From: Aequorivita marisscotiae | GTDB lineage: Bacteria; Bacteroidota; Bacteroidia; Flavobacteriales; Flavobacteriaceae | DNA: 64,000 bases | Direction of reading: 5' to 3' | NCBI RefSeq assembly: GCF_029814825.1 | Contig: NZ_CP122379.1 | Coordinates: forward strand, 2,294,001 to 2,358,000 | In this document: positions 1 to 64,000 of the stretch, in pieces | Layout of the letters: each line of letters starts with the position of its first letter | How positions within the stretch are numbered: the first letter of the stretch is position 1 | The notes under the pieces: model-generated | What the model was told of the DNA's origin: nothing | The model's input: the letters and a program-made list of their open reading frames with translations, nothing else | Database searches by the model: none | Program-made: the position numbers and the translations under genes

Positions 1-608
1 GTGCCCAATTCCTTTTCGCGAGTAATGGAGATGGAAGTCATCATGGCCGAAACCAGCATTAAAATGATAGTCATTACCCCAGGCACGAACATAAACACGC
101 TTTTAAGTTCTGGGTTATAAACCATTCGGGTTTGGGGAATTATTTGATACTCAATTTGGATCCCTTTATTTTTTTCCTGTTGATAATTTTGAAGTATTGC
201 ATTGGTATAATTGGTGATGGAATTGGCCGTGTTTGGGTCGGTAGCGTCTGTTATAATTTGAATAGTGGCGTTGTGATCCGCGATTAGATTTTTGCTGAAA
301 TCTTTTTCAAAATTTAAGACGGCTTTTATTTTTCCTTTTTTGAAAGTGGATTCTATATCGGCTTCATGGGCAATCATTTGTTTTATGGTGAAGTATTTTG
401 AAGCCGAGATTTTATTGATAATTTCTTCGGTTGAAGCGTCTTTTGAATGATCTAAAATGGCAATATTTACGTTGTTTATTTCATTTGTAATTGCAAATCC
501 GAAAAGCAATATTTGGGCAATAGGCATTCCGAAGAGTATAAAGAGCGATCGCCTATCCCGAAAGATATGGTAGAATTCCTTTTTTATAAAACCTATAAAT
601 CGTTTCAT
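1..608 (-). CDS. ABC-2 type transporter permease (partial, runs off left edge)
   Basis: Inner-membrane permease of a drug/efflux-type ABC exporter. The ATG lies at 606-608 on the minus strand and the frame stays open to base 1, so about 202 N-terminal residues are present. A first membrane helix lies near residues 20-40, followed by a long soluble extracytoplasmic segment typical of YhhJ/YbhS/YbhR-type ABC-2 permeases. The next hydrophobic helix begins near residue 165. It is the last visible gene of the efflux operon, downstream of two ATPase genes, an HlyD adaptor and TolC. The permease family is clear; the substrate is unknown. Confidence 0.85.
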   Translation of the reverse strand, partial: MKRFIGFIKKEFYHIFRDRRSLFILFGMPIAQILLFGFAITNEINNVNIAILDHSKDASTEEIINKISASKYFTIKQMIAHEADIESTFKKGKIKAVLNFEKDFSKNLIADHNATIQIITDATDPNTANSITNYTNAILQNYQQEKNKGIQIEYQIIPQTRMVYNPELKSVFMFVPGVMTIILMLVSAMMTSISITREKELG

Positions 609-640
609 TTTTATTTAATCAACAATTTTAATTGTCTGGT

Positions 641-731
641 CGAGCCCTTCGGCGTTGCTCAGGATAAACTAAAGACGAGACCTAATTGACAAATCCGAAT
701 TTTAAAGTTCTCGACTGCGCTCGAAATGACA
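641..731. repeat. Flavobacterial-type intergenic repeat
   Basis: The stretch between two efflux genes holds GAGCCCTTCGGCGTTGCTCA near 644 and CTCGACTGCGCTCGA at 710-724. The second motif recurs as CTCGACTGCGCTCGAG at 31223-31238. Both contain imperfect inverted repeats and look like dispersed intergenic elements rather than coding DNA. No function is visible. Confidence 0.6.
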
Positions 732-748
732 GAAGGATTTTTCTAATC

Positions 749-1483
749 TTATTCAATATTTCTCGCAAGCTTCAGAAACACATCATTCATCGATGCTACT
801 TTATATTGTTCTTTCAGTTTTTTCGGGGTGTTCAAAGCTTCTATTTTTCCATCTACCATTATTGAAACGCGGTCGCAGTATTCGGCTTCGTCCATGTAAT
901 GCGTGGTTACGAAAATTGTGGTGCCCTGGTCTGCTGCTTTGTAGATCATTTCCCAAAATTGTCTGCGGGTTATGGGATCTACGCCACCGGTGGGTTCGTC
1001 TAAAAAAACAATCTTTGGGTCGTGTAAAAGTGAAACCGAAAAGGAAAGTTTTTGTTTCCAGCCCAAAGGCAGAGAGCCGACCAATTTATTGCTGATGTTT
1101 TCCAAACCCAATTCCGAAACTAATTGCTCTCTTTTCTCCCGTATTTTTTTTCTCGACAGGCCGTAAATCCCACCAAAAAATGTGATGTTTTCCTTTACCG
1201 TTAAATCGTCATAAAGTGCAAATTTCTGGCTCATATAACCAATGTTTTTTTTAATGGATTCGGTTTGTGTATAAACATCAAAACCTGCAACATTTGCTTG
1301 ACCTGAAGATGGCTTGGAAATTCCTATCAGCATTTTTATTGCTGTTGTTTTTCCAGCGCCATTGGCACCTAAAAATCCAAAGATTTCACCTTTTTTGACT
1401 TGAAAACTGATTGCATTTACAGCTTTAAAATCGCCAAAAGCCTTTGTTAATTCTTCGGCTACTATTACATTTTGCGTCGTCAT
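749..1483 (-). CDS. ABC transporter ATP-binding protein (YbhF C-terminal-half type)
   Basis: Cytoplasmic ATPase that powers the neighbouring ABC-2 permease(s). Walker A is GANGAGKTT at residues 39-47 and Walker B/D-loop KIVFLDEPTGGVDP starts at 157. The signature segment is SLPLGWKQ (about 138-145) instead of LSGGQ, the variant seen in the second half of the fused E. coli-type YbhF ATPase. Its stop side is followed after a repeat-bearing gap by the permease, and its ATG overlaps the stop of the upstream ATPase gene at 1483. The two ATPases here therefore probably correspond to the two halves of YbhF. Substrate not determinable. Confidence 0.9.
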   Translation of the reverse strand: MTTQNVIVAEELTKAFGDFKAVNAISFQVKKGEIFGFLGANGAGKTTAIKMLIGISKPSSGQANVAGFDVYTQTESIKKNIGYMSQKFALYDDLTVKENITFFGGIYGLSRKKIREKREQLVSELGLENISNKLVGSLPLGWKQKLSFSVSLLHDPKIVFLDEPTGGVDPITRRQFWEMIYKAADQGTTIFVTTHYMDEAEYCDRVSIMVDGKIEALNTPKKLKEQYKVASMNDVFLKLARNIE

Positions 1484-2385
1484 TATTTTGCTAATTCCAT
1501 AAAGGCATCTTCAATATTGGGTTGGGTTATTTCTATGCTAATGCTTGTTAAACCTGCCTTTTCTAAATGTGACTTTAGATCGGTTACTTTAAAAGAATTC
1601 CTTTTATCTGTGTAATGCACAAACTCTCCAAACGGAAATACACTGTACAAATGTTCGTAATTTTGAAGCGTTTGAATTAGTTTGTACATATTATCGGCGC
1701 CCACATTGTAAATGGTTTTTGGGAATTTGTTTACAATGGCCTCGGGGGTGTCAATCTCTAATATTTCGCCTTGCTGTATCAAGGCAATTCTGTCGCATAA
1801 TGCAGCTTCGTCCATATATGGCGTTGAAACCAAAATGGTAATTCCTTTTTTCTGCAAGCGTTTTAGCATTTCCCAAAACTCTTTCCGCGAAACTGGGTCA
1901 ACGCCGGTGGTGGGTTCATCTAAAAAAAGAACTTTAGGCTTGTGAATTAATGCGCAGCAAAGGGCGAGTTTCTGCTTCATTCCGCCCGATAGTTTTCCTG
2001 CACGTCGGTCTTTAAATGGGGCGATTTGAACATATATTTCTTCGATTAAATCGTAGTTTTCCTCAATGGTAGTTCCGAAAATTGTAGCGAAAAACGTTAG
2101 GTTTTCCTCCACCGTTAAATCTTGATAAAGTGAAAACCGCCCCGGCATATAACCCACGGCGTTTCTAATTGCCTTATAGTTTTTTACTACATCAAATCCT
2201 GCGACAGAAGCACCACCTTCATCAGGAATTAACAGGGTTGTTAAAATCCTGAAGATGGTAGTTTTTCCTGCGCCATCGGGGCCAATTAATCCAAAAAGTT
2301 CGCCTGGCGCCACAGTGAATGAAATGTTCTGGACTGCTTTTACCTTTTTATAGGATTTACTGATATGGTTTAACTGTATACTCAT
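1483..2385 (-). CDS. ABC transporter ATP-binding protein (YbhF N-terminal-half type)
   Basis: Second ATPase of the efflux operon, 300 residues. Walker A is GPDGAGKTT at 35-43, canonical signature LSGGMKQ at 132-138, and Walker B leads into LDEPTTGVDP. The Asp in the Walker A loop (GPDG) is typical of the first half of YbhF-type exporters. The roughly 80 residues after the core (from about 220) form the usual accessory domain of this family. It overlaps the downstream ATPase gene by one base, consistent with translational coupling. With the partner ATPase and the permease it should form an asymmetric exporter engine for the HlyD/TolC conduit upstream. Confidence 0.9.
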   Translation of the reverse strand: MSIQLNHISKSYKKVKAVQNISFTVAPGELFGLIGPDGAGKTTIFRILTTLLIPDEGGASVAGFDVVKNYKAIRNAVGYMPGRFSLYQDLTVEENLTFFATIFGTTIEENYDLIEEIYVQIAPFKDRRAGKLSGGMKQKLALCCALIHKPKVLFLDEPTTGVDPVSRKEFWEMLKRLQKKGITILVSTPYMDEAALCDRIALIQQGEILEIDTPEAIVNKFPKTIYNVGADNMYKLIQTLQNYEHLYSVFPFGEFVHYTDKRNSFKVTDLKSHLEKAGLTSISIEITQPNIEDAFMELAK

Positions 2386-2471
2386 CTGTAATAAAGAGTG
2401 GCCACTGTTTCCATCAGAATTAAAATCCGATGCAATAAAATGGCTTGCGCCGTTGACGCTTTTGTTTTATA

Positions 2472-2972
2472 CTACATAAAGTAGTTGTAGTAGCCTTCTA
2501 GGTTTTCTTTGATGCTCGCTGTAATTTCAGAGCCTTCATCTGTGGTTGACACTTTTCCCAAAGCTTCAATTTTTTCGATAAGTGGGTGTAAGAAAACATG
2601 TAAGTTATCGTGTGAAGGACCTTCCATTGTACATTCTTTGACAACAAAGTTTTTTACCTCGTTTAGTTTTGACGCCAAATTATGATAGTCATCAACAGTA
2701 TTTGTTTCGCTGGTTTTAACCATGTTCAGCATTTTGTCAACGCCTTCGGTGGTTTCCACATTGGCTTCCCATTTGCTGCCGTTGTCTAGTTTTATTTCAT
2801 CTACCCAAGCATTGTTTATTGCATGGGTTTCGGCAGCCATTTCTTCCATATGGTGTTCGTGGGTTTCTTCGGTGGTTTTAACCGCATCGGTACTTTCGTG
2901 TTTGTGTTTTGTGTCGTTACAGCTTACTAATACTGCTGAAATGATTGCTAATGATAAGATTGTTTTTTTCAT
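2472..2972 (-). CDS. His/Glu-rich lipoprotein, unknown function
   Basis: A 166-residue protein with a lipoprotein signal (AVLVSC, Cys18), so probably membrane-anchored in the periplasm. The segment after the lipobox is rich in His and Glu (HKHE, EETHEHHMEE, residues about 23-48), which suggests metal binding. The rest is predicted helical, with LDNGSKWEANVETTEGVDKM near the middle. I do not recognise a named family. Only about 20 bp separate it from the VOC gene upstream, so it is probably co-transcribed with the efflux operon. Any role in metal sensing or export is inference. Confidence 0.6.
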   Translation of the reverse strand: MKKTILSLAIISAVLVSCNDTKHKHESTDAVKTTEETHEHHMEEMAAETHAINNAWVDEIKLDNGSKWEANVETTEGVDKMLNMVKTSETNTVDDYHNLASKLNEVKNFVVKECTMEGPSHDNLHVFLHPLIEKIEALGKVSTTDEGSEITASIKENLEGYYNYFM

Positions 2973-2992
2973 AATGTAAAATATTTAAGTGT

Positions 2993-3391
2993 TTATAGTT
3001 TAGCGTTTATTTTTGTTTTGGCGAAAGCAATTATATGACCATCCAGATCTGCTATATATCCCACGGTATCGCCCCAATCGCGGGTTTGTAATTCACTGAT
3101 ATTTTTTGCGCCCATCTCGATTCCACGTTTTAAATAATCGGCGGGATTTGTTACTTTTAAATATAGTTCGCAGCGCGGAATACCATTGGCGGTTTTGGGA
3201 TGCGGCATTGCCGGGCAAATAATGTTCGAAATCCCGCTCTCCGGCATCAACCCCAGCTGCACGGTTTCCGAGAGGTTGAATTCCGTCATTCCTGGCACAT
3301 TCAAAGTCGGAGTTAAACCAAGCAATTTTTCGTAAAATTCAGTACTCCGCACTTGATTAGAAACATATAATATAAATTCAACTGTTTTCAT
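2993..3391 (-). CDS. VOC (glyoxalase/bleomycin-resistance fold) family protein
   Basis: A 132-residue single-domain VOC protein (MKTVEFILYVSNQVRSTEFYEKLLG...). It has the paired beta-alpha-beta-beta-beta layout, ending in DLDGHIIAFAK, the usual second metal-ligand region. An in-frame extension reaches 3466, but that part is translated from a 14-bp tandem repeat, so the ATG at 3389-3391 is preferred. VOC proteins act as dioxygenases, isomerases or antibiotic-binding proteins; which applies here cannot be told. Its place inside an efflux operon would fit a resistance role. Confidence 0.8.
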   Translation of the reverse strand: MKTVEFILYVSNQVRSTEFYEKLLGLTPTLNVPGMTEFNLSETVQLGLMPESGISNIICPAMPHPKTANGIPRCELYLKVTNPADYLKRGIEMGAKNISELQTRDWGDTVGYIADLDGHIIAFAKTKINAKL

Positions 3392-3410
3392 AATTTTTCC
3401 ATTTTTTCTA

Positions 3411-3496
3411 CCGCCAACAGACAACCGACAACAGACAACCGCCAACAGACAACCGACAACAGACAACCGACAACAGACAACTGACTACCGACTATC
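3411..3496. repeat. 14-bp tandem repeat between VOC and HlyD genes
   Basis: Five head-to-tail copies of CCGACAACAGACAA (units 1 and 3 read CCGCCAACAGACAA) occupy 3411-3480. A degenerate tail (CTGACTACCGACTATC) follows at 3481-3496 and includes the HlyD stop codon. Such short tandem arrays could vary in copy number by slippage and change the spacing between the two genes. Confidence 0.85.
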
Positions 3497-4372
3497 AACC
3501 CACATCTCCGCAGGCATTCCAATTTTTAGGCTACCGTCATTTTTTACGGTAACCTTTACTGCGTAAACAAGGTTTACTCGTTCTTCTTTAGTTTGAATTA
3601 TTTTTGGGGTGAATTCTGCCGAAGCGGAAATCCAACTTATTGTTCCTTCGTAATCTTTCATTTCTTCGCCAGCATCTATTTTTACGGTTACTTGCTGCGC
3701 AATTTTAATGTATGAAAGCTGCGTTTCACTTATATAAACCCGTAGCGTCATTTCCTCCATATTGGCGATTTTGTACAGCGGTTTTCCGAAGGAAACAATT
3801 TCGCCAGGTTCGGTATATTTTGTTAAAACCGTACCTTTTATGGGGTTTGTAACTTTACTTTTAATAATCTGATCATTGATTTGTGCCACTTTTGCTTCAA
3901 TGGTTTTTACCTCATTAACAATAGGTGCGTTTTGGGTTTCTACATTCTTAATTTGCTTTTTTAAAACGTCCACTTGATTGTTGGCCTGATCTAATTGGCG
4001 TTGTGTTGCGGCCTTTTCAGTAAACATATTTTGAATGCGCTCTTGCTCGGTTTTTGCCGTTTGCAATTGTTGGTTTAAGACGCTTACTTGCGACCAAACG
4101 CCACCCGATTTAGATGCCACTGTTTCTTTTTGAGCAAGCAATTGTTGTTTGTTTAAATAAAGCTGAAGTGTATCAACCAGTCCCACTACGGTTCCTTGTT
4201 TTATAACCTGACCTTCTTCTAAATTTAGAAATTCGAGTTTTCCGTTTGCTTCCGAAGAAATTGTAATTTCAGTAGCTTCAAAGTTGCCGTAGCCATCGGC
4301 TTTTTCGCCGTTGGAGCAGGAGTAGATGCTTCCTATTAAGCCTGCCAAAAACAATATTTTTATATTTTTCAT
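3485..4372 (-). CDS. HlyD/YbhG-type periplasmic adaptor lipoprotein
   Basis: Membrane-fusion protein linking the inner-membrane ABC exporter to TolC. It begins with a lipoprotein signal (GSIYSC, Cys19). A barrel-sandwich segment (SEANGKLEFLNLEEGQVIKQGTVVGLVDT, about 40-70) is followed by a long coiled-coil hairpin (about 75-170), the second lipoyl half (KVTNPIKGTVLTKYTEPGEIVSFGKPL) and a beta-barrel domain. The length of 295 residues suits YbhG-type adaptors. The stop codon lies in the degenerate end of the tandem repeat. It sits directly downstream of TolC in the operon. Confidence 0.9.
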   Translation of the reverse strand: MKNIKILFLAGLIGSIYSCSNGEKADGYGNFEATEITISSEANGKLEFLNLEEGQVIKQGTVVGLVDTLQLYLNKQQLLAQKETVASKSGGVWSQVSVLNQQLQTAKTEQERIQNMFTEKAATQRQLDQANNQVDVLKKQIKNVETQNAPIVNEVKTIEAKVAQINDQIIKSKVTNPIKGTVLTKYTEPGEIVSFGKPLYKIANMEEMTLRVYISETQLSYIKIAQQVTVKIDAGEEMKDYEGTISWISASAEFTPKIIQTKEERVNLVYAVKVTVKNDGSLKIGMPAEMWVDSR

Positions 4373-4381
4373 CGTAACTAT

Positions 4382-5644
4382 TTAATTGAAACCTCCTTTA
4401 ATTACTTTATAATTCGCCTTTGCCAGCGACAGTTGTATTTTGTGCAATTGTTCGTCAATTTTCGCTTCGTACAGATTGTTTAGTTCTGTTATATATTCTG
4501 AAGAAGTGATGGTGCCATTTTGCAATTGCGAAGTCGTGGCTTCCAAAACCTTTTCGCGCAACGCAATTATTTGAGTGTCTTTTAGTAACATTTTATCATA
4601 TTTTTCAATGTCGTTTTCGGCTTCTTTTTGTCGCATTTGGTTGTTCAGCAAAAAGGTTTCTTTTTCGGTAGAAACTATTTCTTTTGAAATATCGAGCGTT
4701 TGTTTTTGCTCCTTTGTTTTTCCCCAATCGAAAATATTCCAATGCAATTTCAATCCAACCATATAAAAATCTTGAAATGAATTGTCCAGCATGTTCAGCC
4801 CCGGATTGCCGTAGCCAGCCTGCGCAAAACCCAAAAGTTTTGGGAAATTACTTTTTGAAATCACTTCTTTTGAAGTTTCCAGCTGCGTTTCCTGTAAGTC
4901 GAAAAGTTCCAACTCGGGACGTTGCGTTTCGATTTCCTGGGCGACCAAAATGTCTGGATTTGCCAGGGTTGTATTACTGTTTAAGTTTTGGGAAAGCAAC
5001 AAAGCTAGGTTGTTGAGTGCTTTTTTTCTATCGAAATTGATCTGCGAAATCTGCTGCTCCAACTTTAGCTGCTCTGCTTTCAACACTTGTTCGGAAGCGG
5101 GGAGAACGGCGCCGTATTTCACACCCGTATTCACTTCCTTTAGGCGCGAATCGAGCTCTTCCAATTTTGAAAGAAGCAATTTTTCCCGTTCTTGAAAAAG
5201 CAACACATTAAAATAATTTTGATTTACTCGCGATTTTAAAGTGTACAGATTTACGGCAACTTGCTGTTGCTGGGTTGCTAATTGGGCAGTTTTTAATCTT
5301 GTGTTTGCCGCGATGTTTCCGCCGTTATAAATTAATTGGTTTGCATCTAACGTGGCGCGGTATTGGTCTTTGTTTGGCGGTATTACGGTTGAATTTGGTA
5401 TTTGCAAAGGAAATTCAATCACGTCAGATTGATAGGTTGCTTGTGCGTTTAAATCTAGTTTTGGCAGTTTTTCCTTTTCCAAAACCTTAATTTCAGAGTT
5501 TGTTTTTTCTTCCAATAAAGCCATCTGTTTAGCCAACGGATAATTTTTTTCCGCTAAAACATAGCACTCTTCCAAGGTGAGCTTTTGTTGGGCAAATGCC
5601 AAAATGGGAGCGATTGCAAAAAGTATAAATAGAAACTTTTTCAT
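4382..5644 (-). CDS. TolC-family outer membrane efflux protein
   Basis: Outer-membrane channel of the tripartite exporter. It has a Sec signal peptide (MKKFLFILFAIAPILAFA, about 1-18). Two repeats of long helices follow, with the typical start LTLEECYVLAEKNYPLAKQ and a second-repeat strand region FPKLLGFAQAGYGNPG near 265. The length of 420 residues is normal. The ATG overlaps the upstream TetR stop (ATGA at 5641-5644), so the regulator and channel are translationally coupled. Confidence 0.9.
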   Translation of the reverse strand: MKKFLFILFAIAPILAFAQQKLTLEECYVLAEKNYPLAKQMALLEEKTNSEIKVLEKEKLPKLDLNAQATYQSDVIEFPLQIPNSTVIPPNKDQYRATLDANQLIYNGGNIAANTRLKTAQLATQQQQVAVNLYTLKSRVNQNYFNVLLFQEREKLLLSKLEELDSRLKEVNTGVKYGAVLPASEQVLKAEQLKLEQQISQINFDRKKALNNLALLLSQNLNSNTTLANPDILVAQEIETQRPELELFDLQETQLETSKEVISKSNFPKLLGFAQAGYGNPGLNMLDNSFQDFYMVGLKLHWNIFDWGKTKEQKQTLDISKEIVSTEKETFLLNNQMRQKEAENDIEKYDKMLLKDTQIIALREKVLEATTSQLQNGTITSSEYITELNNLYEAKIDEQLHKIQLSLAKANYKVIKGGFN

Positions 5645-6255
5645 TTTTTAATTGAATTGATAATAAACTCCGCTACTTCGGTTTTACGCCGTTCCATCAA
5701 TTGTTTAAACGCTTTATCGTCAATTTTTAAAAATCCTTTTAACAATGGCGTTGCGACGAATGGGAAAATATTCAGCGAAATAATATTGATAAAAAGCTGC
5801 TCCCCGTCTATGGGTTTTAGCATGCCTTCTTCAACTTCTGCCGCAACCTGACTTTTAAATTTTTCCAATGTTGGAAACGCGGCATTTTGTTGAATTTTTT
5901 CAAAAAACTTTGGGTTTCGGTTTAATTCTTGAATTATGAAATTTGGCAAATAGGGATATTTCGATATAAAGGAAATATAGTTACTCGTGAAGTTTTTCAC
6001 CTTGTCTTCAATTGAAGAATCGTCGTTTAAAATCTTGTTGAGTTGGGGTGCCAAAAGTGAAAATGCGTTGCTGAAAACAGCTTCAAAAAGCAATTGTTTG
6101 CTGCGGTAATAATAGTGGAGCATGGCTTTATTAATGCCGGCTTCATCTGCAATTTCCTGCATTCGGGCGCCGTCCATTCCCTTTTTCTGAAAAACGTTTT
6201 TTGCGGCATTTAAAATTTGCCCTTCGGTATCTTGATTTTTATTTGTCTTTGCCAT
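5641..6255 (-). CDS. TetR/AcrR-family repressor of the efflux operon
   Basis: First gene of the minus-strand efflux operon, 204 residues. The N-terminal helix-turn-helix spans about 10-55 (ILNAAKNVFQKKGMDGARMQEIADEAGINKAMLHYYYRSK), the standard TetR recognition unit. The all-helical C-terminal part is the ligand/dimer domain. A perfect palindrome lies on its own predicted promoter (6272-6295), which implies autorepression together with the downstream exporter genes. The gene order resembles the ybiH-ybhGFSR arrangement of enterobacteria. The inducer is unknown. Confidence 0.9.
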   Translation of the reverse strand: MAKTNKNQDTEGQILNAAKNVFQKKGMDGARMQEIADEAGINKAMLHYYYRSKQLLFEAVFSNAFSLLAPQLNKILNDDSSIEDKVKNFTSNYISFISKYPYLPNFIIQELNRNPKFFEKIQQNAAFPTLEKFKSQVAAEVEEGMLKPIDGEQLFINIISLNIFPFVATPLLKGFLKIDDKAFKQLMERRKTEVAEFIINSIKK

Positions 6256-6271
6256 TATTCAACTTTATGGT

Positions 6272-6295
6272 TTAACCATTTGGTTAACAAAGATA
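6272..6295 (-). promoter_or_regulatory. TetR operator overlapping the efflux promoter
   Basis: A perfect 16-bp palindrome TTAACCATTTGGTTAA at 6272-6287 abuts a full-consensus Bacteroidota -7 element TATCTTTG (read on the minus strand, 6288-6295). The transcription start should fall inside the palindrome, and the tetR ATG is at 6255. This is the layout expected for an autorepressed TetR operon. Confidence 0.7.
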
Positions 6296-6482
6296 GATAA
6301 TTTATCTTTACGGTGGGATATTTTGGAGATTTTTTGGAAAACGATGTATGGGTGGCACTATTATAAACAAATATAGAAGTGGTTATAAGCTAGTTTCAAG
6401 CTTCGGAAATGCAGGATTTTGCTTAGAAGAAACGTATCTTTACCTAAGGTTACTAGTTACTAGGTCTAATTAATTTACTACT

Positions 6483-7115
6483 ATGGAAAAACTTTTTGTT
6501 TTGATTGCTTCCTTGTTTTTGCTTTATGGGTGTTCCAGCAGCCGTTTGGTAGATGAATACATAAATTCAGAAAGTCCAAATTTTCGGGCCAATAAGGTTT
6601 TGGTTGTGGGTTTAACGCCGGATGAGGGTTTGCAACGGCAGTTTGAATACAGTTTGGTAAATGCGTTGGGCAACGAAAATGTGATTGCCGTAAAGAGTGC
6701 GGAGTATTTTAAATTACCGGCGCTGGCAATTAATCAATCTGAAGAAAATCTTGCCAATCTTGAAAAGCAACTTTTGGAGGCAGGTTTTGATGCGGTACTT
6801 CTCTCTAAAATTACAGGGCAGGAGAGTAAGGTAACCATTGGGCAATCGTACCGAAATCTTACAAAATCCTTTGAATCGTTCAGCGATTATTACAGCGAAA
6901 ATATACCGGTTTACCAGCCCGAGCCAATGGAAGCTTATCCAGTTTACAATACTGAAACTTCGTTGTATTGCCTTTGTCCCGGCGAGGAACGCGATTTAAT
7001 CTGGCGCGGAAAAATAGACATTGTAGATCCTCCTGGAGCTGCATCTACCATTCGGGATTACGTTAAAACCTTGGTACAAACGCTTAAAAAAAACAATTTA
7101 TTAATCGTAAAGTAA
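6483..7115 (+). CDS. Lipoprotein of unknown function
   Basis: A 210-residue protein with a clear lipoprotein signal (LFLLYGC, Cys17). The mature part starts with strands and helices around NKVLVVGLTPDEGLQRQFEYSLVNAL and ends in a short C-terminal helix. No catalytic motif is obvious and I do not recognise the family. A -7-like element TATCTTTA lies at 6435-6442, about 40 bp before the ATG, so it is probably a single-gene unit. It converges with the UspA gene (13 bp between stops). Confidence 0.6.
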   Translation: MEKLFVLIASLFLLYGCSSSRLVDEYINSESPNFRANKVLVVGLTPDEGLQRQFEYSLVNALGNENVIAVKSAEYFKLPALAINQSEENLANLEKQLLEAGFDAVLLSKITGQESKVTIGQSYRNLTKSFESFSDYYSENIPVYQPEPMEAYPVYNTETSLYCLCPGEERDLIWRGKIDIVDPPGAASTIRDYVKTLVQTLKKNNLLIVK

Positions 7116-7128
7116 ATTTGCTTTAACC

Positions 7129-7956
7129 TTATTCGTGAAGTACCAAAAGCGGCACGACGGTAGCATAACTAATTTTTGAACTTTCCGAGCCAAAAATAAA
7201 ACGATCTAAAAAGCTTTTTCGTCTGGTAACCATGGCGTGCAGTTGAATGGGGATTATTTGTACAAATGAACTTATTGCCAATGGTGCTGGCACGTTTTTT
7301 ATGGTATAGCGTTCAAAACCGTGTTTTTTAAAAACTGCCTCGGTATGGTTTTTCTGGGGCGAAACTACAATATCTGCTTCTTCAATATCTAGAATCTTAA
7401 GTGCGGCATTGTGCTTTTTTACGATATTTAATACAACTTCGAACGATTTTTGCAAAACGTCGTTTTGATAGTTTAGCGAGAGCAAAACGGAATTTATTTT
7501 TTCGAAAGCGTATCCTTCCGGAATAACGAGTACGGGGCAATTTACATTGCGTATAATTTTAATGGTATTACTGCCAAAAATTACTTCTTTTGCCCCAGTG
7601 GCGCCGTTGGTTCCCATGATTATTAGGTGTATGTTGTGTCTGGCAACTGTTTGGTTTACTGCGGCTTCAATATCATCAAAATCTATATTTGGAATGAAGG
7701 TGAAGTTTTCATTTTCCGAAATAGATTCACAAAAACGAACCATTTTTTCGAGTTCTGTTTTATTTTCCTTTAGAATACTGTCATAAACCGAAGTACCCGG
7801 CGTACTGTAAAGCATATCTGCAGTAAGGTAGCCTGTTGGTTTTTGAGTGTTTAAAATATGGAAAGTACACGTTTCACCTTTAAAAAACTGTAGCGCATAC
7901 CTGATGGCATTCTTTGAATTTTTTGAAAAATCTGTTGGCAGAAGTATGTTTTTCAT
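7129..7956 (-). CDS. Universal stress protein UspA family (tandem-domain)
   Basis: Cytoplasmic stress protein of 275 residues. The first Usp domain is well conserved: MKNILLPTDFSKNSKNAIRY at the start, and IIMGTNGATGAKEVIFGSNTIKIIRNVNCPVLVIPE around 115-150, which holds the G-2x-G-9x-G-[S/T] ATP-binding pattern. The second half (about 155-275) is a degenerate Usp domain. It is transcribed divergently from the nos operon, and its promoter carries its own Crp/Fnr-type palindrome at about -41.5. It is therefore probably induced with denitrification genes or at low oxygen. Confidence 0.88.
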   Translation of the reverse strand: MKNILLPTDFSKNSKNAIRYALQFFKGETCTFHILNTQKPTGYLTADMLYSTPGTSVYDSILKENKTELEKMVRFCESISENENFTFIPNIDFDDIEAAVNQTVARHNIHLIIMGTNGATGAKEVIFGSNTIKIIRNVNCPVLVIPEGYAFEKINSVLLSLNYQNDVLQKSFEVVLNIVKKHNAALKILDIEEADIVVSPQKNHTEAVFKKHGFERYTIKNVPAPLAISSFVQIIPIQLHAMVTRRKSFLDRFIFGSESSKISYATVVPLLVLHE

Positions 7957-7970
7957 AGTCTCAGTTTTCC

Positions 7971-8014
7971 CAAAAGTACGTGATAAGTGTAAAATTTAAA
8001 ATGATTTCTATCAT
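7971..8014 (-). promoter_or_regulatory. Crp/Fnr-type site plus -7 element for uspA
   Basis: Palindrome ATGATTTCTATCAT at 8001-8014 (perfect 5-bp arms). On the minus strand a full-consensus -7 box TACTTTTG covers 7971-7978. The distance from palindrome centre to box start is 29.5 bp, as in nine other promoters of this window, placing an activator at about -41.5 (class II position). Confidence 0.75.
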
Positions 8015-8112
8015 AAATAATTTAGCATTATGCGGAATTATTAGGCTGTATAAATTTTTAAGTCCTCAGCATTTTAGCAGGGTAGCTAATCAAGGACAAA
8101 TAAGTCTGATAT

Positions 8113-8156
8113 ATGACGAAAATCATATTCTATTTAATGCCTTCACCTTAGTTTTG
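8113..8156 (+). promoter_or_regulatory. Crp/Fnr-type site plus -7 element for the nos operon
   Basis: ATGACGAAAATCAT at 8113-8126, then -7 box TAGTTTTG at 8149-8156, with centre-to-box distance 29.5 bp. The first gene of the nos operon starts at 8181. This site and the uspA site are back to back but separate, so each divergent promoter has its own activator site. Confidence 0.75.
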
Positions 8157-8180
8157 TCCTGTTAATTAATTCAAACAACT

Positions 8181-8684
8181 ATGAAAAACATAATGAAATC
8201 AATGGCCGCTTTAGCAGTACTAATTTTAGTTAGCTGTGGCGGAAAAGAAGAAAAAAAGAAAGAGGGCATTCAGATTGGCCAAAAACCAGCGGCGACTGAA
8301 ACCCCAAAGGAAGCACCAGTTTCTGATGTAAAACCATCACAGACAATAGATTTAACGAATAAGGGAGTGGGCCCGATTAAGAATGTAGAAATCGCTGCTA
8401 CCATTGATGATGCTATGGCTTCCAAAGGTTCTGAAATTTTTAAGTCTAAATGTATGGCTTGCCATAAACCAGACAAAAAGTTTATCGGACCGGCGCCAAC
8501 AGGGATTTTGGAAAGACGTACTCCAGAATGGATTATGAATATGATTTTAAATCCTGAAGAAATGACGCAAAAGGATCCGCTAGCAAAAGCTCTTTTAGTA
8601 GAGTTTAACGGGTCGCCAATGGCAAACCAACACCTTACCGAGGAGGAAGCAAGACAAGTATTGGAATATTTTAGAACACTTTAA
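8181..8684 (+). CDS. c-type cytochrome lipoprotein, first gene of the nos operon
   Basis: Probable electron donor to NosZ. It has a lipoprotein signal (LILVSC, Cys19), a low-complexity linker rich in Lys/Pro/Glu to about residue 60, and a single monohaem domain with CMACH at 91-95. The axial Met is probably in GSPMANQHL near residue 150. It lies directly upstream of a fasciclin lipoprotein and nosZ under the denitrification-type promoter. The donor role is inferred from operon position; the cytochrome assignment is direct. Confidence 0.88.
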   Translation: MKNIMKSMAALAVLILVSCGGKEEKKKEGIQIGQKPAATETPKEAPVSDVKPSQTIDLTNKGVGPIKNVEIAATIDDAMASKGSEIFKSKCMACHKPDKKFIGPAPTGILERRTPEWIMNMILNPEEMTQKDPLAKALLVEFNGSPMANQHLTEEEARQVLEYFRTL

Positions 8685-8709
8685 TATATACACTTAAGCA
8701 ACCAACCCG

Positions 8710-8738
8710 CCCTTGCGGGACGCAAAATCCTGCAAGGG
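8710..8738 (+). other. Intercistronic hairpin in the nos operon
   Basis: CCCTTGCGGGA (8710-8720) can pair with TCCTGCAAGGG (8728-8738), giving 11 pairs with one G-U and a 7-nt loop. No T-run follows, so it is more likely an mRNA-processing or stabilising element than a terminator. Confidence 0.5.
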
Positions 8739-8755
8739 TTAAAAACCAAACAACT

Positions 8756-9331
8756 ATGAAAACAATCATTAAACTATTTTTTGTTTCAGCTGCAGTACTG
8801 CTGTTTTCAGCTTGTAAAAACGAAAAAACTACCGAAACTGGAGCTTCCGTAGAGAGTTCCACACCAAGCGAAGTTTCATCAAGCAATCAAGGACAAGCGT
8901 TTATTGAAGATGATGAATCTGCACCCAATGTGTTGCAAATCGCTATTGGATCGCCAGACCACACCACCTTGGTAGCAGCTGTACAAGCGGCAGGGTTGGA
9001 AAATTCATTAGTTAATGCGGGACCTTTGATGGTGTTTGCGCCTACCGATGAGGCTTTTAATGCGTTGCCAGCGGGTACTGTAGAAGATTTATTAAAGCCT
9101 GAAAATAAAGAAAAGTTAGCTTCTATACTGAAACATCACGTAACTCCAGGAAATTATTCGAAGGAATTTTTAAAGAAATTTAAGAAAGTAGGACAAGCCG
9201 ATGGCAATGACGCTAAGGTAGAAGTTGTAGGCGATGATGTATTTGTAGGCGGTGCAAAAATAGTGGCCAGTGTAGATGCTGGAAACGGAATTGTACACGT
9301 AGTAGATAAAGTAATAGTACCGGCTAATTAA
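8756..9331 (+). CDS. Fasciclin (FAS1)-domain lipoprotein in the nos operon
   Basis: A 191-residue lipoprotein (LLFSAC, Cys20) with one FAS1 domain at about 62-190. It shows both conserved boxes: GPLMVFAPTDEAFNALP (H1 region) and NGIVHVVDKVIVP at the C terminus (H2 region). FAS1 domains are adhesion or ligand-binding modules of the cell surface or periplasm. Its place between a cytochrome c and nosZ, with only 32 bp to nosZ, suggests a role in NosZ function, such as docking the cytochrome or a metal-loading factor. That role is inference. Confidence 0.85.
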   Translation: MKTIIKLFFVSAAVLLFSACKNEKTTETGASVESSTPSEVSSSNQGQAFIEDDESAPNVLQIAIGSPDHTTLVAAVQAAGLENSLVNAGPLMVFAPTDEAFNALPAGTVEDLLKPENKEKLASILKHHVTPGNYSKEFLKKFKKVGQADGNDAKVEVVGDDVFVGGAKIVASVDAGNGIVHVVDKVIVPAN

Positions 9332-9363
9332 TTATAAATCAATTTAATTTAAATAATAGGATA

Positions 9364-11334
9364 ATGAAAAAAACAATTAATATTTTAATCGCCTTGATTA
9401 TGGCTGCCGGATTGGTGAGCTGTAATAATGGGGGAGACCAAAAGAGCAAGAAAGGTGGTCAGGGAGGTTTGGCTACAAATGCTGCCGAGCGAGTTTATGT
9501 AGCGCCAGGTGAGCACGACGAATTTTACGGCTTTATGTCTGGTGGATTTAGCGGCCAGCTGGGTGTTTACGGACTGCCATCGGGTCGATTACTTAAAGTT
9601 CTTCCGGTTTTCTCACAGAACCCAGAGAACGGATGGGGTTATTCTGAAGAAACAAAACCAATGTTAAATACATCGTACGGGTTTGTGCCTTGGGACGATT
9701 CGCACCACCCGGATATTTCACAAACCAATGGGGTATTGGATGGTCGTTGGATATTTATAAATGGTAACAACACCCCGAGAATTGCACGTATTGGCTTAAA
9801 GAGCTTTAAAACTGAGGAGATCATTGAAATTCCAAACAGTGCGGGTAACCACAGTTCATCTTTTATTACTGAAAACACTGAATATGTAGTAGCGGGAACT
9901 CGTTTCTCTGTGCCGGTGCCTCAAAAGGATATGTCGATTAACGAGTACAAAGGAAATTTTAAAGGTGCCCTAACGTTTATTAATGTAGATCAAGAAACCG
10001 GAAGAATGGGAATTAAATTCCAGCTAATGATGCCAGGTTTTAATTACGATTTATCGCACCCTGGACGTGATAAGAGTCACGGTTGGTTCTTCTTTACTAC
10101 TTATAATACCGAAGAAGCCCACTCCCTTTTGGAAGTTAACGCATCACAAAACGACAAGGATTTTATTGCTGCCGTAAACTGGAAAGTAATTGAAGAATAC
10201 GTAAACAACGGTGGTGGTACAAAAGTACCTGCAAACTATGCGCACAACATATTAGATGAGCATACACACACGGCTACTTCAACTATGTTAAAAGAAGTTT
10301 TAACAGTAAACCCGATGGATGTACCGGGAGCGGTTTATTTTTTACCAACTCCTAAATCTCCACACGGTTGCGACGTTGATCCAACAGGAGAATACATTAT
10401 TGGAAACGGAAAACTTTCTGCAGATTTAACTGTTCACAGTTTTACAAAAATGCTTGATGCTATTGAGAACAAGAAATTTGATGGAGAAGCTTATGGCATT
10501 CCAATCTTAAACTTTGAGGATATTCTTGCGGGAGTAGTAAAGCAACCAGGATTAGGGCCACTTCATACCGAATTTGATGGTAATGGAAATGCTTATACCA
10601 CATTCTTTATCTCTTCTGAAGTAGTAAAATGGAAAGTGGGTACTTGGGAAGTTTTAGACCGTCAGCCAGTGTTTTATTCTGTAGGACACGGTATGATTCC
10701 TGGTGGAAATTCGCGTAAGCCATTTGGTAAGTATTTTGTTGCCTTAAACAAGATTACAAAAGATAGATACCTACCCACAGGTCCGGAACTTACACAGTCT
10801 GCCCAGTTGTTCGATATTACGGGCGATAAAATGGAGCTGTTGTTAGATTTCCCAACAATCGGGGAACCTCACTATGCTGCTGCGATTCCAGCCGAATTGG
10901 TTGCGCCAAATTCAACAAAAATCTTTAAGCTTGCTGAAAACAAACACAAGTATGCAGTTCTTCAAGATAGCGATGTACGAGTAGAGCGTGATGGAAAAGA
11001 TGTTCATATTTATATGAATATGATTAGAAGCCACTTTAACCCAGATAATATTGAAGGTGTAAAAGTAGGGGACAAGGTGTACTTCCACATTACAAACCAC
11101 GAACAAGACTTTGATGTACCACACGGTTTTGCGGTAATTGGTGCAAATAATGCTGAATTATTGATTATGCCCGGAGCTACCGAAACCTTACTTTGGGAAC
11201 CAAAACAAGTAGGTGTTTGGCCGTTCTATTGTACCGATTTCTGTTCTGCACTTCACCAAGAAATGCAAGGATATATTCGTGTAAGCCCAGCAGATTCAAA
11301 CATTGAATTGTCTTGGAGCTTAGGCGAAGATTAA
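9364..11334 (+). CDS. nosZ: Nitrous oxide reductase, clade II, predicted lipoprotein
   Basis: Reduces N2O to N2 in the periplasm. The 656-residue protein starts with a Sec/lipoprotein signal (GLVSC, Cys20) rather than a twin-arginine signal, which marks the clade II (atypical) type. The beta-propeller carries CuZ histidine motifs: DSHHPD at 112-117, HPGRDKSHGW, DEHTHT, SPHGCDVDPTGEY and LHTEFDGNGN. The C-terminal cupredoxin domain holds CuA ligands His587, Cys623, Cys627, His631 and Met634. Upstream are a cytochrome and a FAS1 lipoprotein; downstream lie a membrane protein and nosLDFY. A strong hairpin with T-run follows. Confidence 0.98.
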   Translation: MKKTINILIALIMAAGLVSCNNGGDQKSKKGGQGGLATNAAERVYVAPGEHDEFYGFMSGGFSGQLGVYGLPSGRLLKVLPVFSQNPENGWGYSEETKPMLNTSYGFVPWDDSHHPDISQTNGVLDGRWIFINGNNTPRIARIGLKSFKTEEIIEIPNSAGNHSSSFITENTEYVVAGTRFSVPVPQKDMSINEYKGNFKGALTFINVDQETGRMGIKFQLMMPGFNYDLSHPGRDKSHGWFFFTTYNTEEAHSLLEVNASQNDKDFIAAVNWKVIEEYVNNGGGTKVPANYAHNILDEHTHTATSTMLKEVLTVNPMDVPGAVYFLPTPKSPHGCDVDPTGEYIIGNGKLSADLTVHSFTKMLDAIENKKFDGEAYGIPILNFEDILAGVVKQPGLGPLHTEFDGNGNAYTTFFISSEVVKWKVGTWEVLDRQPVFYSVGHGMIPGGNSRKPFGKYFVALNKITKDRYLPTGPELTQSAQLFDITGDKMELLLDFPTIGEPHYAAAIPAELVAPNSTKIFKLAENKHKYAVLQDSDVRVERDGKDVHIYMNMIRSHFNPDNIEGVKVGDKVYFHITNHEQDFDVPHGFAVIGANNAELLIMPGATETLLWEPKQVGVWPFYCTDFCSALHQEMQGYIRVSPADSNIELSWSLGED

Positions 11335-11389
11335 TAGGATGTTTTTAGTTGTGAAAATACTTAATTAGTGATTAATAGTATTTTCAGTA

Positions 11390-11422
11390 AAGACGGGGGT
11401 TGTTGATTTCCCCCGTCTTTTT
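11390..11422 (+). terminator. Rho-independent terminator after nosZ
   Basis: AAGACGGGGG (11390-11399) pairs perfectly with CCCCCGTCTT (11410-11419), with a 10-nt loop and a following T-run. It should end or attenuate transcription after nosZ, so NosZ is made in excess over the maturation genes. A 13-bp palindrome GAACAATTTGTTC at 11435-11447 lies just downstream. Confidence 0.85.
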
Positions 11423-11536
11423 TAAAAATTTGACGAACAATTTGTTCAAAATAAAAATCAACAACTACACAATCTGCACAAATACTTAAACTACAAACCA
11501 ACCATACTGACGTTTAAGATTTTAAATTCAAACAAA

Positions 11537-12154
11537 ATGAAAAAAGCAGGAATTATAATGATAATTGGGTCCTTGCTACTATTGGGTCTTTTTAAATTCC
11601 CATTGTGGAATATAATGCTAGGTGCGCCCCAATATCCAGATCCTTTGGGAATGGATATTTATATTGAAGGAATACAAGGTGTTGAAGAATTTGATATTCA
11701 GAATATTGACGGCCTTAACCATTATATTGGAATGAAAACCATTCCAAAAGTGGAAGATATGTGGGAGTTTAGCGTTTTTCCAAAAGTAATTGGAGCAATG
11801 GTGGCCCTTGGGGTACTTATTGGAATTCTTGGATTTTTGGGAAAAGTAAGTTACAAATGGTTCCTCGGTTGGTTCGTATTAATGTCTGTTCTCGGAATTC
11901 TGGGAATGTACGACTTTAACTTATGGCTTATAGATTACGGAACAGATCTAGACCCTAAGGCTATTATGAAATTAGAAAACCTTGACGGTACGCCAATGAC
12001 CTATAAACCACCATTATTAGGGTATCAAAAAATGTTGAATTTTGATGTAGATTCCTGGCCTGGAACCGGTGCGTATATGATATTTGTTGGAATGATTCTT
12101 ACCGTGGTGGCCTTTTTTGTAGGAAAAAAGGAATATAAAAAAAGTAAAGCCTAA
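11537..12154 (+). CDS. Nos-cluster integral membrane protein, about 4 helices
   Basis: A 205-residue membrane protein with predicted helices at about 5-25, 88-108, 112-130 and 178-198. A conserved-looking extracytoplasmic loop after helix 1 contains PQYPDPLGMDIYIEGIQGV and GLNHYIGMK. Its position between nosZ and nosL matches the place of the membrane protein called NosB in clade II nos clusters, but I cannot confirm homology. A role in NosZ maturation or electron supply is inferred from context. Confidence 0.7.
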   Translation: MKKAGIIMIIGSLLLLGLFKFPLWNIMLGAPQYPDPLGMDIYIEGIQGVEEFDIQNIDGLNHYIGMKTIPKVEDMWEFSVFPKVIGAMVALGVLIGILGFLGKVSYKWFLGWFVLMSVLGILGMYDFNLWLIDYGTDLDPKAIMKLENLDGTPMTYKPPLLGYQKMLNFDVDSWPGTGAYMIFVGMILTVVAFFVGKKEYKKSKA

Positions 12155-12161
12155 ATAAATA

Positions 12162-12188
12162 CTCCTTCTTCTTTTTTAGAAGAAGGAG
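12162..12188 (+). other. Perfect intercistronic hairpin before nosL
   Basis: CTCCTTCTTC (12162-12171) pairs with GAAGAAGGAG (12179-12188) around a 7-nt loop. The T content lies in the loop and no T-run follows the stem, so read-through to nosL is expected. It may be a processing or stability site. Confidence 0.55.
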
Positions 12189-12254
12189 GCTTTATAAAAC
12201 GTTGAAAGAATTTTGTAATGCCTGAAGGTGAAAACCTTTTAAAATTTTGGAAAT

Positions 12255-12686
12255 ATGAAAATTATACAACTCTTGGTTATTTTAGTACTCTTTACAGCCT
12301 GTACAGTAAAACCACAACCTATAAATTACGGCTCAGACGTGTGCCACTACTGCAATATGACTATTGTAGATAAACAGCACGCCTCACAAATGGTTACTGC
12401 AAAAGGAAAAGCTTTTAAGTACGACGCCATAGAATGTATGGTCCATTCGTTACAGGATGAGTTTAAAGACACCGAAATGGCGCACCAACTAGTGGCAGAT
12501 TTTTACCAACCGGGCGAGTTGATTAATGCGACAGAAGCTAGCTATTTGGTGAGTGAACAACTGCAAAGTCCAATGGGAGCAAATCTATCGGCGTTTAAAA
12601 ATACAGAGAACGGACAAAAAGCCCTGGAAGAATTTAGCGGTAAAATATACACTTGGAAGGAAATACAAGAATATTTAAAATTGTAA
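12255..12686 (+). CDS. nosL: NosL copper chaperone lipoprotein
   Basis: Outer-leaflet or periplasmic Cu(I) chaperone for NosZ CuZ assembly. It has a lipoprotein signal (LFTAC, Cys16). The NosL copper motif CHYCNMTI lies at about 30-37, with the further conserved stretch KAFKYDAIECMVHSL around 55-70. The length of 143 residues is typical. It is followed by nosD after about 200 bp of AT-rich DNA. Confidence 0.93.
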   Translation: MKIIQLLVILVLFTACTVKPQPINYGSDVCHYCNMTIVDKQHASQMVTAKGKAFKYDAIECMVHSLQDEFKDTEMAHQLVADFYQPGELINATEASYLVSEQLQSPMGANLSAFKNTENGQKALEEFSGKIYTWKEIQEYLKL

Positions 12687-12890
12687 AATCATAAAAATCA
12701 CTTCGGCGGTTTTTAACGGGTTGCTCAACTTTTTATTTTCCCGAAATCAATTTTTAGCATCCTTTTTATTGTACTGTTTTCCACGACTGTAGATTTAAAG
12801 TACCGGAATCATCATTAATTTAAGTATCTTCAAATTTTTTAAATTTCCGCGATAGCGAATGAGTTCGTAAAGCGTAATTTTGTCATCGTT

Positions 12891-14144
12891 TTGAAAAATA
12901 ATCACAACATATTCTTCTTTTTAATTTTATTGTTTTCCACAGCATCCATGTGGTCTAAAACAATAACGGTTTGTGCTACCTGCCCTGTAAAATCTATTAA
13001 CGAAGCTATTCTTCAAGCCGAAGAGGGCGATACCGTTTTTGTAAAAAAAGGCATATACAAAGAAGCCAATATAAAAATTAATAAAAGCATTGCTCTAATT
13101 GGAGAAAATTTACCCACAATTGACGGGGAGAAGAAGGGTGAGATTATTACCATTGGTACTGATAACGTAACCTTAGATGGCTTTAAGATTATAAACGTAG
13201 GGGTTAGTTATACAACAGATTATGCGGCAGTTCGCGTGGTAAACAGTGAAGGTTTTGTTATAAAAAATTTAGAACTCGAAAAGCTTTTCTTCGGAATTTA
13301 CCTTCAAAAATCTAACAATGGCAAAGTACTTAACAATAAGGTGCGGGGAGAGGCGGTAACCGAATTTAATTCAGGAAATGCAATTCATCTTTGGTATTGT
13401 AAAAATGTAGAAGTTCGCGGAAATGATGTGCAGCGGGTGCGCGACGGAATCTATCTTGAATTTTCAGATGAAATTTCAATCAAGGATAATTTCAGTAAAA
13501 ATAATGTGCGCTATGGGCTTCATTTTATGTTTAGCAATAACAATTATGTAATCAATAATGTTTTTGAAACCAACGGCGCCGGAATAGCTTTAATGTTTTC
13601 AAAGTTTATGGAAGTTGAAAACAATATTATAAAGAAAAACTGGGGCACCGCAGCCTATGGGTTATTGTTAAAGGAAGTAAACGATGCCAACATTAAAAAC
13701 AACCTGTTTTTTGAAAATACGGTAGGTATAACTGTAGAGGGGAGCAACCGTTTGCAATACGCAAATAACGATTTTACCAGTAATGGCTACGCAATAAAAG
13801 TGAAGGGCGCATGCTACGAAAACCACGTTATTGATAATAATTTTCTTTATAACTCTTTCGATATATCATACAACGGGCGGATAAACAACAATAAATTTAA
13901 CAACAATTATTGGAGCAATTATACGGGGTACGATTTAGACAAGAACGGCATTGGCGATGTGGCGTATCGTCCGGTAAAACTGTTTTCATATATAGTAAAC
14001 CGCACTCCGGAAACCATTATTTTAATGCGAAGCTTATTTATAGATATTATAGATTTTTCGGAAAAAGTTTCCCCGGTATTTACACCGGATGATTTAATGG
14101 ATGAAAATCCAAGAATGAAACAAATAGCTCATGATAGAAATTAG
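12891..14144 (+). CDS. nosD: NosD, periplasmic beta-helix protein for CuZ assembly
   Basis: A 417-residue exported protein with many right-handed beta-helix (pectin-lyase-like) repeats from about 60 to 340, rich in N-x-G and NNxF turns. The first in-frame initiator is TTG at 12891, which retains the signal peptide (IFFFLILLFSTASMWS). The next Met, at residue 20, would delete the signal, so TTG is favoured. The frame opens only at 12843 and contains no ATG before 12891. It overlaps nosF by 14 bases. NosD works with the NosFY ABC transporter in NosZ maturation. Confidence 0.92.
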   Translation: MKNNHNIFFFLILLFSTASMWSKTITVCATCPVKSINEAILQAEEGDTVFVKKGIYKEANIKINKSIALIGENLPTIDGEKKGEIITIGTDNVTLDGFKIINVGVSYTTDYAAVRVVNSEGFVIKNLELEKLFFGIYLQKSNNGKVLNNKVRGEAVTEFNSGNAIHLWYCKNVEVRGNDVQRVRDGIYLEFSDEISIKDNFSKNNVRYGLHFMFSNNNYVINNVFETNGAGIALMFSKFMEVENNIIKKNWGTAAYGLLLKEVNDANIKNNLFFENTVGITVEGSNRLQYANNDFTSNGYAIKVKGACYENHVIDNNFLYNSFDISYNGRINNNKFNNNYWSNYTGYDLDKNGIGDVAYRPVKLFSYIVNRTPETIILMRSLFIDIIDFSEKVSPVFTPDDLMDENPRMKQIAHDRN

Positions 14145-14841
14145 GGATTTATATAAAAAATTCGGTAAGAACGAAGTGCTTAAGGGCATCGACCTCGCTA
14201 TAAAAGAAGGCGGTATTTTTTCCATTCTCGGGCCTAACGGATCGGGAAAAACCACACTTATTAAAGCTATTTTAGGTATGGTTTTGCCAGATTCGGGTGA
14301 AATTTTCATTAATGGAAAGTCGTTGAGAAACAATTTTAAATATCGCGAAAAGATAGATTACCTACCGCAGATTGCAAACTTTCCCGGCAACCTAAAAGTG
14401 AATGAACTTATTGCCATGATAAAGGATTTAAGGGCTTCCGAGGCAACTAAAGACGAAGAGCTAATTGAACTTTTTAAGCTGCAACCCTTCCTTAATAAAC
14501 GATTGGTAAACCTCTCCGGAGGAACAAAACAAAAAGTAAACCTAGTGCTTACTTTTATGTTTGACAGTCCGTTAATAATTCTTGACGAACCTACCAGCGG
14601 CCTCGATCCTATTTCGCATTTGCGGCTAAAAAACTTAATTTTTGCCGAAAAGGAAAAAGGGAAAACAATTTTGGTAACCTCGCATATTTTGAGTTTTGTG
14701 GAAGAAATTGCCGACGAGATAGTTTTTCTGTTGGAAGGAAAAATTTATTTTAAGGGAAGTATCCCAGAATTAAAAGCGAAAACCGAACAACCCGATTTTG
14801 AACACGCTATAGCCTCCATTTTATCTGCTAGTTATGCTTAA
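14131..14841 (+). CDS. nosF: NosF, ABC transporter ATP-binding protein
   Basis: ATPase of the NosFY transporter required for CuZ maturation. Walker A GPNGSGKTT is near residues 35-43, the signature is LSGGTKQK (about 128-135), and LIILDEPTSGLDP follows as Walker B/D-loop. The C-terminal part ends in a short accessory helix. It overlaps nosD upstream (14 bp) and nosY downstream (8 bp), consistent with coupled translation. Confidence 0.95.
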   Translation: MIEIRDLYKKFGKNEVLKGIDLAIKEGGIFSILGPNGSGKTTLIKAILGMVLPDSGEIFINGKSLRNNFKYREKIDYLPQIANFPGNLKVNELIAMIKDLRASEATKDEELIELFKLQPFLNKRLVNLSGGTKQKVNLVLTFMFDSPLIILDEPTSGLDPISHLRLKNLIFAEKEKGKTILVTSHILSFVEEIADEIVFLLEGKIYFKGSIPELKAKTEQPDFEHAIASILSASYA

Positions 14842-15616
14842 AATATTAAAATACAGTTTTTACGATTTAATGCGAAGCCGCTGGAGCTACGTATATTTTC
14901 TGTTCTATTTACTGCTTGGCATCGTGTTGTTGTTTCTTAACAACGACCTTTCAAAAGCAGTTATAACGTTAATGAACGTAATCATTATTTTGGTGCCGCT
15001 TATTGGGACTATTTTCGGGGTGATGTATTATTACAATTCCCGCGAATTTACCGAACTGCTTTTGGCGCAACCCGTAAAACGAAGCTCCATTTTTTTGGGT
15101 CAGTATTTTGGAGTTGCAACCTCTTTATCAATGAGTTTGGTGATAGGCTTGGGAATGCCATTTGTTTTCTACGGAATTTTTAACAGTAACGCCATTTGGG
15201 ACTTTTCACTATTGCTAGTAACGGGGGCATTTTTAACCTTTATTTTTACCGCTTTGGCCTTTGTAATCGCGCTTTCCAACGAAAACAAAATAAAGGGGTT
15301 TGGGTACGCTATCTTACTTTGGTTGTTTATGGCGGTAATCTACGACGGTATCTTTTTAATGTCGTTATTGTATTTTGAAGATTATCCGTTAGATAAATTT
15401 TCCCTAATTGCCACGATGCTAAACCCAGTAGATTTATCGCGGGTATTGATACTTTTAAAGCTGGATATTTCGGCACTTTTAGGATATACCGGAGCCGTAT
15501 TTCAGAAGTTTTTTGGAACAAATTTCGGACTAATTTTATCGTTTGTAATGCTAATTGTTTGGGTGGTTGTGCCTACCTTCTTTATTTGGCGAATTGCAAA
15601 ACGGAAGGATTTTTAG
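14834..15616 (+). CDS. nosY: NosY, ABC-2 type permease
   Basis: Six-helix integral membrane partner of NosF, 260 residues. Helices lie at about 18-36, 40-62, 92-116, 125-147, 155-178 and 232-252. It opens with MLKILKYSFYDLMRSRWSYVYF, a common start for ABC-2 permeases. As last gene of the nos operon it overlaps nosF. No clear terminator follows before the convergent small gene at 15680. Confidence 0.93.
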   Translation: MLKILKYSFYDLMRSRWSYVYFLFYLLLGIVLLFLNNDLSKAVITLMNVIIILVPLIGTIFGVMYYYNSREFTELLLAQPVKRSSIFLGQYFGVATSLSMSLVIGLGMPFVFYGIFNSNAIWDFSLLLVTGAFLTFIFTALAFVIALSNENKIKGFGYAILLWLFMAVIYDGIFLMSLLYFEDYPLDKFSLIATMLNPVDLSRVLILLKLDISALLGYTGAVFQKFFGTNFGLILSFVMLIVWVVVPTFFIWRIAKRKDF

Positions 15617-15679
15617 TAAACCAATAAATTTCTTGTATTTGTTTTTAGGGCCGTGTGTTAAAATGAAATCGTCTAATAA

Positions 15680-15853
15680 TTACGAATTCTTTTTAAGTAG
15701 CTCTATTTGCTGTAAAACTGCTTCGGCTTCTGAAACTTTACTGTCACTGAGTTTTCTGTTGGTTGTGGACAGTTTAAAAGATTCTTCCATTAATTTTTTG
15801 TACTGAGCATGTAGTTTTTCGGCCTTGGATTTTCTGTTGAATATATTAAACAT
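15680..15853 (-). CDS. Small Lacal_2735-family-type protein
   Basis: A 57-residue helical protein (MFNIFNRKSKAEKLHAQYKK... ending LLKKNS) encoded opposite the nosY downstream region. The pattern MFNIFxRKSxxEKLxxxYKKLMEESFKLSTTNRKLSDSKxxEA matches small proteins annotated as the Lacal_2735 family in flavobacteria. It is highly charged and probably a helical hairpin or coiled coil. Function unknown. Its ATG at 15851-15853 is 15 bp downstream of the CIA30-like gene, so the two are probably co-transcribed. Confidence 0.8.
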   Translation of the reverse strand: MFNIFNRKSKAEKLHAQYKKLMEESFKLSTTNRKLSDSKVSEAEAVLQQIELLKKNS

Positions 15854-15867
15854 AATTTTCGTTTGAT

Positions 15868-16398
15868 TTATATTAGTTCGATTGTATCAATTAAAAGTTC
15901 AAAGTTTTCATCTTTTTTATTAGCGATCAGAAATGCAATTTGTTCTATATAGTTATGTGAAAAATTTGGAATGTCCAGTTTTCTTCCCCTTAAAGAGGGA
16001 TACATATTTTTTAAACCTATTTCTATATTTTCCCACGTGTTGGCAGTTGAAAATGTAGCGATATAGGAGTAGTAACTATCTGCATTATCCTTAATTCTAA
16101 ACTGATAATCTTTACCATCTCCTTTCAACCTAATTCTGATTTTCGAGTATTTTGCGACGTTCAATTTGTTGAATTGATAACGAACCGATGAAAATCCGCC
16201 ATTATTTGCCACGGATACCTGTCCTTTAAAAACCCCAAAACCATTGGCGTTCAGTTTAATCTCACTTGTTGATTTACCGCCCATTACCGCATCGTCAACA
16301 ATAATCCAAACTTGAAGATTTGACTCTTTATTAAAATCGAAAATTATTTTAGTGTTCATTCCTTGAAATAGTATTAGAATAAAGATGAAATATTTCAT
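15868..16398 (-). CDS. CIA30-like (NDUFAF1/galactose-binding fold) protein
   Basis: A 176-residue exported protein: hydrophobic N terminus (MKYFIFILILFQGM), then a beta-sandwich with the CIA30 hallmarks WIIVDDAVMGGKST and NNGGFSSVRY (about 31-85) and the later FRIKDNADSYYSYIATF. Relatives assist respiratory complex I assembly in mitochondria; bacterial members are poorly characterised. It is transcribed away from the 600-residue gene and is followed by the small Lacal_2735-type gene. Confidence 0.8.
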   Translation of the reverse strand: MKYFIFILILFQGMNTKIIFDFNKESNLQVWIIVDDAVMGGKSTSEIKLNANGFGVFKGQVSVANNGGFSSVRYQFNKLNVAKYSKIRIRLKGDGKDYQFRIKDNADSYYSYIATFSTANTWENIEIGLKNMYPSLRGRKLDIPNFSHNYIEQIAFLIANKKDENFELLIDTIELI

Positions 16399-16549
16399 TG
16401 TAGCGATATTCTTGTTTAATAAAAACTAAGCAAAGTTAAACAAAAATAGATAACACGATGATTTATTGGGTATTATTTAGCTTTTTTACCAAGGAATAGT
16501 TGAATGTGTTTTTAAAAACAACAACATAAAAGACTAAAATGTATTATTT

Positions 16550-16593
16550 ATGATTTTTATCATAAAATGGTGTTTTTAGATAGCTTTTCTTTA
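16550..16593 (+). promoter_or_regulatory. Crp/Fnr-type site for the 600-residue gene
   Basis: Perfect palindrome ATGATTTTTATCAT at 16550-16563. At the window-wide spacing (29.5 bp) the -7 position reads TTTCTTTA (16586-16593), a weak match. An alternative TAGCTTTT starts 5 bp earlier at 16581. A second possible operator (AAGAC-n6-GTATT) lies at 16530-16545. The gene begins at 16622. Confidence 0.6.
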
Positions 16594-16621
16594 CCGCATT
16601 TTCAATCCTAATATTTTTTTA

Positions 16622-18424
16622 ATGCAGACTACCAGTCCACACAGTTTTCATATTCCCGTAATGGGAATTGCTTTTACCATTGATTCGCCTATAAAAGTTG
16701 CTCATTTTGGTATAAATAGTACGCTTTCTATTATTGAAGATAATTTAATAGAGGTAATGCGAAAATACTACTACCAGCAAAATAACGAGCCCTATGTGCC
16801 TATTTCAGAAAAGGAACCGGATTCGCGGGCGAGACGCATTACCGATTATTTAAATTTAATGCAGCGAATTGTAACCTCTAAAATGGAGCGGTTAAAACAT
16901 TCAGCTTTTGAAACTGGTTCTGATATTGTGAAATATTTTGAAATGCTTCCAGATAGTAGTGTGTTGAAGGAAAAATACCATGAGTGGTTTTCGCTTTCTG
17001 ATAGCACAGAAAAGCAGAATGCCGAAAAATTGCTACGGGAAAGTTTGGTTCCCGGTGCTATTGAGGTTAATATTATGACCAAGGTAGATAAGGACCAACT
17101 AGACAAAAACAAAGAACCTATTGAAAACGGATCGGATGCTATTACGGCCTTAAAGGGATACGCAGATTGCAATTTAGGCAATTCGGCCGTTGTGCTGTCG
17201 GCGGGAATGAATCCGCGTTTGTACAATTATATGGAAGGCTTTACAGCGTTTGATGCTTATAAATTGGGTGGTTTTTATAAAAAGGTAATTATTAAGGTAA
17301 GCGATTACCGTTCGGCATTGATTCAAGGTAAATACTTGGCTAAAAAGGGAATTTGGGTAAGTGAATTTAGAATTGAATCGGGCTTAAATTGTGGCGGTCA
17401 CGTTTTTGCCACACAGGGTTTGCTTATGGGGCCGATTCTTCAAGAATTTAAGGAAAAGAAGCAAGAATTGCAGGATAGCCTATTTGAACTTTATAACCCC
17501 GCAATTAAGGCAAAAGGGAAGCCCTGTTTTGGCAAACCACATCCGATAAGGATTACCGTACAGGGTGGAATTGGAACCAGCGAAGAAGATACATTGCTAA
17601 AAAAGTATTACAACGTAGATGGTACTGGGTGGGGAACGCCATTTTTACTGTGTCCTGAAGCTACTACTGTAGATGAGAAAACCTTGGAGCTATTGGCAAA
17701 ATCTAAAGAAAACGATGTGGTTAGAAGTAAAGCCTCGCCATTGGGAGTTGAATTTAATTATTTAAGGGGCACCACCGCAGAAACGGAACGTTTAAACAGA
17801 ATTGGAAAGGATAAACCCGGTAGTCCGTGTACAGAAAAGCTATTGGAATCTAATACTGAATTTACAAAAACTCCAATTTGTACAGCTTCTTCCAAGTATC
17901 AAAAACTAAAATTAGCGCAGTTAAAGACTTTAAATATCTCAAAACAGGATTATGATAAACAAGTAGAAGACGTGTTAAGTAAAGAATGTCTTTGTATTGG
18001 GTTAAGCAACGCGGCACCAGCGCTTTACGAGGTGTCTTTTCTAAAAAAATTAACTGCCGTTACTATTTGTCCGGGGCCAAATATTATAAACTTCTCTAAA
18101 ACCACCAGCCTCCGCGAGATGACAGATCATATTTACGGTAGAGCGGATATTATGCAAAAGCCCAATCGCGCTGCATTATTTGTCACTGAACTTAGACTAT
18201 ATATTGACTTTCTAAAAAAAGAGATAGAGGGCGTTACTTCGCCTACTGTGCGCGACTATAAATCTTGGGATAAATTTAGCCAGAATCTATTGGATGGCAT
18301 TGAACACTATCAAAACTTGACGATAAATTATATTTTGGACAATGCTATAAAATTTAAAAGGGATTTAGATTTTGCCAAAGTTGAAATTTTAAAAGTTCGT
18401 GATTCTCAGTTGCAGTTGGGATAG
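16622..18424 (+). CDS. Conserved-looking 600-residue Cys-rich protein, unknown function
   Basis: Not assignable to a named enzyme. It has no signal peptide, so it is cytoplasmic. Nine Cys lie at about 183, 257, 302, 344, 403, 420, 456, 458 and 483, several in tight motifs (LNCGGH, KPCFGKPH, ECLCIG, TICPGPN). The segment VQGGIGTSEEDTLLKKYY (about 313-330), followed by GTGWGTPFLLCPEAT, resembles the phosphate-binding strands of FMN TIM-barrel enzymes such as nitronate monooxygenase. This is a resemblance only. The C-terminal 100 residues look helical. It stands alone between nos and nor, with a perfect Crp/Fnr-type palindrome upstream, so it probably belongs to the denitrification response. Confidence 0.7.
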   Translation: MQTTSPHSFHIPVMGIAFTIDSPIKVAHFGINSTLSIIEDNLIEVMRKYYYQQNNEPYVPISEKEPDSRARRITDYLNLMQRIVTSKMERLKHSAFETGSDIVKYFEMLPDSSVLKEKYHEWFSLSDSTEKQNAEKLLRESLVPGAIEVNIMTKVDKDQLDKNKEPIENGSDAITALKGYADCNLGNSAVVLSAGMNPRLYNYMEGFTAFDAYKLGGFYKKVIIKVSDYRSALIQGKYLAKKGIWVSEFRIESGLNCGGHVFATQGLLMGPILQEFKEKKQELQDSLFELYNPAIKAKGKPCFGKPHPIRITVQGGIGTSEEDTLLKKYYNVDGTGWGTPFLLCPEATTVDEKTLELLAKSKENDVVRSKASPLGVEFNYLRGTTAETERLNRIGKDKPGSPCTEKLLESNTEFTKTPICTASSKYQKLKLAQLKTLNISKQDYDKQVEDVLSKECLCIGLSNAAPALYEVSFLKKLTAVTICPGPNIINFSKTTSLREMTDHIYGRADIMQKPNRAALFVTELRLYIDFLKKEIEGVTSPTVRDYKSWDKFSQNLLDGIEHYQNLTINYILDNAIKFKRDLDFAKVEILKVRDSQLQLG

Positions 18425-18566
18425 TGGGATTAAGTAAATTCGGCTTATTAGAATAATGCGGCTTTGAGTAGCCTAAACTGGTTTGTTTTTTAAAATTATT
18501 TTGGCGTGGGATGTTTGCCGTTGCTGTTGATTACTTCTTAAAAAATTGTGAAAATCCACTCCAAAT

Positions 18567-18610
18567 ATGACAATGGTCATAAATAATTTTTAGTGAATGT
18601 TTTTATTTTG
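18567..18610 (+). promoter_or_regulatory. Crp/Fnr-type site plus -7 element for nor
   Basis: ATGACAATGGTCAT at 18567-18580 and -7-like TTATTTTG at 18603-18610, with spacing 29.5 bp. norC starts at 18657, leaving a leader of about 40 nt that contains a further palindrome. Confidence 0.75.
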
Positions 18611-18612
18611 CT

Positions 18613-18634
18613 ATTAAGATATTTTAGTCTTAAT
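18613..18634 (+). promoter_or_regulatory. Palindrome at the nor transcription start
   Basis: Arms ATTAAGA (18613-18619) and TCTTAAT (18628-18634) are perfect inverted repeats around an 8-bp AT-rich core. The site overlaps the expected transcription start, a repressor position. The inner motif AAGAT-n6-GTCTT recurs with changes before the first Rrf2 gene and the second norC-like gene, so an Rrf2/NsrR-type repressor is a candidate ligand. Confidence 0.5.
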
Positions 18635-18656
18635 ATGTAACTTAAAACCAACCAAT

Positions 18657-19115
18657 ATGCTATCCAAACAACAAGCGCGGGCATTTTTCCTCGGTGGAAC
18701 GCTCGTAACATTCCTGATTTTTATTGGTCTTACCATTTACTCCTTTAGCGATGGAAACGACCAGACCAACTATGAAAACATTACCGAACAAGTAGTACGC
18801 GGTAAGGTTATCTGGGAGGAGAACAACTGCATGGGTTGCCACACCATTCTCGGCGAAGGTGGCTATTATGCCCCTGAACTTACCAAAGTTGTTGAACGTA
18901 GAGGCGAAGGTCTAATAAAAGCAATTCTTATGTCGCCCGTGCCTTGGGAGCCAAACGGTAGAAAAATGGTGGCTTATGGTTTCACGGCCGAAGAGGCCGA
19001 TGACGTCATCGCATTTTTCAATTGGATTGGCGAAATAGACTTAAATGGTTTTGACCGCATAGTATCGCCTTTAGCGAAAGACAAACAATTACTTAATAAC
19101 CAATCTGAAAATTAA
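18657..19115 (+). CDS. norC: Nitric oxide reductase subunit C
   Basis: Membrane-anchored cytochrome c subunit of cNOR, 152 residues. One N-terminal helix (about 9-29) is followed by a periplasmic haem domain with CMGCH at 58-62 inside the family motif CHTILGEGGYYAPELTK. The axial Met is probably in GRKMVAYGF. It passes electrons to NorB, whose gene starts 4 bp after this stop. Confidence 0.96.
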   Translation: MLSKQQARAFFLGGTLVTFLIFIGLTIYSFSDGNDQTNYENITEQVVRGKVIWEENNCMGCHTILGEGGYYAPELTKVVERRGEGLIKAILMSPVPWEPNGRKMVAYGFTAEEADDVIAFFNWIGEIDLNGFDRIVSPLAKDKQLLNNQSEN

Positions 19116-19119
19116 TATT

Positions 19120-20469
19120 ATGAAATATAAATCTCAAAAAGTAGCTTATTGGTTTTTCGCACTTTCAATGCTGTTACTCGTACTTCAAATAACCTATGGT
19201 TTTATTATGGGTTTTGCCCGTATCGGGATGGATGGGCTTCACGAATTTATTCCTTTTAATACGGCGCGTGCCGTTCACACCAATCTCTTGGTGGTTTGGT
19301 TGCTCTCCGGGTTTATGGGGGCTGCTTACTATATTATTCCTGAAGAGGCCCAGCGCGAACTCGTAAGTGTAAAGTTGGCGTATGTACAGCTTATTTCACT
19401 TGCGGCGGTTGGCGTGGCCGCAATTGTGGGCTATCACTTTAACTGGTGGGAAGGCCGTAAATTTTTGGAAATTCCGCGGCAGCTTGACTATTTGGTAGTT
19501 TTAAACGTGCTGCTGTTTTTAGCATTAATACTTCTGACACTTTTTAAAGGAAAACGAAAAACTACCACAGCATTAGTGCTCACAATGGGGCTGCTATTTG
19601 CGGCATTATTATACATTCCCGGAATGTTGCCGTTTGACAGTCAGGTAACCGACAGCTTTTTTCGCTGGTGGGTAGTTCATCTTTGGGTTGAAGGCGTTTG
19701 GGAACTTATTATGGGCGGTATTCTGGCATTCCTATTAATTAAACTTACGGGAGTTGACCGAGAAGTTATTGAAAAATGGCTTTATGTAATCGTCGGCCTA
19801 ACCTTTCTTTCTGGAGTACTGGGCACCGGCCACCACTACTATTATATTGGTGTAAATAAAATCTGGCTGATCGTTGGTGGAATTTTCTCGGCCTTGGAAC
19901 CTTTGGCCTTCCTTGCAATGGCACTTTTTGCGGTAAATATGTACCGCAAAGGAGAGAAAAAACACCCTAATAAAATTGCCTTATTCTGGACGTTGGGTGC
20001 CGCAATTGTATCGTTTGTGGGCGCAGGACTTTTAGGGTTTGCACACACGCTGCCACAAACAAACCTTTATACACACGGAACCTTGGTAACTGCAATGCAC
20101 GGACACTTGGCCTTTTGGGGAGCTTATGCAATGATTGTTTTAGCAATTATAAGCTATAGTTTGCCGAATATGACAGGGCGTAAGTATTATGACGGCATAC
20201 GTGGCCGCGTGGCGTTCTGGACATCAAATATTGGAATGATAGGAATGACGATGGCTTTTGGTGTAGCGGGCGTAGCACAGGTTTATTTGGAACGAAAATT
20301 TGGCATGGAATTTATGGCAGTTCAAAAGGAAATTAGCATCCATTTTGTAGTGTTGATTATCTGCGCCAGTTTATTTGCCGTGGGAATTTTAACCTATATC
20401 TATGACTTTTACAAACACGGTCGTCCAACAGATGAAGCTTTGGAAAAAGCTGAACACGAATATTTATAA
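19120..20469 (+). CDS. norB: Nitric oxide reductase subunit B (catalytic)
   Basis: Twelve-helix haem-copper-superfamily enzyme that reduces 2 NO to N2O. Expected ligands are all present: low-spin haem b His53 and His329, haem b3 His327, FeB His187, His238 and His239. The nearby glutamates Glu191, Glu195 and Glu260 are also present. The length of 449 residues is typical. It forms a unit with norC, and norQ and norD follow after a 142-bp gap. Confidence 0.97.
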   Translation: MKYKSQKVAYWFFALSMLLLVLQITYGFIMGFARIGMDGLHEFIPFNTARAVHTNLLVVWLLSGFMGAAYYIIPEEAQRELVSVKLAYVQLISLAAVGVAAIVGYHFNWWEGRKFLEIPRQLDYLVVLNVLLFLALILLTLFKGKRKTTTALVLTMGLLFAALLYIPGMLPFDSQVTDSFFRWWVVHLWVEGVWELIMGGILAFLLIKLTGVDREVIEKWLYVIVGLTFLSGVLGTGHHYYYIGVNKIWLIVGGIFSALEPLAFLAMALFAVNMYRKGEKKHPNKIALFWTLGAAIVSFVGAGLLGFAHTLPQTNLYTHGTLVTAMHGHLAFWGAYAMIVLAIISYSLPNMTGRKYYDGIRGRVAFWTSNIGMIGMTMAFGVAGVAQVYLERKFGMEFMAVQKEISIHFVVLIICASLFAVGILTYIYDFYKHGRPTDEALEKAEHEYL

Positions 20470-20474
20470 TTGAT

Positions 20475-20584
20475 AAAGGGTCTGAATTCGGTTACGCTCT
20501 TATACCTAAAAACGCCTGGAAAGTTCAACTTCACGTAAAACACTTAAAGTTTCTTTCCAAAAAGAACCGTTTTTCAGACCTTTT
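20475..20584 (+). other. Imperfect long-range inverted repeat between norB and norQ
   Basis: The 142-bp gap contains AAAGGGTCTGAATTCGGTT (20475-20493) and AACCGTTTTTCAGACCTTTT (20565-20584), which can pair imperfectly across about 70 nt. No T-run terminator is visible. It might modulate expression of norQDEF relative to norCB. Confidence 0.35.
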
Positions 20585-20611
20585 AAATAGCTATTTTAAG
20601 AAGAGAAAATT

Positions 20612-21436
20612 ATGTCCACAATAGATACTAATATCATAAGATCAGAAACGAAGGTTTCTTATAGAACCATACCCTTTTACAAACCCATAGATCGCGAAGT
20701 TGAAGTTTTTCAGCACGCGTTTAAAAACAAATTGCCCATTTTGCTGAAAGGCCCCACGGGAACTGGAAAAACCAGGTTTGTAGATTTTATGGCGCATCAA
20801 TTGGAGCAGTCGCTTTTAACGGTTTCCTGTCATGAGGAAACTTCTTCCACAGACCTTATTGGCCGCTATATAATCAAAGGCGCCGAAACTATTTGGGTGG
20901 ACGGGCCGTTGACCAAAGCGGTAAAAGAAGGTGCAATTCTATATTTAGATGAAATCGCCGAAGCTCGCCCAGACGTTGTGGTTGCGATACATTCACTCAC
21001 AGATCACAGAAAGGAATTGTATATAGACAAACTGGGCATTACCGTAGAAGCCCATCCGGATTTTATGCTCGTGGCTTCCTTTAATCCAGGATATCAAAAG
21101 GGTTTTAAAGAGCTGAAACCTTCTACCCGCCAACGTTTTGTGGCACTTTCGTTTCAATATCCCACTGCAAAGGATGAAACCGAAATTGTGCACACGGAAA
21201 CTGGTTTGGACAAAGACACCTCCAAAAAATTGGTAAACATTGCCAATAAAATTCGCAATCTAACTGAATTGGGACTTACCGAAACCGTCTCCACCCGTTT
21301 GTTGGTAGATGCGGCAATGCTTATAAACAGCGGTCTTCCCAAACGACTTTCCGTAAAAGTGGCAATTGTGGAACCATTGACCGATGATCTTGAAATTACC
21401 CAAGCACTAACAGATCTGTGCGATTTGATGATTTAA
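20612..21436 (+). CDS. norQ: NorQ, MoxR/CbbQ-type AAA+ ATPase
   Basis: AAA+ ATPase of 274 residues that, with NorD, inserts FeB into cNOR. Walker A GPTGTGKTR is near residues 47-55, Walker B AILYLDEIAEARPDV near 109-123, and the sensor region LVASFNPGYQKGFKELKPSTRQRFVAL near 150-176. The C-terminal CbbQ helix bundle is present. norD begins 9 bp downstream. Confidence 0.93.
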   Translation: MSTIDTNIIRSETKVSYRTIPFYKPIDREVEVFQHAFKNKLPILLKGPTGTGKTRFVDFMAHQLEQSLLTVSCHEETSSTDLIGRYIIKGAETIWVDGPLTKAVKEGAILYLDEIAEARPDVVVAIHSLTDHRKELYIDKLGITVEAHPDFMLVASFNPGYQKGFKELKPSTRQRFVALSFQYPTAKDETEIVHTETGLDKDTSKKLVNIANKIRNLTELGLTETVSTRLLVDAAMLINSGLPKRLSVKVAIVEPLTDDLEITQALTDLCDLMI

Positions 21437-21445
21437 GAAAAAACC

Positions 21446-23215
21446 ATGTTCGAACCCGATGAGTTTATCTTTGCCAAGGTTGCAAAATTTCTAAAGCGCA
21501 GAAAAAAAAGTGCTAAGGAAGCAATTGCGCACACCGTAAAACTTTGTGAAATAAAGCCTCGGCTCACTTTGATGGCACGTGCCGTAACCGGTCATCCCAT
21601 CGAAATTTTTGAGGCAGAGCAGGAGGGTGGTTATAAAAACAACGCTTTCTTTTTGCCCGAACGATTTTCAGGGTTTGATACTTCGGAAAAAAATCTGGCC
21701 TTTTATATTTTTAGGACGCTATATCTTTCAATTCAAAAAAGCTTTCAGCTTAATTATGAATTGGGCGAGGAGCATACCTTGGAAGAGGCGCGGCAAATTT
21801 CCGAAGAAAATGCTGAAAAAGTATTAACTGAAATTTTTAATCAATTTCCCGGAACGGAGCAGATTTATAACGAACTGAAACTTCACTTTGAAAAAAACGC
21901 TTCGGAAAAAAATCCGCCCGACTATTCCTATATTTATGGGAAATGGATGGCGAATTCGCCTGAAACACCAAAGAAAAAAGTACTTCAGAATATTTCAGAA
22001 AAAGTAAAAACCGCCATTGAAGAAGAGATAAATACTATTTTGAAAGCCAATGCGGTAGAAGAAATAAAATCTATTGAAGTTGACAAAAAAGCACAGGAAG
22101 ATTATGTGCTCACCCACAACTTTGAAAAAGCCGAAACCGCAGAAGAGTGGGAAGGCGGTTGGCGCGATTTTGATGGCGATGACGAGCTGGACGACCACGC
22201 AAATGCGCTGGAAGATTTAAATATGAAACAAACCGTGCGGGTAGACGATCCCACGCATTCTATTTATCAGGCCGAGTTTATTGAAAATACAACCATTTCT
22301 GAAAGTGCGGAAATAGAAAATGCCAACTACAACATTTTGTATGACGAATGGGATTATTCCAAACGCACTTATAAAACAGATTTTTGCAAGGTTTATCCGC
22401 AAACACAAACCGAAACCGATTCTGATTATTATATAAATACTTTAAGGGAACACGCAACAACCTTGATGGGGCTTCGGAAAATGCTTACTTCGGTAAATAA
22501 TAAATACCAACAGCAACGCAGGCAGTTGCAGGGCGAGGAGTTTGACCTTGATGCGCTCACAGATTTGTATGTGGACGTTCATTCGGGCCACACGCCTTCG
22601 GAAAATATCTATCTCTCAAAACGCAAAAAAGAAAAAGACCTTTCTATTTTGATGCTTTTGGACAGCAGCCTTTCCAGCGATGGCTATGCTGCAGACAATC
22701 GGGTAATAGATGTGGAAAAACAGGTTTCAATCATTTTTGGGGAAATTTTGGAGGAATTCAACGTAGATTTTTCTATTGCCGGTTTTCATTCCAAAACCCG
22801 GAACCACAGCACATATTTAACCTTAAAAAATTTTGATGAGCCGTGGCAGAAGGCAAAGCAAAAAGTTGGCGCCTTGCAACCCAGCGGTTATACGCGAATT
22901 GGTACGGCATTGCGACATTCGGGTGCTTTGCTGGATAAACGTGACACAAAAAACAAATGGGTAATTCTTATTTCAGATGGAAAACCCAATGATTACGATA
23001 AGTACGAAGGCAAATACGGCATAAATGATGTAAAGCAGGCGCTACGTGAATTGAACCAGCGGAATATAAATTCGTATGCGTTGGCCATTGAAGCGCAGGC
23101 AAAATATTATTTGCCGCAGATGTTTGGGCAGAACCATTTTCAGATTTTGACTACACCGGTAGAACTGCTGCAATCGCTTGTAAAATTGTACGATAAAATA
23201 AAACACCAAAGTTAA
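21446..23215 (+). CDS. norD: NorD, von Willebrand factor A protein
   Basis: Cytoplasmic partner of NorQ, 589 residues. The N-terminal half is helical and acidic. The C-terminal half (about 400-589) is a vWA domain with MIDAS motif DSSLS and the later Thr and Asp positions (GYTRIGTAL, LISDGKPNDYDKYEG). The pairing with norQ is diagnostic for the cNOR maturation system. It ends 1 bp before the norE-like gene. Confidence 0.92.
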   Translation: MFEPDEFIFAKVAKFLKRRKKSAKEAIAHTVKLCEIKPRLTLMARAVTGHPIEIFEAEQEGGYKNNAFFLPERFSGFDTSEKNLAFYIFRTLYLSIQKSFQLNYELGEEHTLEEARQISEENAEKVLTEIFNQFPGTEQIYNELKLHFEKNASEKNPPDYSYIYGKWMANSPETPKKKVLQNISEKVKTAIEEEINTILKANAVEEIKSIEVDKKAQEDYVLTHNFEKAETAEEWEGGWRDFDGDDELDDHANALEDLNMKQTVRVDDPTHSIYQAEFIENTTISESAEIENANYNILYDEWDYSKRTYKTDFCKVYPQTQTETDSDYYINTLREHATTLMGLRKMLTSVNNKYQQQRRQLQGEEFDLDALTDLYVDVHSGHTPSENIYLSKRKKEKDLSILMLLDSSLSSDGYAADNRVIDVEKQVSIIFGEILEEFNVDFSIAGFHSKTRNHSTYLTLKNFDEPWQKAKQKVGALQPSGYTRIGTALRHSGALLDKRDTKNKWVILISDGKPNDYDKYEGKYGINDVKQALRELNQRNINSYALAIEAQAKYYLPQMFGQNHFQILTTPVELLQSLVKLYDKIKHQS

Positions 23216-23216
23216 T

Positions 23217-23801
23217 ATGAAAACTACGGCAACAATAGATTACAAAAACATATTTTACCCACCAGGCGGCATATTGCTGTGGATTGTTATTTATTTGGAA
23301 CTGGTAACTTTTGGCATTGCATTGGTTTTTATGGCGATAAATGCAAAAGCCGAACCCGAAATATTTCACGAATCGCGCTTAATGCTCAATACGGCTTATG
23401 GCGCAATAAATACCGTATTTTTACTTAGTAGCGGATGGTGCATGGCGCAGTCGGTTCATTTTTTGAAACGTCGAAATTTTAGTAAAAGCAAATTGTTTTT
23501 AAAGCTAACCATGCTTGGTGGCGTACTTTTCTTGGTATTGAAAGGAGTGGAATATTACGATAAAGTGGAAGCCGGCCTTACTATCGGCTACAATGCCTTC
23601 TTTGGTTATTATTGGATGCTTACGCTATTTCACCTAATTCACGTTGTAGTGGGCATCATTATTTTGCTTGTTTTGGGAAGAACCCTCAGCAAAAAACCCG
23701 AAACCCTAAAAGTAGAAGATTATGAATCGGGCGCGGCCTTTTGGCATATGTGCGATTTGATTTGGCTACTTCTTTTTCCAATAATTTATTTATTATTCTA
23801 A
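23217..23801 (+). CDS. NorE-like cytochrome c oxidase subunit III family protein
   Basis: A 194-residue membrane protein of the CoxIII family with about five helices. The family features include GWCMAQSVHFLKRRNF near 65-80 and YYWMLTLFHLIHVVVGII near 125-142. Small CoxIII homologues in nor operons are called NorE and improve NO reductase function without being core subunits. It lies between norD and a norF-like gene with almost no spacing. Confidence 0.88.
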   Translation: MKTTATIDYKNIFYPPGGILLWIVIYLELVTFGIALVFMAINAKAEPEIFHESRLMLNTAYGAINTVFLLSSGWCMAQSVHFLKRRNFSKSKLFLKLTMLGGVLFLVLKGVEYYDKVEAGLTIGYNAFFGYYWMLTLFHLIHVVVGIIILLVLGRTLSKKPETLKVEDYESGAAFWHMCDLIWLLLFPIIYLLF

Positions 23802-23804
23802 AAA

Positions 23805-24038
23805 ATGGAACGCACTTTTAACATCACTTGGCTTATTTTAATTGGGCTTACAATTCTGTCTGCAGTTTTTGCGAATCTGGATTTGGCTAATGTTGCATTA
23901 ATTATTTTGGCTTTGTCTTTTCTAAAATTTATCGGGGTTGCTTTTTTCTTTATGGAACTTAAAAAAGCCAATGCTTTTTGGAAGGTACTTTTGGTGGCGT
24001 TCTTGGGATTACTGTTAATTGTAGTTTGGGCGATTTAG
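23805..24038 (+). CDS. NorF-like small membrane protein (CtaF/CoxIV type)
   Basis: A 77-residue protein with about three helices (residues about 7-24, 27-47 and 56-76) and FMELKKANAFWKVLL between the last two. This resembles prokaryotic cytochrome oxidase subunit IV and NorF proteins. It starts 3 bp after the norE-like stop and is the last gene of the nor operon. Confidence 0.82.
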   Translation: MERTFNITWLILIGLTILSAVFANLDLANVALIILALSFLKFIGVAFFFMELKKANAFWKVLLVAFLGLLLIVVWAI

Positions 24039-24109
24039 CGAATTATAAGATTTTTGTAAGTGAGTATAAAGAAACAATGATTTAACTATAATTTTGACAA
24101 GAAAACTTT

Positions 24110-24367
24110 TCAGTCGTAATGGAAGCGGCATTTTGCAATTAATATTTCACCCTCTTTAAATTTATAAATTAGCCTATGTTCGCTATCAATTCGCCTAGAC
24201 CAGAAGCCAGCGTATTTGTGTTTTAAAGGTTCAGGTTTTCCAATGCCATCAAAAGGATTTCGAGCGATATCTTTTAGAATTTCATTTATTTTTTTCAACT
24301 TCTTTTTGTCGGTTTTTTGCCAATACAGATAATCTTCCCAAGATTCGTCGACAAAAATATACTTCAT
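24110..24367 (-). CDS. Txe/YoeB-family toxin (ribosome-dependent mRNA interferase)
   Basis: An 85-residue toxin. All key YoeB residues fall at family numbering: Glu46, Arg65, His83 and Tyr84 (C-terminal CRFHYD). The strand-helix layout and KPEPLKHKYAGFWSRRIDSEHRLIY segment are typical. YoeB cleaves mRNA in the ribosomal A site. The partner antitoxin gene ends 1 bp upstream. The pair sits at the 3' end of the nor operon in opposite orientation. Confidence 0.92.
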   Translation of the reverse strand: MKYIFVDESWEDYLYWQKTDKKKLKKINEILKDIARNPFDGIGKPEPLKHKYAGFWSRRIDSEHRLIYKFKEGEILIAKCRFHYD

Positions 24368-24368
24368 T

Positions 24369-24623
24369 TTAATCTTCGATTAGTTCTTTGTTAAAAGTAG
24401 ATCCGCTATTAAGTTTGTCAATTGCAGAATCTAATCTCCTTTCATTCTTTCGAGAAGACAATTCGTGATTTGTAGCCATTAAGGAATTGTACTCCTGCAA
24501 AGACATGATTACTATTCCAGAATCCTTTCCGCGATTAATAATTAAAGTTTCAACGTTCTTTACAACTCGATCTAAGTACGTTTTAATATCCTTTCTAAAG
24601 TCCGAAACGGTTGTAATTTGCAT
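24369..24623 (-). CDS. YefM/Phd-family antitoxin
   Basis: An 84-residue antitoxin and autoregulator (MQITTVSDFRKDIKTYLDRVVKNVETLIINRGKDSGIVIMS...). The N-terminal Phd/YefM fold binds DNA and the charged C-terminal tail would wrap YoeB. A longer in-frame start exists at 24677, but the ATG at 24621-24623 gives the normal family length and lies downstream of a consensus -7 element. Confidence 0.9.
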   Translation of the reverse strand: MQITTVSDFRKDIKTYLDRVVKNVETLIINRGKDSGIVIMSLQEYNSLMATNHELSSRKNERRLDSAIDKLNSGSTFNKELIED

Positions 24624-24643
24624 AAGGTTATTTTTTAAAATTA

Positions 24644-24660
24644 GTACAAATTTATGTACA
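24644..24660 (-). promoter_or_regulatory. YefM-type operator over the toxin-antitoxin promoter
   Basis: GTACA (24644-24648) and TGTACA (24655-24660) flank a consensus -7 element TAAATTTG (24647-24654 on the minus strand). YefM/YoeB operators in enterobacteria have TGTACA cores, so this is a likely autoregulatory site. Confidence 0.6.
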
Positions 24661-24733
24661 AAATTTGAATTATGCAATTTTCATCAAGACACTATATTAT
24701 CTTGTTACAACTTGTCCAAGTATTAATTCCCAC

Positions 24734-26791
24734 TCACCTCCCAATCCGCACTCGCGCATCTACCGCGGTGATGGCGCGTTGTGTGCCAATTAATGGGTTG
24801 ATGTCCATTTCAATAATTTCGGTGGCAGCTTGGACCAATGCCGAGAGCCGCTGGATAATATCTATAAATATTTTTTCATTCGCTCCTTTTTTCCCTCGTG
24901 CGCCTTGAATTAATTTGTATCCGCGGAGCGACTGCACCATATTTTCGGCCTCGTTTTTAGAGATGGGGCTTAAGCCCGCAGAAACATCATTGAGCACTTC
25001 AATAAAAATTCCGCCCAAACCGCAAAGAATGGTGTGGTTAAATCCGGGTTCCTTCATTACGCCCACAAACAATTCCAGCCCTACTAATTGAGGCTGCACC
25101 ATTACAGCAGTGGCCGAATCTATCTTCATCAATAAATCGAAAGTTTCGGCGGCTTCACCTTTATTGGCAATATTTAAAACCACGCCTTGGGCATCCGATT
25201 TGTGGAGTGGGCCAACCACTTTCATCACTACGGGAAAGTCTGTTGCTTCCATAGCTGCAAGCAATTTTTCTTTTGAATTTTCTACAATTTCATGAACCCG
25301 CGGAATTCCTGCTGCATCCAATAAATCTACGGTTTGTTTAGGAGAAAGATAGCCTTCAGTAGCGGTGTTGATGATTTTTCTAATACTTTCAATATCAATT
25401 TTTGGGAGAGATATTTTTTGCGATTGCGGCTCGGGTGTATTATAAACTTGTGCCAGAGCTTTTCCCAAAACCACTTCATCTGGAAAATGAATGTGTCCTT
25501 TCTTTAAAAAAGATTGAATTTCGCGTTGGGCGTTTACAACGGAAGGTAGAACCGGGAAAATTGGTTTGTTGCAAATTTCTAGTTTTACGCTTAAAACGTT
25601 GTACACATTTTCAACATCAAAGAGGCCTGCACTACCAAAAACTACGACCATAGCATCTATAGAATCAAATTTATGTTCGCAATAATCTATAATGATGCCC
25701 AACTGCTCGGCGGTTCCGGTTGCCAAAAAGTCTATGGGATTGGCAATTGAAGAACCGGGATAAAGAAACGATTTCAATTTTTCTGCTTCGGGACCTGAAA
25801 TTTCGGGAACTTTTAATCCGCCTTTTGAAAGCTGATCTGCCAACATTACCGCCGAACCCCCTGCGTGGGTTATAATTGCAATGTTTTTTCCTTTTAACTT
25901 TTTATAGTTGAAAATAGCTGCTACGCTCAACAATTGCTCTCTACTGCTGCAATAAACAATGCCCGCTTTGTGAAACAGCGCGCGCACCGTCATATCGCTA
26001 CTGGCAATTGCTCCGGTGTGCGAAGTTGCGGCGCGACTGCCTTCTGCGGTGCTTCCCGCTTTTATGGCTGCTATTTTTGCCCCTTTTTTTATAAGAGAGG
26101 AGGCGTGTTTTAGCAATTTTTGTGGATTGGAAATGGTTTCGAGATACAGCAGTTTTATCAAGGGATCTTTTTCGGCATTAAAATTTTCATCCATATATTC
26201 CAAAATATCCTCAACGCCTGTTTGGGCTGCATTTCCAACGGAAAACACATTTGCAAAAGTAACGCCCAAGGCCATTCCCGCTTCCATGATAAAAACCGCC
26301 GTTGCGCCCGAGCCCGAGATGAGGTCGCAACCTTTTGGATTGAAAGGTGGCACCGGAGCCGTAAAAACGCCTTTGTAATTTTCGGTAATTACGCCAATGC
26401 AGTTTGGGCCAATCAGGCAACCATTAGCCGAATTGACCGTCGAAACTATCTGCTGCTCGCATTGTTTTCCCTGTTCGCCCGCTTCGCCAAAACCTGCGGA
26501 AATGATTATAAAAGCCTTCGTATTTTTTTCTTCGGCTAAAATTTTTACCGTTTCGGGACAATATTTTGCCGGAATGGCAAGAATGGCGAGGTCGGTTTGG
26601 GGAATTTCCATTACTTCAGAAAAACTTTTTATGCCCTGAACTCTTTCTTCCTTTGGATTCACCGCGTAAAGATTTCCCGCAAACCCTCCAGCAAGAATGT
26701 TTTTCAGCATATTGCCACCGGGTTTTTTTGAGTCGTTGGAAGCGCCAATTACAGTGATGCTTTTTGGGTTAAGGAGTTGTTTGTTTACCAT
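24734..26791 (-). CDS. ADP-forming acyl-CoA (acetate-CoA) ligase, fused alpha-beta
   Basis: Interconverts acyl-CoA + ADP + Pi with the acid + CoA + ATP. Of 685 residues, the N-terminal CoA-binding Rossmann domain starts SITVIGASNDSKKPGGNMLKN (about 11-31). A succinyl-CoA-ligase-like domain with phospho-His region SHTGAIASSD follows near 260, and an ATP-grasp domain lies from about 470. The family includes acetate-, pimeloyl- and other acyl-CoA synthetases; the substrate is not determined. It is transcribed divergently from the second norC-like gene. Confidence 0.88.
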   Translation of the reverse strand: MVNKQLLNPKSITVIGASNDSKKPGGNMLKNILAGGFAGNLYAVNPKEERVQGIKSFSEVMEIPQTDLAILAIPAKYCPETVKILAEEKNTKAFIIISAGFGEAGEQGKQCEQQIVSTVNSANGCLIGPNCIGVITENYKGVFTAPVPPFNPKGCDLISGSGATAVFIMEAGMALGVTFANVFSVGNAAQTGVEDILEYMDENFNAEKDPLIKLLYLETISNPQKLLKHASSLIKKGAKIAAIKAGSTAEGSRAATSHTGAIASSDMTVRALFHKAGIVYCSSREQLLSVAAIFNYKKLKGKNIAIITHAGGSAVMLADQLSKGGLKVPEISGPEAEKLKSFLYPGSSIANPIDFLATGTAEQLGIIIDYCEHKFDSIDAMVVVFGSAGLFDVENVYNVLSVKLEICNKPIFPVLPSVVNAQREIQSFLKKGHIHFPDEVVLGKALAQVYNTPEPQSQKISLPKIDIESIRKIINTATEGYLSPKQTVDLLDAAGIPRVHEIVENSKEKLLAAMEATDFPVVMKVVGPLHKSDAQGVVLNIANKGEAAETFDLLMKIDSATAVMVQPQLVGLELFVGVMKEPGFNHTILCGLGGIFIEVLNDVSAGLSPISKNEAENMVQSLRGYKLIQGARGKKGANEKIFIDIIQRLSALVQAATEIIEMDINPLIGTQRAITAVDARVRIGR

Positions 26792-26879
26792 ACGGAAGAA
26801 GTTGAGTTTAAAATTGAAAATATAAGAAAAAACGATGGTTTGCCAAAAGCGAAATTAAAAGATGTTTAAGTCCTAAAAA

Positions 26880-26923
26880 CTGATAAATATCATATTTCAG
26901 GCAGGAGGGAAGGGGTATTTTTA
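26880..26923 (+). promoter_or_regulatory. Crp/Fnr-type site plus -7 element for norCB-like/nadAB
   Basis: CTGATAAATATCAT at 26880-26893 and -7-like TATTTTTA at 26916-26923, with spacing 29.5 bp. Just upstream, AAGATGTTTAAGTCCT (26859-26874) resembles the palindrome seen at norC and the first Rrf2 gene. The first gene starts at 26946. Confidence 0.72.
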
Positions 26924-26945
26924 TGGCCAAATAATTTAAATTGAA

Positions 26946-27377
26946 ATGGTCTCCAATCCAAGGCCTTATATTTTCGTGATGGCGGTTTTACTCGTCGTTT
27001 TCAGTATTTATAATTATATAATTTATAATACTGATGGGTACGTGGCCGTAGAAAAATTATCCCCTGTGGCAGTAAAAGGCCAGCAATTGTTCCAGAGTAA
27101 CCGTTGTTGGTCCTGTCATCAATTGTACGGCTTGGGTGGTTATTTGGGTCCGGATTTAACAAACGTATATTCCGCGGAAGGCAAAGGGGCAAATTACATT
27201 AAAGCGTTTTTAAACAGCGGGGTGAAGAGTATGCCGCAATTCCATTTTACCGAAGAAGAGAAGGATGCTTTGGTGGAGTATTTAAAACAGGTGGATGAAA
27301 CGGGCATTTACCCAAATTACGAAGCCGAGATTGAAGCATCTGGCTGGGTAAAAATAAAGTATAGAAATGAAGAATAA
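26946..27377 (+). CDS. NorC-like membrane-anchored cytochrome c (second copy)
   Basis: A 143-residue protein laid out like NorC: one N-terminal helix (about 8-27), then a monohaem domain with CWSCH at 54-58 in the context CHQLYGLGGYLGPDLTNVY. A probable Met ligand lies in KSMPQF near residue 95. It differs from the first NorC in the loop and lacks the CHTILGEG motif. It overlaps the following NorB-like gene by 11 bp, so the two are surely partners. The haem domain is intact, so it can transfer electrons. Confidence 0.85.
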   Translation: MVSNPRPYIFVMAVLLVVFSIYNYIIYNTDGYVAVEKLSPVAVKGQQLFQSNRCWSCHQLYGLGGYLGPDLTNVYSAEGKGANYIKAFLNSGVKSMPQFHFTEEEKDALVEYLKQVDETGIYPNYEAEIEASGWVKIKYRNEE

Positions 27378-28692
27378 AGTGCCGTTCTATTTTTTGCTGT
27401 TTGCCCTAACCGCCCTGTTTTTAGGGATGCTCTTTGGGCTTACGGCTTCGTTCCAGTATTTGTTGCCAGAGTTTTTAAAGGAAACGGTTCCCTTCTCCAA
27501 ACTGCGACCCTTTCACGTTACTTCTGAAACTTCGTGGATCGTGCTCGCCGCCACGGGCAGTATCTATTTTTTTATCGCTTCGGTTGAGAAGTTTGAGCTC
27601 TTTTCGCGCAAATTGCAATCGCTGCATTTCCTACTTTTTCTGTTTACGGGCGTTGCTATTTATTTCTCTTTCGCTTTCGATTATACCGAGGGGCGGGAGT
27701 ATTTCGCTTTTAAACCTATTTTAATGATTCCGATATTATTAGGTTGGATATTATTTGGAATTAATTATTTTAAGACGCTATACGCCAATATGAAGGGTTG
27801 GCCCGTCTATTATTGGATGTGGGGCACGGGCATCGTTTTTATGTGCTACCATTTGATGGAGGCGCATTTTTGGCTGTTCGATTTTTTTAGATTGAATTTT
27901 ATAAAAGATTTTGCCGTACAGTGGAAATCTACCGGCTCGTTTACCGGTTCGTGGAATATGCTAGTTTATGGCATCTCCATTTATCTGATGTCTAAAATTA
28001 AAAAGGATACGGACGTTGCCACGAATAAATTGGCTTTTTTCTTCTACTTTTTGGGGTTGACCAATTTAATGTTTGGATGGGCGCACCACACTTATTTATT
28101 GCCAACCCAGCCCTGGATTCGGTATGTAGCTTACGGAATTAGTATGACGGAGTGGATTGTTTTGGCTTCGATTATTTACAATTGGAAACGTTCGGTTTTA
28201 AAGGTTGAAAGCGAAAATCACCCTATGGCGTATCGCTTTTTGCTAGCTACCGATTTTTGGATTTTTATAAATATAATCTTAGCGCTTCTGTTCTCCATTC
28301 CGGCCATTAATTTCTTTACCCATGGCACGCACGTTACCGTGGCACATTCCATGGGCACTACCATTGGCATTAACACAACGATACTTTTTTCGGCCTTGTT
28401 TTTTATTGCGCATTATGTTCGGCCACAGCTAAAAACCGACACCAAATGGGTTAAGCGCGGGTTTGTTGCTTTCAATATTTCGCTGTTTATCTTTTTTGTT
28501 TCGTTGATAATTGCTGGGGCTAAACGCAGTTATTGGATGTACGTTTCAAAAGAAGGGTCGTTTGCTGAAATGCAGGATTCGGTCGTGCCGTATTACATTT
28601 CATTTTTCATCTTCGGAATAGGGATTTTTGTTTCGCTTTTAATTGTAGCGACGCCTATTTTCAAAGCTTTGCTTCAAAAAATAAAATCATAA
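27367..28692 (+). CDS. Divergent NorB-like haem-copper superfamily protein with altered metal sites
   Basis: A 441-residue protein with about 12 helices, colinear with NorB. Retained: His50 (low-spin haem), the His240-His241 pair of FeB, and His327 (haem b3 position, in [11 protein letters not shown]). Changed: the first FeB His (NorB His187) aligns with Thr189, the glutamates Glu191/Glu195 align with Thr193/Asn197, and the second low-spin haem His329 aligns with Met329. An unusual helix YHLMEAHFW (161-169) offers His162, Glu165 and His167. It may be a new NOR-like enzyme, an NO sensor or an assembly factor. nadA overlaps its stop. Confidence 0.75.
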
Positions 28693-29618
28693 TGGATTTA
28701 CATCAAAAAATAACTGAACTGAAAAAGCAGAAAAACGCCGTCATCCTCGCGCACTATTATCAAGTGCCCGAAATTCAGGAAGTGGCAGATTATGTGGGCG
28801 ATAGCTTGGGACTGTCGCAAAAAGCTGCCGAAACCGATGCCGAAATGATCGTCTTTGCTGGCGTGCATTTTATGGCAGAAACGGCCAAAATTTTGAACCC
28901 CGATAAAAAAGTTTTGTTGCCCGATTTAATGGCGGGTTGTTCGTTGGCAGATTCGTGTCCCGCCGACGCTTTTCGCACTTTGGTGAAAGCACATCCAGAT
29001 CACGAGGTGATAACGTATGTGAATTGTTCTGCGGAAGTAAAAGCCTTGAGCGATATTATTTGCACCTCTTCCAACGCCGAAAAAATAGTGAATTCGGTGC
29101 CAAAGGATGTGCCAATTATTTTTGCGCCCGATAAAAATCTGGGAAAATATATTCAGAAAAAAACCGGACGTAAAATGCTGCTTTGGGATGGCGCATGTAT
29201 TGTACATGAGGCTTTTTCGATGGATAAACTGTTGAAACTTTACAAAGAAAATCCGGGTTCAAAAATTATTGCGCACCCCGAAAGCGAGAGCCATATTTTG
29301 GAAACGGCAACTTATGTAGGCTCCACCGCCGGAATGATAGATTATGTGAAAAAACATCCGGCGGAAAAATTTATTGTCGCCACGGAAGCGGGTATTCTTC
29401 ACAAAATGCAACAGGAAGTGCCTCAGGCCGTACTAATACCTGCTCCCGCTGAAGAAGACAACACCTGCGCTTGCAGCGAATGTGCGTTTATGAAAATGAA
29501 CACCTTGCAAAAATTGTACGACTGCTTGCTGAATGAAAATCCGCAGATTGAAGTTACCGCAGAAATTCGGAAAAAAGCCATTGTGCCCATTGAGCGCATG
29601 TTGGAATTATCAAAATAG
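28692..29618 (+). CDS. nadA: Quinolinate synthase
   Basis: [4Fe-4S] enzyme that condenses iminoaspartate with dihydroxyacetone phosphate to quinolinate in NAD biosynthesis. The 308-residue protein has the tandem-repeat motifs [23 protein letters not shown] (17-39) and [16 protein letters not shown] repeats. Cluster Cys candidates are Cys83, Cys167 and Cys257/259/262 ([12 protein letters not shown]). It starts inside the stop of the NorB-like gene and ends at nadB. The order NorC-like, NorB-like, NadA, NadB forms one operon under the denitrification-type promoter. Confidence 0.95.
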
Positions 29619-29620
29619 TG

Positions 29621-31207
29621 ATGGAAACAAATTTTTTGATTATCGGGTCCGGAGCTGCAGGTTTAACACTTGCGGTAAAACTTGCTGCGAAATTTCCAAA
29701 GAAAAAAATAACAGTTGTTACAAAGGCCCACGTATCTGAATCGAATACGAAATACGCCCAAGGCGGGGTGGCAGCGGTATTCGATTTAAAAAAAGATTCT
29801 TTTCAAAAACATATTGACGATACGTTACGCGCAGGCGATGGACTTTGCGATGAGGCGGTGGTTGAAATGGTGATTACCGAAGGACCCGAACGGCTTCGCG
29901 AACTGATGGAGTGGGGTGCCAAATTTGATACCGATGCCAACGGCCAACTCACTTTGGGCAGGGAGGGCGGTCATTCAAAATTTAGGGTAATTCATCATAA
30001 AGATACTACGGGCAATGAGATTGAGCGCACACTTTTGGAACGTAGCAACAAACTGCAGAATATTACGATGCTTCCACATCATTTTGCCATTGATTTAATA
30101 ACGGAGCATCATTTTTCTGAAGGGAAAAACGAAAATCTTTCGTGTTATGGAGCTTATGTTTTGGACCAGATTTCAGGAAATATTTTTACAATTAAAGCAG
30201 ATTGCACTACGTTGGCTTCGGGCGGAATGGGGCAAGTTTACGGCCATACCACCAATCCCACTGTTGCAACCGGCGACGGTATTGCAATGGCGTATCGGGC
30301 AACAGCGAGAATACAGAATATGGAATTTATCCAGTTTCATCCCACAGCACTTTACGATGGAAAAAATCAATCTTCTTTTTTAATTTCGGAAGCGGTACGG
30401 GGGTTTGGAGCTTTTCTTCGTAATAAAAACGGAGAGCGATTTATGTTTAATTACGATGCTCGAGGCGAATTGGCATCGCGCGATATTGTTTCGCGCGCCA
30501 TCGATTCAGAAATGAAAAATTCTGGCGATGACTGTGTTTACTTGGATTGTACCCATTTGAACATCGACGATTTCAAAAAACACTTTCCGAATATTTATGA
30601 AACTTGTTTGCAGCGAAATAAAAATATTGCGAAGGATTGGATTCCGGTAGTGCCAGCATCGCATTATTTGTGCGGCGGGGTGGTTGTGGATGTGGATGGC
30701 AGAACTTCTTTACAAAATCTTTTTGCTTGCGGAGAATGTTCGTACACAGGTTTGCACGGCGCTAATAGGCTGGCATCCAACTCGTTGTTAGAGGCATTGG
30801 TTTATGCAGATAGAATTTTTAAATACCTCTGTAAACACCAGCCCTGGCAAACGACCAAAGACATTCCGGAATGGAATGATGCAGGGACGGTTTTATTGAA
30901 GGATGTTGAAATTCTTCAACAGAAAACGGTCCAATTACAATCCCTAATGCGGCGATTTGCGGGTGTGGTTCGTAATAATAAAGATTTAAAAAAAGCATCC
31001 ATTCAACTTGAAATGTTGTATTTTGAAGTGGAGGCACTTTACCAAAAACACAAACTAAACACAAGTCTTTCAGAGCTTCGGAATATGGTAAACGTGGCCC
31101 ATTTAATTATTCAGCAATCATTAATTCGTAAAGAAAACCGCGGTGGATATTTTAATGAAGATTATAATAAAGAATCTGTAGAAAATATAGTAAACGACAA
31201 AATATAG
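29621..31207 (+). CDS. nadB: L-aspartate oxidase
   Basis: FAD enzyme that makes iminoaspartate for NadA, using O2 or fumarate as acceptor. The 528-residue protein has the dinucleotide fold LIIGSGAAGLTLAVKLA at the N terminus and GRDGH-like/HREGG segments (REGGHSKFRVIHHKD, about 108-122). HPTALY and the HANRLASNSLLEALVYA motif of the succinate-dehydrogenase/aspartate-oxidase family follow. The ATG at 29621 lies 2 bp after the nadA stop; a GTG at 29618 is a less likely start. Its ability to run without O2 would suit denitrifying growth. Confidence 0.95.
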   Translation: METNFLIIGSGAAGLTLAVKLAAKFPKKKITVVTKAHVSESNTKYAQGGVAAVFDLKKDSFQKHIDDTLRAGDGLCDEAVVEMVITEGPERLRELMEWGAKFDTDANGQLTLGREGGHSKFRVIHHKDTTGNEIERTLLERSNKLQNITMLPHHFAIDLITEHHFSEGKNENLSCYGAYVLDQISGNIFTIKADCTTLASGGMGQVYGHTTNPTVATGDGIAMAYRATARIQNMEFIQFHPTALYDGKNQSSFLISEAVRGFGAFLRNKNGERFMFNYDARGELASRDIVSRAIDSEMKNSGDDCVYLDCTHLNIDDFKKHFPNIYETCLQRNKNIAKDWIPVVPASHYLCGGVVVDVDGRTSLQNLFACGECSYTGLHGANRLASNSLLEALVYADRIFKYLCKHQPWQTTKDIPEWNDAGTVLLKDVEILQQKTVQLQSLMRRFAGVVRNNKDLKKASIQLEMLYFEVEALYQKHKLNTSLSELRNMVNVAHLIIQQSLIRKENRGGYFNEDYNKESVENIVNDKI

Positions 31208-31222
31208 TTGATTGAATGACCT

Positions 31223-31238
31223 CTCGACTGCGCTCGAG
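31223..31238. repeat. Second copy of the CTCGACTGCGCTCGAG repeat
   Basis: CTCGACTGCGCTCGAG has imperfect dyad symmetry and matches the copy at 710-724. It lies in the 68-bp gap between nadB and the thioredoxin-like gene. Confidence 0.6.
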
Positions 31239-31275
31239 GGGATATATTTAAAAAAAATTAAAGTAAAGAAATAAG

Positions 31276-31872
31276 ATGAAAAATTTGATAAAAAGCTCCG
31301 TAAACAAAGCAATGGATTATTCCGAATACAACTTGCTTTTCAAGCAATTGGTTGAAGAAGGCAGAACCACTGGCGAACAAACACAAGAGAAAATCGATTA
31401 CACAAAGCTGAATTTCAGTCGCACAAAGCGTTTGGACAAAACCGCTATTATTTCAGAAGAAAGTATGGAAGTTTTTAAAAATGTTTCAGAAAAACAAACT
31501 TGGTTGGTAATCAGCGAACCCTGGTGTGGCGATGCCGCGCAAACGCTTCCGTTTCTAAATAAAATTGCACAACTTTCAGAAAACATCGATTTAAAAATTG
31601 TGCTTCGCGATGAAAACCCGGAATTGATGGATGAGTTTTTGACAAATGGTTCGCGCTCCATCCCCGTGGTTATTATGCTCGATGCAGACTTCAACGTAAT
31701 CAATACTTTTGGTCCACGCTCGAAGGCCGCGACAAAATTGGTTGCTGATTACAAGGAACGTCACGGGAAAATAGACGATGCCTTTAAGGAGATGCTGCAG
31801 AATTGGTATAATAATGATAAGGGAATTTCAATAATTAATGATATTTTGGAAACCCTGAATGTAAAAGCGTAA
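31276..31872 (+). CDS. Thioredoxin-fold family protein (WCGDA type)
   Basis: A 198-residue cytoplasmic protein with a thioredoxin fold from about 60. The active-site-like motif is EPWCGDAAQ near 80-88, with a single Cys instead of CxxC. SRSIPVVIMLDADF near 125-138 supplies the cis-Pro loop. This matches the Thioredoxin_9-like family common in flavobacteria. Redox function is uncertain because the second Cys is missing. It follows nadB after a repeat and may have its own promoter. Confidence 0.8.
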   Translation: MKNLIKSSVNKAMDYSEYNLLFKQLVEEGRTTGEQTQEKIDYTKLNFSRTKRLDKTAIISEESMEVFKNVSEKQTWLVISEPWCGDAAQTLPFLNKIAQLSENIDLKIVLRDENPELMDEFLTNGSRSIPVVIMLDADFNVINTFGPRSKAATKLVADYKERHGKIDDAFKEMLQNWYNNDKGISIINDILETLNVKA

Positions 31873-31955
31873 AAAAACAAGACGACGATTTGACCCACGA
31901 CCGCTTCGCTACAAGACCCACGACAAAAAGAATAATTACTATTACTCGGGTTTCT

Positions 31956-32030
31956 AACCGTTGTGCTTCCAACAGTCGTAATTTCAACGGTCGTGGCACC
32001 AACCGTCGTGGCTCCAACCGTCGTGGCTCA
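31956..32030. repeat. 15-bp tandem repeat array
   Basis: Five head-to-tail units, two of them near AACCGTCGTGGCTCC, cover 31956-32030, with earlier units more diverged. Nearby at about 31890-31925 are two copies of GACCCACGAC. The array fills most of the 239-bp gap before the CoA-transferase gene. It could be slippage-prone; no gene is supported here. Confidence 0.8.
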
Positions 32031-32111
32031 AAAGTTCAATTTCCAAAAAATCTGACCAAAGTCATTTCAGGAACAGTTTAGATTCCCAACTTTTGCACAA
32101 AAGTTAAAATT

Positions 32112-33380
32112 ATGCAAATTGTTTCCGCCCAAGAGGCTGTATCTATAGTAAAATCTAATAATCGCGTGTTTTTTCAGGGTGCTGCGATGACTCCAAATTT
32201 GTTGATAGACACTCTGTGTGAGCGCTATCAGGAACTGAAAAACGTTGAAATTATCCAAATTCACACCCACGGCCAGGCGTTGTTTACGCAGGCGCCATAT
32301 ACCGATGCTTTTAAACTTTCAAGCTGTTTTGTGGGCGATAATGTTCGGAAAGGTGTGAATACAATTCACGGCGATTATATTCCCGTATTTCTAAGTGAAA
32401 TCCATTGGCTTTTCAGAAGAAATATCCTTCCATTAGATGTGGCCTTCATTCAAGTTTCTACGCCAGACAAGCACGGCTACTGTTCTTTGGGAGTTTCGGT
32501 AGATGTTACCTTGCCTGCAATTCAGACTGCAAAACACGTGGTGGCCCTTATTAATCCCAATGTGCCAAGAACCCACGGCGATGGCATAATTCATATAAGT
32601 AGTATAGATTTTGGAGTAGAAATAAATACTCCAATCTACGCTTCTGTTTTAGGGGAACCCTCAGAAATTGAAGCAACAATAGGTAGAAATGTAGCCGCAT
32701 TGGTTGAAGATGGCGCCACCTTGCAAATGGGCATCGGGAATATTCCAAATGCGGTACTTCATAATTTGGGCAATCACAAAAGATTGGGAATCCATACCGA
32801 AATGTTCAGCGACGGAATACTTCCTCTGGTAGAAAAGGGAATTATTACAGGCGAAGACAAGGAAATAAAGACTGGTAAAATAGTAACCTGTTTCGCTATG
32901 GGCACCAAAAAATTATACGATTTTATTGATGATAACCCAATAGTTCATTTTAAGGAAGCTGGCTATACAAACGATACTGCAATAATTCGTCGTAATCCAA
33001 AAGTTACCGCCATAAACAGTGCCATTGAAATAGATTTAACGGGGCAGGTTTGCGCAGATAGTATAGGAATGTATCAATATTCTGGCGTGGGTGGACAGAT
33101 GGATTTTATTCGCGGTGCTTCGCTTTCGGAAGGAGGGAAGCCCATTATTGCTATGCCTTCGGTAACCAATAAAGGCATTTCAAAAATCACCCCATTCTTA
33201 AAGGAAGGAGCCAGCGTAACAACTACTAGGGCGCACGTACATTACGTAGTTACGGAATACGGGGTTGTAAACTTATATGGAAAAGGATTGGAACAACGGG
33301 CCAAAGCATTGATTTCCATAGCGCACCCCGATCATCGTGAGGCTTTGGAGCGGGAAGCTAAAAAACGCTTTCACAATTAA
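32112..33380 (+). CDS. Acetyl-CoA hydrolase/transferase family (4-hydroxybutyrate/acetate CoA-transferase type)
   Basis: A 422-residue CoA-transferase. Family features include FFQGAAMTPNLLIDTL at the N terminus and GATLQMGIGNIPNAVL near 201-216, which precedes the catalytic Glu region (HTEMFSDGILPL). GVGGQMDFIRGASLSEGGKPIIAMPS follows near 325-350. Likely reactions are exchange of CoA between acetate and another acid, or acetyl-CoA hydrolysis. Specificity cannot be set from sequence alone. Confidence 0.88.
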   Translation: MQIVSAQEAVSIVKSNNRVFFQGAAMTPNLLIDTLCERYQELKNVEIIQIHTHGQALFTQAPYTDAFKLSSCFVGDNVRKGVNTIHGDYIPVFLSEIHWLFRRNILPLDVAFIQVSTPDKHGYCSLGVSVDVTLPAIQTAKHVVALINPNVPRTHGDGIIHISSIDFGVEINTPIYASVLGEPSEIEATIGRNVAALVEDGATLQMGIGNIPNAVLHNLGNHKRLGIHTEMFSDGILPLVEKGIITGEDKEIKTGKIVTCFAMGTKKLYDFIDDNPIVHFKEAGYTNDTAIIRRNPKVTAINSAIEIDLTGQVCADSIGMYQYSGVGGQMDFIRGASLSEGGKPIIAMPSVTNKGISKITPFLKEGASVTTTRAHVHYVVTEYGVVNLYGKGLEQRAKALISIAHPDHREALEREAKKRFHN

Positions 33381-33426
33381 TTCTGTTTATTAGAATTATT
33401 AAGATTTTAAATTTTGCATTTTTTTA

Positions 33427-33469
33427 AGATAGTTTAGTCCTTGAATACGAGGGTTATTAGCTATTTTTG
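33427..33469 (+). promoter_or_regulatory. Promoter and possible operator of the first Rrf2 gene
   Basis: A full-consensus -7 box TATTTTTG covers 33462-33469, 16 bp before the ATG. Upstream, AAGATAGTTTAGTCCT (33427-33442) matches AAGATATTTTAGTCTT at norC in 13 of 16 positions and the site at 26859-26874 in 13 of 16. It lies around -40, a position where binding could block or modulate the promoter. Confidence 0.5.
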
Positions 33470-33484
33470 GAGAAAATACAAAAT

Positions 33485-33913
33485 ATGTTTTCGAAAGCCT
33501 GTGAATATGGCATTAGAGCGGTACTATTTATCGCGCAGCAGTCTAAGAAAGATTTGCGTCCTAATATCACTGAAATTGCTAAAGCGGTAAATTCGCCCGA
33601 ACCATTTACAGCAAAAGTTTGCCAACAGCTAGCTCGGGAGGGTATAATCCTTTCTAAAAAAGGTCCTAATGGCGGTTTTTATCTAGAAAAGGATTCTACC
33701 GTTAAGTTGGCCGATATAGTTACAGTTATTGATGGCGATAAAATTTTCACGGGTTGCAGCTTGGGATTACCCGAATGTTCTTCAGAACGTCCTTGTCCGG
33801 TTCACGATCAATTTATGGGCGTACGCGATGGTTTAAAACATATGTGTGAAAATACCTTTGTGATGGATTTGGCTTCAAATTTGGAAGAAGGCGAAACTTT
33901 CTTAAAGTTATAA
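33485..33913 (+). CDS. Rrf2-family regulator with Cx6Cx5C cluster motif (NsrR-like), copy 1
   Basis: A 142-residue winged-helix regulator. The HTH lies in the first 60 residues (ITEIAKAVNSPEPFTAKVCQQLAREGII) and the wing is KKGPNGGFYLEK. Cys91, Cys98 and Cys104 (GCSLGLPEC...RPCPVH) form a three-Cys motif close to those that hold Fe-S clusters in NsrR/IscR proteins. A TTG start at 33467 is possible, but the ATG at 33485 matches the paralogue. NO sensing is inferred from family and neighbours. Confidence 0.88.
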   Translation: MFSKACEYGIRAVLFIAQQSKKDLRPNITEIAKAVNSPEPFTAKVCQQLAREGIILSKKGPNGGFYLEKDSTVKLADIVTVIDGDKIFTGCSLGLPECSSERPCPVHDQFMGVRDGLKHMCENTFVMDLASNLEEGETFLKL

Positions 33914-33960
33914 GCTTTTCATATAGTACAATCAAACAATATTGCTTTATAATTTATTTC

Positions 33961-33999
33961 TGATATATTTATCAGAAATAGGAATTTTATATACCTTTG
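33961..33999 (+). promoter_or_regulatory. Promoter and palindrome of the second Rrf2 gene
   Basis: TGATATATTTATCA (33961-33974, extended by C/G to 16 bp) is a perfect-arm palindrome with TGA and TCA 8 bp apart, 2 bp wider than the Crp/Fnr-type sites. A full-consensus -7 box TACCTTTG lies at 33992-33999. Related TGATAAAAATGTC sequences occur at 34473 and 37470. Confidence 0.55.
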
Positions 34000-34018
34000 T
34001 AAATGATAGAAGTAAGCT

Positions 34019-34453
34019 ATGTTTTCAAAAGCGTGTCAGTACGGAATTAAAGCGTCGGTGTATATAGCCTCGCAGTCGGAGTTGGGCAATCGCGTTAGTT
34101 TACGGGAGATAGCCTATAATGTAAATTCACCTGAGGCATTTACAGCAAAAATACTTCACCAACTGGCAAAGCAGAACATTTTAACTTCCTTGAAAGGCCC
34201 AACTGGTGGCTTTGAAATACCAAAGGGGAGGGCAGCGCAGATAAAATTATGCAATATTGTATCGGCTATTGATGGTGATTCTATTTATGTAGGATGCGCA
34301 CTTGGTTTTGACCGGTGTGATGCTCGCCAACCTTGCCCAATGCACAATAAGTTTGTTGATATTAGAGATAATTTAAGAGAAATGCTTGAAAATACGAGTC
34401 TTCTGGAATTGGCAAACGGACTGGATGTAGGAATGTCGTTTTTAAAGCGGTAA
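34019..34453 (+). CDS. Rrf2-family regulator with Cx6Cx5C cluster motif (NsrR-like), copy 2
   Basis: A 144-residue paralogue of the preceding gene. The shared start is MFSKACxYGI, HTH REIAYNVNSPEAFTAKILHQLAKQ, wing LKGPTGGFEIPKG, and Cys93, Cys100 and Cys106 (GCALGFDRC...QPCPMH). The tandem pair probably arose by duplication; recognition helices differ modestly, so the two may recognise different sites or ligands. It has its own promoter and sits at the head of the nitrosative-stress gene group. Confidence 0.88.
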   Translation: MFSKACQYGIKASVYIASQSELGNRVSLREIAYNVNSPEAFTAKILHQLAKQNILTSLKGPTGGFEIPKGRAAQIKLCNIVSAIDGDSIYVGCALGFDRCDARQPCPMHNKFVDIRDNLREMLENTSLLELANGLDVGMSFLKR

Positions 34454-34472
34454 AAAAATTTAATTCTATTTA

Positions 34473-34606
34473 TGATAAAAATGTCAGAATTATTTTTTTA
34501 AGAATTAAAATTTCAAAATACTTTTTTACAACTGTACACCATAAAGGCATTTTACACGAAGGTTTAAACCTGTTTAAGGTTAATACATTGAGATTGCGTA
34601 TTTTAG
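34473..34606 (+). promoter_or_regulatory. Regulatory gap before the flavin reductase gene
   Basis: This stretch has TGATAAAAATGTCA (34473-34486), a 12-bp palindrome AGGTTTAAACCT (34560-34571) and TATTTTAG (34599-34606), a -7-like sequence. The last is followed by TCT, repeating the TATTTTAGTCT of the norC leader. Individual roles are not resolved. Confidence 0.4.
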
Positions 34607-34643
34607 TCTGTTTAGAGTAAAAGAAGGAAAAACATTAAAATTT

Positions 34644-35321
34644 ATGACTATGAAAAACGAGCCTGTAAAAATTAGCCAAATAAAACATCTAACGCACGAT
34701 GTGTTACAAATTGTAACAGAAAAACCGGCGGAAGCCCACTTTAAACCAGGTCAAGCTACCGAAATTTTTATTGATAAACCGGGTTGGCAGAATGAGGGAA
34801 GACCGTTTACATTTACTTGTTTGCCAACAGATGGGTATTTGGAATTTGCCATAAAAACTTATCCCGAACACGAGGGAGTTACCAATGAGCTACTCAGTTT
34901 AAAAAAGGGCGACAGGTTAATTGTGAATGAAATTTTTGGTGCGATTGAATATAAAGGCGAAGGAATATTTATCGCCGGTGGCGCAGGAGTTACGCCGTTT
35001 ATTTCCATTTTTCGAGATTTAAATACAAAAAATAAATTAGGCGCGAACAAACTTATTTTTGCAAATAAGACTATGGAAGATATTATCTTGAAAAACGAAT
35101 TTCAAGAAATGCTTGGTGAGAACTTTATTAATATTCTTTCCAAAGAAAAAACTGAGAAATACGCCAACGGTCAGATTTCGGAAGATTTTATTAAAAAGCA
35201 CGGTGGCTCATTGAACTCCTATTTTTATCTATGCGGCCCCCCACCAATGATGGATGCCGTTGAAAAACATTTGGCGCACTTAAATGTTCCTACCGACAAA
35301 GTAATAAAAGAGGCGTTTTAA
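34644..35321 (+). CDS. FAD/NAD(P)-binding oxidoreductase (ferredoxin reductase-like)
   Basis: A 225-residue flavoprotein reductase. The FAD-binding barrel includes GRPFTFTCLP (about 52-61). The NAD(P) domain includes GAGVTPFISIFRDL near 113-126 and the terminal CGPPPMMDAVEKHL. There is no globin or 2Fe-2S domain, so it would pair with a separate acceptor. Relatives reduce flavohaemoglobin-like or ferredoxin partners. The gene group with Ric, hemerythrin and Rrf2 suggests a nitrosative-stress role; that is inference. A second ATG 6 bp in is an equally good start. Confidence 0.82.
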   Translation: MTMKNEPVKISQIKHLTHDVLQIVTEKPAEAHFKPGQATEIFIDKPGWQNEGRPFTFTCLPTDGYLEFAIKTYPEHEGVTNELLSLKKGDRLIVNEIFGAIEYKGEGIFIAGGAGVTPFISIFRDLNTKNKLGANKLIFANKTMEDIILKNEFQEMLGENFINILSKEKTEKYANGQISEDFIKKHGGSLNSYFYLCGPPPMMDAVEKHLAHLNVPTDKVIKEAF

Positions 35322-35346
35322 TATATTCAGCCACAATTTTAAGAAT

Positions 35347-35799
35347 ATGATAAAAAAGAGATTGGACTATAATACAACTGATCCCAAGGCCATAAAGGGA
35401 TTGTTGGAACTCGAAAAATATGTAGCAGATTCAGGACTAGAACGCAGTCTTTATGAACTTGTAAAATTACGTGCTTCACAGATTAATAGTTGTGCATATT
35501 GCATAGATATGCATTCCAAAGATGCACGTAAAGCGGGTGAAACCGAACAACGCCTTTATGCACTATCTGCTTGGCGAGAAACTTCGTTTTATTCTGAACG
35601 CGAACGTGCTGCTTTGGCTTGGACAGAAGCTCTGACCTTGATTTCTGACAACGATGTTTCCGATTCACTTTATAAAGAAGTTCAGAAGTATTTTAGCGAA
35701 AAGGAACATGTAGCGTTAACGATGGCAATTGTTGCAATTAATGGTTGGAACCGCTTGGCTATTAGCTTTCGGAAGGAGCCAGGAAGTTACAATCCTTAA
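35347..35799 (+). CDS. Carboxymuconolactone decarboxylase/AhpD-family protein
   Basis: A 150-residue helical protein of the AhpD-like group. The active-site motif SCAYCIDMHSKDARKAG (near residues 50-66) contains CxxC and the following His, which gives alkylhydroperoxidase/thiol activity in AhpD. It lies 25 bp after the flavin reductase gene, so a shared transcript is likely. A peroxide or redox stress role fits the neighbourhood. Confidence 0.88.
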   Translation: MIKKRLDYNTTDPKAIKGLLELEKYVADSGLERSLYELVKLRASQINSCAYCIDMHSKDARKAGETEQRLYALSAWRETSFYSERERAALAWTEALTLISDNDVSDSLYKEVQKYFSEKEHVALTMAIVAINGWNRLAISFRKEPGSYNP

Positions 35800-35836
35800 A
35801 TAGGTTTTCAGATAAATTATCTTAAAAATAGCAACG

Positions 35837-36550
35837 ATGAAAATTCAGAATAAGACAGCTATCGTTACAGGAGCCAGCAGCGGGCTTGGAGCAGCTATTT
35901 CAAAAGCGTTGATACAGGAAGGAGTTACGGTTTTTGGAATTGCTAGAAATAGTGATACACTTCAAAAGCTACAAAATAATATAGGAAGCAAATTTGTTCC
36001 CGTTACGCTTGATATTACAGATAATACAGCGGTTAAAAAGTGGGTGGCAACTACTTTTTCCGAAGAAAAATCTCCGGATATTTTGGTCAATAATGCCGGT
36101 TCGGGTTCCTTTGGAAAAATTGACGAAATGCCGTCTGAGGAATGGTACAAAATGATAAACACCAACCTCAATGGAATGTATTGTATTACTTCTGAAATTG
36201 TAAAATTAATGAAAGCCCAAAAAGAGAGTTCCCACATTGTAAACATTGGTTCTATTCTGGGAATTACCACTCGAGCAGAAGGCGCGGCTTATTCTGCTAC
36301 AAAGTATGGTATAAGTGGGTTTAGTGAGGCACTTTTTAAGGAGTTAAGAGGCGACAACATTAAAGTAACTTGTTTAAACCCCGGTTCTATCAATACACGG
36401 TTTTTTAAAAGCTCAGGAATACAGTCGCACGAAAATATGTTACAGGCAGAAGACATTGCTTCTACAATTTTGCATATTCTAGAAACACCCAACAATATGT
36501 TGATAAGTGAAATGACGGTAAGACCGCTTAACCCGAAACCACCGGAATAG
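35837..36550 (+). CDS. Short-chain dehydrogenase/reductase
   Basis: Classical SDR of 237 residues. The cofactor motif TGASSGLGAAI lies near residues 12-22, NNAG near 84-87, the catalytic Ser in NIGSILG near 137-143, and YSATK holds Tyr and Lys near 151-155. Length and motifs suggest an NADP(H)-dependent oxidoreductase; the substrate is unknown. It is 37 bp downstream of the AhpD-like gene. Confidence 0.88.
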   Translation: MKIQNKTAIVTGASSGLGAAISKALIQEGVTVFGIARNSDTLQKLQNNIGSKFVPVTLDITDNTAVKKWVATTFSEEKSPDILVNNAGSGSFGKIDEMPSEEWYKMINTNLNGMYCITSEIVKLMKAQKESSHIVNIGSILGITTRAEGAAYSATKYGISGFSEALFKELRGDNIKVTCLNPGSINTRFFKSSGIQSHENMLQAEDIASTILHILETPNNMLISEMTVRPLNPKPPE

Positions 36551-36641
36551 CGTTATAAAAGTATGATCTATAACTTAAAAAATAAGGCAGCGTATATATG
36601 TAATTGTTTCAGAGATGCGCTTGCTTTTAAAACCAAAATAA

Positions 36642-36935
36642 ATGAATTATCGTAAGCGTTTTCTTGCATTTTTTCAGAAAAAGCCCGAACAAGTCAACAA
36701 AGTAAACACGGGTAACAAGGACTGTCCGTTTTGTTGGGGCCATCAGGAATATGCCAATGATTCGCGATCCATCACGAAGGACAAACAGATAGATGTAAAG
36801 AACCATCGCGATAAACACGTAAAAGTGGGGAAATTTATGGTAGAACACGTTGACGGGTTTAAAAATAAAAAGAGAATTATTGAACGCTGTCCTAAATGTG
36901 GCGGCAAACGAATAAAATACGTACAAAATCCTTAA
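36642..36935 (+). CDS. Small zinc-ribbon protein, unknown function
   Basis: A 97-residue basic protein with two Cys pairs, CPFC (28-31) and CPKC (about 83-86), placed as in a zinc ribbon with a long insert. The middle is rich in Lys, His and Asp (KNHRDKHVKVGKFMVEHVDGFKN). I do not recognise a named family. Its stop is 4 bp before the hemerythrin gene, so both are probably one transcript. It might be a metal or cluster-handling partner. Confidence 0.65.
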   Translation: MNYRKRFLAFFQKKPEQVNKVNTGNKDCPFCWGHQEYANDSRSITKDKQIDVKNHRDKHVKVGKFMVEHVDGFKNKKRIIERCPKCGGKRIKYVQNP

Positions 36936-36939
36936 ATCT

Positions 36940-37404
36940 ATGGAAAAAACAAAACCAATTAAAAGACACGTTGCCTTACAACCGCTTAGCAGACAACATC
37001 ATTTTGGGCTATTGTTCAGTTGGAAACTTCGCAAAGGTTTTCATAAAAATATTGAAACAAAACGTTTGCAGCAATATGCAAAATGGTTTTTTAAGCATGA
37101 AATAGAGCCTCATTTTAAAGATGAAGAAAAATATCTTTTTCCCATACTCGAGGCCGATAACGAATTAATAGAACGCGCCTTAAAAGAACATAGGCGCCTA
37201 AAACGATTGTTTAACAATACTAAAGACCCAGAGCGGTCCCTTCACCAACTGGAAGAGGAGTTGGATGCCCATATACGTTTTGAGGAACGTGTTCTTTTTA
37301 ATGAAATTCAAAAAGTGGCCACCGAAGCACAACTTAAGAAAATTGAAGAAATACATAGTAATCTTGAGGAGACTCCGGAATATGACGATCCTTTTTGGGA
37401 ATAA
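36940..37404 (+). CDS. Hemerythrin-like domain protein
   Basis: A 154-residue four-helix-bundle protein with the His/Glu pattern of a di-iron hemerythrin: SRQHHFGLLF near 17-26, FKHEIEPHFKDEEKYLFP near 51-68, KEHRRLKRL near 83-91 and LDAHIRFEERVLF near 108-120. Such proteins bind O2 or NO, or repair Fe-S clusters. It is the neighbour of Ric and shares the same domain type without the ScdA N-terminal part. Confidence 0.88.
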   Translation: MEKTKPIKRHVALQPLSRQHHFGLLFSWKLRKGFHKNIETKRLQQYAKWFFKHEIEPHFKDEEKYLFPILEADNELIERALKEHRRLKRLFNNTKDPERSLHQLEEELDAHIRFEERVLFNEIQKVATEAQLKKIEEIHSNLEETPEYDDPFWE

Positions 37405-37469
37405 ATATTTCTAAAATTACTTTTTGTAAATAATTAATAGCGAAACATTTCGTGATATAATTTAATTTC

Positions 37470-37531
37470 TGATAAAAATGTCGTTTTATGATTTAAGTCA
37501 TAATCTGTTTCTTTTTTTCTGTTGAAATTTG
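37470..37531 (+). promoter_or_regulatory. Crp/Fnr-type site plus -7 element for ric, with extra palindrome
   Basis: ATGATTTAAGTCAT at 37488-37501 and -7-like GAAATTTG at 37524-37531, with spacing 29.5 bp. Four bp upstream of the palindrome lies TGATAAAAATGTCG (37470-37483), a match to the Rrf2-region motif at 34473. ric could therefore be under two regulators. Confidence 0.72.
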
Positions 37532-37564
37532 CATCATAAATAATATATTAAAACAATAAAAATC

Positions 37565-38287
37565 ATGACAACACTTCAAGAACGCACCGTAGCCGATGTG
37601 GTTACCGAAAACATAAAAGCAGCACACGTATTTAAAAAATACGGTATAGATTTTTGCTGTGGCGGTGGGGTAAGTATTACTAGAGCTTGCGAGAAAGCCA
37701 AAGTAGATCCTGCAATATTGCTAGCCGAATTAGTAAACCTTAATAATGCTCCGGACCGTGCTTCGGATTACAATAGTTGGAAATTAGATTTTCTTACAGA
37801 CCATATTATAAACGTACATCATCAATATGTAGAGGAGAACAGTCCGTTATTATTGCAATATGCAAAACGCGTAAATCATGTGCACGGGAGTCATTATACC
37901 GAACTTGCCGAAATTGAGGCATTGGTAACTCAAGTGGTTCAGGCAATGGCTGCGCACCAAAAAAAGGAAGAATTAATATTATTTCCTTTTATCAAAAAAT
38001 TGGTAAAAGCTGAACGCGAAGGCGCTGAGGTTCCGCCAATTCATTTTGGAAGTGTAGAAAATCCTATTTCTATGATGGAAGAAGAGCACGAAGAAGCTGG
38101 CGAAATAATGCGCAAAATTGCCGAATTAAGCAATAACTATACGCCTCCACAAGGAGCTTGCAACACATATCGAGCCTTTTTTGCTAAATTGGACGAGTTT
38201 GAACAAGATCTTCACCATCACATCCATTTAGAAAACAATATTCTTTTTCCAAAAGCCTTAAAGCTTGAAAAGAAACTAAAAAATTAA
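37565..38287 (+). CDS. ric: Iron-sulfur cluster repair di-iron protein (Ric/ScdA/YtfE/DnrN)
   Basis: Repairs Fe-S clusters damaged by NO or oxidants. The 240-residue protein has the ScdA N-terminal domain with FKKYGIDFCCGGG (about 23-35), including the conserved Cys31-Cys32 pair. A di-iron hemerythrin domain follows, with HHQYVEENSPLL, HGSHYTELAEIEAL, AHQKKEELILFPFI, MMEEEHEEAGEIM and HHHIHLENNILFP. The NOR and NIR genes nearby and the shared promoter fit an anti-NO role. A strong terminator follows. Confidence 0.95.
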   Translation: MTTLQERTVADVVTENIKAAHVFKKYGIDFCCGGGVSITRACEKAKVDPAILLAELVNLNNAPDRASDYNSWKLDFLTDHIINVHHQYVEENSPLLLQYAKRVNHVHGSHYTELAEIEALVTQVVQAMAAHQKKEELILFPFIKKLVKAEREGAEVPPIHFGSVENPISMMEEEHEEAGEIMRKIAELSNNYTPPQGACNTYRAFFAKLDEFEQDLHHHIHLENNILFPKALKLEKKLKN

Positions 38288-38343
38288 AATTTCAAAGATA
38301 TCCCCAGCCCCAAATCTTGATTTTTATTTAATTGGTTTTTAAG

Positions 38344-38400
38344 ACAGTTCGGACCATTGACAGCTTTGAATGTTTGCAGTCAGTTCCGAACTGTTTTTTT
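38344..38400 (+). terminator. Rho-independent terminator after ric
   Basis: ACAGTTCGGA (38344-38353) pairs perfectly with TCCGAACTGT (38385-38394), followed by a run of T to 38400. The loop is about 31 nt. Confidence 0.75.
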
Positions 38401-38413
38401 GTAATTTTACGGC

Positions 38414-39628
38414 TTGATTAATTTAAAAAAACATATTGGCATTGCTCTGGCGTACTTCTTCATTGTAGCGCTAATGGGTATTTTGCTTCGCTTTTATTTT
38501 GTAACCTCACTTCCTTTTAATTATAAATTTTTACTTCACGCACATTCGCATACTGCACTTTTAGGATGGATTTATTTGGGATTAACTACCTTAATTTACA
38601 GAATATTTTTAGTCGGAGCCCAGAAACATAAACGGTATAAATATATTTTTCTCTTTACAAATATTTGTATTGTTGGAATGATGGTAACCTTTCCCTTTCA
38701 AGGGTATGCGCTTTATTCAATTATTTTTTCAACTTTATTTTTATTTGCTTCGTATTGGTTTTCATGGTTTGCCATAAGGCAGGTTCCCGAGCACTTTAAA
38801 AAGCGCTTTTCCTGGAAACTTATAAAAACGTCGTTATGGTATTTGGTTTTTTCCAGCATTGGTCCGTGGACCATCGGGGGAGTAATGGCCACCTTAGGAC
38901 CGGAATCTATTTGGTATAAAACTTCAATCTATTTTTATCTTCACTTTCAGTATAACGGCTGGTTTATTTTAGCGCTGTTGGGAGTGCTATTTTATATTTT
39001 TGAAGAAAATGGGGTGCAGTTTAAGCAAGAAAAACTAACCTCGTTTTTTATGCTTATAAACTTTGGCGTGCTTTTTACCCTTTTTTTATCTGTGCTTTGG
39101 TTTGTACCCCCAACCGTTTTTTACATTTTAGGATTGATGGGCGCCTTAGCACAACTATTGGCATTTTATGAACTCTATTTGTTGCTAAAGGGCAATTTTA
39201 AAATTTTGCAGTTAACTTTTAGTTCTCGTGCATTTTTTCTGTTGAAGCTGGCAGCAACATTGTTTTTTGTAAAACTTTTTATGCAGATTTTTTCCGCATT
39301 TCCGTACTATGCTACTTTGGTATATCAACTAAAAGATTTTGTAATTGGTTACCTGCATCTTGTTTTTCTGGGTATTGTTATCCCTACACTTTTGGCATTT
39401 TTACAGTACTTTAAGCTTTTAAATATTCCTAAAAGTTTTCTTTGGCTATTTATATTTGGGCTGGCAACTACAGAGGCTTTAATATTTTATAAAGCTCTGG
39501 CAGTGTGGTTGGGGCTTCCATTCTTTCGGGATTTTTATATTTATTTGGCGGTTTTAAGTTGCCTTTTTCCTGTTGCAACTGGTATTTTATTTTTTAAACA
39601 CCTCAAAAGTTTTTATCTTTCAGATTAA
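38414..39628 (+). CDS. Polytopic membrane protein with conserved-looking His (haem-copper/NnrS-like)
   Basis: A 404-residue protein with about 11-12 helices. Membrane-embedded His occur in HAHSHTALLGW (helix 2, residues about 43-53), YLHFQYNGW (middle) and YLHLVFLG (late). This pattern recalls haem-copper oxidase subunit I and NnrS proteins, but the ligand set is incomplete and no FeB-type HH pair is seen. It starts with TTG at 38414; the next Met (residue 21) would remove half of helix 1. A -7-like TAATTTTA lies at 38402-38409. It sits between ric and the cbb3 operon, so a role in haem, copper or NO handling is plausible. Confidence 0.7.
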   Translation: MINLKKHIGIALAYFFIVALMGILLRFYFVTSLPFNYKFLLHAHSHTALLGWIYLGLTTLIYRIFLVGAQKHKRYKYIFLFTNICIVGMMVTFPFQGYALYSIIFSTLFLFASYWFSWFAIRQVPEHFKKRFSWKLIKTSLWYLVFSSIGPWTIGGVMATLGPESIWYKTSIYFYLHFQYNGWFILALLGVLFYIFEENGVQFKQEKLTSFFMLINFGVLFTLFLSVLWFVPPTVFYILGLMGALAQLLAFYELYLLLKGNFKILQLTFSSRAFFLLKLAATLFFVKLFMQIFSAFPYYATLVYQLKDFVIGYLHLVFLGIVIPTLLAFLQYFKLLNIPKSFLWLFIFGLATTEALIFYKALAVWLGLPFFRDFYIYLAVLSCLFPVATGILFFKHLKSFYLSD

Positions 39629-39676
39629 TCGCAGATGTTAACGTATAGTTGCTAAATCCTGTTTTTTAAATGAACA

Positions 39677-39720
39677 CTGATAATTGTCATTTTAAACAAG
39701 TGGGGGTTTTGCAATATTTG
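39677..39720 (+). promoter_or_regulatory. Crp/Fnr-type site plus -7 element for ccoI
   Basis: CTGATAATTGTCAT at 39677-39690 and -7-like AATATTTG at 39713-39720, with spacing 29.5 bp. ccoI starts at 39751. Confidence 0.72.
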
Positions 39721-39750
39721 CGGCAGGTATAATGAGCAAATTTTAGATTG

Positions 39751-42159
39751 ATGGTAAACTGTTTCCATTGTGGAGATGCGTGTCTAGACGTAACCATAAC
39801 ACATGACGAAAAATCTTTTTGTTGCCATGGCTGCAAAACGGTTTACGATATTCTGCACGATAACGATTTAAGTTACTATTACGATCTTGAAAAAAATCCA
39901 GGTATTTCTCCCCAAGAAATCGCGGGAAAATTTGATTTTTTAGACAATGAAGCAATCGTTGAAAAACTATTGGAATTCAATGATGGCAATATGCAAATTG
40001 TATCTTTTGTTATTCCGTCTATCCATTGTAGCAGCTGTATTTGGATATTGGAGAACCTAAATAAATTAAGTGCTTCCGTTAAATCTTCGCAGGTTAATTT
40101 TCCTGAAAAAACAATTCGAATTTCTTTTTCTTCGGAAGAAAATTCACTTAAAAACTTAGTACTTCTTTTAAGTAGAATTGGATACGAGCCATATATTTCG
40201 CTCGATGATAGCAATAAAAAGGAAAAAAACATTGACCGAAGTTTAATTTACAAACTTACCATTGCTGGCTTTGCATTTGGGAACATTATGTTTTTATCGC
40301 TTCCCGAATATTTTGAAGGTTCGGAGTTTTGGTTAGACCAGTTTAAACCGTTCTTTCGCTGGTTGATGTTCGCTTTTTCATTACCTGTAGTATTTTACGC
40401 TGCGAGCGGATATTTTACTTCGGCATACAAAGGCTTACGATCAAAAATACTCAATATAGATGTGCCAATTGCTTTGGGTGTGGCCGTGCTATTTATTAGA
40501 AGCACCATCGATATCGTAATGAATTGGGGCACGGGCTTTTTCGACAGCCTTACGGGCTTGGTGTTCTTTTTATTGCTCGGTAAATTTTTTCAACAGAAAA
40601 CCTATAGCTATCTCTCTTTTGAACGCGATTACAAATCGTATTTTCCGATTGCCGTTACCCGACTCTTTAAAAATGAGGAAGGAAAAACGATGGAGGAACA
40701 AGCCGAAGTTTATACAGTTGAAAAGGGCGACCGATTGCTAATTCGGAATAACGAAATTTTACCCGTAGATGCTATTCTTATAAAGGGAAATGCGCTAATT
40801 GACTACAGTTTTGTTACGGGTGAAGCGGAGCCAATTTCCAAACAGAGTGGCGATAAACTATTCGCAGGAGGCAGACAACAAGCAGGAATAGTTGAAGTAG
40901 AAGTTTTAAAACCTGTGTCGCAAAGTTATTTAACCCAGCTTTGGAGCAATGATGTTTTTAGTAAAGATAAGGTTGGAGTTTTTGAATCGCTCACCGATAG
41001 TATTAGCAAACGCTTTACATTAACGCTGCTTACGATTGCTTTTGTGGCCACTATTTTTTGGATAATTGTAGATCCGTCCAAGGCCTTTAATGTGTTTACC
41101 GCGGTACTTATTGTTGCTTGTCCGTGTGCCATTGCCTTGGCAGCTCCTTTTACTTTGGGGAATGTGCTTCGTATCTTTGGAAGAGAAAATCTGTATTTAA
41201 AAGAGGCTTCGGTAATAGAGCAAATGGCGAAGTTAGATACCGTAGTTTTTGATAAAACGGGAACGTTAACCACCAATCAAAAAAACCTGATTACCTATGA
41301 GGGTGTGGCACTTTCTTCAGCAGAAAAACAATTGTTAACCAATACACTACGGGCCTCGAGCCATCCATTAAGCAGATCGTTGTACAGCATTTTAGATAAA
41401 AACGATATTCATACATTAGACGAGTTTGAAGAGGAAGTAGGGAAGGGTATTTCGGCGCGTTTTAACAATAATTCAATTAAAGTTGGTTCGTATGAATTTG
41501 TTGGCGCTTACGATGAAACAATTACCGAAGTAAAAAACAAAACTACCGTTCATATTAGTACAAATAAGACGTATAAAGGCTGTTATATTTTTAATAGTGA
41601 ATACCGAAATGGCGTGGCCGAAGTCTTCAGCAAGCTAAGCCATACTAAGGAAATTATTGTACTTTCGGGGGATAATGAGGGGGAGCGAGAACGTTTGGAG
41701 GCTATGTTGCCAAAAGGAGTGAAATTGCATTTTAACCAAAAACCCGATGACAAATTGAACTTTATAAAAATGTTGCAAAAACAGGGAAAAAAAGTGTTGA
41801 TGATTGGCGATGGTCTCAATGATGCTGGTGCTCTAAAACAGAGCGATGTAGGATTTGTAATTTCAGAAAATACGAATGTGTTTTCGCCTGCCTGCGACGG
41901 AATTTTGGAGGCGGCTAAGTTTAATAAAATTGCAGATTATTTAGATTTTTCAAAAAGCGGAGTAAAGGTTATTAAATGGGCGTTTTTACTCTCGTTGTTT
42001 TATAATTTAATAGGAATTTCATTTGCGGTTACGGGCAACTTACTGCCAGTGGTTGCAGCAATCCTAATGCCATTGAGTTCTATTAGTATTGTTGTTTTTA
42101 CAACAGTTGTTACTCAGTATATAGGGAAAAAATTAAGAATGAATATAAATAACAAATAG
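39751..42159 (+). CDS. ccoI: CcoI/FixI copper-translocating P1B-type ATPase
   Basis: Pumps Cu(I) for cbb3 oxidase assembly. The 802-residue protein has an N-terminal Cys-rich ribbon (Cys4, Cys7, Cys11, Cys24, Cys25, Cys28), a CxxC metal-binding domain (HCSSC, Cys93/Cys96), a CPC membrane motif at 457-459 and the phosphorylation loop DKTGT at 501-505. GDGLNDAG closes the ATPase core. The ATG at 39751 directly follows an in-frame TTG. It heads the cco genes, and a second promoter lies at its 3' end. Confidence 0.94.
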   Translation: MVNCFHCGDACLDVTITHDEKSFCCHGCKTVYDILHDNDLSYYYDLEKNPGISPQEIAGKFDFLDNEAIVEKLLEFNDGNMQIVSFVIPSIHCSSCIWILENLNKLSASVKSSQVNFPEKTIRISFSSEENSLKNLVLLLSRIGYEPYISLDDSNKKEKNIDRSLIYKLTIAGFAFGNIMFLSLPEYFEGSEFWLDQFKPFFRWLMFAFSLPVVFYAASGYFTSAYKGLRSKILNIDVPIALGVAVLFIRSTIDIVMNWGTGFFDSLTGLVFFLLLGKFFQQKTYSYLSFERDYKSYFPIAVTRLFKNEEGKTMEEQAEVYTVEKGDRLLIRNNEILPVDAILIKGNALIDYSFVTGEAEPISKQSGDKLFAGGRQQAGIVEVEVLKPVSQSYLTQLWSNDVFSKDKVGVFESLTDSISKRFTLTLLTIAFVATIFWIIVDPSKAFNVFTAVLIVACPCAIALAAPFTLGNVLRIFGRENLYLKEASVIEQMAKLDTVVFDKTGTLTTNQKNLITYEGVALSSAEKQLLTNTLRASSHPLSRSLYSILDKNDIHTLDEFEEEVGKGISARFNNNSIKVGSYEFVGAYDETITEVKNKTTVHISTNKTYKGCYIFNSEYRNGVAEVFSKLSHTKEIIVLSGDNEGERERLEAMLPKGVKLHFNQKPDDKLNFIKMLQKQGKKVLMIGDGLNDAGALKQSDVGFVISENTNVFSPACDGILEAAKFNKIADYLDFSKSGVKVIKWAFLLSLFYNLIGISFAVTGNLLPVVAAILMPLSSISIVVFTTVVTQYIGKKLRMNINNK

Positions 42160-42202
42160 TGACGAATATCATACTTTGATGCTATTCACAATAATATTTT
42201 TG
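42159..42202 (+). promoter_or_regulatory. Crp/Fnr-type site plus -7 element for ccoS-ccoNOQP
   Basis: GTGACGAATATCAT begins at the last base of ccoI (42159-42172), and a full-consensus -7 box TATTTTTG lies at 42195-42202, spacing 29.5 bp. The structural oxidase genes therefore have their own promoter besides that of ccoI. Confidence 0.75.
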
Positions 42203-42219
42203 AATTATAAATTTTAGAA

Positions 42220-42444
42220 ATGACCATCATTTACATGCTTTTGACTATCAGTCTGTTCGTGGCCATTGTGTTTTTTGCGCTGTTTGTTTTTTCAGTTAAA
42301 AAGGGACAATATGACGATACCTACACGCCTGCTGTACGAATGCTGTTTGAAGATGAGCTAGTAAAAGAAGGAAAGCAGCCAAAGAACGAAGGTTTAAAAA
42401 ATAAGCCGTCTGAAAAAAATGAAATAACCAATCCAGATAAATAA
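42220..42444 (+). CDS. ccoS: CcoS, cbb3 oxidase maturation protein
   Basis: A 74-residue single-helix protein (helix about 3-24) with the CcoS pattern FVFSVKKGQYDDTYTPAVRMLFED just after the helix. CcoS is needed to insert haem and copper cofactors into cbb3 oxidase. It lies 13 bp before ccoNO. Confidence 0.9.
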   Translation: MTIIYMLLTISLFVAIVFFALFVFSVKKGQYDDTYTPAVRMLFEDELVKEGKQPKNEGLKNKPSEKNEITNPDK

Positions 42445-42457
42445 TTTTATTACCACT

Positions 42458-44659
42458 ATGCAAACAGAACAGTTTTATTACGACAACCAGATTGTCAAAA
42501 AATTTATCAATGCTACGATTTTTTGGGGCCTCATTGGTATGAGTGTTGGCTTGTTGCTGGCCTTTATGTTTTTGTTCCCAAATATGACAGACGGAATTTC
42601 GTGGCTTAGTTTTGGTAGGTTAAGACCTTTACATACCAATGCCGTAATTTTCGCCTTTGTCGGGAACGCGATATTTGCGGGAGTTTATTATTCTTCACAG
42701 CGGCTATTAAAGGCCCGAATGTGGAGCGATGCTTTAAGTAACCTAAACTTTTGGGGTTGGCAAGCAATAATTGCTGCTGCCGCAATTACGCTACCGTTGG
42801 GTTATACCACCTCAAAGGAATATGCCGAATTGGAATGGCCAATTGATGTTGCCATTGCCGTTATTTGGGTAGCATTTGGTATAAATCTTATAATGACGAT
42901 GGTAAAAAGACGGCAACGCCACTTATATGTTGCATTATGGTTTTATTTGGGTACTTGGGTAACGGTTGCTGTACTGCATATAGTTAACAGTATGGCAATT
43001 CCGGTTACGGCCCTAAAGAGTTATTCTATGTACGCCGGTGTGCAGGATGCCTTGGTACAATGGTGGTACGGGCATAATGCGGTTGCATTTTTCTTGACCA
43101 CCCCGTTTTTAGGATTGATGTACTATTTTGTACCAAAAGCTGCAAATAGGCCTGTTTATTCGTATCGTCTATCTATTGTGCACTTTTGGTCGTTAATTTT
43201 TATCTATATATGGGCAGGTCCCCATCACTTGTTATATACGGCACTTCCAGAATGGGCGCAGAATTTGGGGGTTGCTTTTTCAGTAATGCTTTTAGCGCCT
43301 TCGTGGGGAGGTATGATCAACGGACTTTTAACCTTGCGAGGTGCTTGGGATAAAGTACGTGTAGATCCAGTTTTAAAGTTTTTTGTGGTAGCCATTACCG
43401 GTTATGGGATGGCAACTTTTGAAGGTCCCATGCTTTCACTTAAAAACGTAAATGCCATTGCCCATTTTAGCGACTGGATTATTGCGCATGTACACGTAGG
43501 AGCTCTTGCGTGGAATGGTTTCCTCGCCTTCGGTATGATTTATTGGTTGGTTCCGCGCTTATTTAAAACAAAATTGTATTCTACACAATTGGCAAATGCA
43601 CATTTCTGGATAGGAACTTTAGGAATTATAATGTATGCCCTACCTATGTATGTTGCAGGCTTTATGCAGGCTTCTATGTGGAATCAATTTAACCCGGATG
43701 GAACACTTACCTATGGAAACTTCCTTGAAACGGTAACGCAAATCATGCCTATGTATTGGATGCGTGCCATTGGAGGAAGTTTATATATTGCCGGTGCCTT
43801 TGTATTGCTATATAATATAGTAATGACGGCACGTACGGGAAGCAAGGTTACTGATGAGCTAGCTGAAGCGGCACCTCTTGCTCCGGTACCAAAAAGACAA
43901 ACTTCGGGTGAAGGATACCACACTTGGTTGGAGCGTCGCCCAATTAAATTAACCATTTACGCGACAATAGCAATTTTAATAGGAGGTATGGTACAAATTA
44001 TACCATCGTTAATGGTAGATGATTATGTACCTGCTATTTCGAGCGTTAAACCGTATACACCTTTAGAATTGGAAGGACGCGATATATACATTCGCGAAGG
44101 TTGTGTAAACTGTCACACCCAAATGATTCGTCCGTTTAGAAGTGAAGTAGAACGCTATGGCGACTATTCAAAATCGGGTGAATATGTTTACGATCATCCT
44201 TTTTTATGGGGAAGTAAACGTACGGGACCAGATCTGCATCGTGTGGGAGGAAAATATTCCGATAACTGGCATTTAAATCATATGTACGATCCGCAAAGTA
44301 CTTCTTCGGGATCTATTATGCCTTCGTACAAATGGTTAATTAGTTCCGAATTAGATAAATCTGATACCGAATCTAAAATGCGAGCCTTAGTTAAAATTGG
44401 AGTGCCTTATACAGATGAAGAAATTGACAGGGCCCAACAATGGATGGATGAGCAGGGAACAAAAATTGAAAAGAACCTGTATAACGACCCCGATTTTGTA
44501 ACCACATATGAGGCAGACAAAAAATATGCTGCCGAAAATGGCGAAGAATTTATAGAAATGAAAAACCGCGAAATAGTTGCGGTAATTGCCTACCTACAAA
44601 GGTTAGGAACAGATATTAAAGTACAAAATTCCGAAGATGCTTCGGCAAAAAACCAATAG
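42458..44659 (+). CDS. ccoNO: CcoN-CcoO fused cbb3-type cytochrome c oxidase subunits I/II
   Basis: High-affinity terminal oxidase core as one 733-residue fusion. The CcoN part (about 1-480) has twelve helices, with GRLRPLHTNAVIFAFVGN carrying the low-spin haem His, WWYGHNAVAFFLTTPFLG carrying CuB His and the catalytic Tyr region, and HVHVGALAWNG carrying haem ligands. The CcoO part (about 500-733) has an anchoring helix and a monohaem site CVNCH at 549-553 in CHTQMIRPFRSEVERYG. The fusion is common in Bacteroidota. Confidence 0.95.
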   Translation: MQTEQFYYDNQIVKKFINATIFWGLIGMSVGLLLAFMFLFPNMTDGISWLSFGRLRPLHTNAVIFAFVGNAIFAGVYYSSQRLLKARMWSDALSNLNFWGWQAIIAAAAITLPLGYTTSKEYAELEWPIDVAIAVIWVAFGINLIMTMVKRRQRHLYVALWFYLGTWVTVAVLHIVNSMAIPVTALKSYSMYAGVQDALVQWWYGHNAVAFFLTTPFLGLMYYFVPKAANRPVYSYRLSIVHFWSLIFIYIWAGPHHLLYTALPEWAQNLGVAFSVMLLAPSWGGMINGLLTLRGAWDKVRVDPVLKFFVVAITGYGMATFEGPMLSLKNVNAIAHFSDWIIAHVHVGALAWNGFLAFGMIYWLVPRLFKTKLYSTQLANAHFWIGTLGIIMYALPMYVAGFMQASMWNQFNPDGTLTYGNFLETVTQIMPMYWMRAIGGSLYIAGAFVLLYNIVMTARTGSKVTDELAEAAPLAPVPKRQTSGEGYHTWLERRPIKLTIYATIAILIGGMVQIIPSLMVDDYVPAISSVKPYTPLELEGRDIYIREGCVNCHTQMIRPFRSEVERYGDYSKSGEYVYDHPFLWGSKRTGPDLHRVGGKYSDNWHLNHMYDPQSTSSGSIMPSYKWLISSELDKSDTESKMRALVKIGVPYTDEEIDRAQQWMDEQGTKIEKNLYNDPDFVTTYEADKKYAAENGEEFIEMKNREIVAVIAYLQRLGTDIKVQNSEDASAKNQ

Positions 44660-44661
44660 AG

Positions 44662-44859
44662 ATGCTGAAATTTATAAAAGGAAACCTTGAAAATATTGAT
44701 AATGTTCAGATTTATCCAATGATTTCACTTTTAATATTCTTCTTCTTTTTTGTTGCCCTTTTTTACTGGGTAATTACGGCGAAGAAAGATCATATTACTG
44801 AGGTGAGCAATATTCCGTTGGAAGACGATACTAAGTATCAAAATGATGAAATATTATGA
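44662..44859 (+). CDS. ccoQ: CcoQ-like small cbb3 oxidase subunit
   Basis: A 65-residue protein with one membrane helix (about 22-42, ISLLIFFFFFVALFYWVIT) and a charged C terminus. Its position, 2 bp after ccoNO and before ccoP, matches CcoQ. Sequence conservation is weak in this family, so the call rests mainly on context. An 85-bp gap with no gene follows. Confidence 0.8.
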   Translation: MLKFIKGNLENIDNVQIYPMISLLIFFFFFVALFYWVITAKKDHITEVSNIPLEDDTKYQNDEIL

Positions 44860-44944
44860 AATTCACATTCACAAATAATAAAACCATGAAGGGGGTTCAA
44901 TTTATTGTTCCGTCTTCTGCAAACCATTCAAATATTATATACAA

Positions 44945-45823
44945 ATGAAAACCACAGCTTCATATTTAAGAGTCATCGGGTTTATGATTCTCGCTTTTTT
45001 TCTAATGGAATTTTTAGTCGATTCCGGAAAAGATTTGGCAATTGTAAAATACCCAATTATTTGGGCGGTTTTAGTAGCAGTTCTTTTTATCGCGATTGCT
45101 TTTGAAGTAATAGCAGCAGCCCTAGAACGCGTTTTGTTCTCAGGACTTTCTCCAGAGGCAAAAACACGGTTTGTAGCTGCCGAAAATTCACGCGAACAAA
45201 AACGCTTTGCCTGGTTTAAACGAAAGTATCACGAAATGCTAGATTCTAAACCAATAGCAAAAGAGCAAGAAATTGTATTGGATCATAATTACGATGGCAT
45301 TCGCGAGCTGGACAACAATTTGCCACCGTGGTGGACCTATCTTTTTTATGCAACTATTGTTTTTGCAATAGGCTATTTTGTTTACTATCAAATGTTTGAT
45401 GGACCCACCCAGATTGATGAATACGAAGCAGAAGTTGCACAAGCAGAAATTGCTATTGCCGAGTTTAAGAAAAACAATAAAGACTTAGTAGATGCAGAAA
45501 CCGTTGAACTGCTAACAGAAGCTTCAGATCTTGCTGCAGGTAAAACAATATATACAGATAATTGTGTAGCTTGCCATAAAGACAGTGGTGGCGGCGGTAT
45601 TGGCCCAAACCTTACAGACGATTACTGGATTTTGGGCGGGGGCATTAAAAATGTTTTCCATACCATTAGTGAGGGAGGACGCGCCGGAAAAGGTATGATT
45701 CCTTGGAAATCTGAATTAAAACCAAACGAAATGGCACAAGTAGCCAGTTATGTTATCTCCTTACACGGAACCAATCCGGCAGATGGCAAAGAGCCTGAAG
45801 GCGATTTGTGGACCGGAGAATAA
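44945..45823 (+). CDS. ccoP: CcoP, cytochrome c subunit of cbb3 oxidase (single haem)
   Basis: Membrane-bound cytochrome subunit III, 292 residues. Two helices lie near 8-25 and 36-55, and another near 135-155 after the family motif DGIRELDNNLPPWWTYLFYATIVFA. Only one haem site is present, CVACH at 207-211, whereas textbook CcoP has two. The axial Met is probably in GKGMIPWK. The short form should still relay electrons to CcoO. Confidence 0.92.
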   Translation: MKTTASYLRVIGFMILAFFLMEFLVDSGKDLAIVKYPIIWAVLVAVLFIAIAFEVIAAALERVLFSGLSPEAKTRFVAAENSREQKRFAWFKRKYHEMLDSKPIAKEQEIVLDHNYDGIRELDNNLPPWWTYLFYATIVFAIGYFVYYQMFDGPTQIDEYEAEVAQAEIAIAEFKKNNKDLVDAETVELLTEASDLAAGKTIYTDNCVACHKDSGGGGIGPNLTDDYWILGGGIKNVFHTISEGGRAGKGMIPWKSELKPNEMAQVASYVISLHGTNPADGKEPEGDLWTGE

Positions 45824-45843
45824 TTTGTATCAAACATTTAAAA

Positions 45844-45879
45844 TGTAACGGAAAAATTGGTTTAATAATTTGCGTTACA
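45844..45879 (+). other. Inverted repeat between ccoP and ccoG
   Basis: TGTAACG (45844-45850) and CGTTACA (45873-45879) form a perfect 7-bp stem with a 22-nt AT-rich loop. No T-run follows, so partial attenuation or processing is more likely than termination. Confidence 0.4.
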
Positions 45880-45905
45880 AAATAAATCTCTAAAGACAAT
45901 TAATA

Positions 45906-47327
45906 GTGGATACCCCAGAAAACGAACGTTTCAGAGATAGTATTGGCACAATGACCGAAGAAGGCAAAAGGGCTTGGGTGTACCCCAAGAAACCTTCAGG
46001 TAAATTGTATCAATACAGAAAATATGTAAGTTATATTTTACTTGCATTTCTCTTTATTGCGCCATTTGTAAAAATAAACGGCAATCAGTTTTTGCTATTT
46101 AATGTCTTGGAGCGACGTTTTAATATTTTTGGCTTTCCTTTTTGGCCGCAAGATTTTTATCTGTTTGTTATAATGATGATCATTGGGGTGGTCTTTATTA
46201 TTTTCTTTACAGCGGCTTTTGGCCGAATTTTTTGTGGGTGGATCTGCCCCCAAACAATTTTTATGGAAATGGTTTTCCGAAGAATTGAATATTGGATTGA
46301 TGGTGATAGAGGTGCACAAATACGTTTAGATAAAGCTCCGTGGAATGCCGAGAAAATCAGGAAACGCGTATTAAAATGGTTTATTTTCTTTGTTATTTCG
46401 TTTGCCATCGCAAATATTTTTCTCGCTTATTTTATCGGGAGCGACCGGTTAATTCAATATGTTTTTGAAGGGCCGTTAGAGCATGTAAGTACGCTTATTT
46501 CACTATTGATTTTTACAGGAGTATTCTATTTTGTCTTTGCCTGGTTTCGCGAGCAAGTATGTATAATTGCTTGTCCGTACGGTAGGTTACAAGGGGTTTT
46601 GTTAGACACTAAATCTATTGTGGTGGCTTATGACCATAAACGAGGCGAAAAGGAAGTGGGGCGTGCCAAATTTAAAAAGAATGAAGATCGGGAGGCTTCG
46701 GGAAAAGGAGATTGTATAGATTGTTTTCAGTGTGTAAATGTTTGCCCAACGGGAATTGATATTCGCAATGGAACACAATTGGAATGTATAAACTGTACCG
46801 CTTGTATTGATGAGTGCGACAGTATTATGGAAGCGGTAAACTTGCCAAAGGGATTAATCCGATATGCGAGCGAAGAGAATATTGAAAAAAAGGCACCATT
46901 TAAATTTACGCCACGTCTAAAGGGTTATACGGCAGTATTAGTTATTTTAATTGGTGTTTTATCCGGACTTTTATTTTTAAGAAGTGATGTTGAAGCAAAC
47001 ATTTTGCGTCTTCCCGGACAGTTGTACGAGCACAAAGACGGCAATATTATCAGCAATGTTTTCACCTATAAATTGTTGAATAAAACCACTAAGGATATTG
47101 AGGATATTCACTTTAAATTGAAATCGCCTAAGGGTACAATTCAAACTGTAAAACACGGTGCAATTGTGGTGCCAGCGCAAGATTTGGCACAAGGAACCCT
47201 ATTTATTGAAATAAATAATTCGGCTTTAAGCGGCGATAAAAACCGTGCAGTAATAGAAGTTTACAGCGGGGAGAATTTAATTGAAACCACCAGCGTTACA
47301 TTTTTAGGCCCACGAAGTTTTAAGTAA
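45906..47327 (+). CDS. ccoG: CcoG/RdxA, cupric reductase for cbb3 assembly
   Basis: Membrane ferredoxin-like protein that reduces Cu(II) for oxidase assembly. The 473-residue protein starts with GTG at 45906. It has helices near 37-55, 85-110, 150-170, 190-210 and 338-357. Cluster motifs are GRIFCGWICPQTIFME and IACPYGRLQG in the membrane part and CIDCFQCVNVCPTGID...CINCTACIDECD near 273-310, a 2x[4Fe-4S] pattern. The C-terminal domain is an Ig-like periplasmic fold. Confidence 0.93.
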   Translation: MDTPENERFRDSIGTMTEEGKRAWVYPKKPSGKLYQYRKYVSYILLAFLFIAPFVKINGNQFLLFNVLERRFNIFGFPFWPQDFYLFVIMMIIGVVFIIFFTAAFGRIFCGWICPQTIFMEMVFRRIEYWIDGDRGAQIRLDKAPWNAEKIRKRVLKWFIFFVISFAIANIFLAYFIGSDRLIQYVFEGPLEHVSTLISLLIFTGVFYFVFAWFREQVCIIACPYGRLQGVLLDTKSIVVAYDHKRGEKEVGRAKFKKNEDREASGKGDCIDCFQCVNVCPTGIDIRNGTQLECINCTACIDECDSIMEAVNLPKGLIRYASEENIEKKAPFKFTPRLKGYTAVLVILIGVLSGLLFLRSDVEANILRLPGQLYEHKDGNIISNVFTYKLLNKTTKDIEDIHFKLKSPKGTIQTVKHGAIVVPAQDLAQGTLFIEINNSALSGDKNRAVIEVYSGENLIETTSVTFLGPRSFK

Positions 47328-47426
47328 AACGTTACTTCTGCCTATTAATGCTGAAATATTATAAATTAAAAGCTCGGGTATTTTATTGCGAATTGAAGAG
47401 TGAAGAATAATTAAAAAAGGTAAGTA

Positions 47427-47873
47427 ATGAAGATGAATTGGGGTACGGGATTGGCAATTTGGTTGGCACTTTTTATAGTGTTTATTCTGTATTTTGTTAT
47501 AAGAATAAGTACCGAAGATAAATACGATTACGATTTGGTAACCGAAGAATACTACCAAAAAGAAATGATTTTCCAACAAGAATTTGACGCAGAAGAGAAT
47601 GCCAATTCCTTGGAAGGATCTATTACAGGCGAAAAAATTGCCGAAGGATGGATGCTTACATTTCCGAAGAATATAGATTACACAAAAATAAAGGGCACTG
47701 TATTTTTATACAGGCCGTCTAATAAAAATTTGGATTTTCAACTTCCGTTGGAATTAACGAGCGAAAAATTATTAATTCCAGATAAACGCCTTCTTGCCGG
47801 ACGGTGGAATACGATTGTAAAATGGAGCTACGAAGGGGAAGCATATTTGTATAAAAGGAAAATTGTATATTAA
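47427..47873 (+). CDS. fixH: FixH-family protein
   Basis: A 148-residue protein with one N-terminal helix (about 4-24) followed by EDKYDYDLVTEEYYQKEMIFQQEFDAEENA, the FixH/CcoH signature, and a beta-rich periplasmic domain. It assists assembly of cbb3 oxidase or copper supply. It is preceded by about 100 bp without a gene and followed by a TauE/SafE-like gene. Confidence 0.88.
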   Translation: MKMNWGTGLAIWLALFIVFILYFVIRISTEDKYDYDLVTEEYYQKEMIFQQEFDAEENANSLEGSITGEKIAEGWMLTFPKNIDYTKIKGTVFLYRPSNKNLDFQLPLELTSEKLLIPDKRLLAGRWNTIVKWSYEGEAYLYKRKIVY

Positions 47874-47921
47874 TACGGCTTTGAGCCGTAACAAGCACAG
47901 AAATATAAATTTGGAATTTGA

Positions 47922-48644
47922 ATGTTGTACACCTCACTTATATTTGGATTATTAGGTAGTTTCCATTGTGTGGGAATGTGTGGGCCAATTGCATTTTTAT
48001 TACCTGTTGATAGAAATAATAATGTAAAAAAAATTGGACAAACATTTCTGTACCATTTTGGCCGAATTTTGGCCTATAGTATTATCGGACTGGCCTTTGG
48101 ATTGGTTGGTAAAAGTTTAAATTTATTTGGATTTCAGCAGCAGCTTTCAATATTTATTGGAATTTTAATGTTGTTGGTAATTTTTATTCCGCAGAAAACT
48201 TTTAATAGATACAACTTTTCTAAACCCGTTTTTAAAATTATTTCAAAAGTAAAGTCCGCTTTAGGGAAGGAACTAAAAAAGAAAACGCCGGATACATTTT
48301 TAACCATTGGGCTTTTAAATGGTTTTCTTCCGTGTGGGCTTGTTTATATGGCTGTATTTGGTGCAATTGCTACTGGCGATGCCTTAAGCGGAAGTTTATA
48401 TATGGCTATATTCGGGATCGGAACAATACCATTAATGACAACTGCCATATATCTTGGAAATTTTTTAAATGCGCAAGTTCGGCAACGCGTACGCCGTGCA
48501 ATTCCTGTTTTTGTAGTAATAATAGGTTGCCTGTTTATAGTTAGAGGTTTGGGGTTGGGCATCCCGTATATTTCACCAAAACCGATGACCGAGACCGTGG
48601 ACGCAAATTACGATTGCGAACCCATGATCTTAGAAAATAAATGA
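47922..48644 (+). CDS. Sulfite exporter TauE/SafE-family membrane protein (cbb3 cluster type)
   Basis: A 240-residue membrane protein with about six helices. It starts MLYTSLIFGLLGSFHCVGMCGPIAF, which carries the HCVGMCG motif of the cytochrome-biogenesis-linked (CcoH-type) branch. GLLNGFLPCGLVYMA near 128-142 forms the second half-repeat. In cco clusters this family is linked to copper delivery rather than sulfite export. The C terminus ends in a short Cys-containing tail. Confidence 0.87.
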   Translation: MLYTSLIFGLLGSFHCVGMCGPIAFLLPVDRNNNVKKIGQTFLYHFGRILAYSIIGLAFGLVGKSLNLFGFQQQLSIFIGILMLLVIFIPQKTFNRYNFSKPVFKIISKVKSALGKELKKKTPDTFLTIGLLNGFLPCGLVYMAVFGAIATGDALSGSLYMAIFGIGTIPLMTTAIYLGNFLNAQVRQRVRRAIPVFVVIIGCLFIVRGLGLGIPYISPKPMTETVDANYDCEPMILENK

Positions 48645-48674
48645 AATAATTATTAACCAATTAAAAATTATAAT

Positions 48675-48842
48675 ATGACACATTTAATCTTGCCACTTGC
48701 CAATTGGGGAATGGGTACCGCTATTATTATTTTCTTTGCCGTATTATGTGTAGGTCTTTCTGCCCTTGTGCTTAGCTTTGTGTTTAGCGGGAAAAAGAAA
48801 GATAAAGACGAAGTAACCCCCTCTAAAAATGATAAAATTTAA
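48675..48842 (+). CDS. Tiny single-helix membrane protein 1
   Basis: A 55-residue protein (starts MTHLILPLANWGMGTAIII, ends TPSKNDKI). One helix spans about 14-38, followed by a Lys-rich cytoplasmic tail (GKKKDKDE). It is located 30 bp after the TauE/SafE-like gene in the same direction. Size and layout resemble CcoQ/CcoS-type accessory proteins, but no family is recognised. Confidence 0.65.
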   Translation: MTHLILPLANWGMGTAIIIFFAVLCVGLSALVLSFVFSGKKKDKDEVTPSKNDKI

Positions 48843-48853
48843 ACTTTTGTGTT

Positions 48854-49039
48854 ATGCGTAACCTTAACTCCATTCCATTAGTAGATTTTACGTCGGGCGT
48901 TGTAACAACTATCCTTTCAATAGTTATATGTTTTGTTATAATTATTGCGTTAATTCTATATGTGAAGAATAGTAAAAATCGAAAAAACATGGTTCACAAT
49001 AAGAAAAAGAAGAACGATGAACCGGGAAATAACAAATAG
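48854..49039 (+). CDS. Tiny single-helix membrane protein 2
   Basis: A 61-residue protein with one helix at about 17-41 and a strongly basic tail (KNSKNRKNMVHNKKKKNDE). It starts 11 bp after the previous tiny gene and shares its layout, so the two may act together. It is the last plus-strand gene of the cbb3 region. Confidence 0.65.
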   Translation: MRNLNSIPLVDFTSGVVTTILSIVICFVIIIALILYVKNSKNRKNMVHNKKKKNDEPGNNK

Positions 49040-49078
49040 TTTTGGCGCTATTTTAAATTGAAAAAGTAAAAAGGAGGG

Positions 49079-49096
49079 AAGCGTGTAAAGCGCTTT
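49079..49096 (+). terminator. Weak hairpin with T-run ending the cco region
   Basis: AAGCG and CGCTT form a 5-bp stem with a 7-nt loop followed by six T. It lies between the convergent cco and sco1 genes. Confidence 0.4.
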
Positions 49097-49128
49097 TTTC
49101 CGGATCGTTATTATGTTTTAACGTACTG

Positions 49129-49746
49129 TTATTTAGCTAAATCAATAATAGCTTGAACTGTTTCTTTATTATCTACGCCCAATCCTTCTTGTTGATGTGC
49201 CAGTTCGCCCGCTTGATTAAAAACACTAATGATGTTTGAATGGGAGAAATCCATTGGCGATATTTTTTTGTAGTTTACGGCCAATACTGCAGCAAATTCG
49301 CGAGTATCGTCTTCGGTACCACGCAGAAATAGCCATTTGTCATCTTCCATTTTGTTTTCTAAGGCAAATTCTGTTAGTCGTTCGGGCGTATCGGTTTTTG
49401 GATCGATACTTACAAAAACGAACTGGACATCATCAATTTTATCTTCTGGAATTTGTTTTTCAATGTTTCGCATATCGGCAACCAATCTGGGGCAAGCCGC
49501 TTGGCAGGAGGTATAAATCATAACCATTGCCAATACTTTTCCTTTTAACTCTTTTAGTTCAATTTCGTTGCCATCCTGGGTAGTCCAGTTAGACGGAAGA
49601 TTATAGATAGACATATCGGAGATAGCATTATCTGTTGCTTGCTCAGTGGCATTTTCAGCAGTTGCTTCGGTGTCTTTTGCAGTATTATTACACGAAATTG
49701 CAACCAATGAGGCTGCAATAAAAATATATTTGAGTTTGTTTATCAT
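49129..49746 (-). CDS. SCO1/SenC copper chaperone lipoprotein
   Basis: Thioredoxin-fold copper chaperone, 205 residues, with a lipoprotein signal (LVAISC, Cys19). The Cu motif TSCQAACPRL (CxxxC) lies near 80-89, and the distal conserved His is in PMDFSHSNIISV near 173-184. It is the last gene of the nirK operon, 8 bp after the SUMF1 gene. It probably loads copper into NirK or NosZ CuA. Confidence 0.92.
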   Translation of the reverse strand: MINKLKYIFIAASLVAISCNNTAKDTEATAENATEQATDNAISDMSIYNLPSNWTTQDGNEIELKELKGKVLAMVMIYTSCQAACPRLVADMRNIEKQIPEDKIDDVQFVFVSIDPKTDTPERLTEFALENKMEDDKWLFLRGTEDDTREFAAVLAVNYKKISPMDFSHSNIISVFNQAGELAHQQEGLGVDNKETVQAIIDLAK

Positions 49747-49754
49747 TTCAATAT

Positions 49755-50519
49755 TTAATTTTCAATATCCTTTGCACAGCGAAAACCTAAATTTTGGGAA
49801 CTGTAGCGGGCTTTCATACTACCGCGAAATGCGTAACGCATAAAAGCTGCATAATTCATTAAATCTGAAGCACCAATAGCTGCGCTTCCACAGAAGAGGT
49901 TAGCATCTTTATCTACATCTTTTCTAGATTCGCCAGAGATAAGAACCGTGTTGAAATCTTGTGTCCATTCCCATACCAAACCGTGAAGGTCATAAATGCC
50001 ATAATAATTTTTAAAAGTAGAACCAACGGGTTGGTTAAAGGTTTTTGGAGTTTCGTACCAGTTTAAAATATATTGGTTATAAGCTTTTATTTTACGAGCA
50101 TCCGGTACATTTTCATTGGCCATTGCGGCATATTCCCATTCATCCATTGTAGGTAAACGTTTGCCTTGACACTCGCAGTAATTTTTTGCTGCAAACCAAG
50201 AAACATTGTTTACAGGAGCATCTTTAAGTCCGGTAAAAGTTGTATCGTCTGTCCACTTAGATAAATAGCTTTTGTCTGCAAATAAACTTTTTACGTTACT
50301 CTTTTTCCATTTTGGATTTTCCTGTACAAATTTTAAATAATCGGCATTGGTAACAGGATGTACATCCATTAAAAACGGCTCTACTTTTACAGTTTTACCT
50401 TCGGCACCGTAAAGTGGTAAATAAACACCGCCTTCAACCATAGCCATTTTATCATTCTGAGCTGATAGCTTACAAAATAATGAAAGGAGTAAGAAGAGGG
50501 CGGTGCTATAATATTTCAT
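49755..50519 (-). CDS. Formylglycine-generating-enzyme (SUMF1)-family exported protein
   Basis: A 254-residue secreted protein with signal MKYYSTALFLLLSLFCKLSAQ. The SUMF1/FGE fold is evident from MVEGGVYLPLYG, DVHPVTNADYLKFVQ, PVNNVSWFAAKNYCECQGKRLPTMDEWEYAA and the C-terminal FRGSMKARYSSQNLGFRC. The catalytic Cys pair of true FGEs is not apparent, so sulfatase activation is doubtful. The ATG at 50519 is preferred to a TTG 9 bp upstream. It lies between nirK and sco1, so a role in NirK copper-site maturation is possible but unproven. Confidence 0.82.
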   Translation of the reverse strand: MKYYSTALFLLLSLFCKLSAQNDKMAMVEGGVYLPLYGAEGKTVKVEPFLMDVHPVTNADYLKFVQENPKWKKSNVKSLFADKSYLSKWTDDTTFTGLKDAPVNNVSWFAAKNYCECQGKRLPTMDEWEYAAMANENVPDARKIKAYNQYILNWYETPKTFNQPVGSTFKNYYGIYDLHGLVWEWTQDFNTVLISGESRKDVDKDANLFCGSAAIGASDLMNYAAFMRYAFRGSMKARYSSQNLGFRCAKDIEN

Positions 50520-50533
50520 TTTAATCAATTATT

Positions 50534-52000
50534 TTATTTGTTTCTAACGGCTTCAACCATCTCTGGAGTTACGTCAGTTTTATTATTGCCCCAACTATTA
50601 TACACATAGGTTAGAACATTAGCCACGTCTTGGTCACTAAGGGCTTGTGCGGTCATTACACTGTTGTATTTTTTGCCGTTTACAGTAATTTCACCGGATA
50701 AACCGTGAAGTACAATATCAATGGCGCGGTCAACATCAGCATTTAAGTAATCTGAGTTTGCCAAAGGAGGGAACGCATTGGGAATACCTTGTCCATTTCC
50801 TTGGTGACATGCAACACAAGTGGCCATATACTTGTCCTTACCAAATTTCATTTTTTCTTCAAAACTCAAGGCTTTCACTTCTTCTTTCTCCTTATTTCTG
50901 TCAAGGCTTGGCATAGATTGAATTACACTTCCTTCAGGCAGGTAGATTCCATCGTGTATTTCGCCGGCAAACACTTTTTCGTTTTCTTCACCTCCTACTT
51001 TTAGCATACCAAGGGCACCCTTGTTAAAAGCTCTAAAAATAGAATGATCTACTAAAATAAATGTTCCAGGTACTTCTACTTTAAACTCTACTATGGCTGC
51101 ACCTCCAGCTGGAATTAGGGTAGTTTGTACATTGTCGTTTACCAAATCACCACCTTCAACATATACTTTGTCAAAAATCTCACCAATTACGTGGAAAGAA
51201 GACACCAGATTAGGCCCTCCATTACCCACAAACAGTCGCACTGTTTCGCCTACATTAGCAGTAATAGCATTATCACCAGTCATAGCACCTACGTGGCCGT
51301 TAAATACAACGTAATCTGCGTTTTCATCAATTGCCTTCTGCATATCGAAAGCTTGCAGGCCACGTTCACCGTATTTACCTTCCGTATAGAAATCGCCTTG
51401 CATGATGTAATATTCTTTATCAACAGGTTCTAGTCCGCCTTCAGGTTCAACTAAAATTAGCCCGTACATTCCGTTTGCAATGTGCATTCCCACAGGGGCT
51501 GTTGCACAGTGGTAAACATATAATCCTGGATTAAGCACTTTAAAGGAGAATACTTTTTCGTGCCCTGGAGCTACAAAAGATGATTCTGCTCCACCTCCTG
51601 GACCGTTTACTGCGTGAAGGTCAATGTTGTGTGGAAGCTTGTTATCTGGGTGGTTTTTAAGGTGAAACTCAATTTCGTCACCAACACGGGTTCTGATAAA
51701 ACTTCCCGGAACCGTTCCCCCAAAAGTCCAGTATATGTATTTAACACCGCTGGTCATTTCGCCTTCGCGTTCCTGTATTTCTAAATCGACAATAAGCTTT
51801 TTCGCCATACGCTTTCCAACCGGAGTTGGCACGAATGGAGGAGAGGTTAGTTCTGCAATCATTTCCTGATTTACAGGAATATCTACCGCATCCTTGTATT
51901 TTTTACTAGACTGATCGTTTACACAGCTCGAGAGCATTGCTATAGCAGCTATGCCAACGAGCATTTTAGTAAAGAAGAATTTTTTAATGTTTGATTTCAT
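50534..52000 (-). CDS. nirK: Copper nitrite reductase with C-terminal cytochrome c domain
   Basis: Reduces nitrite to NO. The 488-residue protein has a lipoprotein signal (AMLSSC, Cys26). Two cupredoxin domains carry type-1 Cu ligands His124, Cys165, His173 and Met178, type-2 Cu ligands His129 and His164 plus the His of FILVDHSIF, and catalytic Asp127 and the His of SSFHVIGE. A monohaem cytochrome c domain is fused at the C terminus (CVACH at 395-399), giving a built-in electron donor. It is followed by SUMF1 and SCO1 genes. Confidence 0.97.
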
Positions 52001-52028
52001 AGATTGGAATTTTAAAATTATGCTTGAT

Positions 52029-53312
52029 TTATTTATTGGTTGTTTCTGTATTATTTTTTTGCCAGGTGAATAGATTAGGGTTAATTGTAACCATTACCCA
52101 TGCCCAGTTGTTTGTGTTGTTATCGTAATTATTTTTTACCATTTCAATTCCATTTGATGTAAAAAATTGTGAATATCCTGCCTGAATATTTGTAAATTCA
52201 CTCAATTTAAATGAAGTTACTAAATCTATTTCAAAACCCAAATTTTTTGAATCATTATTCTTCAAATCGGCTGCACTGAAAAATTGATGGAATGCAATTT
52301 GGAGCTTCGATTTTGTACTTAAGTTATACTTTACATTTCCGTATAAATCTACCAAACCAACAGTATTTAAGTGGTTGCCCACATAAAAATAATCCATATA
52401 CCCATTAAATTTATGATTTGTACCATAGAGTGGGTTAAACGCCTTATTTTTTCCATTTGCCGGACTTCCGTAATCGTTACCGCTAAGTAATTCGCCTCCT
52501 AAACCAACATTTAGGTTTTCGTTGGCCGAATATAAAGCTTCCAAAGATATTAAATAAGCTTCAAGCGAATTATTCAAAACATCTTTCCCAAATTGATAAT
52601 ACAGATTAGAGCTAAAGTTGAAATTGGCGATAGCTGTTTTTAAATGTAATCCTGCCGTTTGGCTGTATCTGGTTTCGCTCTTGGCCGGTTCAATTTCGTC
52701 TATAAATTGTAGTCCGTTGTTTAAAAATAGGAAACTGGCATTTAGGTTTTTCCAATCTTTATGAAACCATGCATACTGCAAACTTTTATAGGTGTTTTTG
52801 GTGAGAATGTTACCCGTTAATGCTTCGGCATCTTGATTGTAAGCGGCGCCAACATGCAATTTAACTGCAGTTGGTTCGTATTTAAATACTGCGGCATCGT
52901 GGCTTCGGCCTTGTTGCGCCCACCCTACGTTTCCTAAAAATCGTTGATCGTCGTAAACAATTTCTTGCCGGCCAATTTTTAATGATAGATCTGAAACCAA
53001 GACAAATTCGCCCCAGGCTTGGTGAAGTGAAAATCCATTTTCATCGGCAACGTTTAATTGGGGAACATCGCCCCAAACCCGCACATCCTGTGGACTTAAA
53101 AACAAATGAAGTTTTTCCGATTTAAAATCAAAGTTTAATCTTGTTCGCTGCGATACAAAGGCCGCTGGATCCGTATTATCGGGAAAAAGTGTTTTGTATC
53201 CGTGTCTGTATTCAAAACGTGGTCTTAGCTCTGCATCTATCGTAAATTGTGAATAAACGGAGGATACTGTACAAAATAGAATTAGCGGAAGCAGGGATTT
53301 TAAAACTTTCAT
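52029..53312 (-). CDS. Alginate-export/porin-type outer membrane beta-barrel protein
   Basis: A 427-residue outer-membrane protein with signal [21 protein letters not shown]. Alternating strands follow throughout, with the motif [36 protein letters not shown] (about 115-150) characteristic of the alginate export/porin family. It ends near a barrel-closing strand. It is the first gene of the nirK operon and probably admits nitrite or other small anions; that substrate is inference. Confidence 0.85.
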
Positions 53313-53332
53313 TGTTATAATAAATTCTAGTA

Positions 53333-53376
53333 CAAAATTCGAATATTTGAATGTTTCTAAATATGACTATTGTCAT
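53333..53376 (-). promoter_or_regulatory. Crp/Fnr-type site plus -7 element for porin-nirK
   Basis: Near-perfect palindrome ATGACTATTGTCAT at 53363-53376 and, on the minus strand, -7-like GAATTTTG at 53333-53340, with spacing 29.5 bp. The porin gene starts at 53312. Confidence 0.75.
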
Positions 53377-53420
53377 TTAACAATCTATTTTATAGGAATT
53401 TTTTTTTAGAAATAAATGAT

Positions 53421-54785
53421 CTAAACCGTCATTGAAAACAATTGCGTTTCAGGTTGATTGCGTTGCAGAAGCACATCGAATGCCATACAGACATTACGTA
53501 CGTAGGGTCGTCCTTTTTCGGTAATTTGAAGTTTTTTGGCACCGATTACTATTAAGCCATCATCTTCCATTTCCTTTAGTTTGGAGAGAACTTCGGGCAA
53601 TTCTTTAAATTGAAGCGAGGTTTCTTCCCATGACGTTTCTAGTTTGCACATCATATTCAAAATATGCTTGCGGATCAACAAATCTTCTTCATTTAAAATA
53701 TGTCCGCGATACACGGGAATAATATTTTGTGCCACTAAATCTTGATATTCTTCAACATTTTTTACATTTTGGCCAAAACTGTACCAACTATCGCCAATAG
53801 CCGATACGCCAAGTCCGAGCATAAATTGCGTTTTGCTATCTGTGTAACCCATAAAGTTTCGGTGTAACTTTTTTTCTTCCACAGCTTTATATAAGCTATC
53901 GGATTTTAGGGCGAAATGATCCATACCAATTTCTACATAACCTGCTTCTTCCAGCATTTTTTTGCCAGTTTCGTACATTTCGCGTTTTTCTGCGGCACTG
54001 GGCAAATCGGCTTCTTTAAAGCCTCTTTGTCCGTTGCCTTTTATCCACGGAACGTGTGCGTAGCTATAGAAAGCAATACGGTCTGGCATTAATTCCTTGG
54101 TTTTTTCAATGGAATAAATAACGTGTTCAATTTTCTGAAAGGGAAGCCCAAAAATAAGATCGTGCCCTACCGAAGTATAGCCAATTTCGCGTGCAGTATT
54201 GGTTACGTTTTTCACATTTACAAATGGCTGAAGCCTATGAATGGCTACTTGAACGGTGGGGTTGTAGTCCTGCACCCCGTAACTTACCCGGGTAAAGCCA
54301 CAGTCATACAATGTTTGTAGATGGTCGCCTTTTGTGTTATTGGGATGCCCTTCAAAACTAAATGAAGGGTTTTCGGCAATGGTAGCATCTCTAAATATTC
54401 CTTTTAAAAGCAGCTTTAAATTATCTGCGGAAAAGAAGGTTGGAGTACCCCCGCCGAGATGTAATTCTTTTATAATTGGACGTTCGGTAAATAGTTTTAA
54501 ATATAGTTGCCATTCGTTTAAGACAGATTCCAAATAGGGTGTTTCTACATTGTGATTTTTGGTAATACGTTTGTTGCAACCGCAAAAAGTACAAAGGCTT
54601 TCGCAGAAGGGCAGGTGAATATATAGACTTATGCCTTCTTTGGAGTTGCTCTCCGAAAAACTCCGGATTACCCCTTTTTTCCATTCATTCAGGGAAAAAC
54701 CTTCGTTATTCCAATAGGGAACCGTTGGATAGCTGGTGTATCTTGGGCCCGCGACATTATATTTTGAAACTAAACTGTTTTGCAT
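53421..54785 (-). CDS. hemN: Oxygen-independent coproporphyrinogen III oxidase
   Basis: Radical-SAM enzyme for anaerobic haem synthesis. The 454-residue protein has the cluster motif CESLCTFCGC with Cys61, Cys65 and Cys68, the HemN start YNVAGPRYTSYPTVPYW, and GGGTPTFFSADNL near 112-124. The C-terminal HemN domain with IGMDHFALKSDSL is complete, so it is a true HemN rather than a HemW. It supplies haem when oxygen is low, as needed for the cytochromes encoded here. Confidence 0.95.
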   Translation of the reverse strand: MQNSLVSKYNVAGPRYTSYPTVPYWNNEGFSLNEWKKGVIRSFSESNSKEGISLYIHLPFCESLCTFCGCNKRITKNHNVETPYLESVLNEWQLYLKLFTERPIIKELHLGGGTPTFFSADNLKLLLKGIFRDATIAENPSFSFEGHPNNTKGDHLQTLYDCGFTRVSYGVQDYNPTVQVAIHRLQPFVNVKNVTNTAREIGYTSVGHDLIFGLPFQKIEHVIYSIEKTKELMPDRIAFYSYAHVPWIKGNGQRGFKEADLPSAAEKREMYETGKKMLEEAGYVEIGMDHFALKSDSLYKAVEEKKLHRNFMGYTDSKTQFMLGLGVSAIGDSWYSFGQNVKNVEEYQDLVAQNIIPVYRGHILNEEDLLIRKHILNMMCKLETSWEETSLQFKELPEVLSKLKEMEDDGLIVIGAKKLQITEKGRPYVRNVCMAFDVLLQRNQPETQLFSMTV

Positions 54786-54804
54786 CTTTTGTCAATTCTG
54801 GGGT

Positions 54805-54848
54805 CAAAAGTACTTTTGAAGCATTTAATATAAAATGACAAATATCAG
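54805..54848 (-). promoter_or_regulatory. Crp/Fnr-type site plus -7 element for hemN
   Basis: ATGACAAATATCAG at 54835-54848 and, on the minus strand, a full-consensus -7 box TACTTTTG at 54805-54812, with spacing 29.5 bp. This is the same box sequence as for uspA. Confidence 0.75.
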
Positions 54849-54999
54849 TTTAAAAGATTGTCGAGTTCAATAAAAATTCCCGAAAATCATTGAATTAACG
54901 GGGCTTATTATGATAGCAAGTCTCTTTTAGAATTATTTTTGAAATTAAATAAGAATGCTGGAATTGAGGTATTCTGAAATTTTAATTTATAGTAAATCC

Positions 55000-55529
55000 C
55001 TATTTTTTACGGAATGATGGATATGGAATAAAATCGGTTTCGTCGCCCTCAATTTTGGGAAAGGATTGGGTTTTCCATTTCTCTTTCGCCTCTTCAATGC
55101 GTTCTTTGCTCGAGGAAACGAAGTTCCAATCTATAAATCGTTCCTCGGGAAAAGGTTCACCGCCAAAAATATAAATGGTGTTGTTTTCCTGAATGGTAAA
55201 TTCGCAAAGTGTGCTATCTTTCGCCACAATAATTGTTTTGGTTCATAAACATTTCCTTCACTTTCAATAGCGCCTTCCAGAATATAAAGGCCCGATTCGC
55301 CATAAAGCTCCTCACCGATGTTTAATGTCTGTTTCGATTTGCTTTTTATTTCAATCATAAACAGTTTGCTGAAAACGGGCACCGACGATTTTCTTCCGAA
55401 GGCTTAGCCGGCTACGAGTTTAAATTGCAGATCGCCATCTGTCTAATTTGGTATTTCTTTTTCTTCAACATGTGTAAACTGCGGTTCCATTTCCTCGAGG
55501 TGTTTAGGCAATGCCACCCAGATCTGCAG
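55000..55529 (-). pseudogene. Decayed pirin-family gene (5' end lost, two stops, one frameshift)
   Basis: Read on the minus strand from 55529, one frame gives LQIWVALPKHLEEMEPQFTH..., typical of the middle of pirin proteins. Stops interrupt it at 55443-55445 (TAG) and 55404-55406 (TAA), after which pirin-like sequence continues (VFSKLFMIEIKSKSKQTLNI). Near 55230 the frame shifts, and the rest (IVAKDSTLCEFTIQENNTIYIFGGEPF) runs to the normal C terminus at 55000. One missing A in CAATTATT would explain the shift. The N-terminal pirin cupin is absent. An intact pirin gene lies upstream. Confidence 0.85.
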
Positions 55530-55665
55530 TAACGGACGACATTAAAATCATAAGCAGCCACGGGAATGCACTTTTGGTTTTTGCAGCAAGGATATGTTTG
55601 TTCATGGTTTAGGTAAAATTTTGAATTTGTAGCTTGTCTTTTTTAGTCATTGAACCAAAAAATAA

Positions 55666-55824
55666 TTAGAGATCCAAAGGCACATCATACGCCATCTCCT
55701 TTCTGCAGAAAAGGAATTCGCCGTCGCGCACAGATGCCAATACGGCTACTCTTTTTCTAATGGCTTCGTAAACCGAAGATTCATTCAAAACAAAAAAGTT
55801 TACTCTCCTACCAACTTCAAATTC
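55666..55824 (-). pseudogene. 3' remnant of an amidohydrolase-like gene
   Basis: Minus-strand frame ending at the TAA 55666-55668 reads EFEVGRRVNFFVLNESSVYE..., continuing through VLASVRDGEFLF to a final DVPLDL. This is the C-terminal pattern of amidohydrolase/cytosine-deaminase-type enzymes (VGxxADFVVL...SVxxGxxLF). It has no start and overlaps the 3' end of the intact pirin gene by 8 bp in another frame, so a deletion probably joined the two. It lies next to the decayed pirin gene. Confidence 0.6.
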
Positions 55825-56530
55825 GTAGCGGAACTTCCATTATAAGTATTTCGGAATTTTCAAGCGTTTCAATTTTGAATGAATTGGTATTGCTAATACC
55901 GAGACCGTCCCTTCTTTCCAAAATTTGCTCGCCAATTTTTGCCTTTCCCTCAAGAATAAAAACATATACGCCGTTTCCTTCCTTTTTCAGGGAATATTCC
56001 TTTGATATTCCGTTTTCAAATTTTGCCAAATGAAACCACGCATCTTGATGTATCCAAACTCCATCATCATCCTTATTGGGTGAAACGATCTGTTGAAAGT
56101 CATTCGGTTTGGCATTGGCTGCGGCATTTATTTGTCCGTAGCGTGGCGTAACGTTCATTTTATTTGGAATTACCCAAATCTGCAGAAACTTTACGGGCTT
56201 GTCGGGGTCGTTATTGTATTCGGAGTGCATCACTCCGGTGCCGGCGCTCATAACTTGGATGTCGCCAGCCTTTATGATGGTTTCGTTGCCCATATTGTCT
56301 TTGTGCTTCAGATCGCCTTCCAAGGGTATGGAAACAATTTCCATGTCTTTATGCGGATGGGTGCCAAACCCCATATTTCCTGAAACCGTATCGTCATTCA
56401 GAACGCGTAATACGCCGAAGTTCATACGTTCCGGATTGTAATAATTCGCAAAACTAAAGGTGTGATAGGAATTTAACCAACCGTGATTGGCGTGGCCTCT
56501 GCTGTCTGCTTTATGATAAATGGTTTTCAT
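55817..56530 (-). CDS. Pirin family protein (YhhW type)
   Basis: A 237-residue bicupin. The N-terminal cupin carries the metal ligands in FGTHPHKDMEIVSIPLEG (near 56-73) and GTGVMHSEYNNDP (near 97-109), and the second cupin is degenerate. The start MKTIYHKADSRGHANHGWLNSYHTFSFANYYNPERM is typical of YhhW-like pirins with quercetinase-type folds. Its 3' end meets an amidohydrolase remnant. Confidence 0.9.
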   Translation of the reverse strand: MKTIYHKADSRGHANHGWLNSYHTFSFANYYNPERMNFGVLRVLNDDTVSGNMGFGTHPHKDMEIVSIPLEGDLKHKDNMGNETIIKAGDIQVMSAGTGVMHSEYNNDPDKPVKFLQIWVIPNKMNVTPRYGQINAAANAKPNDFQQIVSPNKDDDGVWIHQDAWFHLAKFENGISKEYSLKKEGNGVYVFILEGKAKIGEQILERRDGLGISNTNSFKIETLENSEILIMEVPLRI

Positions 56531-56562
56531 AATTTTCTTTTTTATTGCTTTAGAAATACACG

Positions 56563-56847
56563 TTATGCCAAAACGTCTGAAAGACTATCATCTCTGTCGA
56601 AAGTTTTCTTTGCATATGGGCACAGTGGAATGATCTTTAAATCGTTCGTCCGCGCGTAATCTACGCCTGCCATAACCAGTTGCTTGGCAAGGCCTTTTCC
56701 GCCAAACGCTTCCTCTACGCCTGTATGGTCGATAATGAATTTATTCTTTCCCGCCCAGGTGAAAGTCATTTCACCAGCAAAAGCATCGTTTTCATAAATT
56801 ATAAAGCGTCCTTTCTTTCCGTTGTCTTCCCGTTCTATTTTTGTCAT
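56563..56847 (-). CDS. Small GNAT-fold N-acetyltransferase (YjdJ type)
   Basis: A 94-residue minimal GNAT domain with GEMTFTWAGKNKFIIDHTGVEEAFGGKGLAKQLV (about 25-58), including the acetyl-CoA loop EAFGGKGLAKQL. CPYAKKTFDRD near the end matches the CxY motif of the YjdJ family. An upstream extension to 56952 overlaps the preceding gene and is not needed; the ATG at 56845-56847 gives the family length. Confidence 0.88.
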   Translation of the reverse strand: MTKIEREDNGKKGRFIIYENDAFAGEMTFTWAGKNKFIIDHTGVEEAFGGKGLAKQLVMAGVDYARTNDLKIIPLCPYAKKTFDRDDSLSDVLA

Positions 56848-56890
56848 AATTATCTGTGTTTTTGAATTAATGAAAATTTTATATTTGACA

Positions 56891-57820
56891 TTACATTTCC
56901 TTGAGATCTGGAACCTTGAATTTTTCAATATCCCAGTTGGCTTTTTTGGCACCCGCGCGGTATGTGGATTCCAAAAACCTGAGTAATTCTTTTCTTGGAT
57001 TTTCAGTGTTCAATAAATCCTTGTATTTAAGAAGCGCCATGGGGCTGCCATTGTTGTCAATCCATTGTGCCGATGCCGGATTTATGGTTTCTTTTTCCAA
57101 ACCATCCGGTGCAGGGAATGTATAGGAATAGAATGCCGGTTCGGGTACATTTTCATCGCCTGCCCAAAAACCAAAACTTATACATTCGTGCGAGTATGCA
57201 TCTTTATCGGAAATTCTCGCATCAGTGGGCATTGGCGGGGCTTCGTTTCCGGAGAATCGCGTTACCACCAAATCTAAAGAGTGCCAATAAAGATGGACCG
57301 GACAGGTTTTTCCGTAAAAGCGTCCGCTGAATTCTTTAAAAACATTGCTGATCCACAACATAGTTTTCCATAGTTTGTGGGTGTAATCTTCGTCATAGTG
57401 ATGGTATTCGGTGATTTCATCAAAAGATTTGTCAATATCCAAATCAAACGGAACATCAACGATAGATACGGGAACATTCACCTTTTGGAGCAATGTCATA
57501 AGATTTTGATAAAAAGCAGCAACGGTAAGCGAATTTTGAAGTGGGAAATGTTCCGAATGACCTTCGCTGGTGTTAGCTTCCAGTTGGTGTTTCTTAACAT
57601 TTATTGTAATATCAAACTGTTCAGTGCCTGATTTATAGGGAATGGGTCCAGTGGTAAACCCAGTGGTTCCAATGTATTCCGTAATGTACCACCAGTGGTT
57701 TTTTCGGGGCGTCATCTTTAAACGCACCTTTCCCATAATCTGTAAAAAAATATGCAGGGTCGTTTTCTTTTCTACATTTCCTTTATAATGAAGGCTTGGC
57801 AATTGAATTTGATTTTGCAT
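56891..57820 (-). CDS. DUF5996 family protein
   Basis: A 309-residue cytoplasmic protein with a conserved opening LHYKGNVEKKTTLHIFLQIMGKVRLKMTPRKNHWWYIT and the later VHLYWHSLDLVVTRFSGNEAP and FWAGDENVPEPAFYSYTFPAPDG, characteristic of DUF5996. No function is established. Upstream (57821-57986) is 166 bp with no gene; downstream is the GNAT gene. Confidence 0.8.
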   Translation of the reverse strand: MQNQIQLPSLHYKGNVEKKTTLHIFLQIMGKVRLKMTPRKNHWWYITEYIGTTGFTTGPIPYKSGTEQFDITINVKKHQLEANTSEGHSEHFPLQNSLTVAAFYQNLMTLLQKVNVPVSIVDVPFDLDIDKSFDEITEYHHYDEDYTHKLWKTMLWISNVFKEFSGRFYGKTCPVHLYWHSLDLVVTRFSGNEAPPMPTDARISDKDAYSHECISFGFWAGDENVPEPAFYSYTFPAPDGLEKETINPASAQWIDNNGSPMALLKYKDLLNTENPRKELLRFLESTYRAGAKKANWDIEKFKVPDLKEM

Positions 57821-57986
57821 ACTGTTTTGGTTTTGGATTGGAACTCGTTTAAAATAGTGGGCTTTGGTCTAATCGTTTCGTGTTATTTAGGAAATTTTCC
57901 ATCGCGAAAGTTTATATACCCTTCGTAACTTTTAAAGTTAAGGTTTTCAAACCTAAGAACTGATTAAACCAAAGCCTTTTCTATTT

Positions 57987-58505
57987 TTACTGCTTGATAA
58001 ATTGAAGATTGGCAATAAGTCTAACTTTATCGCTCACTACGATACTGCCCGCTTCGGTTACCGCGCTCCAATTTAGATTGAATTCCTTTCGATTAATGGT
58101 TCCTGTAGCTTCAAAACCAGCTTTGGTCTGCCCGTATGGATCCACGGCTATTCCGTTGAAATCTACATCGAGTGTAATTTCCTTGGTTACGTCTCTTATA
58201 GTCATATCGCCGACCATTTTCTCACCGTCAAAGGATTTTGATTCAAAAGTGAGTTTTGGGAATTTTTCGGCATTGAAAAAATCATCCGACTTTAAATGCG
58301 TGTCTCTATCCTTATTTTTTGTGCTGATAGAATCAATTTTTGCGCTAAAGCGGAATTTAGCATTTTTAAAGCTGTCATCAGCCGCTTCGATAGAGGCGTC
58401 AAAATCGCTAAAACTTCCGGTTACTGTTGAAATCATCATGTGTTTTACCTTGAATTCAATTTCAGAATGTGCGGTGTCTACTGACCAATTTGTTTTGTTT
58501 TCCAT
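57987..58505 (-). CDS. YceI-family lipid-binding-like protein
   Basis: A 172-residue YceI domain protein: WSVDTAHSEIEFKVKHMMISTVTGSFSDFDASIE at the start, then SDDFFNAEKFPKLTFESKSF and GDMTIRDVTKEITLDVDFNG. No signal peptide is visible, so it may be cytoplasmic. YceI proteins bind polyisoprenoids or amphiphiles. It is 10 bp downstream of a DoxX gene and probably shares its transcript. Confidence 0.92.
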   Translation of the reverse strand: MENKTNWSVDTAHSEIEFKVKHMMISTVTGSFSDFDASIEAADDSFKNAKFRFSAKIDSISTKNKDRDTHLKSDDFFNAEKFPKLTFESKSFDGEKMVGDMTIRDVTKEITLDVDFNGIAVDPYGQTKAGFEATGTINRKEFNLNWSAVTEAGSIVVSDKVRLIANLQFIKQ

Positions 58506-58515
58506 TTTTTAAGTT

Positions 58516-58965
58516 TTAATTATTATTTATTTGTATTAATTTTTTTCGCGATAACAAGTAATCTATAGAATACTTGCCAGCGCCCATTACAATAATCGTA
58601 ATGTAGATTACTGCGTAGAGTAGTGGTAATTCCTGTTTTGCGAACCCATCGTTGCTGTGAATTATAAAGGTTGCAACCCCCATGGTAATTAGTAATGGTA
58701 ATGCGGCCAAGCGGGTTCCCATTCCGAAGATTAGTAAAATGGAACACGCTACCTCTGCAAAGACCGTAAGCGCAAGCGAAGCAGTGGCTCCTACGCCAAG
58801 AGGGTCTAAAAATTGTATTGGCTCACTGCCGAATAAAGTTTGAAATTTCCCCATGCCGTGGGTAAGCATGAAAATACCTGCCGTTAACCGAAGTATAAGA
58901 AGCAATATATCCAATTGCTTGGGATACGTACCGGAATTAAAAATGTTCATCATTGTTTGTTTCAT
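58516..58965 (-). CDS. DoxX-family membrane protein
   Basis: A 149-residue four-helix membrane protein. Family features are LLLILRLTAGIFMLTHGMGKFQ (about 20-41), LGVGATASLALTVFAEVACSILLIFGMGTRLAALPLLITM and the final helix IYITIIVMGAGKYSIDYLLSR. DoxX proteins are often redox or quinone-linked; the role here is not known. The YceI gene follows. Confidence 0.9.
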   Translation of the reverse strand: MKQTMMNIFNSGTYPKQLDILLLILRLTAGIFMLTHGMGKFQTLFGSEPIQFLDPLGVGATASLALTVFAEVACSILLIFGMGTRLAALPLLITMGVATFIIHSNDGFAKQELPLLYAVIYITIIVMGAGKYSIDYLLSRKKLIQINNN

Positions 58966-59402
58966 AAGGTTTTGTTATGCTATGGATGTTTATTTGATAC
59001 AAAATTACGGTGTAATATTAACCTGCGCATTGATGTATGATAAGAAGATAAGGTTTTGTAAAACAGGTTGTTAACTGTAAGTTAATATTATTCATTGATT
59101 TTCCAAATACTCTCTTTGCAATCAAGTTGGGAATACAGCACAGAAGCTTAAATCTGCTCATCGATAGTCGTACAGTAAGCATTGAGTAGTGCCTCAAAAA
59201 AAAAGAGCACTGGTATGGTCAGTGCTGGTATATTTCTTCTTTAAATTATAGTTTGGGAAACTGGCAATATATTAGACGGTCTTATATTACTTGCCATGTA
59301 TTCAGTAACTACTTATTTATTAATTTGGCTTTTCCGATTAGAAGGTTTAGCCAGATTCCAGTATAGGCAAAACAGATAATTAATCAATTTCGATACAAGA
59401 AA
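58966..59402. other. Intergenic region with no gene
   Basis: AT-rich stretch of 437 bp between the DoxX gene and the AraC-TPR gene. Apart from the terminator at 59195-59226 I see no open frame of note, RNA gene or repeat. Confidence 0.6.
59195..59226 (-). terminator. Rho-independent terminator of the AraC-TPR gene
   Basis: GCACTG (59207-59212) and CAGTGC (59220-59225) form a perfect 6-bp stem. On the minus strand it is followed by a run of nine T (59196-59204), downstream of the AraC-TPR gene. Confidence 0.65.
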
Positions 59403-61481
59403 CTACAAAAGGTCTTTATCCTCTAAGGATTGTTTTAATTGGATTTGATTTTCCCAAAACCTTTTCTTTATTTTATTCATAACTTCCTCATATTCAGGAT
59501 ATTTTTTTAAAGGTTTCATTAAGGGATCCTTTTCTGAAAATAATAGAATCCAATATTGATAATTATTTTTGGAAGCGAATATTTTTAGCTGTGCGAGGGC
59601 TAGCTCATATTTTTCTTCGTGTACATACATTGAAGCCAAGCTGGCAGGCTGGTAGATAGATTGATCAATTTTACAATAGTTTGTAAAGGCATTATAAAAT
59701 TTGGCAGCTTGTTCATCTAACCCCATTTTGTCATAAACAATTCCTATTTTAAGGTTTTCTTGTGGATAAATATCAAGGCCATTTTCTTCTTTAATTTTTA
59801 CAAACTTTTTATAGTAATAGTAAGCGCTGTCATACTTCTCTTGAAAATAATAAAACTTCCCTACTTCCTGCATAATGTCTAATCGCGTGGTATCTTTTTT
59901 CCATTCGTTAACCAATTGGGTTGTAGTTTTATCTATATTTTGATGGTCGGCATATTGAATAAATATTTTTAAAAAAGGAGCATGATAATTCTTCGGATTA
60001 TAATCTATTGCCAAGTTTATATACTTCATCGCTTCATCTGTAAATCCATTTTGAATAAAAGCATTGCTAAGGTTTAAATAAATGTAGCTTTTATTCACTG
60101 AATCGTTAGCGGCAATATCAAGTTGAATCCCTTTCAATGCATATTTCAGATACTTTTCCGTATTAGGAATGGCATTTGCATATAATTCTGAAAGCATTTT
60201 AACAACTGATGATGAATTGGGATTATACTCGAGGGCTTTTTCTAAATGAGGTATGGCAAATTGATATTCTTTATTATTTATATAATAAAGTGCCTTAGCT
60301 ATAAGACTTTCTGCAGATTTTGAATCGTAAAGCAAGGCTTTATCTGCATAATTATTAATTACTTCGGTATATTGCTTTTCGGTTTTATTTAAATCTAAGT
60401 AAAAATAGGAAAAAGCCAGTTGTGAATATGCCAGCGCAAATTCAGGGTCATTCTTAATGGCCTTTTCAAATAAAGGAATGGCTTCTTCCAATCCTTCTAT
60501 AGTCTCTGTTTTATATTGCTCCATACCTTTAAGGTAATAATCGTATGCCAATACATTTTCGGTAGGTTTTTTTTCAATTCGCTCTAATTCAGCTGGTGTA
60601 ACCTTTGCTTGTATAGCGTCAGCTATTTTTTTGGCCACTGCATTCTGTAATGAAAATACATTTACAACTTTATAGTTATATTGTTCGGCCCAAATTGGGG
60701 TGTCTGTTGATACTTCAATTAATTGAATATTCAACAATACTTGGTCGCCAACGCGCTGTCCACTTCCTTCAACTACATAATTCACATTAAGCTCATCAGC
60801 TATTTCTGAAATTGTTTTATCGGAATTTCTATATTTTTCTACCGAGGTTCTACTTATCACCCGCAGATCTTCTATCTTTTGTAAGTTATTTAGAGACGAC
60901 TCCATTAGCCCGTTTACGAAATATAAGTTAGTAGAATCACTACTCAAATTTTTAAACGGCAAAACCGCAATAGATTTTTGAAGGTTTGTATTTTCTTCGT
61001 TAGAATTATTGAAATTTTTATAGTAAAACAGAAATGCGACCACAATTATAATTGCGGAAGTTACCCCAACAAGTTGCCAACGGTTTTGTTTGAAAAAACT
61101 ATTTTGTGGAATATAATTATCTTCTGAAACTTCTTTGTTTTCAATAGCTTTTCTTCTAACTTCCCCTGGCGGATACCCATAGTGTTCACGAAAGCACTTA
61201 ATGAAATACGAGTTATTTCCGAAGCCTACCTGATAAGAAATCTCAGAAACCATAAGCTCGGTTTGCTCTAATAGTTCCATGCCTTTTTGAAGGCGGATTT
61301 GACGAATAAACTGACTTGCACTACCGTCCGTTTGTTTTTTAATTTTTCTCAACAAATTAGAACGGCTCATATTTAACTGTTCAGCTAATTCTGAAACCCC
61401 AAATTGCTCATTAGAGAGATTCTCTAAAATAACAGCTTCAGCTTGTTCAATGAATTTTCCTTGAAATGAATTGCTAGACAT
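59403..61481 (-). CDS. Membrane-bound AraC-type regulator with TPR sensor domain
   Basis: A 692-residue one-component regulator. The N-terminal AraC HTH pair spans about 8-112 (GVSELAEQLNMSRSNLLRKIKK and VSEISYQVGFGNNSYFIKCFREHYGYPPGEVRR). One helix lies at about 135-150, then a TolB/FlgO-like segment (SIAVLPFKNLSSDSTNLYFVNGL...RVISRTSVEKY), and TPR repeats from about 300 to the end. The HTH at the N terminus is unusual for AraC proteins. It is divergent from the ankyrin gene, a possible target. Confidence 0.88.
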   Translation of the reverse strand: MSSNSFQGKFIEQAEAVILENLSNEQFGVSELAEQLNMSRSNLLRKIKKQTDGSASQFIRQIRLQKGMELLEQTELMVSEISYQVGFGNNSYFIKCFREHYGYPPGEVRRKAIENKEVSEDNYIPQNSFFKQNRWQLVGVTSAIIIVVAFLFYYKNFNNSNEENTNLQKSIAVLPFKNLSSDSTNLYFVNGLMESSLNNLQKIEDLRVISRTSVEKYRNSDKTISEIADELNVNYVVEGSGQRVGDQVLLNIQLIEVSTDTPIWAEQYNYKVVNVFSLQNAVAKKIADAIQAKVTPAELERIEKKPTENVLAYDYYLKGMEQYKTETIEGLEEAIPLFEKAIKNDPEFALAYSQLAFSYFYLDLNKTEKQYTEVINNYADKALLYDSKSAESLIAKALYYINNKEYQFAIPHLEKALEYNPNSSSVVKMLSELYANAIPNTEKYLKYALKGIQLDIAANDSVNKSYIYLNLSNAFIQNGFTDEAMKYINLAIDYNPKNYHAPFLKIFIQYADHQNIDKTTTQLVNEWKKDTTRLDIMQEVGKFYYFQEKYDSAYYYYKKFVKIKEENGLDIYPQENLKIGIVYDKMGLDEQAAKFYNAFTNYCKIDQSIYQPASLASMYVHEEKYELALAQLKIFASKNNYQYWILLFSEKDPLMKPLKKYPEYEEVMNKIKKRFWENQIQLKQSLEDKDLL

Positions 61482-61717
61482 GGCAGTTTTACTGTTACGA
61501 AAGTAGAGAAATTAATTCAATAAGTCTTTGGGTTTATAGGGTGAAATTCATGTGTAAACTGGTGGGCTTGCGTCATAAATAATACTACTGCGTCATAATT
61601 TATACTTCTTCAGCAAACTTGACATATATCGCAACATAATGATTTATAGTCAACTAACTGCTTGTTGCATCTTTGTGGCAACAAAAATCAAATTATAAAT
61701 CATTAAAAACTTTAATC

Positions 61718-62311
61718 ATGAAATCTTTAGAAATCAAAACTTTTAAAACGACATTCCCTCTTTTACTTCTCATTCTATTATTTACAAGTGCATGTGCTCA
61801 AACTGACAAAAAAACAACTACATCTATTAATACTGAAGTAAAAGAAAAAGGCACCAAACCAAGTATGGATATTAATACTGCCGTAATATCCGGAAATCTT
61901 GAAGCGGTAAAACAGCATATTGAAGCAGGGACGGATATCAATCAAAAAGAGCCGATGAGCGGTTCGACCCCATTAATGTCTGCAGCTACATTTGATAAAC
62001 CTGAAATAGCAAAAGCGCTTATTGACGCCCAAGCAGATTTGTCCATAAAAAACAATGACGGCGCAACCGCTTTACATTCTGCCGCGTTCTTTGGCCGTAT
62101 AGAAATTGTACAAATGCTCCTTGATGCCAAAGCGGATAAAACCATAAAAAATAACTATGGGGCAACACCTCGGGAATCAGTATTAGGAAATTTTGCGGAG
62201 ATGCAGCCTGTTTACGAAATGATCATACAGCAATTAAAACCAATGGGCTTTAAACTTGACCTGAACGAACTTAAAAAAGCACGTCCTGTAGTTGCAATGA
62301 TGCTAGAGTAA
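61718..62311 (+). CDS. Ankyrin-repeat lipoprotein
   Basis: A 197-residue exported protein with lipoprotein signal (LLFTSAC, Cys25) and about three to four ankyrin repeats (residues about 55-165), e.g. SGSTPLMSAATFDKPEIAKALIDAQADLS and DGATALHSAAFFGRIEIVQMLLDAKAD. A longer frame starts at 61673, but the ATG at 61718 leads straight into the signal peptide. A -7-like CATCTTTG lies at 61668-61675. It is divergent from the AraC-TPR regulator and 19 bp before the acyltransferase gene. Confidence 0.88.
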   Translation: MKSLEIKTFKTTFPLLLLILLFTSACAQTDKKTTTSINTEVKEKGTKPSMDINTAVISGNLEAVKQHIEAGTDINQKEPMSGSTPLMSAATFDKPEIAKALIDAQADLSIKNNDGATALHSAAFFGRIEIVQMLLDAKADKTIKNNYGATPRESVLGNFAEMQPVYEMIIQQLKPMGFKLDLNELKKARPVVAMMLE

Positions 62312-62330
62312 TTAATAAAACACTGCTAAA

Positions 62331-63461
62331 ATGACAACAGATAGAAGATATGATATAGATTGGTTACGGGTAATTGCCATAGGATTATTGCTTATTTATC
62401 ATATAGCCATTGTATTCCAACCCTGGGCTTTGTTTATAGGCTTTATTAAAAGTGACAATTCGGTAGAGAGCTTGTGGACTCCTATGACGATGCTGAATGT
62501 TTGGCGAATTCCACTCTTGTTTTATGTTTCTGGAATGGGCGTGTATTTTGCAATGAAAAAGAGAAGCTGGAAGAAGCTGATAACAGAAAGAACAAAGCGC
62601 ATTCTTTTACCTTTTCTATTTGGTTTCGTTGCAATTACGCCCTTACAGATGTTCATTTTTCAAAAATTTTATAATATGCCTTTAAGTTATTATCCCGGTA
62701 GCAGCCACTTATGGTTTCTGGGAAATATATTTATCTATGTGCTTCTGTTATCCCCTTTGTTTTTCTATTTGAAAAAATATAAAAATGGAAAATTTAGAAA
62801 AGCAATTTCAAAAATCATGAGTTACGCTATGGGGCCTGTATCTATCTCAGTCTTTTTTATGTTGGAAGTAGTTTTTGTTAAACCACAATTGTTTGAATTG
62901 TATGCCCAAACTTGGCACGGATTCTTTATGGGTTTTCTTGCTTTCATTTTTGGTTTTCTCTTAATGTATAGCGGTAATAGCTTTTGGCAAACGGTTTTAA
63001 AATGGAAATGGTTATATATAGGCATAGCGGCTGTTTTATATACCATTAGATTCACTGAGTATGAAGGGATTTCAAATATGTATCTCACAAGTTTAGAATC
63101 TAATTGCTGGATATTTGGAATTTTTGGTTTCGGGTTTCAGTATCTAAATAAACCTAGCGCATTGTTGAGCTATTTGAGTCAAGCTGCTTATCCGGTTTAT
63201 ATCATCCATATGTTTGTGTTATATGCGGGTGCATTTATCTTCTTACCATTAAGCCTTCCTCCTATTATAAAATTTTTAGGAATAACACTTTTCACCTTTC
63301 TCGCCTGCTTTTATCTATATGAGTTTATACTAAGAAGAGTTAATATAATAAGACCATTTTTTGGATTAAAATGGAAACAAAAAGTAAAGCAAGAATTTGA
63401 AGATAAAAGCACCATTAAAAAAGATTTGTTGAACATAAAATCAACAAATACTAATATGTAA
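62331..63461 (+). CDS. Acyltransferase 3 (OpgC/OafA-like) family membrane protein
   Basis: A 376-residue membrane protein with about ten helices. It begins RRYDIDWLRVIAIGLLLIYHIAIVF, the acyltransferase-3 signature with the active-site His, and continues with YYPGSSHLWFLGNIFIYVLLL and AAYPVYIIHMFVLYAG. Members O-acylate glycans or membrane lipids; the substrate is unknown. It probably shares a transcript with the ankyrin gene. Confidence 0.88.
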   Translation: MTTDRRYDIDWLRVIAIGLLLIYHIAIVFQPWALFIGFIKSDNSVESLWTPMTMLNVWRIPLLFYVSGMGVYFAMKKRSWKKLITERTKRILLPFLFGFVAITPLQMFIFQKFYNMPLSYYPGSSHLWFLGNIFIYVLLLSPLFFYLKKYKNGKFRKAISKIMSYAMGPVSISVFFMLEVVFVKPQLFELYAQTWHGFFMGFLAFIFGFLLMYSGNSFWQTVLKWKWLYIGIAAVLYTIRFTEYEGISNMYLTSLESNCWIFGIFGFGFQYLNKPSALLSYLSQAAYPVYIIHMFVLYAGAFIFLPLSLPPIIKFLGITLFTFLACFYLYEFILRRVNIIRPFFGLKWKQKVKQEFEDKSTIKKDLLNIKSTNTNM

Positions 63462-63569
63462 TAATACTTTTCAATCCTGCATACCTCTTAAATGATGGCT
63501 CCATGGATTTTGAAGCAAAATCAACATTCATCCAACAAGAATTTATTCCTTTAATTAACTTTTGAATCT

Positions 63570-64000
63570 ATGACAACTATTATAAAAAGTGAATCTCCAT
63601 ACGTAAAAAGCATAGTTATTCTTGCAATTATTGCCTTAATCATGCTAATGCCTATGGAAAATTTGTTTAGAATACTCACTAAGGATGATTTTAAATTAGA
63701 GTATATAAATCTCATTTTCAAAATGGGACTGATTTTTCTCATAGGCTATAGCATGATACGAATGCTAAAGACTCAAGCACTTGCAGGGGTGTCAGGACAA
63801 TTTTCTTGGCGATTTAAATACCTAAATTTAATTCCAGTGTATTTAATCATAATTGCAATTCTCGGTCTTTTAGATCAAAACTTTTCAGCAATAGCATCCG
63901 TAAATCTGATGCTATTGCTTATAGGGTGCTTTATGGTAGGCTTTGCAGAAGAATATCTGTTTAGAGGTTTATTGCAATCGCTCTTTTTAAAAAAATATGG
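63570..64000 (+). CDS. CPBP family intramembrane protease (partial, right edge)
   Basis: An open frame from the ATG at 63570 to the window end gives 143 residues with several helices. It ends in FAEEYLFRGLLQSLF, the first CPBP/Abi motif EExxFR, whose Glu pair and Arg belong to the putative active site. The rest lies beyond the window. Separated by 108 bp from the acyltransferase gene. Confidence 0.85.
   Translation, partial: MTTIIKSESPYVKSIVILAIIALIMLMPMENLFRILTKDDFKLEYINLIFKMGLIFLIGYSMIRMLKTQALAGVSGQFSWRFKYLNLIPVYLIIIAILGLLDQNFSAIASVNLMLLLIGCFMVGFAEEYLFRGLLQSLFLKKY

Follow-up and report, generated by a model that had tools for sequence, protein, structure and literature searches.

A NorCB-like gene pair of Bacteroidota with altered haem and FeB ligand positions

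The haem-copper oxidase superfamily is marked by a signature of six histidines, two of which bind the low-spin haem, one haem b3 and three the FeB or CuB metal (PMC3413370, available text). In the NO reductase cNOR, FeB is inserted by NorQ and NorD, and without them cNOR is haemylated but FeB-less; qNOR binds FeB without these helpers (PMC9976466, in the portion available). NO dismutases (NODs) are relatives of qNOR in which one FeB histidine is replaced by asparagine and one glutamate by glutamine (available text of PMC3413370). The classes eNOR, sNOR, gNOR, nNOR and bNOR are described, in the available portions of PMC8756737 and PMC11388526, as related to B-family oxidases, and the first three have a cupredoxin as second subunit (PMC8756737). 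Here we compare with these systems a gene pair from the 3.45 Mb genome of Aequorivita marisscotiae which encodes a NorB-like and a NorC-like subunit; in the titles and abstract beginnings of the literature searched, no paper on this family was found.

A NorCB-like pair in a denitrification region

The window, i.e. the whole stretch of 64,000 nucleotides that was analysed, contains the pair together with a canonical set of denitrification genes:

26946..27377, + strand: NorC-like membrane-anchored cytochrome c, 143 aa, with CxxCH and a conserved Met
27367..28692, + strand: NorB-like haem-copper-fold subunit, 441 aa (PF00115, 101.5 bits, cut-off 34.8)
18657..20469, + strand: canonical norC and norB, used for comparison (NorB at 19120-20469)
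20612..23801, + strand: norQ, norD and norE
8181-15616: nosZ with nos accessory genes
50534-52000, - strand: nirK-type protein ending in a cytochrome c domain (PF00034 at 387-468)

The two open reading frames of the pair overlap by 11 bases, and the gene order is norCBQDE, a divergent acyl-CoA ligase gene, the NorC-like gene, the NorB-like gene, and then nadA and nadB. Two Rrf2 regulators and RIC are also encoded in the window. COX1 (PF00115) is the only domain matched in the NorB-like subunit, and its score above the cut-off places the protein in the haem-copper oxidase superfamily by sequence, compared with 209.3 bits for the canonical NorB of the window; the NorC-like subunit matches cytochrome c. 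The sole NCBIfam match of the NorB-like subunit is the cbb3 oxidase subunit CcoN, at 36 bits versus a cut-off of 583, and in a profile search of solved structures the cNOR NorB chains 4xyd and 3o0r ranked first, followed by cbb3 subunits. In annotation by homology such proteins could be labelled NorB or a subunit of cbb3.

Relatives were collected by a scan of genome contigs (tblastn, E <= 1e-3), which returned 420 stretches encoding a relative of the NorB-like subunit, the best 80 of which were fetched. By title these 80 are nearly all from Bacteroidota, the exceptions being two metagenome-assembled genomes (MAGs), one with the title Chlorobiota (L048) and one with Woeseia (L099), and the closest named relatives are from Aequorivita (96%). 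From the 101 extracted proteins we dropped a canonical norB (L002) and three disrupted copies (L019, L021, L049). Only two of the 16 loci L003-L018 were kept because of their near-identity, and two identical rows were merged into one, which left 82 distinct NorB-like proteins. The intact NorC-like partner proposed in the first-pass annotation of this DNA was confirmed: among the best 80 of the 420 stretches the NorC-like gene lies directly upstream in 79, and in the remaining one (L080) the contig starts inside the NorB-like gene. CxxCH and the methionine are conserved in the partner, as in the cytochrome c subunit of cNOR, and the distances within the two protein families correlate at 0.89 over 78 loci, a value not corrected for shared ancestry.

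Gene clusters found near the NorB-like gene in 81 stretches (the 80 loci and the window) are nadA (46), nadB with a thioredoxin-like protein (43), Rrf2 (38), norD (27), norE (26), RIC (25), norQ (22), a 600-aa protein without a Pfam match (20; in the window at 16622-18424, + strand), a Crp-like protein (19) and HCO404 (18). The Crp-like assignment is based on a 50-residue fragment which matches cNMP_binding below its cut-off. In the window, nadA and nadB (28692-31207, + strand; named by eye) directly follow the NorB-like gene, so that NAD synthesis genes accompany the pair here as well. A 404-aa membrane protein (38414-39628, + strand) adjoins RIC. It has no Pfam or NCBIfam match and was missed by a PF00115 search of its own genome; it was found in 46 of 50 genomes tested, and its His 44, 177 and 315 are invariant in 18 rows.

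Ligand positions and lineage

The NorB-like subunit aligns to the canonical NorB of the window with small gaps at 21% identity, and the ligand changes read from this gap-poor alignment by the first-pass annotation were all recovered. The first FeB histidine in sequence order (the third FeB histidine beside the HH pair) is Thr189, the NOR glutamates of helix VI are Thr193 and Asn197, and one low-spin haem histidine, the second of the HGH motif, is Met329; His50, His240-His241 and His327 are retained. In a joint alignment, columns 189 and 329 are histidine in all 25 references (11 cNOR, 10 qNOR, 3 cbb3 and 1 aa3) and in none of 20 NorB-like rows. Across the 82 family members, position 189 is Tyr (43), Gly (19), Thr (15), Asn (3) or Val (2), never His; position 193 is Val (56), Thr (25) or Ile (1), and positions 197 and 329 are Asn and Met in 82/82. 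Four of the six histidines of the superfamily signature are thus kept, the positions 189 and 329 being non-histidine in every member, and the three FeB histidines plus helix-VI glutamates which define cNOR are not found. Beyond the earlier claims, the third NOR glutamate is present as Glu262 in 82/82; since all 21 NOR references have Glu in this column, one NOR glutamate is retained.

Misalignment as the source of the missing ligands was checked and ruled out. No histidine occurs at positions 178-212 in any of the 82 members, so that realignment cannot bring back the FeB ligand and the third FeB histidine is not replaced elsewhere on helix VI; a histidine at 176 or 177, ahead of the helix-VI motif, is found in 28/82. 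Invariant in all members are His50, His87, Glu111, Glu165, Lys187, Asn197, His240, His241, Tyr243, Met260, Glu262, His319, His327 and Met329, and His322 is present in 81/82. Met329 shows the same degree of conservation as the haem ligands that remain and, judged from its column, would bind the low-spin haem. The invariance of Met260 might point to a His-His-Met copper facing haem b3. A second metal site formed by His162, Glu165 and His167, which had also been suggested, is rejected as a conserved site because only Glu165 is invariant (82/82, compared with 68/82 for His162 and 60/82 for His167).

For phylogenetic analysis, 20 of the 82 NorB-like rows were combined with the references and the seven trait columns were removed. 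The NorB-like subunits form a single clade (100/99) outside the clade of cNOR and qNOR (100/99), and neither the cNOR clade (97/91) nor the qNOR clade (100/99) includes them. A placement inside canonical cNOR, the check named in the first-pass annotation, was not obtained: a clade uniting the NorB-like subunits with cNOR was rejected by the AU test (p = 0.012; p = 0.0041 without aa3). The family remained a single clade when aa3 was left out, alone or together with either qNOR or cbb3; support for cNOR dropped to 59/36 once aa3 and cbb3 were removed, and the tree program warned of long branches. Taking the anatomy of the proteins and their lineage together, the pair is very probably derived from NorCB and represents a lineage of its own beside cNOR and qNOR.

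Compared with cNOR (NorCB; PDB 3o0r, 4xyd), the pair shares the fold, the NorC-like partner and the columns of His50, the HH pair, the haem b3 histidine and Glu262, but it lacks the third FeB histidine and the helix-VI glutamates, has a methionine for a low-spin haem histidine, forms a separate clade and occurs without norD where norB is absent. The same columns are retained relative to qNOR, another haem-copper NOR relative; unlike qNOR with its fused N-terminal domain, the NorB-like subunit (441 aa, COX1 only) has a separate second subunit, and it lies outside the qNOR clade. NODs, taken as described in the available text of PMC3413370, are also NOR relatives with an altered FeB ligand and glutamate, but in the NorB-like subunit the helix-VI histidine position is variable, two glutamates are lost, the low-spin ligand is changed and the partner is a cytochrome c. 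On this comparison by description, the NO-dismutase-like enzyme considered in the first-pass annotation is not supported, as the family lies outside the qNOR clade and has a changed low-spin ligand. The classes eNOR, sNOR, gNOR, nNOR and bNOR, compared by their description in the available portions of the cited papers, are likewise marked by active-site changes, but differ from the NorB-like family in their described kinship with B-family oxidases and, for the first three, in their cupredoxin second subunit. In cbb3 CcoN all six histidines are present in the rows compared, unlike in the NorB-like subunit, which branches apart from it. If our reading of the ligands is true, the pair represents a natural haem-copper-fold family in which the low-spin haem site and the FeB site are both re-ligated, and it provides a contrast set for the residues needed in NO chemistry.

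Distribution, FeB insertion genes and selection

The NorB-like gene was found in 19 of 79 relatives (A. marisscotiae included) and in 16 of 393 genomes of the order; with two genomes shared, this amounts to 33. Counts of nosZ and norB refer to 80 genomes, these 33 and 47 hand-chosen genomes without the gene, and thus to a non-random sample; norD, qNOR, nirK, nirS and HCO404 were counted in 50 of the 80. nosZ is present in 28/30 genomes with an intact NorB-like gene, in 1/3 with a broken copy and in 27/47 without the gene, and norB in 14/30, 0/3 and 8/47, respectively. For intact gene versus none this corresponds to p = 0.0006 (nosZ) and p = 0.009 (norB) with kinship ignored; outside the genus the link to nosZ is weak (11/13 versus 20/37, p = 0.09), and for norB p is 0.26. 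Matches to nirS (PF02239) were weak and restricted to 2/50 genomes. Presence and absence of the pair at a single site can be seen by comparing one locus with the order nosY, NorC-like, NorB-like, thioredoxin (L188) with another in which nosY is followed by thioredoxin (L190).

An obligate role as a subunit or chaperone of cNOR is rejected by the absence of norB from 16 of the 30 genomes with an intact NorB-like gene. Strict replacement of NO reductases by the pair is not supported either, because 14 genomes have both the intact gene and norB, and five genus members (G001, G008, G015, G023, G027) encode nirK and nosZ yet neither the NorB-like subunit nor cNOR or qNOR.

These counts bear on the possibility that the pair is a non-canonical NO reductase converting two NO to N2O at haem b3, with a two-histidine metal or none, which would make it the missing NO reductase of some Bacteroidota with nir and nos. 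The retained electron path and Glu262 are consistent with this, and so are the 17 genomes with the NorB-like gene (one copy broken) which lack cNOR and qNOR above the cut-off, 10 of them with nirK and 16 with nosZ. Two of the broken copies (G362, G405) sit in genomes bearing qNOR, which also speaks for a reductase, but both genomes have also lost nosZ, so that qNOR need not be the cause of the breakage. Against an NO reductase stand the five genus members with nirK and nosZ but without any of the three, and a third broken copy in a genome (G010) which has nosZ and nirK but neither norB nor qNOR. The NorB-like subunit also has neither a full set of FeB ligands nor the two glutamates of helix VI. 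In cNOR the helix-VI glutamates probably take part in catalysis and in the delivery of protons. To go by the title of a 2001 paper, two conserved NOR glutamates are reportedly essential for activity. We consider an NO reductase of this kind unlikely.

The distribution of norD, with its role in FeB insertion, also differs between the two NorB types. Among the 50 genomes examined norD coincides with norB, both being present in the same 22; all 19 genomes that have the NorB-like gene but no norB, among them the three with disrupted copies, lack norD. This pattern fits a NorB-like subunit that is not supplied with FeB in the way cNOR is, but a metal-free site does not follow from it, as qNOR has FeB without NorQ and NorD. 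Residues D220 and E222 (PMC9976466, in the portion available) were aligned by inference to a DRE motif, which is present in 10 of 11 cNOR rows, the exception being Thermus. At the putative NorD-docking columns placed by this inferred alignment, the NorB-like subunits have V, I, Y, L, F or M at position 217 in 77/82 and D or E at position 215 in 42/82.

A decaying norB copy, or an artefact of alignment, would be another explanation for the lost ligands, and disrupted copies do occur in 3 of the 33 genomes (G010, G362, G405). However, the 82 members share the same new invariants and form their own clade (100/99), no histidine at 178-212 is available to a shifted alignment, and dN/dS of the NorB-like gene against eight Aequorivita orthologues is 0.029-0.061, which indicates purifying selection (0.014-0.030 for norB in six pairs); the values are rough, since dS is saturated (> 1.7) in several of the NorB-like pairs. 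A decaying paralogue is rejected on these grounds, and we regard decay or artefact as extremely improbable. The claim that the protein cannot be a standard NO reductase was borne out, with the third FeB histidine and both helix-VI glutamates missing in 82/82; with the ligand loss fixed in all members and the gene under purifying selection, the protein is not a canonical NO reductase and not a copy in decay.

The qNOR-bearing genomes with broken copies, G362 and G405, belong to one genus and lack nosZ; the disrupted gene lies about 13 kb from a qNOR gene in both (L186, 1494-2949 and 15864-18107; L187, 3566-4611 and 17198-19444). Additional haem-copper reading frames of about 580-600 aa in L182-L185 (G025, G001, G175, G277) are cbb3-like by eye, judged by a Tyr six residues before HH. 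Two of them encode a 603-aa cbb3-like subunit I beside Rrf2 genes (L182, 3653-5464, - strand; L183, 5754-7565, - strand), and both genus members with this reading frame lack norB, one also the NorB-like gene.

NO handling and upstream sites

The neighbouring nor, nos, RIC and Rrf2 genes provide a setting that points to NO, and we put the chance that NO is the substrate of the pair at roughly even. The retained sites for haem c, haem b and haem b3, together with the constant partner, imply electron transfer. We favour, with a probability of about 0.45, a cytochrome c-coupled haem b3 complex which deals with NO although it has no normal FeB, and which protects the nos and denitrification system. 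The NorC-like subunit would carry haem c and exchange electrons with the periplasmic cytochrome c pool. From there electrons would pass to a low-spin haem b, presumably held by His50 and Met329 in place of the two histidines seen in all references, and on to haem b3. A methionine ligand is expected to raise the potential of haem b. Haem b3, on His327, might then bind NO and turn it over without a standard FeB, next to the two-histidine remnant of the FeB site at 240-241 and the retained Glu262. NO may be either reduced or oxidised, and the pair may yet prove to be a new NOR class, one of the options listed in the first-pass annotation. The complex would limit the NO to which NosZ and NO-sensitive iron enzymes are exposed, including in strains that have neither cNOR nor qNOR.

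An NO oxidase or dioxygenase is a rival explanation in which haem b3 would convert NO, with O2 or water, to nitrate or nitrite and trade electrons one at a time with the cytochrome c pool; neither FeB nor many protons would be needed. The loss of FeB and the helix-VI glutamates with retention of haem b3 and the electron path would suit such an enzyme, as would, by general chemistry, a methionine ligand that raises the haem b potential. A dioxygenase would be of little use at the low O2 suggested by the nos setting, and we rate this explanation as quite unlikely. A sensor, as raised in the first-pass annotation, or an NO buffer or assembly aid would work without turnover. Two ligands are gone and Rrf2 and Crp-like regulator genes lie near many loci, which agrees with sensing, but the domain search found no added signalling domain in either subunit, and a cytochrome c partner encoded at 79 of 80 loci speaks for electron flow; the 16 of 30 intact-gene genomes without norB speak against a dedicated cNOR helper. 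A role of this type seems rather improbable.

The favoured NO-handling complex makes the pair a candidate for NO handling in some Bacteroidota which have nir and nos without recognised NO reductases. Among 20 MAGs with class II nosZ, norBC or norZ was reported in none, and nir or, by that paper's wording, nar genes in 7 (PMC9306079, available text). Tentatively, the pair may constitute a new haem-copper-fold class with a His/Met low-spin haem, a two-histidine or metal-free site facing haem b3 and a function in NO handling in Bacteroidota which reduce nitrite and N2O but lack cNOR and qNOR.

Upstream of the NorC-like gene an FNR-like palindrome was found post hoc:

26881..26892, + strand: TGATAAATATCA, FNR-like palindrome, 54 bases before the NorC-like start

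This site also lies between the NorC-like gene and a divergent gene (24734-26791). The core TGATNNNNATCA occurs four times in the window, at 8002 (before the nos cluster), 16551 (before the 600-aa gene), 26881 (before the NorC-like gene) and 2683 (inside a reading frame), compared with a mean of 1.1 in shuffled sequences, four of 100 of which reached four; the first three sites are also beside divergent genes. A search for TTGATN4ATCAA with up to two mismatches gave no site before norC or nirK of the window. In the family, a strict FNR box was absent upstream of the NorC-like gene (0/79 loci; 0/67 after thinning Aequorivita to 3), the box with one mismatch was not enriched (2/67 versus 31/592), and an NsrR-like pattern occurred in 1/79. 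The shorter FNR-like core, picked in a palindrome scan made once the strict box had failed, is present upstream of the NorC-like gene in 20/67 loci (thinned in the same way) versus 62/592 other genes (p = 4.5e-5). Because the core was chosen after this failure and the one-mismatch box is not enriched, a link to FNR, and the core as a regulatory site, is suggestive only. In the window the FNR-like core also lies 60 bases before the start of the gene for the 600-aa protein (16622-18424).
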